Part shown: in pieces, positions 1-37,979 of the stretch
How the letters are laid out: each line of letters opens with the position of its first letter
Numbering within the stretch: the first letter of the stretch is position 1
Virus record (IMG/VR): IMGVR_UViG_3300020411_002746
Coordinates: 1-37,979 of that record
DNA: 37,979 bases
Reading direction: 5' to 3' (one strand)
Source of the DNA: a virus
The notes under the pieces: generated by a model
Database searches by the model: none
Seen by the model: the letters and a program-made list of their open reading frames with translations, nothing else
What the model was told of the DNA's origin: nothing
Position numbers and translations under genes: made by a program

Positions 1-236
1 ATCTGTCCTGCAACTTCATATGCTCTTGGACTTGCACTTTCACCAGCAAGTTCCATAATTCCATTAAGAGATTCTTGTCCTTTCTCAATCAAGGAATATA
101 AATTAGCACGAGTATATTGATAATCTTTATCAATATCATCTGGTGCTTTATCAATTGATTTTAAGTTATTATCAACTTCAACTATATCAGTTTCAGTTCC
201 TAATACTTTATTAATACTAGCAAATTTATCAGGCAT
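1..236 (-). CDS. 16: Terminase small subunit gp16 (partial, cut by window edge)
   Basis: Only the first 78 codons are inside the window. The ATG at 236-234 lies 8 bases past the gp15 stop. The translation begins MPDKFASINKVLG and continues with DKDYQYTRANLYSLIEKG and a segment reading ESASPRAYEVAGQ. T4 gp16 has a matching DYGVVRRN segment and SPRHMEVFATL, so the DxDY, R-N and SPR-x-x-EV positions agree. gp16 recognises the DNA and regulates the large terminase gp17 during packaging into proheads. The gene order 13-14-15-16 seen here is the T4 order and supports the call. The C-terminal part and gp17 would lie to the left of base 1. Naming rests on motif memory and synteny. Confidence 0.82.
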   Translation of the reverse strand, partial: MPDKFASINKVLGTETDIVEVDNNLKSIDKAPDDIDKDYQYTRANLYSLIEKGQESLNGIMELAGESASPRAYEVAGQ

Positions 237-244
237 AACAACAT

Positions 245-1306
245 TTAAATATCGGATTGTCTAGTTGGACTAAAATCTGCATTATCTTGGAAGAATGAAG
301 ATGTTTCATTAAATCCAAAATCATCTCCAGGAGCAATTAATACATCATCAGCAGTACTGAGTACATTAATTTTAGATCCTTTAATATGCTCTGATTTAAT
401 AGTTCTACTATATCCTCTAGTAACAGTAATTTGATTACTTGTTTTCTTATTAATTCTCATTATCTCAGAATCAATAATAATTCTATTACCAACTGAAAAT
501 GCGGATGTATCATTGACATCAATTAGTGTTTCTGATGTTGTTAGAGTTTCGTTAATAACTGCTCCTGTAGTATCAGCATCCTTATCATAATCTTTTTGTG
601 CTCTAGGTGTAGCAACATATCTCAATTCTCTATTAGCAGTCTGAAGATTTGTATCTCCATAGTAATCAACCTGAACCTTACGGATTATTCCATCTGTAGT
701 CTCAGCAATTCTACCGAATAGATAAGTTTTTGCAGTAAATTGTAATGTGTAGATTAATGCTCTTCTAGTTGAAAAATCACCTTCATAATCATCAACAAAA
801 TTCATACTATCAAGAACTATTGGAATATCTCTTTTTTCTCCAATAGAATCTATTAATTCTACACTAACATTAAATGATGGTTGAAAATATGGTAAAATTT
901 GCTCTATTATTTGTAATGCATCGTCATTTAATTTACACATAATATTCAATTCAAATCCAATATTATATGGAACGGGCATAAAAACTTTCTTTACTTTAGA
1001 CCCATCATTCTCATCTACTGCCTTAAATGTTTGTGTTACTGATACTTTTCTTGTAGGATCATAAGAAATATTGTTCATCTCAAATGACATTCTTGGTAAT
1101 GTTATTTGAGTAGCTCTATTTAAATCTTCTTGTTGTTCAAGTCTTGCTAAGAATTTTTGTGATGGACCATAAGCTAATGGAACCTTCATTTCTCCAACAG
1201 AACCATCATTTGCATCTGTATGTCTAACCCAGATGTCATTAAATAATGTTCCAAAAGAAACAAGTGTTTTACGAATAATTTGGTGGTAATAATAATTTCC
1301 TAGCAT
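245..1306 (-). CDS. 15: Tail sheath stabilizer / tail completion protein gp15
   Basis: Residues 132-146 read QIIEQILPYFQPSFN, almost identical to T4 gp15 (QIVEQILPYFQPHFN). The N-terminus MLGNYYYHQIIRKTL resembles T4 MFGYFYNSSFRRYATL, and KRDIPIVL (158-165) matches KRDIKIVL. gp15 caps the tail tube and sheath and is the tail-side partner of the neck proteins gp13 and gp14, whose genes lie directly upstream. At 353 residues it is about 80 longer than T4 gp15 (272). Most of the excess is a module at about 250-316 with a DSEIMRI core followed by TRGYSRT, a type also seen in the giant protein and the 2,378-residue protein of this window. The start is 4 bases past the gp14 stop. The very end (DFGFNET...FSPTRQ) is polar. 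Confidence 0.93.
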   Translation of the reverse strand: MLGNYYYHQIIRKTLVSFGTLFNDIWVRHTDANDGSVGEMKVPLAYGPSQKFLARLEQQEDLNRATQITLPRMSFEMNNISYDPTRKVSVTQTFKAVDENDGSKVKKVFMPVPYNIGFELNIMCKLNDDALQIIEQILPYFQPSFNVSVELIDSIGEKRDIPIVLDSMNFVDDYEGDFSTRRALIYTLQFTAKTYLFGRIAETTDGIIRKVQVDYYGDTNLQTANRELRYVATPRAQKDYDKDADTTGAVINETLTTSETLIDVNDTSAFSVGNRIIIDSEIMRINKKTSNQITVTRGYSRTIKSEHIKGSKINVLSTADDVLIAPGDDFGFNETSSFFQDNADFSPTRQSDI

Positions 1307-1310
1307 TTAT

Positions 1311-2714
1311 CTACGGTGTTCCAAAAGGATTTGATTGAGTAAAATCTAAAATTGCATCTGCTTCAGTTTCAATTTCAGTAGTTTGGTCATATGGATTATA
1401 TATGTCACCTGTATCAAAGGTGTCAACAGTATATGTTGCAGAAGAAGCAGCACCAACTATTATTTCACCTTCAGCAAATGTTCCTTTAATAGGTGAAACC
1501 TTCAATTTCTTAGTTACAGTATCCCAAGATTTAACTCTTGCTTGTGATCCAGTAGTTGATCCATGAACTACTTCATTAGATTGGAATGTTCCTATTCCAG
1601 CTATAAGTGGAGGTTCTGCAATAGTTACTGCTGGTGCGGAAGTATAACCAATTCCTGGATTCTCTAATCTTACTGCAGTGACAATGTTTGAAGAAGAAAT
1701 AACTGTTCTTGCAACAGTTCTTTCTGATGTTCCAGATGATACATTTGGTTCACCAACAGTAATAGTTGGAGCAGAAGCATATCCAGAACCACCACCAGTT
1801 ACAGTAATAGAAATTACACCTTGGCCTGTAGATTGAATAGAACAAGTTGCAGCCGCACCAGTTCCTCCACCACCACTAAAGAACATCTTAGGAATAGTCG
1901 TATACCCATATCCTGCATTTGTTATTAAAATTTCTTTCAGTGAAGTTATTCCACCAAGAGTTGTTAAAATACCAACAGCAGTTGCAGTGCTACCAGATGG
2001 AGAAGGTGCAGGTTCAAATGTAATTATTGGTGCAGATGTATATCCAGCACCATCATCATTCATATAAATTTTTCTTACATATCCAGGTTGTCCAGTTGGA
2101 GTGATAACTGCTGATGCAGTTGCAGTTGCACCAATTCCAATTAAATTTAATGTAGTAATGAATCCTTCATCTTCAACAAGACTATCAATTGCCTCAATTG
2201 ATGTATCAATAACCTCATCCTCATATTCAAAGAGTTCACATTTAAGTTGATAGACGTAATTTTTTCCTAACTGATAGAAAGGATCTTCATGCTCTACAAA
2301 TTTAACTTCAAATAACCTGCTTCCCAATGGAAAATATACTAAATCTCCTTCTCTAGGTCTAGTATCTACTTCTATTTCAGAATCTGATTCGGTTTGTAAA
2401 AATGGTACAATAAAATCTTCAAATCTTTCTTTTGATATAGTAAGAGTTAATTCATCCTTTATACTAACTCCAAACTTAGTCATGATGTCTCCTTGACCAC
2501 CATAACCTTCATAGGTATTTACATATGCCTCTAAAGTATATGAATCATCGAATTTAGAAGATTCAACTTCTGTAAAAATAGTATCTCTATTGACAATCTT
2601 TCTTGGAATGTAGGTGACTTCCACACCATACATTTTTAACTGTTCATTAATTAACTCCTGAACTAATTTCTGTTCAGATTGAGTTCCTTGCTGAAAAAAG
2701 GGATTTAATGCCAT
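1311..2714 (-). CDS. 14: Neck protein gp14 with an inserted GxGY repeat region
   Basis: The first 175 residues match T4 gp14. Residues 122-139 include GDLVYFPLGSRLFEVKF (T4: GDLVYVKLDNRLFEV), and DPFYQLG at 144-150 is conserved. gp14 forms the neck with gp13 and lets the completed head join the tail. T4 gp14 is 256 residues and this one is 467. The extra part holds four copies of a GxGYxSAP motif at about 222, 267, 309 and 354 (spacing 42-45 residues). A further module at 375-430 has two GE-x-V/I...G-x-x-S segments. The C-terminus, with SNPFGTP, mirrors the N-terminal MALNPFFQQGT in composition. It sits 5 bases after gp13, in one transcript. The identity of the core is secure. The role of the insertion is unknown, and surface decoration is one possibility. 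Confidence 0.92.
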   Translation of the reverse strand: MALNPFFQQGTQSEQKLVQELINEQLKMYGVEVTYIPRKIVNRDTIFTEVESSKFDDSYTLEAYVNTYEGYGGQGDIMTKFGVSIKDELTLTISKERFEDFIVPFLQTESDSEIEVDTRPREGDLVYFPLGSRLFEVKFVEHEDPFYQLGKNYVYQLKCELFEYEDEVIDTSIEAIDSLVEDEGFITTLNLIGIGATATASAVITPTGQPGYVRKIYMNDDGAGYTSAPIITFEPAPSPSGSTATAVGILTTLGGITSLKEILITNAGYGYTTIPKMFFSGGGGTGAAATCSIQSTGQGVISITVTGGGSGYASAPTITVGEPNVSSGTSERTVARTVISSSNIVTAVRLENPGIGYTSAPAVTIAEPPLIAGIGTFQSNEVVHGSTTGSQARVKSWDTVTKKLKVSPIKGTFAEGEIIVGAASSATYTVDTFDTGDIYNPYDQTTEIETEADAILDFTQSNPFGTP

Positions 2715-2719
2715 AATCC

Positions 2720-3565
2720 CTATCCTATTAGATCAAGTGGTGGAAGTTCATATTCAGTAGACATAGATTCCTTTAACTGCTGAAGTTCTCTTTCAGCATC
2801 ATCATACATTTCTCTACCATTAAGTTCTATTCCACCAGGAAGTTTAACTCCTTTAAACTTAATAAGATTCTGTCCCCATTGTTTTTTAATAAGAGCAGTT
2901 AAATACTTTTTAAGGAAACTGTCATTATAAACTCCAGCAAAATTAGCAGGATCTAATGCCCTATAACAATCTAAAACAAAATAATTTCCAACACTTTGTT
3001 CTGACCAATTAGTATCAAGATATAACCTATCTTGTCTTTTATTAAATCTTATTTGCTTATCTGGAGTTAAAAGAAAATCAATATCCTCAAGATATGATTT
3101 AGTCATTGCATATTGCATCAATTCAACAGAATTGAAGTGATATAAATCATTCAAAAATAATTGATATTTAATACTAAACATTCCACCAGAAATGGAACTG
3201 ACATCAAATTTAAATATCTTTTCAACACCTATTACTGAATCTGGAACTTGTAAAAAGTTTGAAGTTTCATACCAATTAGTAGTGGTAGTTCCATAACCAC
3301 TTATACTTGTAGAAGTAGCAGTGGTAGTTACAATACCAACTCCACTAGTTCCTGATGCACTTCCTCTATCAATATCCTCTTGAGTTACTTCATACTTAAG
3401 ATACATCCTTTCAACACCATCATAGTGTCTCTCTTGGAAATATTGAAGAGCATCATCAACTAGATCATCTAACTGATCATCATCCACATTTATTTCTAAT
3501 ACTGGAGCTCCTAAACGTCTTTTGCAGAAATCAATCAATTCTTGACGTGTTGATGGTTTTGTCAT
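2720..3565 (-). CDS. 13: Neck protein gp13 (head completion)
   Basis: The N-terminus has TRQELIDFCKRRLGAPVLEINVDDDQ in two parts, followed by LDDLVDDALQYFQERHYDG. This is the helical start typical of gp13/head-to-tail connector proteins of T4-like phages (T4 gp13 is 309 residues, this is 281). gp13 forms the upper neck ring under the portal and, with gp14, enables head-tail joining. A Gly/Ser/Thr-rich stretch around 65-100 interrupts the helical part, and a basic helical segment follows (FLKKYLTALIKKQWGQNLIKF, about 218-238). Its ATG shares one base with the stop of the preceding coiled-coil gene (TAATG), and gp14 follows 5 bases later. Synteny 13-14-15-16 makes the assignment firm. Confidence 0.9.
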   Translation of the reverse strand: MTKPSTRQELIDFCKRRLGAPVLEINVDDDQLDDLVDDALQYFQERHYDGVERMYLKYEVTQEDIDRGSASGTSGVGIVTTTATSTSISGYGTTTTNWYETSNFLQVPDSVIGVEKIFKFDVSSISGGMFSIKYQLFLNDLYHFNSVELMQYAMTKSYLEDIDFLLTPDKQIRFNKRQDRLYLDTNWSEQSVGNYFVLDCYRALDPANFAGVYNDSFLKKYLTALIKKQWGQNLIKFKGVKLPGGIELNGREMYDDAERELQQLKESMSTEYELPPLDLIG

Positions 3566-3792
3566 TAATTAACTGATGCCTCTTCTAATTTACCTTCTTT
3601 TTGGGATTGTTTTTCATTATATTTTTGCAATTCAATATTCTGTTCAATTAGTTTTTTTCTTTCTTCAGCATATTCTTTTTGTAATGTTTGAACTTTTGCT
3701 TCTAAAAGAACATTTTGGTTAGATAAGATTGATAACTTTTGATTGTATATTTGAACCAATACATTAATATCAACTTCACGTTGGTTTTCCAT
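3565..3792 (-). CDS. Small coiled-coil protein, function unknown
   Basis: This 75-residue protein is almost wholly helical in appearance. From residue 10 to 65 it shows heptad-like spacing of I/L/V with many K, E and Q, so a parallel coiled coil is likely. There are no cysteines, signal peptide or membrane segment. It starts 3 bases after the fibre-like 467-residue gene and overlaps gp13 by one base (TAATG), so it is translated together with neck and fibre proteins. I do not recognise a named family. A chaperone for fibre trimerisation or a minor structural or whisker-like component would fit the position (T4 has wac/fibritin just before gp13), but the length is far below fibritin (487 residues) and this is inference only. 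Confidence 0.75.
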   Translation of the reverse strand: MENQREVDINVLVQIYNQKLSILSNQNVLLEAKVQTLQKEYAEERKKLIEQNIELQKYNEKQSQKEGKLEEASVN

Positions 3793-3795
3793 ATG

Positions 3796-5199
3796 TTAAA
3801 AAGTTCCCCCGTCAATTGTGGTTGTCCATACAGGAATTCCTGCTGCATTTGTAGTCAATACGTAGTTTGAAGTCGTTATACCAGAAGCAGGTGTTCCAGT
3901 AGAAGTCATCTTACCAGTAGAGTCAAAGTATATAGCACCACTAGAAGACCAATCACCACCACTAGCACCTTGATAATAGATACCTTTAATATCTAAAAAT
4001 CCTCTGACACCTTCAGCAGTATTACCAGTTACAGTAGCATCTGGAATATAAGTCCATGATCTTGCTGGAACATTTGTATTACCACCATTAGCGGATACAC
4101 CACCTTCATCAATATATCCAAAGAAACCAGTTTTGTTATTACCTGATCCACTTGATGTATTATATGCAAAAGAAAGACCACGATCAGTATTGGTATCATA
4201 TGCATGAGTAACCGTTACTTGGCTTGTTGTGGTAATTCCAGCAGTAGTTGTTCCAGTAAAAGTAACAACTTTTGTAGTGGTATTATAAGCAGTAACAGTG
4301 GTTACACCAGAATTTGGAAGTCCAGATACAGCAATAAGATCTCCAGTGTTAATTCCAACAACAGAATCAACAGTAATAGTAGAAACTCCAGAAGCAACTG
4401 GTGCTGTAACAGTTAGTTTACTAGTAACATCACCAAGATGCATTATCGCATCATTTAAAGTTGCATTAGCAGAATTAACAGTTGTTGTAGTACCATCTAC
4501 CTGAAGACTACCTTTAATAATAACTAAACCATCACTATCTAAACCATCAGGATATGGGTCAATGTATAGTGTATTACCTCCACCAGATCTTGTTGAAATG
4601 ACATTAGAAGAAATACCAATATTATCAAAATAGAAGTTACCTCCTCCTCCTGCAAATTCAACAGGTGTATTGAATTTCCAACCTGCACCAGTTACTTGAA
4701 CACGGTCAGTTCCATCTTCATCATATTCAATCTTAGCATCTTTACCATCACCAAAAGTTAAGAATTGATCGTCTGGAATAAGAACTTCACCAGTACCATT
4801 AGTTCTTAATATAATATCACCATTCGTATTATTAGATGAAAGAGTATTTGCATCTAATGTTAAATTATCTACAGACCACTGATTAACTCTTGGTAAATTA
4901 TTTACATTTCCTCCACCACCTGGATTACCAGAAGCACTTCTGTCGAGAATCGGAACAAATCCGTTAGTAACATCTCCAGTATTTGCACCACCTTCAACGG
5001 TTCCTGGTGTATTGTTTAAAAGGTCTGTATAATATTCACCACCAATTAATTGTGGATTACTTGAGTTATCTCCAACAAAAAACCTCTGTCCCCTATTTCC
5101 TTGAGTACCTGCACCAATAGTATAAGCTAATTCACCATAATTTAGAGACCCTGGTGCGACAGTACCAGTAGATCTTTTAACTCTAATGATACTAGCCAT
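3796..5199 (-). CDS. Fibre-like virion protein (tail fibre or whisker type)
   Basis: The 467-residue protein begins MASIIRVKRSTGTVAPGSLNYGELAYT, a start common in marine T4-like fibre or collar proteins. The middle has GDIILRTNGTGEVLIPDD (about 127-144), then GSLQVDGTTTTVNS (230-243), a repeat core widely seen in phage tail fibres. A segment with DRGLSFAY (339-346), KTGFFGYIDE (356-365) and SWTYIPDA (381-388) follows. These are typical beta-rich fibre elements, usually trimeric and exposed. It lies between baseplate and neck genes, where T4 keeps gp9-12 and wac. The C-terminus TTIDGGTF resembles the end of the neighbouring 75-residue protein (NLDINGGSF). Its first ATG shares one base with the stop of that neighbour. 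Receptor contact is plausible but not shown. Confidence 0.8.
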   Translation of the reverse strand: MASIIRVKRSTGTVAPGSLNYGELAYTIGAGTQGNRGQRFFVGDNSSNPQLIGGEYYTDLLNNTPGTVEGGANTGDVTNGFVPILDRSASGNPGGGGNVNNLPRVNQWSVDNLTLDANTLSSNNTNGDIILRTNGTGEVLIPDDQFLTFGDGKDAKIEYDEDGTDRVQVTGAGWKFNTPVEFAGGGGNFYFDNIGISSNVISTRSGGGNTLYIDPYPDGLDSDGLVIIKGSLQVDGTTTTVNSANATLNDAIMHLGDVTSKLTVTAPVASGVSTITVDSVVGINTGDLIAVSGLPNSGVTTVTAYNTTTKVVTFTGTTTAGITTTSQVTVTHAYDTNTDRGLSFAYNTSSGSGNNKTGFFGYIDEGGVSANGGNTNVPARSWTYIPDATVTGNTAEGVRGFLDIKGIYYQGASGGDWSSSGAIYFDSTGKMTSTGTPASGITTSNYVLTTNAAGIPVWTTTIDGGTF

Positions 5200-5426
5200 T
5201 AGAAGCTACCTCCGTTAATATCTAAATTTTGTGTAGTTCCTGGTGTTAATTCTAACGTTGCATCCCATTTGCTAGTTGCTGCGTTATACACTAGAACCAT
5301 TCCTGTTTGAAGTGTGCCAGCATTAACGTCACTCAAACCTGCAATAGAAACTGAAGCGTCTCCAGAAAATGCAGAGACTACTTTTAACGCATTTTGTTGG
5401 CCAACTTTGACTTTAATATCTGCCAT
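5199..5426 (-). CDS. Small fibre-like structural protein
   Basis: A 75-residue protein starting MADIKVKVGQQNALKVV. Residues 30-55 (LSDVNAGTLQTGMVLVYN, then SKWDATLEL) resemble the LSDV...GxVLVYN...KW motif that recurs in phage fibre and collar proteins. The last residues are NLDINGGSF, close to the end of the downstream 467-residue fibre-like protein (TTIDGGTF). The stop overlaps the next ATG by one base (TAATG), suggesting translational coupling and matched amounts. A TATAAATA late-promoter octamer lies 61 bases upstream at 5488-5495. No strong ribosome binding site is visible before its ATG. It may be an adaptor or tip subunit of the fibre, which is inference from motif and coupling. Confidence 0.78.
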   Translation of the reverse strand: MADIKVKVGQQNALKVVSAFSGDASVSIAGLSDVNAGTLQTGMVLVYNAATSKWDATLELTPGTTQNLDINGGSF

Positions 5427-5487
5427 TTAAGTTACATTCAATGAGTATATAAATGTTCCATGTATTGATGGATCAGGATCTAAAATA

Positions 5488-5495
5488 TATTTATA
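5488..5495 (-). promoter_or_regulatory. Late promoter octamer upstream of the fibre genes
   Basis: Minus strand reads TATAAATA, the T4 late consensus. It overlaps the stop of the 66-residue gene (its TAA is part of the octamer) and ends 61 bases before the 75-residue fibre-like gene. The spacing is longer than the roughly 20 bases seen at gp25 and gp8, so its activity is less certain. Confidence 0.55.
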
Positions 5496-5691
5496 AACTC
5501 TTAGAAACTAACTCCTTAAGAAGAGATTTAATTTCATCAATATCGTTCCTCATTCTATCCAATTCCTCTTTCTGACTGTCTTTTTTGCTTTTCATCTTCA
5601 TATATTGAGCATAAGCATAATCATCTTTATTAATAACTGCTCCAGTTATTTCATCACGATATAAATTTTTATGCCCTTGTATTGGAATCAT
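5491..5691 (-). CDS. 66-residue protein with C-terminal coiled coil
   Basis: The N-terminal half (GHKNLYRDEITGAVINKDDYAYAQYM) looks globular, with aromatic residues. The C-terminal half, residues 33-64, is a charged helix with heptad I/L/M positions, probably a coiled coil. It starts inside the stop of the giant DUF4815-like gene (TAATG, one base shared), so it is probably translated by re-initiation. I recognise the general pattern from cyanophage virion operons but not a named function. The frame that lies +1 to its stop stays open for 20 more codons to 5427 and reads KYILDPDPSIHGTFIYSLNV, an oddity listed among the findings. A minor virion or assembly role fits its place. Confidence 0.75.
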   Translation of the reverse strand: MIPIQGHKNLYRDEITGAVINKDDYAYAQYMKMKSKKDSQKEELDRMRNDIDEIKSLLKELVSKSL

Positions 5692-8600
5692 TATGCCAAA
5701 GCAATAACTCTTAAATCTTTGAATTTTGGTGTAAATGCTTCATTAGTTCCATTCATCACTATTTTAATAATAAATCCATCAAATAAATCTACATCATCAG
5801 CAGTATATTGATAGTCTAAGAATTCATTTTCATTACTTGCCCTAACAAATACATCAGATGAACCATCATTTAAACTCTTATCAATAACAGTTCTACCTAT
5901 TTTGAGAGAATCATCTATATTATTGTATCCTGGGAATAATTCATAACTAGAATCAACTTCGCTAGAATCTGATTTAAATAATTTATATAAAACTCTAAAA
6001 TCACTTGTTGAATGTCTATATGCACTAAAGAGTACTTTTAATGATGTAGCTGGTTGTACTAAATCAATTCTCTTAGAAATATAAACTGAAGAATGAGGAT
6101 CACCTTCAACTTTATTAACAGTAGAATCTTTTGCATAATCAAATACTGGTTTGTTAAGTCTATTTCTACCAAATACAAATGTAGATGCTTCTGTTAAATC
6201 AATAACAGGAGATACATTACTATTAGCAGTTTCCATTCTAACTCCAAGAGTTAAAGATTTACTCTTAGGTAAAGAAGAAAGTTTACTTGATTCATTTACT
6301 CTAGAACAAACAATTCTTGGAGAATTTAGTCTATTATTAGTATTAAGACTTATAGATTCAAATCCCAAATCATTAAACGATACTTCAGATCCTGCTGCAC
6401 TAGTTCCAGAAACAGTTCTTAATGTAGAAGAAATATTTGTTTTATTTGGAACAAGAACATTAAATTGAGGATTAATTTCATTAAATTGAATGTTTTGAGT
6501 AGCAATACATTCAGATCCACCTATTGATCCTTCACTAACAAAATTAACCATATTATCACCGTTAGATTTATTAGTAGCTTGAGCTGATGCTGTTCTATCA
6601 ATTTGAATATGATATGAATCAATTCCCCTTAATGAACTTAAAGTTGCATCACTAGGTAAACTATGTGAATTGTTAATTCTAGTCAAAGACATTCCATTTA
6701 ATTCATATTTACGAATTAAATCACCAATATTATGATTTCTAACTATAGAGTTATTAATACCTCTATTTCCAGATATACCTGCAAGTGTTGTTGTAGTAAC
6801 ACTGGTATATTTAATTATTTCATCATTAACAACAACATATCCTGGATTAGATCCACTAACAAGAACACCTTCAAAATAATCATATTTTGCAGTATTTGCT
6901 GAACCAACGGTTATATCTAAACTAGACCCAACAATATTTGCTTCTATTGCAGTAGCATCAGTATTAGGGAATACTCCACTAATATCTACAGTATTAGTAT
7001 CTGCTTGCATTCCATGATTATAATGAGAAACTTCTATAACATTTCCAGTATACTCAGGAGTTGGAACATATGGATTACCTAAAACATTAGTTCCAGCTAA
7101 TGCAACGTTAGTAGTTCCATTAAAGAATGAAATTGGTTGACCATTAGTAAACCATTCTCCTTTAACGTTGTTTAGATATAAAGTATCAACATTAGGTACA
7201 CTAGAAACTGTAATTCTAGCACCATCACCTTTAGTAACAGCAGAAGTTGTTATACCAAGTACATCACCAGCAACATATCCAGTTCCAGTATTTGCAATAG
7301 AAACTGAGAATATCTTATTATTAGCAATAGTTACAATACCAACAGCACCAGATCCATTACCAGATATTGTATAGAATGGAACATTTGTAAAGACTCCATT
7401 TGAATATCCAGCACCAACATTAGTTTGAGTAACAACTCCAACATTTCCACCTAATTTTTCAATATAACCATATGCATCGCCTTCCAATACCTTTGTACCA
7501 ACACTCAAATCAGCACGAAGTGCAGTATTAGCAGAAGCAGAAGAAGTAACAATACCAACAACTAATTTTCTTGGTAATACTTTAACTGGGTTATTAACTA
7601 ATTTTGGTACATTAGCATCTCTTGTAGTGTAAGTACTACCAATAGAAAGAGTTGGGTTATGGAAATATGCAGTTCCACTACTAGATGTGAAATTAGCTTT
7701 ATAGAATTTGAATTTCAAATCTTCATTTCTACTTGCAGTCAAAACTGATCCATTTTGTGGTTTATATAAATTTCCACCAACGTATTGATTTGAATAAACT
7801 ACCTGGTTAGCATTTGGATAGTTTTGTGTAGCAACTGTTGTTTGATTCGCTTCTGCAGACCATACCTTATATTGATCTGATGCTGGAGAAGTTAAAGATA
7901 ATGAATATTGTGTATTTGGTTCTAAGTATATTGGAGATGGGAATTTAACGTTAGTTGCTGTAGATCCATCAGAAGAAGTCGTAATTCCAACAGGAAGAAT
8001 TTCTGTTCTAGCAAAATCTTGAACTAATCTTTCTTTAGGTCTTCCACCAACATCAGTTTCTTTAATTGATACAAATAATTTCTCTAGATTATCTTTTCCT
8101 GAGAAATAAAGATCAAGTCCAGTAAGGAATCCACCCTCATTATCTGTTCTAAATGTTTGAGATAATGGATCTCTTCTCACAATACCCAATGGTAATACTG
8201 ATGGAGGTCTTCTAACAACTAAATTCTCAGTATAAACTTCTGAATTTACAATACCAGATTCATGTAATGTTGCTTCAGTAAACGATACTGAAGATGCTGA
8301 TGAATTTGTAGAACTAGATGAAATCTTAAATGTAGTTGTTCCTCTATTTAATACTACAGGAGGAGTTGGATTTGTTAATGGGTTTCTGATAAACAAGCAT
8401 CCATTCAAATCACCAACATTATCAGTAATTAATGTTTGTGGTAAAACAGTTGCTTGAGCTAAACTAGTTTCTCCAACCAAATACATTCCAGATGGAGTAT
8501 AACCATAAAATCTACCATCAGAATCATCTGCTAAAGAATAAGTGTCAACATTTAAAACCGATGCTGAAGAAGAATATGCACTTATTGTCAAAGATGCTGA

Positions 8601-11600
8601 ATATGGGTTTGCAGCATAAGTGGTTGTAGGATTATTATATGGTCCTGATTTATGACTTGAATCTGCTATTCTAAATGATGTAACTTTTTTATCATTTATA
8701 TAACCACTAACTGTTTCTCCTGCTTGGAAGAGACCAGAAACCATAGTAATCTGAAGAAGTTTTGGAATGATATCAATATTAGCATTACCACTTAGGAATG
8801 AATAATATGAAGTTCCTGGTTGTAACCCACTTGCTCTAAATTCAATATTTCTCGATCTTAATTTATTTGATGGGGTTGTACTGGTAATTAAATTATTAAT
8901 ATAAGATTCTTCCCACTTACTTTGAGATCGTGTAATAACTCCATTTTGATTATTAAGTGTTCTAACCCAAGTATCGGAAGATGGTGTTAATTTAACTACC
9001 CCATTGAAATTAGCAACACCAAAAGGATTAACTTCCTGTTGCTTGGTTGCAAAATTTTGCTGAAGATTTGTCCATTCAACAGTCTCATAATTTAGTGTAA
9101 CTAAATCACCAGTTTTCCTAACATTAGAATCAAGAAGACTTAAATCTGAACTGAAATCTGCAGAATCTGAATTAATTGCTTGATCTAAAGAAACTCTTGA
9201 TTTTAATGAATAGAATGAAACATCGGATTTTAATTCTTTCAATTCTTTATCAACTGTAACTTTAGAATCTGGATTTTCAACATCAATAAAATTAGTATTT
9301 TTAAAATCATCTACAAAGAAACCAGATTTAAACCTACTTAATCCATCCACATCTTGAATTTGTAATGATTTAGTATCTAATTCTAAAATAGTCAAAGAAG
9401 TTAAATTCTCTACATTTTCTAATCTATCCTCTAACTTTCTAATATCTCTCATAGTATATCTCTTATTGTCAACAAGAGATACTTCAACATCTTCAGTATT
9501 ATAGAGATAAGCTGGCATATGAAGAGTTGCCAAATCCATTGAACTTTCAATGGAAGATGGTGCTTTTGGATTTATGGATGATACTCCTTCTAATATCTGA
9601 AGTTCTCCAGTAGAATCCAAAACTAATTTATCAATTCTAGGTAAATAATAAGAATATCCAACAAATGAGCTAGCATTTGGTGAAACAACTAAAGATGGAT
9701 TATTTCCAGATGATGAAAAATTTCTACTTGCAAAATGGAAAGGTGATGTAACAGTTGAACTAAATTCAGCAACTCTTGGTCTAAAATCAAGAATATCTGA
9801 TGATCTACCATTTCTTAATACTGGTAGATCATTTTTATATCTTTCTTTATCATAACTGTCGACAGTATATACATCACCACTATCAGTTGCTGGTACAGTA
9901 TAATAATCAAATATTATCAGAAGTTTTCTGGAAGGGATAGAAGCACCTGATTTTCTAACAATTCTAGAATAATCATAATATTGTTCTCTTTGTCCCTTAT
10001 CTAAAGTAAAATCTTGAGTTTTATCAGTATATGATCCTTTAGTTATTGCTGAAATTGCCCCTCGAATAGAAGATTCTCTGAAATTAACCGTTTCATTCAA
10101 AGCAAACTTATTAGCATTTAAATATACAAACTCAATTTCATTTGAAGAAGATCTAGTAACAATTTGCCCAACTGCCCCAGAAGAAGCACCTATAATTTTT
10201 TCACCAAGAATGGATTGAGTATCTAAATTAAGACCAGATGAGAAAGATAATTTATCTAATACAACTGTACTAGTATTTAAAGATTCATATACAGCTACTA
10301 AATTTACAGCATCAGGAACATTTAATGATATTTCTCTATCTTCGAGTCTTAAACCATAAAAATCATTTACAGTTGTTCCAGAAATAGCACTTGATATTCC
10401 AGATCTTGTAAATGTAATTTCTTTTTTACTACTCCTATTAAATAATTTTTTCTTATTAGTAATAGAATTTTTCTTAATTGTAGTATTAATTCTAACGTCA
10501 GTTGATGGAGTTAATCCAGTAAATTTTACAGTATTAAAATTATTTTCAAAAGTAACTTGATCTGATGTTAAATCTTCAACATTACCATTTTCATAAAAGA
10601 CACTATATCTTTCTGCATCATATGTTTCAAAATAAGCACTAGAAATTCCTGCAATATCCGATATACTAACTGACACTTCACCCTTAGTATCGGTTGCAAA
10701 TTGAGGACTTTTAGTTGCCTGAACAAATGAATTAAGATTTGATCCAGATAGATCTACAGTAGATATATTATCTTCTTCTATTTTAGTATATAAAGATGCT
10801 TTGTCACCACCTTTAAGTGATGGAACTGCAATTCTAAATGATCCTTCAAATCCTGCAACTCCTGCAGCAGGAAGTGTTCCATTATAAACATTTGTTACAT
10901 TATCTTGAGCAACAAGATTCATTGTCAAACCATCAGATGCGACACTATCAACTCTTAGGATATTAGGATTAGTATTAGCTGCTACATGATAATGGATAAT
11001 AGTATCACTTCTAATACCACTAAAACTTCTTCCAGTACATGTTGCAACTCCTGAATTTGTAATTTTAATTGTATCATCTACACTAAATCCAGTTGGAACC
11101 TTAAGATCAAGAACAGTATCAGCACTAAATGATTTTGTTAATCCAGTTACTCCAAGTGCTCCTGCATCCTGAAATACTGAATGAATATCTGATGCATTAT
11201 ATGCTCTAATTGATTTTATTGATTTGGAAGCAGGTTCACCATTTATTAAAATTTCTTCTCCAACCTGAAATGTCCCAGAAGTTTGAATAAGTTTAGCTTT
11301 TGCATCATCTGTAGTACTTCCAGACCAAAATCTATCCACAACATATCCACTAGCACCACTACTTGCACCTTCAACGAAAGTATTTTTCTTCCAAGTAATT
11401 GATGTATTTAATTCTATCTCTGTATATGTTTGAACATCCCAAAGGTATAAATCCCAAGGTGTTGATGCATCAACATGAGGAGCATCACTAACCCCAAAAG
11501 AATATACTCTTGCTTCACCAATAGTTAAACCTACTCCAACATCTGGTCTATCGGCTGTCTTTCTCTTACTATTTAAAAATATAACATTGTTATTATTAAT

Positions 11601-12827
11601 ACCTACAGCTGGTGTTCCAGCCACACGATTAACTTTTAATAAATTTCCCATTTCAAAGGGAACTAATGTAGATCCTACTTTTTCAGTTTTTCTTGGTTTA
11701 TTTACATCTATTATTGTTGTATTTGATTTTTCAACACTGAAACCTTTAACATATGCTTTTCCTGGTGAAACTTTAACTGCTAAAAGATCTTCAGTTGGAG
11801 TATTTCCTTGATCTGTTTTCTGGGTCTCATAAAAAGTTCCACTAGAATCTAATTTATCATTTAAAGATTCGCTAATATCAACATTAAATTGATCTACAGC
11901 ATAATTTCCAGATTCTTCATAAGTTCTTTTAGCAAAATACTCTTCTAATAATGAATAATCATCAGTATCTTGTATTTTCTTAACTACACCATTAGATACT
12001 CTAAGAATTTCAACAAAATTCTTATCATCATGATCCCCTAAACTCTTTTTAGAAAGAATAGCAGATATTTTTAACCTATCAGCACCTGGAGCAGCAAAAT
12101 TAGAAAATCCTCTTGCATTATCATATAAATCATTATCCTCTTTCGCATCTACTAAAGTTTCTGTAACAAATAATCCTACTCTATATGAAGGAGTATTTGT
12201 ATATTGATCTAATATAAGAGTATCATCATTAACAGTTACAAAATGTCCTCTAATATAATAAATTCCTTGAGATAGAGATACTGCAGATGCAATTGATGTT
12301 GCATTTAAACTAATACATGATGCAAACGTATCTCCTGTAGAAATAGTTGTATTTCCATAAGTAACAGGTTCTTCAAGAATAAGAGTTTCTCCATCAGTAA
12401 ATTGACCTGATTTAAAACTATTATTACCAGTTGTATACTTAACATATAATGTATAAGTACCTGCTTCAGATTCTGCATTCGTTATTACATTCTGAATAAC
12501 TCCAGATAATTGTGAAGTTTGACCTTTTATTTTTTTACCAATTAAACTAGTAAGATATAAACCAACACTTAAACCAACATGTGTTGGGTTAATTTTAACA
12601 GCATAATATTCTGAATTATAAGTTACATTACCCGGAATAACTACCGATCCATCTTTGAAGACGTGATTACCAAAAGATTCTACTTGATTTTGTAATATAG
12701 ATTGTAGAGATGTCAGTTCTCTAGCTTGAACTGGAAAACCTGGCTTGAAGAGAACTCGATGGTAATTATCCATCGAATTAAAATCGTCATAATATGGATC
12801 TATATTAAGATTTGTTTTTTGTGACAT
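5691..12827 (-). CDS. Giant baseplate/fibre protein, DUF4815-like N-terminus
   Basis: A 2,378-residue protein. The N-terminus (YYDDFNSMDNYHRVLFKPG, then FPVQARELTSLQSILQNQ) is the hallmark of the DUF4815 family of phage structural proteins, often annotated as tail fibre or gp10-like baseplate protein. Asn-, Ser- and Thr-rich beta regions follow, with two GASSG...-type modules (about 480-540 and 880-930). A GxGY module lies at about 1800-1860 and a DEI-x-KY...NRG module at about 1980-2050. The C-terminus ends AFTPKFKDLRVIALA. It follows gp8 by 2 bases, in the slot where T4 has gp9, gp10 and gp11, so a role linking baseplate to fibres is likely. T4 gp10 is 602 residues, so this protein is about four times larger. 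No enzymatic motif was seen. It is confident as a virion protein and less so as gp10. Confidence 0.85.
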   Translation of the reverse strand: MSQKTNLNIDPYYDDFNSMDNYHRVLFKPGFPVQARELTSLQSILQNQVESFGNHVFKDGSVVIPGNVTYNSEYYAVKINPTHVGLSVGLYLTSLIGKKIKGQTSQLSGVIQNVITNAESEAGTYTLYVKYTTGNNSFKSGQFTDGETLILEEPVTYGNTTISTGDTFASCISLNATSIASAVSLSQGIYYIRGHFVTVNDDTLILDQYTNTPSYRVGLFVTETLVDAKEDNDLYDNARGFSNFAAPGADRLKISAILSKKSLGDHDDKNFVEILRVSNGVVKKIQDTDDYSLLEEYFAKRTYEESGNYAVDQFNVDISESLNDKLDSSGTFYETQKTDQGNTPTEDLLAVKVSPGKAYVKGFSVEKSNTTIIDVNKPRKTEKVGSTLVPFEMGNLLKVNRVAGTPAVGINNNNVIFLNSKRKTADRPDVGVGLTIGEARVYSFGVSDAPHVDASTPWDLYLWDVQTYTEIELNTSITWKKNTFVEGASSGASGYVVDRFWSGSTTDDAKAKLIQTSGTFQVGEEILINGEPASKSIKSIRAYNASDIHSVFQDAGALGVTGLTKSFSADTVLDLKVPTGFSVDDTIKITNSGVATCTGRSFSGIRSDTIIHYHVAANTNPNILRVDSVASDGLTMNLVAQDNVTNVYNGTLPAAGVAGFEGSFRIAVPSLKGGDKASLYTKIEEDNISTVDLSGSNLNSFVQATKSPQFATDTKGEVSVSISDIAGISSAYFETYDAERYSVFYENGNVEDLTSDQVTFENNFNTVKFTGLTPSTDVRINTTIKKNSITNKKKLFNRSSKKEITFTRSGISSAISGTTVNDFYGLRLEDREISLNVPDAVNLVAVYESLNTSTVVLDKLSFSSGLNLDTQSILGEKIIGASSGAVGQIVTRSSSNEIEFVYLNANKFALNETVNFRESSIRGAISAITKGSYTDKTQDFTLDKGQREQYYDYSRIVRKSGASIPSRKLLIIFDYYTVPATDSGDVYTVDSYDKERYKNDLPVLRNGRSSDILDFRPRVAEFSSTVTSPFHFASRNFSSSGNNPSLVVSPNASSFVGYSYYLPRIDKLVLDSTGELQILEGVSSINPKAPSSIESSMDLATLHMPAYLYNTEDVEVSLVDNKRYTMRDIRKLEDRLENVENLTSLTILELDTKSLQIQDVDGLSRFKSGFFVDDFKNTNFIDVENPDSKVTVDKELKELKSDVSFYSLKSRVSLDQAINSDSADFSSDLSLLDSNVRKTGDLVTLNYETVEWTNLQQNFATKQQEVNPFGVANFNGVVKLTPSSDTWVRTLNNQNGVITRSQSKWEESYINNLITSTTPSNKLRSRNIEFRASGLQPGTSYYSFLSGNANIDIIPKLLQITMVSGLFQAGETVSGYINDKKVTSFRIADSSHKSGPYNNPTTTYAANPYSASLTISAYSSSASVLNVDTYSLADDSDGRFYGYTPSGMYLVGETSLAQATVLPQTLITDNVGDLNGCLFIRNPLTNPTPPVVLNRGTTTFKISSSSTNSSASSVSFTEATLHESGIVNSEVYTENLVVRRPPSVLPLGIVRRDPLSQTFRTDNEGGFLTGLDLYFSGKDNLEKLFVSIKETDVGGRPKERLVQDFARTEILPVGITTSSDGSTATNVKFPSPIYLEPNTQYSLSLTSPASDQYKVWSAEANQTTVATQNYPNANQVVYSNQYVGGNLYKPQNGSVLTASRNEDLKFKFYKANFTSSSGTAYFHNPTLSIGSTYTTRDANVPKLVNNPVKVLPRKLVVGIVTSSASANTALRADLSVGTKVLEGDAYGYIEKLGGNVGVVTQTNVGAGYSNGVFTNVPFYTISGNGSGAVGIVTIANNKIFSVSIANTGTGYVAGDVLGITTSAVTKGDGARITVSSVPNVDTLYLNNVKGEWFTNGQPISFFNGTTNVALAGTNVLGNPYVPTPEYTGNVIEVSHYNHGMQADTNTVDISGVFPNTDATAIEANIVGSSLDITVGSANTAKYDYFEGVLVSGSNPGYVVVNDEIIKYTSVTTTTLAGISGNRGINNSIVRNHNIGDLIRKYELNGMSLTRINNSHSLPSDATLSSLRGIDSYHIQIDRTASAQATNKSNGDNMVNFVSEGSIGGSECIATQNIQFNEINPQFNVLVPNKTNISSTLRTVSGTSAAGSEVSFNDLGFESISLNTNNRLNSPRIVCSRVNESSKLSSLPKSKSLTLGVRMETANSNVSPVIDLTEASTFVFGRNRLNKPVFDYAKDSTVNKVEGDPHSSVYISKRIDLVQPATSLKVLFSAYRHSTSDFRVLYKLFKSDSSEVDSSYELFPGYNNIDDSLKIGRTVIDKSLNDGSSDVFVRASNENEFLDYQYTADDVDLFDGFIIKIVMNGTNEAFTPKFKDLRVIALA

Positions 12828-12829
12828 CT

Positions 12830-14389
12830 TTAGAATTCTAGTATAATTTTAATGTCTTCCTTTTGTCTAGGATTTCGAGAAACTCTTGGTCTATTATCGA
12901 GATAAATTATTTCCCCTGATCCTTTATTTATCTCAGGAAGGGCAATGCCTTCTGTGAACTGAGTTGCTAAATTCACTTTCTTGGTTGCAGAAACTGTAGT
13001 TGTAATTCCTGTATAGGAAACATCAATTGCACCACTGAAAGTATTTGTAGAAGTTATAGTTCCACCATCTTTACTAAATGCAACTTTGGTTGATTCATCA
13101 ACAACTGTTTTAGAATCTTTCTGGTCGAAAGAATTATCATTATAATATAAAGATCTATCCTGATAATATTTTAGGACTTTGGTTGAACTGTCATAAGATG
13201 CAATATAACCAGTAGCAGTTCCAACACCAGCAATTGTTTGGAAAATTTGATTACCAACACCAGCATCAGTAGGGTTTGCTACACTAGTTAATTTTACTCC
13301 ACCCAAATTAGAAAATTGGTTTTCAGTAAACACTGAAGAAGCAGATCCAACCTGAGTTGGATTTTTAATAATACCAATCTGTGCAAATCTAGTATCAACT
13401 GGGAAATCTTTAGTAGAATCATCAAAACGAGCATATATTAATACTTTATCTGCTCCCAATTCATTGTAAATATCATACCCATGTCCTCTCGAAGGTGGAA
13501 TAATAGGTATTAAATGTGCAAAACCAGTTGCTCCAGAGTTAATAGTTGATAAATTAACTCTACCCCAAGAATAATTTTTACCTCCAGCAGAAACTACTGC
13601 TTTAGTAATTTTATTATTGGTAGTAGTAACAATTACCTTACCACCTTCACCATCACCAATAATATCAAGTTCTGCATCTGTACTATTATAACCAGATCCT
13701 TGATCTTGAATATAAATTTTCTTAATTTGATTCTCATTAATTAAAGAATCACCATTTTCTCTAACAGATTGAATTTGAGCATTAGTGCTAGTCAACCAAT
13801 TATTAGGTAAGGGAATATATTCAATTGAGTCAAATTTAATTATATCACTTGGAGAAACAGTAAAAAGATATTTCCAAATATATCCATCATTACTCTCACC
13901 AGCTCTTGATGGTTCCAAATCAATAAAAGTTGGTTCATCTGAAGATGCTTTTCCACTTGGAAATTCTATAGATGATCCATTATCAATACAAACATATACT
14001 CGGAAATCACTATTCATTACATAGTAATTTGAGTCATATAATCGTGTAGAGTTGGTTTTAGGTGATGGGTTTGAAATACTATAATCATGCCTATACATTT
14101 CATAGGTAGTACCTTGTTTCCAATCAACTCTCCTAACTAGTCTCCTAACATCATTTACTGTGATTTTTTTACCAAAAACCATAGTATCTTTTACATGGCT
14201 AAGATAATCAAGATTATCAACAGGAGAAGGTGTATTGGAATCCCAATTAGTAGATCTACCATATCCAACAACAGAAGGATTTGGTAAACTCAAAAACACG
14301 TAATATGAATTGTTATTGGTATCGCTAACCGAATCCACAAAATTACTTGCGTTTAATATTCTAAATTGATCTGTTACAATTGCAGCCAT
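12830..14389 (-). CDS. 8: Baseplate wedge subunit gp8
   Basis: Five segments match T4 gp8 in order. They are GYGRSTNWDSNTPSPVDN (42-59; T4 FGRSEPWSSN), VRRVDW (85-90; T4 PRRDW), DGYIWKYLF (168-176; T4 DGYVWEYLF), GEIIYLDNRPRVSR near the end (T4 GEMIYMENRPPI), and a hydrophobic C-terminus IKIILEF (T4 INILFTF). gp8 is a dimeric wedge protein that binds gp7 and gp10 in the baseplate. This copy is 519 residues against 334 in T4. Much of the excess is an insertion at about 220-310 with GSGYNSTDAEL and related glycine motifs. The start is preceded by a late promoter octamer 19 bases upstream (14409-14416), so gp8 probably restarts late transcription after the 17.8-kb gene before it. Confidence 0.93.
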   Translation of the reverse strand: MAAIVTDQFRILNASNFVDSVSDTNNNSYYVFLSLPNPSVVGYGRSTNWDSNTPSPVDNLDYLSHVKDTMVFGKKITVNDVRRLVRRVDWKQGTTYEMYRHDYSISNPSPKTNSTRLYDSNYYVMNSDFRVYVCIDNGSSIEFPSGKASSDEPTFIDLEPSRAGESNDGYIWKYLFTVSPSDIIKFDSIEYIPLPNNWLTSTNAQIQSVRENGDSLINENQIKKIYIQDQGSGYNSTDAELDIIGDGEGGKVIVTTTNNKITKAVVSAGGKNYSWGRVNLSTINSGATGFAHLIPIIPPSRGHGYDIYNELGADKVLIYARFDDSTKDFPVDTRFAQIGIIKNPTQVGSASSVFTENQFSNLGGVKLTSVANPTDAGVGNQIFQTIAGVGTATGYIASYDSSTKVLKYYQDRSLYYNDNSFDQKDSKTVVDESTKVAFSKDGGTITSTNTFSGAIDVSYTGITTTVSATKKVNLATQFTEGIALPEINKGSGEIIYLDNRPRVSRNPRQKEDIKIILEF

Positions 14390-14408
14390 TATGATCAGCT
14401 TTTTTCTA

Positions 14409-14416
14409 TATTTATA
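14409..14416 (-). promoter_or_regulatory. Late promoter octamer before gp8
   Basis: Minus strand reads TATAAATA, identical to the T4 late promoter consensus recognised by the gp55/gp33/gp45 system. It begins 3 bases past the stop of the giant gene and ends 19 bases before the gp8 ATG. The same spacing (about 20 bases) is seen before gp25. No terminator hairpin is visible between the giant gene and gp8. Confidence 0.75.
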
Positions 14417-14418
14417 AA

Positions 14419-17400
14419 TTAAAGACCAAGGTCTTTTCTTAGGGATCCTTTATCTCTAAGTCCATAACCACGTCTTTGAATAACTGGGAATGTCGTTAAT
14501 CCAGAATTAACGGTATATCCAGAAACTGCTACACCAATAGAAGTAGAAGATCTAGTGAATCCAGCTAATCTACCCCAAGATAGTCTTCCAACATGCTCAC
14601 CACTCATACTATGAAGTCCAACTGTTGATATTCCAGTATGAACATTACATGTAATAATTCCAGTTAAACTTGTTCTAGTAATTGAATGTACCTGGTATAT
14701 ATTATCGCAGAAAGTTGATCCTCTTCCAACAACAGAAGTATTAGATCCATCAACAGATGTTACTCCATGCCCAACAGTTGTTTGTGAAATGTGAATTGGA
14801 TGTCCAGTTGTTAAATCATCAAGTCTAGTTGAATCATTAACATCATATAGCATATGGAATGTAATTGCTAAAGGATGAGATACACCAACACTAGTTGTTA
14901 TTCCAGTTACTATTCCAGTAAATCCTTGTACAAATCTAATTCCACTAATTAGTTCTTTCTGAGCAGCTGGTAATGGAGCAATTACTAATGGTAAATTAGT
15001 TGATGTATATCCAAAACCTGGATTGACCATAGTAGTACCAGTAATATTTCCATTTGAATCAACAGTTGCAGTTGCAGATGCTAGTTTCTGATCTTCATAT
15101 CTACCAAAATGGAATTCATCAAACATTGATGATGTATTACCAGAAGCTTGTGTACCTCCAATTCCAGCATAAAGAATAGTACCACCATATGCAGATGTTA
15201 TTCCAGTTACTGTTAATCCAGTACCCAATATATTTGGTATTGCCTGTATCGTTTGTCCAATTCTAATACCTTCAGTTGAAATACCATTAATAACTGTAGA
15301 TCCAGCACCAATAGAACCAACTCCACTAACAACTGTCTTGAATACAGTATGGACTCCAACATTAATATCTCCATTCTTATTCCAGAAAGAATCAAGAGTA
15401 CTACCAACTGGAGGAGAAATTTTCAGAGCAAGTGTACCTGGTGTATATCCAGTACCTCCAGCAGCAACACTAATGGAAGTAACAGTTCCAGCAACAGAAA
15501 CATTAGCTTTTAGATCTGCAAAGTAAGAAGTAGTACCATCAAATAATATTCCAGAAACTTTATCTATTTCAATGGTTGATTCATTTTCTTCATAATTAAA
15601 GAATTGAGCATCGTCTAAGAAGATTTCTTCATCATCAGATTTAAAGTCTTTTATAACTTTAGCAGTTGGGAATACATGTCCTTCTAAAGAATCCCTAGTC
15701 TTATATACTGGATTCTCATCAATCAACATATCACGTTTCTGTTTAGACCAATCAATTGGTTTGTAATTAACAGAATCAATACCATCTCCAAGGTAAATAC
15801 CAGTTTCTGTTGTATCAGATGCTAAAATACGAGTAATAGTTCTAGAATCCTGTCCTATAGTTCCTGAAATCTGATCATTCTTATTGATTTGTACATCATC
15901 ACCTGGTTTAACAGTTTCTGGAATATCTTTTTCAAAACTATCAACATCACGAGTTCCTCTATAGAAGAAAATATCTACTTTATCTTCTTTTAATGGTGCT
16001 TGTAAGAATGTAAATGTAGTACCACCAGTAAATTCATAAGAAACTTTTGGTTCTTGCATAACACCATTTACATAAATCAATAGAACCGCATCAAAATCAA
16101 TTAAAGATGATGTTACATCAGCTAAATCTTTTTGGAAACTTAAAAGTTGACTATTTTTGTATAGTGGGAATCTAGTTCTATTTCCATCTTGAAGATCCCC
16201 AATACTATCAATATAATCAAATTCACCAAGTTGCCATGATGCAAATGAATCATTAAATGTATCTTCAACACTAAGTTTTAATCTCTTACGTGCTTGAGCA
16301 ACAGGAGATGCACCAACATTTACAGTAAATGTATAATCAGTAGTAGTTGTAATTCCTAATTGAGCATCATTAGCTGGATCAGTTGAACGAGGATATGTAT
16401 GATTAGTTAAATAACCATCTTGAGCACACTTAAAGGTTAATGAATCAGTATTAATACCAACAACATCACCAACTTTCATCTTATGTAGATTATCTGTTAT
16501 TAAAATTAGATCACCACTATTTGGATTATAATTAGCACCAGAAGGAGTAAATCTAACAATAGTTGATATACCAACATTTAGAACAATTGATGTAGCATCT
16601 GCAACGCTTATACCAACCTCTCTGTTATGAACAGGGTCAGTTGTTCTTGGATAAGCATGTTGTGTTGCGTGTCCATCTTTAGCACATGTAAATACCATTC
16701 CACCAGTACTAAATCCAACAGTGTAAGTTGCTTTATTTAAATGTGCGGGAACATTAGGTGTAGCAGAAGAAACATATCTATGAACTCCAGCAGTGGAATC
16801 CTTAGCATTTCCAACATTAACTTGGAATGTATTAACTCCTACTTGTTGTATTGGTAACCATCTACTAGCACTTGGATCATTATTTCTTGGATAAGTATGG
16901 AATGTGGCATGATTATCTTTAGCACATGTAAATCTCAATGAATTATTCGGAATTTGAATATATTCACCTTCAGAGAATCCATGACCAGTAACTGTAAAGT
17001 CTAAAGTTCCTGTGGAAGGTGTATATGTACAAGTTGAAATTGTATGTGTACTAAATCCAGTGAATGAATGACCAGCACCAACAGTTACAACTATATTTCC
17101 AGTTGATGGAACATATGTTACAACACCGACTGGATGATTAACAATAGTAGATACACCTACATTTACGGTAATAGTATCAGTAGTAGTTGATGCAATTGAT
17201 ATTTCACCATTATTATGAACAGGATCGCTTGAACGAGGATAAGCATGTTGTGTTGCGTAATTATCTCTTGCACATGTGAATACTAAAGAATTGGTTGCAA
17301 TTCCTATCTTATCACTACCAGTAAGTCCATGACTAGAAGCAAATGTTAATAGTAAAGCACCTGTTTCAGCATTGTAATCAGCATCTGTAGGAGTTATTCC

Positions 17401-20400
17401 AATACCAATCCAAGGATGAGTTGTCTTAGGTACAATAGCACTAGCAGCTGCACTTACAAATGTATGATCATAACTACCACCTTCATAAATTGCATCTGCT
17501 GTTGCACTTACAAATGTATGTGCATAATCACCACCAGAAACAACTGAACTAGTTGCAGAACCAACAAATTTATGTGCATATCTTGCACCAACTAAACCTT
17601 TAGCAGTAACAATTCCAACTGGTTCAAATAAATCTCCTCTTTCAAAGGAATATCCTGGATTTTTAATTTCAAATTTAGATATGCTGAATAAATTAGGATT
17701 AGCAGGTGTTCTGATTGGTAAAACAGATGCACCAACAGCAATAGTAACAATTCCTACCAATACATCAATAGCAGAAGCAACGTTTGCACAATCACCAACT
17801 GTATATTCTCCAGGTATTCTTGTATAATCTCCTCTTATTCCTTTATCGTAAATTTGCTTATAATTGGTAAATGCTGTTGAAGATACACCCACATTTACAG
17901 TAAATGTATTTCCGTCTACAGCATCAACTTGAATTGATTCATTATGAGCAAAATCAGTTGTACGAGGATAATGATGTTGCGTAGCATGATCATCCTTATC
18001 ACATGTGAATGTTAATGAAGTAGTAGCAATTCCAACACTGCTGGATGATCTTTCAATACCACCAGTAGTTGCAGATACAAATGTATGAGCAGATAAATCT
18101 GGAGAAACACCCACATTAACTGCAAAGGTATTAATTCCTACACCAGAAACTGATAACCACTTGTTACTTGCAGGATCACTAGGTCTAGGATAAGAATGTT
18201 GTGATACATGATTATCCTTAGCACATGTCATTAATATAGAATCATCTTTAATCTTAATATAATCACCATTAGTAAACTGATGATGAGGAATGTTGAGGAT
18301 CAATACACCTGTACTTGGTGTATATGTACATGTTGTTATTGTATGCTTAGTTGGAGCACGTAATCCATGATTAGGTGATGTTAATACCAACTTACCATCA
18401 TTAGGAGCATAAGTCGCAGTAGAAATACCTTTAGTTACTAAAGTTGTTATACCCACATTAACTGTAATTGTAGTAGCTGCAGTTGCTCCAACACCAATTA
18501 CTGCTTTATGTACAGGATCATTATTACCAGCTCTTCCGACATTAACAGTAAAGTCTTTATCATTATTTTTAGTAATCGATAATGTTGCTCCAGAAGCTGG
18601 ATCAGATGAACGTGGATAAGTATGATTAGTAGTATGATTATCTAAAGCACAAGTAAATGTTAATGAATTATCATCTAAAGTAATAGTATCACCACTTACC
18701 ATATTATGATCATTAACAAATTCTAATCTTAAATCACCAGTTTCAGGAGTGTATGTTGCTCCAGAAGGTCTCTTTTGTGATCCATTCTGTGATCCACTTG
18801 TTACATTAACAGAATTATTAAGAGAAGATACAAATGTATGTGCATATCCAGCACGAGGATAAGCATGTTGTGTAGCATGTGAATCTCTAGCACATGTAAA
18901 TGTTAGAGATGCTGTATTAATTCCAATATTACTTACTGCCTTCTTAAGGCTATTATTAACTACAGATACAAGAGTATGAACACCAACATTATCACTAATC
19001 TTATTTGCATATCCAACATTAACTTCAAATGTGTTAGCGGCTACACCAAGAATTGGAAGCCATCTACCACTAACAGGATCTGATGAACGAGGATATGTAT
19101 GTAATCCAGCATGATTATCTTTAGCACATGTAAATTTCAATGCTCCATCATCTATCTTAACGTATTCACCCTTGGCAAATCCATGACTTGCAAGTGTGAA
19201 TGTACAAATACCAGTTATTGGTGTATATGTGGCAGTAGATATTGTATGTGAAGTAGCAGGGAATAATCCATGTAAATTCCCAACTGTCATTGTTAAATCA
19301 CCAGTTCCAGGAGTATATGTCGCAGCAGAAACTGGATGATATACTAAAGTTGATACACCAACATTAACAGTAAACTTAGTTAAGGTTGTAGATGCAATTG
19401 CAACACTAGTTGAATTATGAATTGGATCAGTTGTACGAGGATATGTGTGCTCAGTAGCATGATTATCTCTTGCACAAGTGAATGTTAGTGAATTAGTAGC
19501 AATACCAACAGTATCAACACCATGTCTAAGATTATGTCTACCAGAAACTGTAATTGTTAATAAACCAGTTGATGGTGTATAAACTGCCTGTGTAGGTGTT
19601 AATCCAGCACCAACCCAAGAACCAATACGAACTGCACCAGAAGTAGCACTTACAAATGTATGTGCATAATCACCACCACTGTATACTGCACTACTTGCTG
19701 CACTTACGAATGTATGTGGATAATCACCACCACTAGTTACAGCATTAGCATTTGAAGTTACAAATTTATGAACATACTGTCCACCAGATTGAATACCAAT
19801 ACGTTCATTACGCATTGCTTGTATTGACATATCTCTGGCTTGCTGGAAAGCATATATTGTTTGTGGTTCTTCATCAGCAACATGAGCACCATCTATATAA
19901 AGTTTTGCAGCATCATAAGTTCTATCATTACCACCATATTCAGTATTATATGCAACAACATCTACAACATCTATAACGTCATCAATACAATCTTGATTGT
20001 CACCTGTAGGAACAGAGAATGCTGGATACTTATCTAACATACGCTGAACAGCAACTTCACCAATTAGTGTTTTGTTCTGGCGAATAAGAGATGCAGCATC
20101 ACCAAATCTATCTTCTTGAGGTTTAGCACTTGATGGTTTAGATTCAAAAGTCATTGATAAACCAATACCTGTTGATGTAGTATCACCAAGACCCAATCTA
20201 GATAATCCTTTAACACCCAAATTAGCATATGCTGGATTATCTACATGTATAACTGGATTTACATATCCAGTACCCATACCAACTATATTAAATGTTAATT
20301 CTCCACCATCACCTGATTGTGATTTACCAACATTTAAAGTAAATGTATTAATAGTTGTTGTTCCAATTGAAATGGATTTATTATTAGCAGGATCAGTTAA

Positions 20401-23400
20401 ACGTGGATATGAATGCTCAGAAGAATAATTATCTTGTCCACAGGTAAATACTATTGAATTTGTTGCAATACCAACGATATTACCTGCAGTTTGTCCATGC
20501 CCAACGGATGTTACAATTAAATCTCCAGTTGCAGGATTATATTCAGCATCAGAAATATTATGATACTTAACAGTTGATATTCCAACATTAACAGTTACAG
20601 TATGAGGACTACTGGTTGTAACGGCAGTAACATCTATATTCTTTCCATCAACAGGATCAGTTGCACGAGGATAAGCATGTTGTGTAGCATTATTATCTTT
20701 AGTACAAGTAAATGTTAGAGTATTTCTTCCAATTCTAATGAAATCACTTGCAGTAATACCATGAGCATTAGCAAATGTTAATACAAGAACACCTGTAGCA
20801 GGATCATAAGTTGCACCAGTTGGTGTTGTAGCAGCACCACCAACTTTAGTAACTGCACCAGCAGTAGCACTTACGAAAGTATGTGCATATTGTCCACCAT
20901 AGTATATGGCACTGGTTCCCGCACTTACAAACTTATGAGGATATTCTGCACCAACTGTAGCAACAATAGTAGCAGCACTTCCAACATGTTGTGGATCAGA
21001 TATTGCAATACCAACTTGTCCACTATATCCAGATCCAAATGTTCCTGTAGTTCCTATACCAATAGAAGTTATTGCACCATCAGCGTTCACTGTAGTGGTG
21101 ACTGATGCTCCTACAAGAGGTGCATAACCCAATCCACCTGTAGATCCAAGAGAAACAATTACACCGCCTCTTGGGATCTGATTCTGGTTAATATCATAAT
21201 CAACAGTTATAATATCATCCGTACCAGTTCTAGTAATTCCAGTAAAGGTTACACTAGTAATTCCAGCAGTTTCTGCAAATGCATAGTTATTTCCAGCATT
21301 ATTAACTGTATTTGGTGTTTGGAATACATCATTAATGAATACAAGATCACTTCCAGCTTCTACACCAGTTGTATTCTGACCTTCCTTATAAACAGTAAAT
21401 GATCTTCCAATTCCATTGAAACTTAGAGAAATATCATCATATACTTTATTACCAGTATAATCTGTACGAAGATAAACTCTACCATTAAATGTAGATTTCG
21501 CTTTTGCAAGAGCACTGGAGTTTAATCTATTATTATCTCCTCTACCATCAGGAGCATCAGTAAACCATATTTTATTTCCTACAATATTAAAAGCACCTTT
21601 GTATATTCTAATTGAACTTCCATCAGTATGAGTTGTTGCAGAAGTTCCAACAAATCCTCTCTTAACTTCAATAACAGGATATGTTCCAACACCAGAAATA
21701 GGTCCAACTGGAAGAGTACCTAATCCAACATTAAGAATATCAAGAAACTCATCATCTAATTTTACAATATCTCTTGGTTTTATTGATGAAATACCAGAAA
21801 GTGATAAGAATGTTAATCCAGCACCAATAGTTGAAGTATTATTTGCAAGAGTATATGATAATGGAGTATACATCAAAGGATATTGGGTTACACCATCAAC
21901 AGTAATTAATGCTTTTTCAAGCTTCTTCTTCATTTCAAGTCTATGATAATTACCTGTTCCTGTAGAAGTAAAGGTAAATCCTACACCTGGATTAGAAGAA
22001 GTTCCTCCAGAAGTACCAGTAATCTTAAATGTATCTTTAGTAACTTTAATAGCATAAACTGTTGTTGGACAAATAGTAGTTGATAAACCAACTTCAAATC
22101 TTTCTCTGAATGTAGTTCCAGTAGAAACATTATTCATAGTTAATGCCCAATCAACATCAGTTGAATAGAATGTTACACCTGTTCCTGCTGATGCTGATGC
22201 AACATTAGCACTCATTGTAATGGAATTAATTCCAATGTTTGTAATAGTTGATCCAGAACCTGATATTACAGCATCTGTTGATTGATTGAATACAATTGAT
22301 CCAATACTCAATAATGTTGTATTAGCAATACCTGTAATAACATTACTAGAAGCACTAGAATTACCTATAAAGTAATTGTATGATGTATTAATCCCTGTTA
22401 TTGAATAATCATCTACAAGCTTACCACTAGTTGCAAGATGTTCAATTGATTGACCAACTGCCATTGAAGTAGTATCTGCAATACCAGTAACAGTTGAGAA
22501 TCCAGCAATAATATCAGCAGTAAACTGTACACCTTGTACTCTAGCAGATCCAATACCAATAGGTGTTCCTTCAATACCAAGTAAAGTTGAATCTGGAGTA
22601 TAAATCAATTCTTCACCAGTTTCAAAGAAATGATTATCGATACTAAAGAGACCTGTAGCACGATTTAATATACTTGCAGTCTTTGGATTAAAGGTCTTTT
22701 GATATATTGGTATATTATTATAATTAACATCAAAATCTAACTTATCTTTACCAAATTCATTTAATGATCCATAGAATGCATTACTTATTTTTTCAATTGA
22801 TGTTCCATAAGTAAAGCTTCCTGGAATGTTAAACTCATCTTTATCAGCATATATTATTTGATTAAATGCCTGTACTTCTACATCGTCTGAAGCAAATTCT
22901 GGATCTGGATGAAATATAACTGAAAGAGTGTCTCCAGATAAAGCAGTTGAAAATGTTCCAATACCAGATGTACTACCAACAGATATAAATGGAGAATGCA
23001 TTGAAGCATGTCTATTTGTATCTAATGAAACCCATAGATTATGAACAGCTGCAGTAGATCCTACCCCAACTTTAATTATAGATTTATCAGAAAATTCTAG
23101 AGTTTTATCTAAAGTAAAGACAGTAGTTGCACCATTAGCAATCTTATACACAGATTCTAATCTTGCAGTTCTTTCTGTTCCAGCAATTTGATCAGGAACG
23201 AGATATCTATATGTTGCTATACCAGCAGTAGTAGATCCTATACCAACTACTTTAGTTTTAATAGTAACATTATCATTAACCATATTATCAAACTTCAATC
23301 TCATAATACCACTATCAACAGTTAATCCAAAAGTACCAATATAACTTCCAGAGAAACTTTGGAAATTATCAGTATCAAAATAAGATTCTGCTATATGAGT

Positions 23401-26400
23401 ATCTTGCCCATCATAATATCCAGCAACTTCAAAATAATTCTGCCTTTCAGTAGATTCATTTCTTACATGGGCATATCCAAAGAAAGCATCAAACTTATTC
23501 GATAATGATCTAAAGACTGTTGTACTAAAACCAAGTGTTCCAGATCCATTTGCTGGTCCCAATCTTTCTGTCTTAGAAGATAATCTAGTAAATCCAATAT
23601 CGGTAAATCCTACCCCAATATTAAATGGAGCAATATCAAATGATTCTCTATAAACTTTTAGATCATAACTAAAATCATTTGGATTTGTTGGGGTAAATCT
23701 TAAAACAGGATCTCCAACGTCTCCTAACAATGCACTAAAATCACCAAGTTTTGTATCGGTATACACATCTGCTTTATTTGCAGTAAATGTACTATCAAAA
23801 TTGTTTAGAACAACAACTTCACTTAATTGGCTAGTTTGTTTTTCTTCATCTGTTACTTGTATTAAGAACTTAGAATAGAAATCTGTAATAGAATATAATG
23901 ATACATCAGTAAAAGTCTGCCTATTTAATTCAGAACTTGAAAAAGCACCACTAATATCATCTATTTGAAGAACCCTATTAGTATCACATAAAATATAATC
24001 TGTTAATTTCTTACTTTGGAAAAGAATAAATCTAGAGAAATCTGCACCAGGATCATAATCTGCAACTAAATCAAAATTATTAATAGTATCAACTCTTCTT
24101 GAAGATATGAAATCTAACACAGGAGATAGAGATTGTGTTACTCCTATAGCAACTTGTGCTTTTGAAAGTACTTCAGTATCAGCAAAATTCTTCATTCCTA
24201 CTGTATGAACCAGTTTATTAACTGGATCAACCATCTTATCCCAAGTTATTGGACTCTTAACAGTGTATGAAAGATTTTGATAATAATCATTATCTGGTAT
24301 TACTTGAAGATCATTACTTAACTGTCCAGTATCATCTTTCCATCCAAATTCTTTTCTATTCGCATAATCAATTACAAATCTATTTTCATATGCATCAATA
24401 CTATGAACTGTAGCAAAATTACCAGATGTTGCTCCAATTAAAACATCACCAACTTTTACTTCATAATCACCAACAACTTTAATAAAACTCTTATCTACAA
24501 CTTTAATTTGTAAATCTGTTAGAGTATCATTTATTTTAATAAATTCTTCAACATAGAAAAGACTTGGTACTCTAGTAATAGAAAATTCAGGATAATTATC
24601 AGATTTAACAATAGAAGTAAATGTAGTCTCAGAACCTAAAGGATTTCCAGCATTGGTAGTATAATCTCCAATATTATATTCTAAAACAGCTGGATTAGAG
24701 TTTGTATATGAAGTTACTCTAAAGAAATTATAATTATGATCTGTTGAGTTGAATCCATCACCTGGAGTTGTTACATTTCCTAAATCATCAGTTTGTGATT
24801 TTCTACCAAGACCTTCAACAAAAATCTTATCACCAACTTTAAATGGTGGAACAATAAATCCATCAATAGCTGGTGTATTAAGTTCTAATGTTACAACACC
24901 AGTATTTGAATTATAATTTGTTATTCTTACAACTTGTATTCCATTACTATTCCTTATAGTATAAAGTCTATGAGATACTGCATCTAATCCTTTTGGCTCA
25001 TCAATAATTTCAATACCTTCTATTGAATTGGAATTAAATGATGGATCAACTCTTAATGCTCCACTATCAACAACTTTTTTAGTATATTCATTAACTAGAA
25101 CAACATCTGGTGGAGAAGTATAATTTCTACCTCCACTAATAACTTCTATTCTTGTTATTTTTTCAGATCCTTCTAATCCAAGATGAGTAAAGATCTCTGC
25201 TTGAGGATTAAGAGTTGTATCTGATGAATATTCAAATCCCTCATTTATAATTCTAAATTCATTAAGTTTACCAATACTATTGGTTTTTGGTCTAATAATT
25301 GCATTATTACCAAGAGAAGTTGATGTTCCAGTAGACAATCCACTAATAGTTGGAAGTTTCTTGTAATTTGCACCACCAGAAATAATATTTAATTTGGTTA
25401 TTGGTCCACTAGCACTTAAAGAAGATGTAGTATATTTTAAATCAGTACAATCAGATTGAATATACTTTAATCTTTCCGGAACTTCATCCAAAGAAATAAA
25501 GAATGAAGTAGAACCTATTCCAAAAGCAGTAAATGATCCTTTATAAACACTATCTCTATATAAAATTTCAGAATAATCCTTAACGTCTTTATCAGGATCA
25601 ACAATTACACCAGTCTTTTCTAAAGAATAATATAATTTAGTAGGTAAATCTTTATTATATGTAATGCTAGCTGTTGCATATGTATTAATACCAACAGTTC
25701 CATTTCTTACCACTGAGAATGTATTAGTTGTTCCTGTCGAAACAAATTGGTTACTTACATTCTGATCATAGAATAATTTAAACTGATAATCTATTAATGA
25801 ACTATCAGATAAATCAAATACTACATTATTATTTTTAATAACTTCAATTTGAGGATTAACTTTACTTATTTCTTGAACTGCTCCTCCAGTACTACCAATA
25901 CTAATAATTTTTGGTGGATCTGAGAATACATCTATATAAGTATTTGCTAATTTAATATTATTATCATCTATCTTATATACAAAATAAGATCCTGTATCTA
26001 ATCCAGCAGCAATATCATTATCACCTGCAGAATAGAAAACTTTATCTCCAGAATTTAATTGATGGCTATTAAGATTAAAACTACTATGTAATCTATCTGT
26101 ACCATAAGATGAATTTCTAACTAAACTTGAAGTAAATCCTATAGGATTAATAAGAATCTTATTATAAGTGTTATTATACTTAACTTTTATAGAAACATCT
26201 TCATCAACACCTAGAGAAAGTCTTGGTTTAACATCTAATTCAATTTTATCTTGATTAGTTAAATTATGTACTGTTGAAATTGCTACTAGAGTTTTAATTT
26301 TACTAGCAGTAGCAACTAATTGAGTCTTAGTAGATTCTAAAGAATAATTGTAACTATTGGAACCATTATTATTAAAGAATAACCCACTTGTGCTTGTTGT

Positions 26401-29400
26401 TAATCCAATTTGTGTTACAAGACCTACAAAATCTTTTCCTTGATTTACAACATATACTGTTTGTTCATCACCACTTACTGGTAAATTAATATTAGGTCCA
26501 GAAGAAGTATTTCTGACTTGTATTGCATTATCACTACTATTTTTTCTTAAAACAAGTGCTTGATTTGTTTTAAATGGATGATTTGGTAAATAAATGCTTT
26601 GAGTTGGTATTGATATAACTTTTTTAGTATTACCAACAAAATGAGCAATAGATGACTCTGTACCTGTTGCTACACCTACACCAACAGACTGATTTGGGTT
26701 AAAGTAAACTTTATCATCCTTCTCAGATTCAAAATAATCCGATGCTAATGGAATAGTAAATGAATCTGCTCTAAAGTAAATATTAGTACCTATAGTATGA
26801 GCAACACCAGTTAATTCTCTCTTAACTCTTATTATATTTTGATCATCATACCTATCAATAACAATTAAGTTTTCTGTTCCAATACCAACAGATGTTCCTG
26901 CACCAATTAGAGGTGGTATACTAGAAACATAGATGTCTGTAACAATACCAGAAGTAGAATGTTCTGGTAGATCATCAATCAAATAAGATGTTTCTGAAGT
27001 AACCCCTATTATATGAGAATCTAATAAACCATCTACGTGAGTAGTAACACCTGAAATCGTAATTCTATCACCATTTAGAAGATTGTGTGTTTTTGGTGAA
27101 AAATTACCATCATAATGAGTATATACTCTTAAATTTTCTTGATTTTCCCAAACAATAACTGAATTTTCAAATTTATCATAGGAAGTAGTTAAATCTACAA
27201 TCTCTTTACCATCAACAGAAGTAACTTCTGCAGTCGCTCCACCACCTTCAGTATTTGTATTATCAAAATTAACAGTATTTCCAACCTTATAATCTGTTCC
27301 TGGATTAACAATAGTTAATGAATCTATAGTTCCTCTAGAAGCAGACTCAATAATAGCAGTTTGATTATATTCTTCGTTAGATTCAACTAAGAAATCATTT
27401 CCAGAATAATCTTGTCTTACTCTATAAGGATAAGTATTTCTAACTAATTCTGAATTAATAAAATTAAAATCTTGATTGAGTATTGTTACTGAAGGATTTG
27501 ATCTATAAGTATCACCTATAAAGTAAGGAAATGCTGCCTTTAATGTATTATTATCAAAATTAGTAGTTACTCCAGCATGATATGCATAAACGCCATTAGG
27601 AAATTCTGGTGTTTTTGTAAATCTACCATTATGAGCATCTAAATGCCCAGTACTAGCAAATTTATAATCTTCAACAAAATAACCTAATTCAAAATCAGTT
27701 AATGGAGGTCTATCGATAATATTATATTGTGATGCACTATATCCTGTTTCTAATTTTACAATTGAAGATGTTAAATCTTTTGGATCATCATATCCAAATG
27801 GTCCATAAATTGGATTACCATCATTAGCCCATCCTATAACTCCAGAATGACCTGTATCTGGATTTGGATCACCTACTGCAGTACCATCTCTAATAGTTGA
27901 ATATCCAACGATAGTATATGATAAATCGTCTTTATTCTCATATAATACCTCATCACCAAATCTAGCATAGTTATTAACTACGAGTGGTCTTACGCTTGGA
28001 TCTAAAACACAATTTCTACCAGGAGGAGTTATAGAAATTGAAGTACTATTATCTTCATAATTCGTTCCTTTATTAAGAACAACAACATCAATAATTCTAC
28101 CATTTGCAACAACTGCTCTTATTTTTGCACCAGCACCTTTACCTTTAACAGTTAGATCTGGAGCAGCATTAAAGAATGATCCACCATTCTGAACTTCTAC
28201 TGCAATTAACTTACCATCTTTTACAATTGACTTCAATTGAGCAGAAAGTCCATTTTTAATTGTTAAAGATGGTTTTCTTTCAAAATTGAGAATTTTTGAT
28301 CCATATCCAGTTCCTTTTTCATATGCAAATACATCAACTATTTCACCTCTAACAATTGGAGTTGCTGTAATAGTACCTATAGAACCACCAGTAATTTCAG
28401 CATTTACATTAATAGTAACGGGTGGGTATGAAATCCTTTGCCATCCAGTACCTGGAAACTTAAATCTTACAAAATTCCTACTTTCATAATAGTACTCTGC
28501 AGTAGATTTAAAGAATGGACTTGCATCACTAATAGATGATCCAGTATTTGTAATTGCTGTTGGTGAAACGTCAAATGCAGTTACTGAACCAGAATTCTTA
28601 CAGCACAATAATATAGTTCCAGGAACGTCTTTAAGTGGTGCTTTTGATGGTGTAAAGTCTGAAATATATCTTGCAGCACCTTTAACTAACCTCAAGTTGG
28701 AAATATTTCCATTAAAATTACCAGCACTAGCAGTTGCACTTCCAATTCTAGGTTGTGGAGAATCATTATTAGCAGTTATACTAGTAGTATAAGTTGTTGA
28801 AACATCTAATATACCATCAATAAACAATCTTAATGTTCCAGATGATCGAGTTACAGCAATATGATGCCATACATCATCATTAACAAGTTTAGCACCATTA
28901 GTATCTAAGTTACCTGTACTAGCATCTACAAGATGAATTGTACCAGCAGGTGAACTATCTACTGTTATTTGGAAATTACCAACACCATTGCTACCACCAT
29001 TAGTCTGCCAAATACGTCTTTCTCTACCAGAATCAGCACTAGAATCAGCAGTTTTTATCCAACATTCAAATGTGAAATCCTCAGTTCCAATAACAAAATC
29101 AGAATGATCACCAATATCAAGTCTATCACCATCTCCATCAAATAAAACTGATCCTATTTTTTCTTCTGTAACACCAACATCTGATAATTGGAAACTATCA
29201 TCATTTAATTTCATTACATAATAGGAATTTTCACTAGAAAGACCTATTACTGGATTTCCTATAGTTCCAGTATTAGTATCTTCATAACTGTAATTTACTA
29301 TTTCACCATCATTAAATCCATGATTTTTGAAATTTATAGTACTTACAGATGTTGTAATACCAGTAGGAGCAACTCTCATTACTCTATTTTCATATCCATA

Positions 29401-32223
29401 ACCTGGATTAAGGATCTTAAATTCAGATATTACATCTTTTTCATTAAGCTCTCTAAATTTATGAATTCCACCAGTATTAATAGTGGTAAATCCAACCGTA
29501 TTAATACCAGCATTATATTCGTCTAGAGTTTTATGAAGGTATATTGCTCTAGTGTTTATAATTTTTGGATAATAAATCGCACCATTAACAAGAAATTCAT
29601 TTTGATCTGTATTAGAACCACCAAAAGTACCTATTCCAAGTGGTAAATTTCCACTTGGGTTGTAAACAATTGGTTCACCTTCCATAAATCTATGTTCTTT
29701 TTCAAAAACTATAGTTTCATTAGTAACATCAACACCACCAGTTAATGCAACACCAACTTGCGAAGCATTAAATTCTACTTCTCTATATTGTTTTACCAAA
29801 ACTGGTAAAATATTAGCATCTTTACCATTTCCACCATCAATAGTTGCAGAAACAATCCTTTGAATACTAAAATCTTGAGGATCAACTAAAACATCTTTAA
29901 CAGATCCCCTAACGACAGCAGTAAGTAATGCTGTAGTACCAATACCAACAGATGGTTTAGAAGCTAGAATTGAAGGTGGATTTATAACATCATAATCAGT
30001 TCCTGTATTATAAACTTTAACATCTTCTAAAGGACCGTAATAAATTTTATCATCAGTTTTGTAATTTAATATCTCTACACCATTTACCAACATACCAACA
30101 GGTCCAAATGTTGTTGGTGTATCAGTTCCAGACTGAATATTTGGTACTAATGGAATCTTTGCTAATGCTTTCTTAGGTGCTAAACTTCTACCACTATGCT
30201 GCCTTAAAGTGAATGTATGAGTTGATGTTGCATAATATGCATCAAATTGAACATACTTAGTAGTTCCTATAAAGGATTTTGAATCATATAATCTTATAGT
30301 ATTAGTATTATTACCATCTTTTATTACTTCTACATGATATACTTCATTTAATTTTAAACCAGATATTACATTGTCAGAACCAGATGATGTATATACAACT
30401 TCATCTCCTGTAATAAATGGAACATTACTATCAAATCCAAGAATAGAATACTGATTTGATCCAGAATCATATCCTTTAAAATGATTACTTATAGTTGTTG
30501 ATGGTGTTAAACTAAAAGAAGAAAATGATTTTTTCTTTGTTATTTGATATTTTGGTAATGAGTTTGATGCAACATACATATACTCATCTTTTTCATTATA
30601 AACATTCTGAACATCAGCAATAATATTTGAAGATGATAAGTTTAAGTTTGATGCACCTGCATAATCATATCTTTTTCTTATACTTAATTCAGTATAAGAA
30701 GGAACAGTAATATTTTGATCAATTTGTACTGTTTTATCATTAATGAAAGTTACTGTAGCAAGAGTATTAACTGCACTTTGAGCATTTCTATTTAAAATAT
30801 CAACAGTATCACCAACTTTTAAACTAGCTCTATCTGCCTTTTCAAATAAAACAATTTGGTTATTACTAAAGCTTTCTATTTCATATCTAGATCTTACATT
30901 ATATTTCCACGTATTAAATGCAAATTCTTTGAAATTTCTGTTTTTATTTAAAATATTTTCACCAAGGTTTTTGACAGAAACTAAATCATCTTCTAATAAT
31001 AATCCAAATTTAGATTTATCTTTAATATCTGAAAGAACACCAGTTATTCTTAATTCAACTTTCCTACTTGAATCCCCATCTTCGTATCCAAATATAATTT
31101 GATCAGAACGAATATCATCAGTTGGGTTAATAACTGCAGTTACACCACTACAATCAAAGAACTGATTAACATTTTTATTACCATAGCTAATAGTATTATT
31201 ACCTGATATTACTGTTCCAGTAGTTCCAAATCCAACTGTAGAATCTACTGTGATTACAGATGATCCAATAGAAACAGTATCCGTAACCTTAGTTTTTGGT
31301 GAAATTGTAAAATTACCTTGAATTAGACTTCTTTCATCAAATCCAGAGAATAATTGTATTTTATAAAAAACTCTATTATTTCTACTAATAATTTCAACTT
31401 CAGAAACTGGTCCAGCAGCAGTATTATTAGATTGTTGAACCATATGCCCAACTAATTTATTGGGATCTCCACTTATTTTCTCACAAACTAATACTTCTCT
31501 ACGAATAAATTCTGCATCAGATGATTTAAGTAAATATTCTTCTAAATTTATTATTTTTGGTTTATTACCAAATAAAACAGCAAAAAGGATATTAAATGCT
31601 TCATTTGTACCTTTTGCTTGATAAAAATCACGAATTTGCTTAATAAAAACGTTAATATCTAAAGTTTTTACAAAATCAACATCTTCAAACCCAGGTGCAA
31701 GAAGAACTTTTAGTTTTCTATAAAATTCTTGTAAAAATAAAGCACTTAAATTGTTTACTCTAAGTCCATTATCATGTGAACTTGCTGAAGTATCAGAAAA
31801 AACTAATTCTTCGGAATTAAGTGGATCCCTATAACTTGTAATACCACTAAATCCACGAACACAACCAGTAAAACTAGTTGAAGTTTTTCCAGTATATGTT
31901 ATTACCTCATCATCTAATCTAAAAAGACCATATTCATTAGGAAATCCCTTTGTATTATCAACAGCAATAGTAGTATCTGATGCTGATATAGCACTAGTTA
32001 AAGATGTGATTCCTGCAACCACATCTTGGGTCATATTGTTGAAATTTATATATTGATCTAAATTTTCAGCAATATCAATAGGTCCACCTTGATATTCTTG
32101 CGAAATATAATATTGTTTTAAAAATTCGGCTGCTTTCGGTGCTTCTGATAATACAAACTCAGGTAACTGATTATCAATTATTTGTTGTACTTTGACCCTA
32201 GCATCAAACCCTGTCTTTATCAT
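14419..32223 (-). CDS. Giant 5,934-residue gp7-position baseplate protein with domain repeats
   Basis: One uninterrupted frame of 17.8 kb lies between gp6 and gp8, the T4 gp7 slot. Residues 197-222 include FYQAKGTNEAFNILFAVLF, resembling T4 gp7 (FYSTKGIEASYKFLFKVLY), where this motif is near the C-terminus. The first 260 residues may therefore be the wedge-anchoring part. Next come GxGY modules, a LamG-like lectin fold (about 1024-1197), a YHYH-like domain (about 1459-1566; NDGNPIYGPFGYDD, YAYH), and a DE...VKRGF module (about 3465-3545). Then follow two 'VNGV/INDV-F-Q-x-P' modules (about 3590-3680 and 5331-5428) and the repeat region (about 3750-5310). The C-terminus has LSWGRLAGFTRSS and RRGYGLR. 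T4 gp7 is 1,032 residues. No enzyme motif was seen. It starts 1 base after gp6. A structural role is near certain; gp7 equivalence is inference from the slot and one motif. Confidence 0.85.
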   Translation of the reverse strand: MIKTGFDARVKVQQIIDNQLPEFVLSEAPKAAEFLKQYYISQEYQGGPIDIAENLDQYINFNNMTQDVVAGITSLTSAISASDTTIAVDNTKGFPNEYGLFRLDDEVITYTGKTSTSFTGCVRGFSGITSYRDPLNSEELVFSDTSASSHDNGLRVNNLSALFLQEFYRKLKVLLAPGFEDVDFVKTLDINVFIKQIRDFYQAKGTNEAFNILFAVLFGNKPKIINLEEYLLKSSDAEFIRREVLVCEKISGDPNKLVGHMVQQSNNTAAGPVSEVEIISRNNRVFYKIQLFSGFDERSLIQGNFTISPKTKVTDTVSIGSSVITVDSTVGFGTTGTVISGNNTISYGNKNVNQFFDCSGVTAVINPTDDIRSDQIIFGYEDGDSSRKVELRITGVLSDIKDKSKFGLLLEDDLVSVKNLGENILNKNRNFKEFAFNTWKYNVRSRYEIESFSNNQIVLFEKADRASLKVGDTVDILNRNAQSAVNTLATVTFINDKTVQIDQNITVPSYTELSIRKRYDYAGASNLNLSSSNIIADVQNVYNEKDEYMYVASNSLPKYQITKKKSFSSFSLTPSTTISNHFKGYDSGSNQYSILGFDSNVPFITGDEVVYTSSGSDNVISGLKLNEVYHVEVIKDGNNTNTIRLYDSKSFIGTTKYVQFDAYYATSTHTFTLRQHSGRSLAPKKALAKIPLVPNIQSGTDTPTTFGPVGMLVNGVEILNYKTDDKIYYGPLEDVKVYNTGTDYDVINPPSILASKPSVGIGTTALLTAVVRGSVKDVLVDPQDFSIQRIVSATIDGGNGKDANILPVLVKQYREVEFNASQVGVALTGGVDVTNETIVFEKEHRFMEGEPIVYNPSGNLPLGIGTFGGSNTDQNEFLVNGAIYYPKIINTRAIYLHKTLDEYNAGINTVGFTTINTGGIHKFRELNEKDVISEFKILNPGYGYENRVMRVAPTGITTSVSTINFKNHGFNDGEIVNYSYEDTNTGTIGNPVIGLSSENSYYVMKLNDDSFQLSDVGVTEEKIGSVLFDGDGDRLDIGDHSDFVIGTEDFTFECWIKTADSSADSGRERRIWQTNGGSNGVGNFQITVDSSPAGTIHLVDASTGNLDTNGAKLVNDDVWHHIAVTRSSGTLRLFIDGILDVSTTYTTSITANNDSPQPRIGSATASAGNFNGNISNLRLVKGAARYISDFTPSKAPLKDVPGTILLCCKNSGSVTAFDVSPTAITNTGSSISDASPFFKSTAEYYYESRNFVRFKFPGTGWQRISYPPVTINVNAEITGGSIGTITATPIVRGEIVDVFAYEKGTGYGSKILNFERKPSLTIKNGLSAQLKSIVKDGKLIAVEVQNGGSFFNAAPDLTVKGKGAGAKIRAVVANGRIIDVVVLNKGTNYEDNSTSISITPPGRNCVLDPSVRPLVVNNYARFGDEVLYENKDDLSYTIVGYSTIRDGTAVGDPNPDTGHSGVIGWANDGNPIYGPFGYDDPKDLTSSIVKLETGYSASQYNIIDRPPLTDFELGYFVEDYKFASTGHLDAHNGRFTKTPEFPNGVYAYHAGVTTNFDNNTLKAAFPYFIGDTYRSNPSVTILNQDFNFINSELVRNTYPYRVRQDYSGNDFLVESNEEYNQTAIIESASRGTIDSLTIVNPGTDYKVGNTVNFDNTNTEGGGATAEVTSVDGKEIVDLTTSYDKFENSVIVWENQENLRVYTHYDGNFSPKTHNLLNGDRITISGVTTHVDGLLDSHIIGVTSETSYLIDDLPEHSTSGIVTDIYVSSIPPLIGAGTSVGIGTENLIVIDRYDDQNIIRVKRELTGVAHTIGTNIYFRADSFTIPLASDYFESEKDDKVYFNPNQSVGVGVATGTESSIAHFVGNTKKVISIPTQSIYLPNHPFKTNQALVLRKNSSDNAIQVRNTSSGPNINLPVSGDEQTVYVVNQGKDFVGLVTQIGLTTSTSGLFFNNNGSNSYNYSLESTKTQLVATASKIKTLVAISTVHNLTNQDKIELDVKPRLSLGVDEDVSIKVKYNNTYNKILINPIGFTSSLVRNSSYGTDRLHSSFNLNSHQLNSGDKVFYSAGDNDIAAGLDTGSYFVYKIDDNNIKLANTYIDVFSDPPKIISIGSTGGAVQEISKVNPQIEVIKNNNVVFDLSDSSLIDYQFKLFYDQNVSNQFVSTGTTNTFSVVRNGTVGINTYATASITYNKDLPTKLYYSLEKTGVIVDPDKDVKDYSEILYRDSVYKGSFTAFGIGSTSFFISLDEVPERLKYIQSDCTDLKYTTSSLSASGPITKLNIISGGANYKKLPTISGLSTGTSTSLGNNAIIRPKTNSIGKLNEFRIINEGFEYSSDTTLNPQAEIFTHLGLEGSEKITRIEVISGGRNYTSPPDVVLVNEYTKKVVDSGALRVDPSFNSNSIEGIEIIDEPKGLDAVSHRLYTIRNSNGIQVVRITNYNSNTGVVTLELNTPAIDGFIVPPFKVGDKIFVEGLGRKSQTDDLGNVTTPGDGFNSTDHNYNFFRVTSYTNSNPAVLEYNIGDYTTNAGNPLGSETTFTSIVKSDNYPEFSITRVPSLFYVEEFIKINDTLTDLQIKVVDKSFIKVVGDYEVKVGDVLIGATSGNFATVHSIDAYENRFVIDYANRKEFGWKDDTGQLSNDLQVIPDNDYYQNLSYTVKSPITWDKMVDPVNKLVHTVGMKNFADTEVLSKAQVAIGVTQSLSPVLDFISSRRVDTINNFDLVADYDPGADFSRFILFQSKKLTDYILCDTNRVLQIDDISGAFSSSELNRQTFTDVSLYSITDFYSKFLIQVTDEEKQTSQLSEVVVLNNFDSTFTANKADVYTDTKLGDFSALLGDVGDPVLRFTPTNPNDFSYDLKVYRESFDIAPFNIGVGFTDIGFTRLSSKTERLGPANGSGTLGFSTTVFRSLSNKFDAFFGYAHVRNESTERQNYFEVAGYYDGQDTHIAESYFDTDNFQSFSGSYIGTFGLTVDSGIMRLKFDNMVNDNVTIKTKVVGIGSTTAGIATYRYLVPDQIAGTERTARLESVYKIANGATTVFTLDKTLEFSDKSIIKVGVGSTAAVHNLWVSLDTNRHASMHSPFISVGSTSGIGTFSTALSGDTLSVIFHPDPEFASDDVEVQAFNQIIYADKDEFNIPGSFTYGTSIEKISNAFYGSLNEFGKDKLDFDVNYNNIPIYQKTFNPKTASILNRATGLFSIDNHFFETGEELIYTPDSTLLGIEGTPIGIGSARVQGVQFTADIIAGFSTVTGIADTTSMAVGQSIEHLATSGKLVDDYSITGINTSYNYFIGNSSASSNVITGIANTTLLSIGSIVFNQSTDAVISGSGSTITNIGINSITMSANVASASAGTGVTFYSTDVDWALTMNNVSTGTTFRERFEVGLSTTICPTTVYAIKVTKDTFKITGTSGGTSSNPGVGFTFTSTGTGNYHRLEMKKKLEKALITVDGVTQYPLMYTPLSYTLANNTSTIGAGLTFLSLSGISSIKPRDIVKLDDEFLDILNVGLGTLPVGPISGVGTYPVIEVKRGFVGTSATTHTDGSSIRIYKGAFNIVGNKIWFTDAPDGRGDNNRLNSSALAKAKSTFNGRVYLRTDYTGNKVYDDISLSFNGIGRSFTVYKEGQNTTGVEAGSDLVFINDVFQTPNTVNNAGNNYAFAETAGITSVTFTGITRTGTDDIITVDYDINQNQIPRGGVIVSLGSTGGLGYAPLVGASVTTTVNADGAITSIGIGTTGTFGSGYSGQVGIAISDPQHVGSAATIVATVGAEYPHKFVSAGTSAIYYGGQYAHTFVSATAGAVTKVGGAATTPTGATYDPATGVLVLTFANAHGITASDFIRIGRNTLTFTCTKDNNATQHAYPRATDPVDGKNIDVTAVTTSSPHTVTVNVGISTVKYHNISDAEYNPATGDLIVTSVGHGQTAGNIVGIATNSIVFTCGQDNYSSEHSYPRLTDPANNKSISIGTTTINTFTLNVGKSQSGDGGELTFNIVGMGTGYVNPVIHVDNPAYANLGVKGLSRLGLGDTTSTGIGLSMTFESKPSSAKPQEDRFGDAASLIRQNKTLIGEVAVQRMLDKYPAFSVPTGDNQDCIDDVIDVVDVVAYNTEYGGNDRTYDAAKLYIDGAHVADEEPQTIYAFQQARDMSIQAMRNERIGIQSGGQYVHKFVTSNANAVTSGGDYPHTFVSAASSAVYSGGDYAHTFVSATSGAVRIGSWVGAGLTPTQAVYTPSTGLLTITVSGRHNLRHGVDTVGIATNSLTFTCARDNHATEHTYPRTTDPIHNSTSVAIASTTLTKFTVNVGVSTLVYHPVSAATYTPGTGDLTMTVGNLHGLFPATSHTISTATYTPITGICTFTLASHGFAKGEYVKIDDGALKFTCAKDNHAGLHTYPRSSDPVSGRWLPILGVAANTFEVNVGYANKISDNVGVHTLVSVVNNSLKKAVSNIGINTASLTFTCARDSHATQHAYPRAGYAHTFVSSLNNSVNVTSGSQNGSQKRPSGATYTPETGDLRLEFVNDHNMVSGDTITLDDNSLTFTCALDNHTTNHTYPRSSDPASGATLSITKNNDKDFTVNVGRAGNNDPVHKAVIGVGATAATTITVNVGITTLVTKGISTATYAPNDGKLVLTSPNHGLRAPTKHTITTCTYTPSTGVLILNIPHHQFTNGDYIKIKDDSILMTCAKDNHVSQHSYPRPSDPASNKWLSVSGVGINTFAVNVGVSPDLSAHTFVSATTGGIERSSSSVGIATTSLTFTCDKDDHATQHHYPRTTDFAHNESIQVDAVDGNTFTVNVGVSSTAFTNYKQIYDKGIRGDYTRIPGEYTVGDCANVASAIDVLVGIVTIAVGASVLPIRTPANPNLFSISKFEIKNPGYSFERGDLFEPVGIVTAKGLVGARYAHKFVGSATSSVVSGGDYAHTFVSATADAIYEGGSYDHTFVSAAASAIVPKTTHPWIGIGITPTDADYNAETGALLLTFASSHGLTGSDKIGIATNSLVFTCARDNYATQHAYPRSSDPVHNNGEISIASTTTDTITVNVGVSTIVNHPVGVVTYVPSTGNIVVTVGAGHSFTGFSTHTISTCTYTPSTGTLDFTVTGHGFSEGEYIQIPNNSLRFTCAKDNHATFHTYPRNNDPSASRWLPIQQVGVNTFQVNVGNAKDSTAGVHRYVSSATPNVPAHLNKATYTVGFSTGGMVFTCAKDGHATQHAYPRTTDPVHNREVGISVADATSIVLNVGISTIVRFTPSGANYNPNSGDLILITDNLHKMKVGDVVGINTDSLTFKCAQDGYLTNHTYPRSTDPANDAQLGITTTTDYTFTVNVGASPVAQARKRLKLSVEDTFNDSFASWQLGEFDYIDSIGDLQDGNRTRFPLYKNSQLLSFQKDLADVTSSLIDFDAVLLIYVNGVMQEPKVSYEFTGGTTFTFLQAPLKEDKVDIFFYRGTRDVDSFEKDIPETVKPGDDVQINKNDQISGTIGQDSRTITRILASDTTETGIYLGDGIDSVNYKPIDWSKQKRDMLIDENPVYKTRDSLEGHVFPTAKVIKDFKSDDEEIFLDDAQFFNYEENESTIEIDKVSGILFDGTTSYFADLKANVSVAGTVTSISVAAGGTGYTPGTLALKISPPVGSTLDSFWNKNGDINVGVHTVFKTVVSGVGSIGAGSTVINGISTEGIRIGQTIQAIPNILGTGLTVTGITSAYGGTILYAGIGGTQASGNTSSMFDEFHFGRYEDQKLASATATVDSNGNITGTTMVNPGFGYTSTNLPLVIAPLPAAQKELISGIRFVQGFTGIVTGITTSVGVSHPLAITFHMLYDVNDSTRLDDLTTGHPIHISQTTVGHGVTSVDGSNTSVVGRGSTFCDNIYQVHSITRTSLTGIITCNVHTGISTVGLHSMSGEHVGRLSWGRLAGFTRSSTSIGVAVSGYTVNSGLTTFPVIQRRGYGLRDKGSLRKDLGL
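16370..20970 (-). repeat. Protein-level tandem repeats in the giant gene: Cys-Asp-His-YPR domain (12 copies) and AHTFVSA motif (10 copies)
   Basis: Twelve copies of a domain whose core is [LIM]-x-[FM]-[TK]-C-x-x-D...H-x-YPR, usually followed by x-x-DP and ending V-x-[VL]-NVG, lie between about 16,370 and 20,740. Cys, Asp, His and YPR are kept in all twelve. Ten copies of Y-x-H-[TK]-FV-[SGT]...A-[VI] occur as runs before groups of the first domain. Copies 3-5, 6-8 and 9-11 follow an alternating order in which the middle one has W-L-[PS]-[IV] after DP, so a three-domain block was probably duplicated. Spacing between copies varies (about 220 to 730 bases). DNA copies are diverged, so this is not a recent amplification. 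Confidence 0.85.
27526..27849 (-). other. YHYH-like domain inside the giant protein
   Basis: Residues about 1459-1566 show HSGVIGWANDGNPIYGPFG, then a segment with LDAHNGRF and FPNGVYAYHAG. The pattern of NDG-x-PIYGP, L-D-x-x-NGR and Y-x-YH is that of the YHYH family, which is found in bacterial surface proteins and marine phage virion proteins. Its biochemical role is not known. The conserved His and Asp could hold a metal, which is inference. Confidence 0.75.
28630..29153 (-). other. LamG/concanavalin-like domain inside the giant protein
   Basis: Residues about 1024-1197 of the giant protein begin SVLFDGDGDRLDI and contain DFTFECWIKT, then WHHIAVTRSSGTLRLFIDG and NGNISNLRLVKGAARY. This order (F-DG...L, FTxExWI, WHHIAVTR, LxLFIDG, G-x-I-x-x-LR-x-x-K-G-x-A-x-Y) is the standard LamG_3/concanavalin-like jelly roll of many phage proteins. 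Such domains bind carbohydrate or act as structural decorations. No calcium site was assigned. Confidence 0.88.
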
Positions 32224-32224
32224 T

Positions 32225-34087
32225 TTATCTTGTTAACTTACCATTTGAATAACTTGATCTGACGGGATAATTAACGCCAGAGATTTGCTCACCAGAAGCA
32301 ATTGTATCTTTAACCATATTTATCTTACTTTTTGAAACGTCAAACACAAGATAAAGATCCTTAAGACCAATAACATCATTGGAATCTGGATATGCTTGAA
32401 TCTCAATAACACCATCTTCTAACTCAGTTGAAGTAATATTAATAGTATTAACAATAACTTCTCCAGTAGAATAATCTACTGTTCCTATTGACTTTTCAAC
32501 AATTTCAAATGTATCTGGTTCAACTGTTGGTTTAACTGCTGAAAGTATTCCAATATCACTATCTTCAGATGGAACATCTACAAAATATACAGTTTCTATT
32601 TCACCTTGAATTCTAAATCCAGTACTCTTAATATTATATCCATCAATTCTCTTATAGAATTTATTGCCAAAACATAATTCATACTGTGCATATGTGTTTA
32701 ATATACAGTTAAGATTTCTTCTCATCCTAACTCGTGTAATATTAGATGTAATAGCATTATCAACATCGTCAATTAAACGAACTGTCTTACTATACTTAAA
32801 TCTTCCACCAAATTTATTTAAATCAACAGATTTAGAATAATTTGTTAATGCTGTTGTTATATTAGTTTTAAGATCTAATACATTACTTACTCTTGAGGAA
32901 TCATAAAATACATCACTATCAATTTCTACATATAGCAACTTAAGATCAATAATTTCTTGATTAATACCAGATACAGTGTATTGTTTTAGATCATTTAATA
33001 ACTCAGTTTTCTTAAAATCGGATAATGCATATCCATTTTTAGGTTTAATACTAATCAATACTTTTCCAAATTGAGGTGGATCTAATTCTTCACCACCAAT
33101 TACAGTTACAGACTCTGTTTCTGGATAAACTGTTTGTACTATAGCTTCATAATCCCTTGCTGTAACGGCACGATTTTGTGCTGCATACGTTCTAGGTGCA
33201 AAGTACTTAACAGATTCAATAGACTCAATGTCGCCCCCTCCAGATGCCTTAGAAACGGTAGTTACGTTTACTGTACTGGTAGAATTAACTATAGAATCTG
33301 TACTATCTGTAGTAGTTCCAGAATAAGAGAATACTGAAGGACCATTACCAGCAGAACCTTGAGTTGTAATGTAACTTACCTGAATAACATCACCATTTTC
33401 TAATTTTTTACCAATAATTCCATCACCAAACAACAATTCATACCTTTCATCGGCAATTTCTTGTAAAAGATAGATTTCTGAGGCACTATCAACCTTGACA
33501 ATGTTGTCAATCTGTTTATATTCACGAGTACCAACTTTTACTACAATTGTACTAGTATCAATATCAGCATTATTGAGAATAAATCTCTGATTTGCTGATG
33601 TATCAACTGTAAATTGCTTTGTCAAGTAAATTCCTTGGAAAACATCTACATTTTCAAAGGTTGCAACGCTACTTACGATGTTTGTAGTGATATCTTGAGG
33701 TACAGAATAGGTATATGTAGTGTTGTCAACACCTCCAACGCACACTAAACCCGCTTTAAGTATCAATTGCCCCTCTGCAGCACTTGTTCCAATAGAAAAT
33801 GTTACAGTTGCCTTAGCAGCACTCTTAGAACGTGGTACATAACCTATATTTCTTGCCAAAGAAACCACATTTTCTCTCAAAGTTGCCGAATCCAAGAAGG
33901 ATTCATTAACAATCATGTTGGAATTAAATGCCGTTATGTACGTATTATAGGCAAGTGTATCAATTAATACAGAAAAGTTAGATCCTTCAAAGTCAAAATC
34001 CGTAAAATTGGTATTAGCACGGAGATAATCCTTTATAGAGGTCTTTATCTGATCAAAATCTAGGTTTGTAAACTTAGTGAAAGGCAT
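32225..34087 (-). CDS. 6: Baseplate wedge subunit gp6 (baseplate J-like)
   Basis: A 620-residue protein (T4 gp6 is 660). The N-terminus reads MPFTKFTNLDFDQIKTSIKDYL and continues with FTDFDFEGSNFSVLIDTLAYNT, the typical start of gp6-type wedge proteins. AQNRAVTARDYEAIVQTVYPE at about 300-320 is the central motif of the baseplate J/gp6 family. gp6 dimers form the inner ring of the baseplate and hold gp7 and gp53. It begins 1 base past the gp25 stop and ends 1 base before the giant gene, so gp25, gp6 and the gp7-like gene are tightly coupled. No odd features were seen; length and motifs suggest a complete protein. Confidence 0.93.
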   Translation of the reverse strand: MPFTKFTNLDFDQIKTSIKDYLRANTNFTDFDFEGSNFSVLIDTLAYNTYITAFNSNMIVNESFLDSATLRENVVSLARNIGYVPRSKSAAKATVTFSIGTSAAEGQLILKAGLVCVGGVDNTTYTYSVPQDITTNIVSSVATFENVDVFQGIYLTKQFTVDTSANQRFILNNADIDTSTIVVKVGTREYKQIDNIVKVDSASEIYLLQEIADERYELLFGDGIIGKKLENGDVIQVSYITTQGSAGNGPSVFSYSGTTTDSTDSIVNSTSTVNVTTVSKASGGGDIESIESVKYFAPRTYAAQNRAVTARDYEAIVQTVYPETESVTVIGGEELDPPQFGKVLISIKPKNGYALSDFKKTELLNDLKQYTVSGINQEIIDLKLLYVEIDSDVFYDSSRVSNVLDLKTNITTALTNYSKSVDLNKFGGRFKYSKTVRLIDDVDNAITSNITRVRMRRNLNCILNTYAQYELCFGNKFYKRIDGYNIKSTGFRIQGEIETVYFVDVPSEDSDIGILSAVKPTVEPDTFEIVEKSIGTVDYSTGEVIVNTINITSTELEDGVIEIQAYPDSNDVIGLKDLYLVFDVSKSKINMVKDTIASGEQISGVNYPVRSSYSNGKLTR

Positions 34088-34088
34088 A

Positions 34089-34490
34089 TTATCGTGTTGC
34101 TTCTAGTATGTAAGTGAATTTTTGTGGTGGGATGTCTTGTCCAATGATAGTAAATGAAACATTTATCTCAAAACTGTTGTCATTTGCTCTTGGAACTACG
34201 ACAACCTTGGCATTTTCTACCCTTGGTTCATAATTATCAATTGCAATTTTAATTTGCTCTTCCAAAATTGAGGAAGTACCAAAGTCTACAAATTCAAATA
34301 GACTAGTTTTTACCTCAGAACCAAGATATGGGTTAAAAAATCGCTCACTTGGCATCGTTTGGATCAAATTACGAATAGATCTCTTAATTGCATCCTCATT
34401 TTTAAGCACAAGAATATCATTAGTCACAGGATGCCTATCAAATGATAGACTAACATCCTTAAATGCTCTTGATATCCTCTGGACTGCCAT
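34089..34490 (-). CDS. 25: Baseplate wedge subunit gp25 (GPW/gp25 family)
   Basis: The 133-residue length matches T4 gp25 (132). NYEPRVENAKV (86-96) carries the EPR core motif of the family, and SERFFNPYLGSEV (48-60) matches the region where T4 and P2 relatives have GExFxxPxFG. gp25 joins gp6 and gp53 in the wedge and contacts the first sheath ring, forming the sheath-initiation site. A TATAAATA late promoter lies 20 bases upstream of the ATG, with no clear Shine-Dalgarno sequence. The next gene, gp6, starts one base past its stop. It is complete and normal for the family. Confidence 0.95.
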   Translation of the reverse strand: MAVQRISRAFKDVSLSFDRHPVTNDILVLKNEDAIKRSIRNLIQTMPSERFFNPYLGSEVKTSLFEFVDFGTSSILEEQIKIAIDNYEPRVENAKVVVVPRANDNSFEINVSFTIIGQDIPPQKFTYILEATR

Positions 34491-34510
34491 TTATAAACAA
34501 GATTTTTTTA

Positions 34511-34518
34511 TATTTATA
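34511..34518 (-). promoter_or_regulatory. Late promoter octamer before gp25
   Basis: Minus strand reads TATAAATA, matching the T4 late consensus, and ends 20 bases before the gp25 ATG. It sits in the 31-base gap between the 45-residue ORF and gp25. Confidence 0.78.
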
Positions 34519-34521
34519 CTA

Positions 34522-34659
34522 TTATTTGGATTCTTTTAAACTTTGCTTGTTAGAAGGGATGTCATCATGCATAATTTCTTGTATTATTTGCGGATCTGAT
34601 GCATTTTCTTCGTTATTTTCCGAAGTTTCCCACATTTTTTTAAGGTTGGAATTATCCAT
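34522..34659 (-). CDS. 45-residue acidic ORF at the head of the late operon
   Basis: The frame opens with ATG at 34659 and ends with TAA at 34522. The product reads MDNSNLKKMWETSENNEENA, then SDPQIIQEIMHDDIPSNKQS and LKESK. It is highly polar and acidic, with no membrane segment or cysteine. It is preceded by the late-type octamer AATAAATA 22 bases upstream and followed by the gp25 promoter and gene. Similar short acidic ORFs before gp25 occur in cyanomyoviruses as far as I recall, but I know no function. The length is short enough that coding is not certain. The promoter position and the lack of any other use for the gap support it. Confidence 0.6.
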   Translation of the reverse strand: MDNSNLKKMWETSENNEENASDPQIIQEIMHDDIPSNKQSLKESK

Positions 34660-34681
34660 ATGCTTAAAGAATTCAAAAAAC

Positions 34682-34689
34682 TATTTATT
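34682..34689 (-). promoter_or_regulatory. Late-type promoter octamer opening the virion operon
   Basis: Minus strand reads AATAAATA, one base from TATAAATA. It lies 6 bases beyond the end of the terminator at 34696-34721 and 22 bases before the 45-residue ORF, the same arrangement as at gp25 and gp8. Confidence 0.6.
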
Positions 34690-34695
34690 TGCATT

Positions 34696-34721
34696 AAAAA
34701 AGCGTCTATCGAGACGCTTTT
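34696..34721 (-). terminator. Intrinsic terminator of the glycosyltransferase operon
   Basis: A 7-bp stem AGCGTCT/AGACGCT with a 4-base loop is extended by three A-T pairs on each side. On the minus strand it is followed by a run of T (complement of AAAAA at 34696-34700). It stands 10 bases past the stop of the 49-residue gene and just before the late promoter, separating two transcription units. Flanking A and T runs could let it work in both directions. Confidence 0.85.
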
Positions 34722-34730
34722 GGGGAATTT

Positions 34731-34880
34731 TTAATTTTTACCTTGCCCTCGGTACTTTTTTCGAGCCGAGTTACGGGATGTTGCACTATATTTTGAGTGT
34801 TTTCCGTTCCCTTGACGAGACTTTTTCGGGGTTGCCTCAACAAATTGGGTTCCTAGAACAGAACTCTTAATTTTTGCCAT
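34731..34880 (-). CDS. 49-residue basic protein
   Basis: ATG at 34880 and TAA at 34731. The product begins MAKIKSSVLGTQFVEATPKK, continues SRQGNGKHSKYSATSRNSAR and ends KKYRGQGKN. It has about 15 Lys/Arg/His and almost no acidic residues, so nucleic acid binding is plausible. A strong GGAGGAAA ribosome site lies directly upstream, inside the end of the preceding gene, which it overlaps by 14 bases. That signal makes the start secure. I recall closely similar short basic ORFs in cyanomyoviruses, without a function. It is the last gene before the terminator at 34696-34721. Confidence 0.82.
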   Translation of the reverse strand: MAKIKSSVLGTQFVEATPKKSRQGNGKHSKYSATSRNSARKKYRGQGKN

Positions 34881-35091
34881 TTTCCTCCTTGGTAATTTTC
34901 TTAGTGACCTTTTTAATTGTATCTGAAGGCAGTAATGCAGCGATTACTAGACCTAAAAGTGCAGAAATTATCACCTTAGTGGATAATAACTGTAATATAA
35001 AGATAATCAGAGCACTTACTCCGAATACCTGCCATTTTTCTTTAATGTAATTAACCACCTTTTGTGTAGTTAATCCTGACTTAGAAGCCAT
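34867..35091 (-). CDS. Small two-helix membrane protein
   Basis: The 74-residue protein has a basic N-terminal part (1-20), hydrophobic segments at about 22-37 and 39-55 separated by STK, and a Lys-rich tail (60-74). This suggests a short hairpin in the membrane with both ends in the cytoplasm. The form is like small holins or membrane-remodelling proteins, but no family was recognised and no lysis gene is nearby. It begins on the last base of the 54-residue gene (TAATG) and its end carries the ribosome site for the 49-residue gene, so the genes are coupled. It sits in the operon behind the sigma-70-type promoter at 36040-36068. Confidence 0.8.
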   Translation of the reverse strand: MASKSGLTTQKVVNYIKEKWQVFGVSALIIFILQLLSTKVIISALLGLVIAALLPSDTIKKVTKKITKEENGKN

Positions 35092-35255
35092 TACTCATGT
35101 TCCTCAATAATTTCAGTGTTAATATCGCTTGGATGGGGAATACCTGTTTCATAGAACTCCGATGCGAGATCTTCCATAGTATCAAAGTATTCTTCCTCTG
35201 TAAGTTTTGAGTATATGACTTCACCCTTACAAAGGATGTTATACTTATGATTCAT
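35091..35255 (-). CDS. 54-residue acidic protein, cyanophage-type
   Basis: ATG at 35255 and TAA ending at 35091. The product reads MNHKYNILCKGEVIYSKLTE, then EEYFDTMEDLASEFYETGIP and HPSDINTEIIEEHE. The pattern of a short beta hairpin (YNILCKGEVIYSKL) followed by an acidic helix (TEEEYFDTMEDLASEFY) is that of a small conserved ORF type I associate with marine cyanophages. Its function is unknown. It starts 2 bases after the glycosyltransferase stop and shares one base with the next ATG (TAATG). Coding is supported by tight packing on both sides and the absence of another frame. Confidence 0.82.
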   Translation of the reverse strand: MNHKYNILCKGEVIYSKLTEEEYFDTMEDLASEFYETGIPHPSDINTEIIEEHE

Positions 35256-35257
35256 TC

Positions 35258-36016
35258 TTAGATCACTCTCGTTTTCTCGTGACCAACTCTAACACGAGGA
35301 TCGCACCATATCTCGAAACCTGCTTCCTTTGCATCTAAACAGAATGATACGTCTTCTCCACACATATCCTGTACTTCACCTGATTCAAATACTTGCATCT
35401 GTGGAGCAAACCAGGGATACTTCATTTTCTCGTGTTCAAATACACCATTTTTAATGAGTAACCATCCAAAACCTGTGTAATCACAAGTAAAAGGCTTTCT
35501 ACGCTTACTCATACTCTCTAATGTTTCATGATTCATAACTCCACCATTCTTACGGAAGTCATCCTCTTCTAACCAGTGAGCAATCGATGTAGTTTGACCA
35601 TCTTCTGTACAATACCAACCTGCTGCAAGATCTTTATCCATTAGAACAAGTTGCCAAAACTTTTCAGTATTAAAAACAATATCACTATCAATCCATAATT
35701 GCCAATCATATTTCAATTGACCATCCCAAGGTTTCTGATCTGGACCTCTTAATACATTAGCACCTAAACATTTGCATCTTGCAAAGTTTACCATAGATGA
35801 ATAATCTTGAGATATTTGTATGCTTGCACCTGCTTGTACTAGATCAAAGCATAACTGTACAAAACTTTTAAGATATGCATATGATACTCCTCTACCTGGA
35901 AGACAAAATACTATGGCTTTTCCCCTAACCATCTCTTTTGCTTTTTCATAATCCCATTCTGCTTCTTTATTTGCAACAGTAGGTTTCTTTGCTTTAACGG
36001 TAAATCCTTTAGCCAT
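35258..36016 (-). CDS. GT-A-like glycosyltransferase
   Basis: This 252-residue protein has the layout of a GT-A-fold glycosyltransferase. KAIVFCLPGRGVSYAYLKSF (33-52) forms the first beta-alpha unit. WQLWIDSDIVF (105-115) contains the D-S-D metal and sugar-nucleotide motif. GEDVSFCLDAKEAGFEIWCD (220-239) is the ED acid motif followed by the helix, and a late His (RVGHEKTR, 243-250) may bind metal. It would move a sugar from a nucleotide sugar to an acceptor in the cell; the acceptor could be phage DNA, a virion protein or host envelope, and the sequence does not say which. The start is preceded by AAGGAA about 12 bases upstream. It is first in a four-gene operon whose promoter matches the sigma-70 consensus in both hexamers. 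Confidence 0.82.
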   Translation of the reverse strand: MAKGFTVKAKKPTVANKEAEWDYEKAKEMVRGKAIVFCLPGRGVSYAYLKSFVQLCFDLVQAGASIQISQDYSSMVNFARCKCLGANVLRGPDQKPWDGQLKYDWQLWIDSDIVFNTEKFWQLVLMDKDLAAGWYCTEDGQTTSIAHWLEEDDFRKNGGVMNHETLESMSKRRKPFTCDYTGFGWLLIKNGVFEHEKMKYPWFAPQMQVFESGEVQDMCGEDVSFCLDAKEAGFEIWCDPRVRVGHEKTRVI

Positions 36017-36039
36017 AATTTGTAGTTTCCTTCAAAACA

Positions 36040-36068
36040 ATTATATCAGATTATATAGTAACTGTCAA
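36040..36068 (-). promoter_or_regulatory. Consensus sigma-70-type promoter for the glycosyltransferase operon
   Basis: On the minus strand TTGACA (36068-36063) is followed by 17 bases and TATAAT (36045-36040). Both hexamers and the spacing are at the bacterial consensus. Transcription would start near 36033, giving a leader of under 20 bases before the ATG at 36016. The -35 box overlaps the TGA stop of the 56-residue gene. A second TATAAT at 36055-36050 lies in the spacer. Such promoters in T4-like phages are used early by host RNA polymerase. Confidence 0.85.
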
Positions 36069-36235
36069 TAAGATGAATCAATATATGTTTCATTCGGTTC
36101 TTCCACCACTTCCGAATAAGTTAAGTCTTCTGTAAAGTATGATTTGTATATTCTTCTCCATATAATATTAAACTCCCATTCAGTTAAATCCTTAAACAAA
36201 CACTCTTGTTGTAAGTAGATATGGTAGGTTTTCAT
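36065..36235 (-). CDS. 56-residue protein, cyanophage-type
   Basis: ATG at 36235 and TGA at 36067-36065. The product reads MKTYHIYLQQECLFKDLTEW, then EFNIIWRRIYKSYFTEDLTY and SEVVEEPNETYIDSSY. A beta strand (KTYHIYL), a CLFKDLTE turn and a helix (EWEFNIIWRRIYKSYF) give a compact small fold that I recall from many cyanomyovirus genomes, with no known role. Its ATG overlaps the stop of the AbrB-like gene (ATGA), so the two are coupled. Its own stop is within the -35 box of the next promoter. Confidence 0.82.
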   Translation of the reverse strand: MKTYHIYLQQECLFKDLTEWEFNIIWRRIYKSYFTEDLTYSEVVEEPNETYIDSSY

Positions 36236-36405
36236 TCTTCTTTTTCTGTTAGAACTATTATATCATCTTCAAGGGCGAAATTCAACTCCGTTCCTTCATA
36301 CCAACCTTGTTCATTAACCATCCATTCAGGTATAATCGTATAATATTCACCACTTACGGGATCAATCTCTATGGAGGTAAAATTTTCTGCGGGATTTTTT
36401 TTCAT
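36232..36405 (-). CDS. 57-residue AbrB/SpoVT-like protein
   Basis: ATG at 36405 and TGA ending at 36232. The product has IEIDPVSGEYYTIIPEWMVN (13-32), then EQGWYEGTELNFALEDDIIV (32-51). The order beta strand, 'IP-x-x-x-x-x-x-x-GW-x-x-G-x-x-L', then two strands, is that of the swapped-hairpin AbrB/SpoVT/MazE family, whose members are small DNA-binding dimers or antitoxins. No toxin gene is adjacent, so a regulator is more likely than an antitoxin, but this is inference. It overlaps the 56-residue gene by 4 bases (ATGA). A TATAAT -10-like box lies about 28 bases upstream (36434-36439). Confidence 0.75.
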   Translation of the reverse strand: MKKNPAENFTSIEIDPVSGEYYTIIPEWMVNEQGWYEGTELNFALEDDIIVLTEKEE

Positions 36406-36433
36406 AGCGGAAGATTATTTTTTCCTTTTTGAA

Positions 36434-36439
36434 ATTATA
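36434..36439 (-). promoter_or_regulatory. Putative -10 box before the AbrB-like gene
   Basis: Minus strand reads TATAAT inside ACTATATAATTTC. No good -35 box was found at 16-18 bases upstream. An A-rich stretch with AAGGAAA follows. The spacing to the ATG at 36405 suits a short leader. Confidence 0.4.
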
Positions 36440-36537
36440 TAGTGCGAAAAAAATTTTGACTTCGATTGTAATTTATAGATCGCTTCCGTAACACTTTATA
36501 GCTTAGGGTCTCTATCGTTTTTATATACGGCATCCAT

Positions 36538-36560
36538 AAAAAACGGGGCATCACGCCCCG
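36538..36560 (-). terminator. Intrinsic terminator after the 72-residue gene
   Basis: A 6-bp all-GC stem (36544-36549 with 36555-36560; CGGGGC/GCCCCG) and a 5-base loop are followed on the minus strand by six T (complement of AAAAAA at 36538-36543). It stands about 26 bases past the stop at 36587 and marks the end of the higher-GC island. Confidence 0.88.
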
Positions 36561-36586
36561 CACTGTCAAATCACGAACGCATGAGG

Positions 36587-36805
36587 TCAACCGATGATGA
36601 TGCCCCGTCGTCCCTGTGCCTTACGGTCTGCTATCAACATTTCCCGATAGCGTTGTTGAACCTCAAAGAGATTGTCGACCATTTGCTTTCCTAATCCACC
36701 CGCCTTTGTGAATGTCATCCCACCGCCTGATGATGCCCTGAGAGCATTACCCCGTGAGTTGAAGTCTGTTGAACGGGTTGACCCGATTGCTTTGTGACGT
36801 GCCAT
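36587..36805 (-). CDS. 72-residue basic protein, function unknown
   Basis: The protein starts MARHKAIGSTRSTDFNSRGN and has a glycine-rich middle (ASSGGGMTFTKAGGLG). A charged helix (QMVDNLFEVQQRYREMLIAD) and a basic end (RKAQGRRGIIIG) follow. It has no cysteine or membrane segment. Basic character suggests DNA or RNA contact or a minor head component, without proof. Its DNA is about half GC (32 of 60 bases at 36601-36660), well above the virion genes. A TATAAT-containing motif stands about 27 bases upstream, and a strong terminator follows, so it is probably a single-gene unit or the end of the ligase-like transcript. Confidence 0.75.
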   Translation of the reverse strand: MARHKAIGSTRSTDFNSRGNALRASSGGGMTFTKAGGLGKQMVDNLFEVQQRYREMLIADRKAQGRRGIIIG

Positions 36806-36823
36806 TTGGAATTAATGTCGTTT

Positions 36824-36837
36824 ACTCTTTTATTATA
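36824..36837 (-). promoter_or_regulatory. Promoter-like motif before the 72-residue gene
   Basis: Minus strand reads TATAATAAAAGAGT, 18 bases before the ATG at 36805. It differs at one of 14 positions from the motif upstream of the ligase-like gene (37916-37929). TATAAT fits a -10 box, but no -35 box of good quality is visible upstream, where a hairpin lies. Confidence 0.55.
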
Positions 36838-36843
36838 AGGGAT

Positions 36844-36862
36844 GGGGTCAGCGAATGACCCC
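36844..36862 (-). other. Intergenic hairpin after the ligase-like gene
   Basis: GGGGTCA (36844-36850) pairs with TGACCCC (36856-36862) across a 5-base loop, 14 bases past the stop at 36876. On the minus strand no T run follows (CATCCC instead), so it is not a typical intrinsic terminator. It could stabilise the 3' end of the message or act in processing, or attenuate readthrough into the 72-residue gene. Confidence 0.6.
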
Positions 36863-36875
36863 TACTGTGTGCGGT

Positions 36876-37787
36876 TTATTCAGTGGCACACCATTTTACA
36901 TTATTGAAATTAGCATGAGAGAATGTCTCACGAATGACCAATTTCCATGATCCTGCGTCAGAGTGCATCACGTAACCCTCCGCATCTATGAGGTCATTAC
37001 CGATGTATGCCTCAGGTCCCCAACGATGGCGACATTGTGATAGGGCAATCTCCTTAATTTCCTTAACCAGTTTCCAGAGTCTGACCAGTTGATAATTTGC
37101 GAACTCTTCGGGGATGATTTCGTCACCGTCTCTGATGTACGCATTGAGGTCCTGCTTAAGTTGCTTCGCTCCCTTAGCGTCCTCAAACTCAACCAGTCCT
37201 GCCATGATCCGTGCGAACTTACAAAGGTCACCCAACTCAAAGGAATCCTCAAAATATTCAAAACTTCCAGAGTGAACACCTGCACCAGGTTGGACAAATT
37301 TGCAGCACTCCGTCCCCTCCAAATTTTCCTTAAGGGGTTGAGCGACTGCGTCACGAAGGTCCGAGTCTGCCAAATATTCTGTATGGGGTGCGACGATGAT
37401 ATCCTCATCAACTTCGTCATTGAAAAAATATGTGATGGTGTTGGGGGTGTACTCCTGCTGTCCTCCGAATCCGATGAAATCACCCTGAATAATTCCGTCA
37501 TGATCAGGTAGGTTATCAAGACAGGCATGTAGAATGTCTGCAACGTTCCCGTCATGATTCTGATCAATGTCCGCATGGCACTCATTAATTTTGATTTTCC
37601 TTTTGTTGAATACTGATTTTGTCCCTACAAAGAAATTGCCCGTCGCTGGATTTGTACCCCATACTATAGCGGGTGCTCCGTCGTATTTGACCGACAAATG
37701 TTGGGGCAACAAAAAAGCATCCAACACGGTTAGGTCTCCGGTGAGGATGCTGTCTTCGGGGTGCTCAAGATGAATGTTTTTAGTCAT
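36876..37787 (-). CDS. ATP-dependent ligase-like nucleotidyltransferase
   Basis: The 303-residue protein carries the nucleotidyltransferase motifs of the DNA/RNA ligase fold. Motif I is SVKYDGAPAIVWG (32-44), with Lys34 in K-x-D-G as the expected adenylated residue. A motif III-like element is GIIQGDFIGFGG (98-109), with Asp where ligases often have Glu. Motif IV is AEGYVMH (269-275) and motif V is WKLVIR (281-286). No OB-fold domain follows, so it is a minimal catalytic domain. It may seal or adenylate nucleic acid, or have become a structural or regulatory protein. I associate the N-terminal HLEHPEDSIL with a phage family of unknown function (DUF6267, from memory). GC is well above the virion genes. 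Confidence 0.75.
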   Translation of the reverse strand: MTKNIHLEHPEDSILTGDLTVLDAFLLPQHLSVKYDGAPAIVWGTNPATGNFFVGTKSVFNKRKIKINECHADIDQNHDGNVADILHACLDNLPDHDGIIQGDFIGFGGQQEYTPNTITYFFNDEVDEDIIVAPHTEYLADSDLRDAVAQPLKENLEGTECCKFVQPGAGVHSGSFEYFEDSFELGDLCKFARIMAGLVEFEDAKGAKQLKQDLNAYIRDGDEIIPEEFANYQLVRLWKLVKEIKEIALSQCRHRWGPEAYIGNDLIDAEGYVMHSDAGSWKLVIRETFSHANFNNVKWCATE

Positions 37788-37915
37788 GCTTAAAAATCGG
37801 GAAAAATGCTTTGGGGTGTGGGTGAGGTAGCAGATGTCTGTAGAATCTGATTTGGCAGATCAGAATTAAATCCTAACGGATCGCCTTCTACTCAGGGATG
37901 CCAACCTCGTCTCCC

Positions 37916-37929
37916 ACTCTTTTATAATA
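37916..37929 (-). promoter_or_regulatory. Promoter-like motif upstream of the ligase-like gene
   Basis: Minus strand reads TATTATAAAAGAGT, 13 of 14 bases the same as the motif before the 72-residue gene. It follows the terminator at 37936-37957 at once and lies 128 bases before the ATG at 37787, leaving a leader of more than 100 bases. A short inverted repeat (TCTGAT/ATCAGA, 37846-37864) lies inside that leader. Confidence 0.5.
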
Positions 37930-37935
37930 CCAAAT

Positions 37936-37957
37936 AAAAACCCCCGTTAGGGGGTTT
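37936..37957 (-). terminator. Intrinsic terminator at the right edge
   Basis: An 8-bp stem (AAACCCCC/GGGGGTTT, 37938-37945 with 37950-37957) with a 4-base loop is followed on the minus strand by T residues and TTATTTGG. It would end a transcript from a gene to the right of the window. The last 22 bases of the window belong to that upstream unit and are too short to assign. Confidence 0.85.
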
Positions 37958-37979
37958 GGTGTGCCAGTTTCTTAAGCGG

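Follow-up and report, generated by a model that had tools for sequence, protein, structure and literature searches.

Two nearly identical 14-base sequences that precede the two genes of a GC-rich island in a T4-type phage contig are probably the -10 box and start site of a composite terminator-promoter, in which a protein bound to an upstream dyad would activate sigma-70-type transcription from a promoter without a -35 element. The contig, an IMG/VR virus record of 37,979 bases that was analysed over its whole length and is called the window here, carries T4-type baseplate genes (gp6-like and gp25-like), and its nearest cultivated relatives are cyanophages, e.g. S-SKS1, P-SSM2, and P-SSM5. The GC content of the two-gene island is 0.47, compared with about 0.27-0.39 in the remaining window. 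As originally predicted, the two 14-mers differ at a single base (TATAATAAAAGAGT at 36837-36824 and TATTATAAAAGAGT at 37929-37916, both on the minus strand) and precede both genes of the island, lying 18 and 128 bases ahead of their start codons. The parts of the two elements and of the island, in the direction of transcription, are:

37959-37978, minus strand: upstream dyad of element 1 (left half CGCTT, 37978-37974; right half AACTGGCACAC, 37969-37959)
37938-37957, minus strand: intrinsic terminator of element 1, AAACCCCCTAACGGGGGTTT followed by TTATTT, between the dyad and the -10
37916-37929, minus strand: element 1, -10 TATTAT followed by AAAAGAGT; predicted +1 at 37917 (G)
37788-37917, minus strand: DUF6267 leader, whose 5'-terminal stem GUGGG/CCCAC opens at the predicted +1
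36876-37787, minus strand: gene 1, encoding a 303-aa DUF6267 protein (PF19782, phrog_455)
36872-36885, minus strand: upstream dyad of element 2 (left half CACTG, 36885-36881; right half AACCG, 36876-36872)
36844-36862, minus strand: hairpin of element 2, GGGGTCATTCGCTGACCCC, between the dyad and the -10
36824-36837, minus strand: element 2, -10 TATAAT followed by AAAAGAGT; predicted +1 at 36825 (G)
36587-36805, minus strand: gene 2, encoding a 72-aa protein with relatives solely in uncultivated virus contigs
36543-36561, minus strand: intrinsic terminator 3' of gene 2, GCGGGGCGTGATGCCCCGT TTTTTATGGA

Within the 37,979-base record, TATAATAAAAGAGT and TATTATAAAAGAGT are the sole matches to the motif at zero or one mismatch, and the pattern read backwards has none at up to one mismatch. 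A search of the window that allowed two mismatches returned 5 matches where 3.6 are expected, and in 12 of 40 dinucleotide shuffles two different intergenic stretches of the window shared a 14-mer to within one mismatch. Considered alone, then, the pair in the window is within chance, and the weight of the observation derives from related contigs.

Across 305 kb of related contigs, picked by protein homology only, TATWWTANNRGAGT occurs 24 times, and 19 of these occurrences fall within the 16 kb outside open reading frames (ORFs). By comparison, 200 permuted patterns gave a mean of 1.95 occurrences in total and of 0.14 outside ORFs (maximum 6), and the reversed pattern occurs once. The search of relatives that had been proposed as a check on the original prediction bore it out in this respect: the copies are mainly intergenic and are oriented with the genes. 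Upstream of DUF6267, six relatives keep the motif as TATTATAAAAGAGT, TATATTAAAAGAGT, TATTATTAAAGAGT, or TATATTAGAAGAGT, in each case directly downstream of a strong terminator, and single related contigs carry at least four copies on one strand, adjoining gp25. When a looser pattern was applied to all contigs, a set that also takes in contigs retrieved with the motif itself, there were 86 matches, 84 of them with an ORF behind, and these ORFs form 25 protein clusters; once genic chance matches and near-duplicates were removed, 67 modules remained ahead of 21 families. The motif precedes more than 20 unrelated gene families, and for most of the downstream genes the start codon lies 15-21 bases past the GAGT. 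A PHROGs comparison of ten of the downstream families returned either unknown-function families or no match.

We also note that near-identical modules stand ahead of two unrelated neighbouring genes in each of two contigs (L057, 7775 and 8251; L083, 1453 and 1929), and these twin modules look like a duplicated regulatory unit. Whether modules have been homogenised within a contig was tested by their similarity, with no significant result (20 of 300 permutations).

When the modules are aligned on the -10, their order from 5' to 3' is a dyad, a C-run/G-run hairpin that in most cases has a T run, TATWWTA, and RGAGT. The dyad consensus of the 67 modules is CASTT-N4-AASTGKCMCAC, its right half begins 38-40 bases ahead of the -10, and the distance from dyad to -10 does not depend on whether a terminator is present (48 modules) or absent (19). 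Hairpins are present in the spacers of 54 of the 67 modules, compared with 8 when the spacers are shuffled. As for a -35 hexamer, TTG at a spacing of 16-18 is found in none of the 67 modules, against 5.1 expected. In the window, the terminator of element 1 fills the -35 region and closes an upstream gene that lies outside the window, a position that is conserved in relatives. The dyad of element 2 is imperfect (CACTG..AACCG), with its left half within the end of gene 1 and CACACAG after its right half, and the element 2 hairpin lacks a T tract and is not a classical terminator.

The original prediction was that the 14-mers may be a promoter class of their own, perhaps middle or early. This is partly supported: the element behaves as a class apart from late promoters and, beyond what was predicted, from canonical TTGACA-17-TATAAT promoters as well. 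The 14-mer is just the -10/start-site end of the element, however, and the prediction had missed the dyad, which lies some 39 bases upstream, the intervening hairpin or terminator, and the lack of a -35. The seventh base past the -10 is the usual position of transcription start, and the GT of GAGT is therefore most likely +1/+2. To call the AAAAGAGT after the -10 box invariant was too strong: the A stretch varies (AAAA, AACA, AATA, AAGG, TAAA). In the genomes of P-SSM2 and S-SKS1 the exact form shows no enrichment, with 5 matches compared with 6 for the backward control. GAGT is common in the window's clade, and the wider class retains just a purine-T at the seventh and eighth bases past the -10.

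The same geometry emerged from a scan of IMG/VR that looked for AACTGGCACAC and, 24-32 bases on, TATWWT, and that placed no condition on GAGT, the hairpin, or the left half of the dyad. It gave at least 139 matches, and among the matches listed the gap was 27, 28, or 29 bases in 120 of 139; a control gap of 44-52 bases gave a flat distribution, again among the matches listed. In the 106 non-redundant scan matches among those listed, the left half MCASTT (C in 90%) emerged unselected, as did the purine-T at the seventh and eighth bases past the -10 (92% and 81%).

To place the element among phages, 13 cultivated-cyanophage records were surveyed for the dyad and -10 at the fixed distance, allowing up to one mismatch, and 65 matches were found compared with 3 for the backward pattern. 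The matches are distributed over S-SSM7 (13), P-SSM2 (12), S-SRM01 (7), S-SKS1, S-T4, and S-CAM7 (6 each), S-BM3 (4), Bellamy and S-SCSM1 (3 each), an 8-kb AG-345-L05 contig (4), and AG-345-O18 (1); S-SM2 and SynMITS9220M01, which have no dyad plus -10 match at up to one mismatch, are counted as having almost none. Four further cyanophages have 15 matches compared with 1 for the backward pattern (S-PM2 7, P-SSM4 4, Syn9 2, and P-HM2 2), and no dyad plus -10 match was found in T4, KVP40, or Pelagibacter phage HTVC008M. A pattern for the right half only gave the same picture. Most of the cultivated cyanophages tested carry the element, and in several phages of the wider class a TTG-type -35 accompanies some of the elements.

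The strict palindrome has just 13 scattered matches in 257 Gb of bacterial and archaeal genomes. A host regulon was rejected, as the palindrome is practically absent from bacteria and the two matches in cyanobacterial MAGs have no -10 at the right distance; the near-absence from bacterial genomes points to a phage factor instead. One of the 13 matches is in a contig binned as Flavobacteriales (TMED113; L428, 4382-4405), which has the dyad followed by TATAATAAAGGAGT and is probably a cyanophage contig in the wrong bin. Separately, a related element recurs in the accessory region of S-SKS1 (1843-5606); its spacer is different, with ACCTCAAAATCGTG ahead of TATTGTA, and its copies share the leader GTTAAGTCATCAGGAATTCACC. 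Runs of CACTCACTAACTAACA-like repeats occupy other gaps of that region.

In the mechanism that we favour, the dyad, with its predicted centre near -53, would be the site of a putative protein, and the ~27-29-base stretch that follows, usually a hairpin, would occupy the -35 region and often terminate the preceding transcript. TATWWT would lie at -12 to -7 and the purine-T at the predicted +1/+2, and host RNA polymerase with a sigma-70-type factor would probably start at the last G of GAGT. Because the -35 is absent, the protein on the dyad most likely recruits or activates the polymerase. Where its hairpin has a T tract, the element would end the preceding transcript and start the next one, and every accessory gene would thereby be its own transcription unit, presumably of an early or middle class that is apart from canonical early-type and late (TATAAATA) promoters. 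Shared modules would also provide places at which genes can be swapped, a role that PeSL cassettes play in other T4-type phages. More tentatively, the element may define a cyanophage-wide, MotA-independent promoter class that depends on a putative phage-encoded dimeric activator near -53 and reuses its spacer as a terminator, a broader reading that we hold to be plausible but somewhat short of probable.

Several alternatives to activation from the dyad have to be weighed. Repressor sites, too, are usually dyads, and if the -10 part is the promoter, the dyad could be an operator at which a host or phage repressor later shuts the gene off, with no activator needed; the members in other phages that have a -35-like TTG could indeed act unaided. 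However, a position upstream of the -35 region at a strict distance is unusual for a simple blocking operator, and the window's clade has no -35, which makes the repressor reading unlikely. It is quite improbable that these are ordinary host-type sigma-70 -10 boxes whose 14-mer likeness reflects the common descent of a handful of intergenic stretches in close relatives, without regulatory specificity. Such a reading would accommodate the agreement of TATWWT with sigma-70, the chance level of the window pair, and the homology of DUF6267 upstream regions among relatives, but not the more than 20 unrelated families behind the motif, the strict distance to the upstream site across cyanophage genera, the lack of the element in the other T4-type phages tested, or its difference from the adjacent canonical promoter.

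The dyad lies at the preceding gene's stop codon and ahead of the terminator, as would be expected if dyad and hairpin were RNA elements of that gene's 3' end (terminator, stability, or processing) that the -10 merely follows. Yet there is no covariation between the half-sites at their two central S positions (17/16/9/8, Fisher p = 1), on which ground the RNA-hairpin reading was rejected: conservation of the dyad is not that of an RNA stem. Nor is it kept by coding, since the preceding gene's stop codon takes many places with respect to the dyad, its position ranging from -36 to -59, and constraint by that gene's coding sequence was rejected accordingly. With the dyad-to--10 distance held even where there is no terminator, we consider an RNA-level origin very improbable. 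The replacement of a downstream gene at a conserved module and the presence of one module type ahead of many families could also be read as signs that the modules are mainly recombination or mobile-cassette ends with transcription as a side effect; this is scarcely credible given that no recombinase or end duplication was seen, that the geometry is strict and promoter-like, and that the adjacent gene, which has a canonical promoter, is stable.

The replaced gene is seen on comparison of the window with two related contigs (L119 and L122). The element 2 module and the preceding DUF6267 gene align with identities of 0.75-1.0 per 40-base block, whereas identity drops to 0.28-0.47 beginning 20 bases past the first base of the -10, and the genes downstream of the module belong to unrelated families. 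To judge from the alignment, the junction has the form expected from a cassette swap at the module.

The terminator-promoter with dyad-dependent activation that we propose is most readily compared with PeSLs, which are reportedly promoter-early stem-loop cassettes of T4-type phages, described by Arbiol in 2010 and by Comeau in 2014. As PeSLs are described, the two have in common a stem-loop terminator combined with a sigma-70-type promoter, present many times over among the accessory genes of T4-type phages. PeSLs are also associated with gene shuffling, of which the element shows one clear junction (the window compared with L119 and L122). A PeSL is further described as joining terminator and promoter in one intergenic element, as do element 1 and most of the relatives' modules, and as recurring within a variable region that conserved genes flank, as is seen here by gp25 with at least four copies per contig. 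PeSLs are reportedly active in vivo both as terminators and as early promoters, a double role that the element would share. The strong sigma-70 promoter with a -35 that is reported for PeSLs is not found: the -10 is present, but TTG at 16-18 spacing is not (0/67). Relative to PeSLs as so described, the element adds an upstream dyad at a fixed distance, and the element 2 hairpin has no T tract. We do not file the element as a PeSL, though it would appear to work like PeSL cassettes. The tailed haloviruses HGTV-1 and HF2 are reported to have intergenic promoter-type repeats that precede many genes, with those of HGTV-1 likened to PeSLs (PMC3950731, PMC8707807); the halovirus repeats are archaeal TATA-type promoters, and we claim no sequence kinship with them.

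The element resembles T4 middle promoters (MotA/AsiA) in its combination of a phage-specific upstream site and a sigma-70 -10 with the -35 replaced, but its dyad near -53 is not a MotA monomer site. The MotA box is centred at -30, 12 +/- 1 bp from the -10 (PMC2988021), and in the element the C-run/G-run hairpin, rather than a box with a TGCTT core, occupies that place; moreover, motA and asiA are absent from cyanomyoviruses (PMC2984593). A putative middle promoter has been described in Syn9 and P-SSM4 and was not found in P-SSM2 or S-PM2 (PMC2984593). It is likewise a non-late cyanophage promoter, but the element described here occurs 12 times in P-SSM2 and 7 times in S-PM2, and because it is common in P-SSM2 the two are probably different.

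Two other types of promoter are present in the window:

36040-36068, minus strand: canonical sigma-70 promoter TTGACA-17-TATAAT of the gene at 35258-36016, without the dyad
34511-34518, minus strand: late-type box TATAAATA before the gp25-like gene

The canonical promoter is kept in 19 of 19 non-redundant homologues; measured against its pattern (TTGACA ~17 bp before TATAAT), the element has the -10 and lacks the -35. The late-type TATAAATA also precedes the 5934-aa gene (14416, minus strand), and there is one genic copy at 5495. T4-type late promoters (TATAAATA, gp55) are likewise without a -35 and occur in the same phages, but their core sequence differs; the prediction that the 14-mers are not of the late type was correct, as their core is TAT-W-W-T-A and the late boxes stand elsewhere in the window, ahead of structural genes. 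With canonical, late, and dyad-type promoters side by side in one window, the phage family seems to rely on three or more types of promoter.

How early and middle transcription works in cyanobacterial T4-like phages was described as unclear in a 2010 review (PMC2984593). The fixed-distance sites in P-SSM2, S-SSM7, S-SRM01, S-SKS1, S-PM2, and P-SSM4 are candidate promoters with a putative binding site, open to testing in cultivated phages, and they offer a lead on how marine cyanophages switch on non-late genes. Terminator-promoter modules are dense in uncultivated cyanophages but are reported to be sparse in S-PM2, which lacks the high PeSL density seen in other T4-like phages (PMC4503421), and dense modules would offer uncultivated cyanophages a route for rapid gene turnover.

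In most DUF6267 leaders a stem of differing sequence starts exactly at the predicted +1 G, in agreement with that start site. The inner part of the leader is replaced or deleted in relatives, and because the leader is largely deleted in two of them (L049 and L054), only the 5' stem recurs. A known riboswitch was rejected on the same deletions and the lack of an Rfam match; the leader may stabilise the mRNA or regulate translation. In the island as a whole, an Rfam search gave no match close to the gathering score and a tRNA search found none. The 72-aa protein of gene 2 has 45 related loci in uncultivated virus contigs and no match among 50,697 phage records.

A comparison of the DUF6267 protein, by sequence, with solved structures gave no credible match. 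Two stretches of the protein, KYDGAP towards the N-terminus and EGYVMHSDAGSWKLV towards the C-terminus, are reminiscent of motifs I, IV, and V of the covalent nucleotidyltransferases (DNA/RNA ligases). Finally, a 5934-aa ORF (14419-32223, minus strand) contains numerous TFTCARDNHATQHTYPR-type repeats and is followed by baseplate genes; its product is probably a giant tail or baseplate protein.
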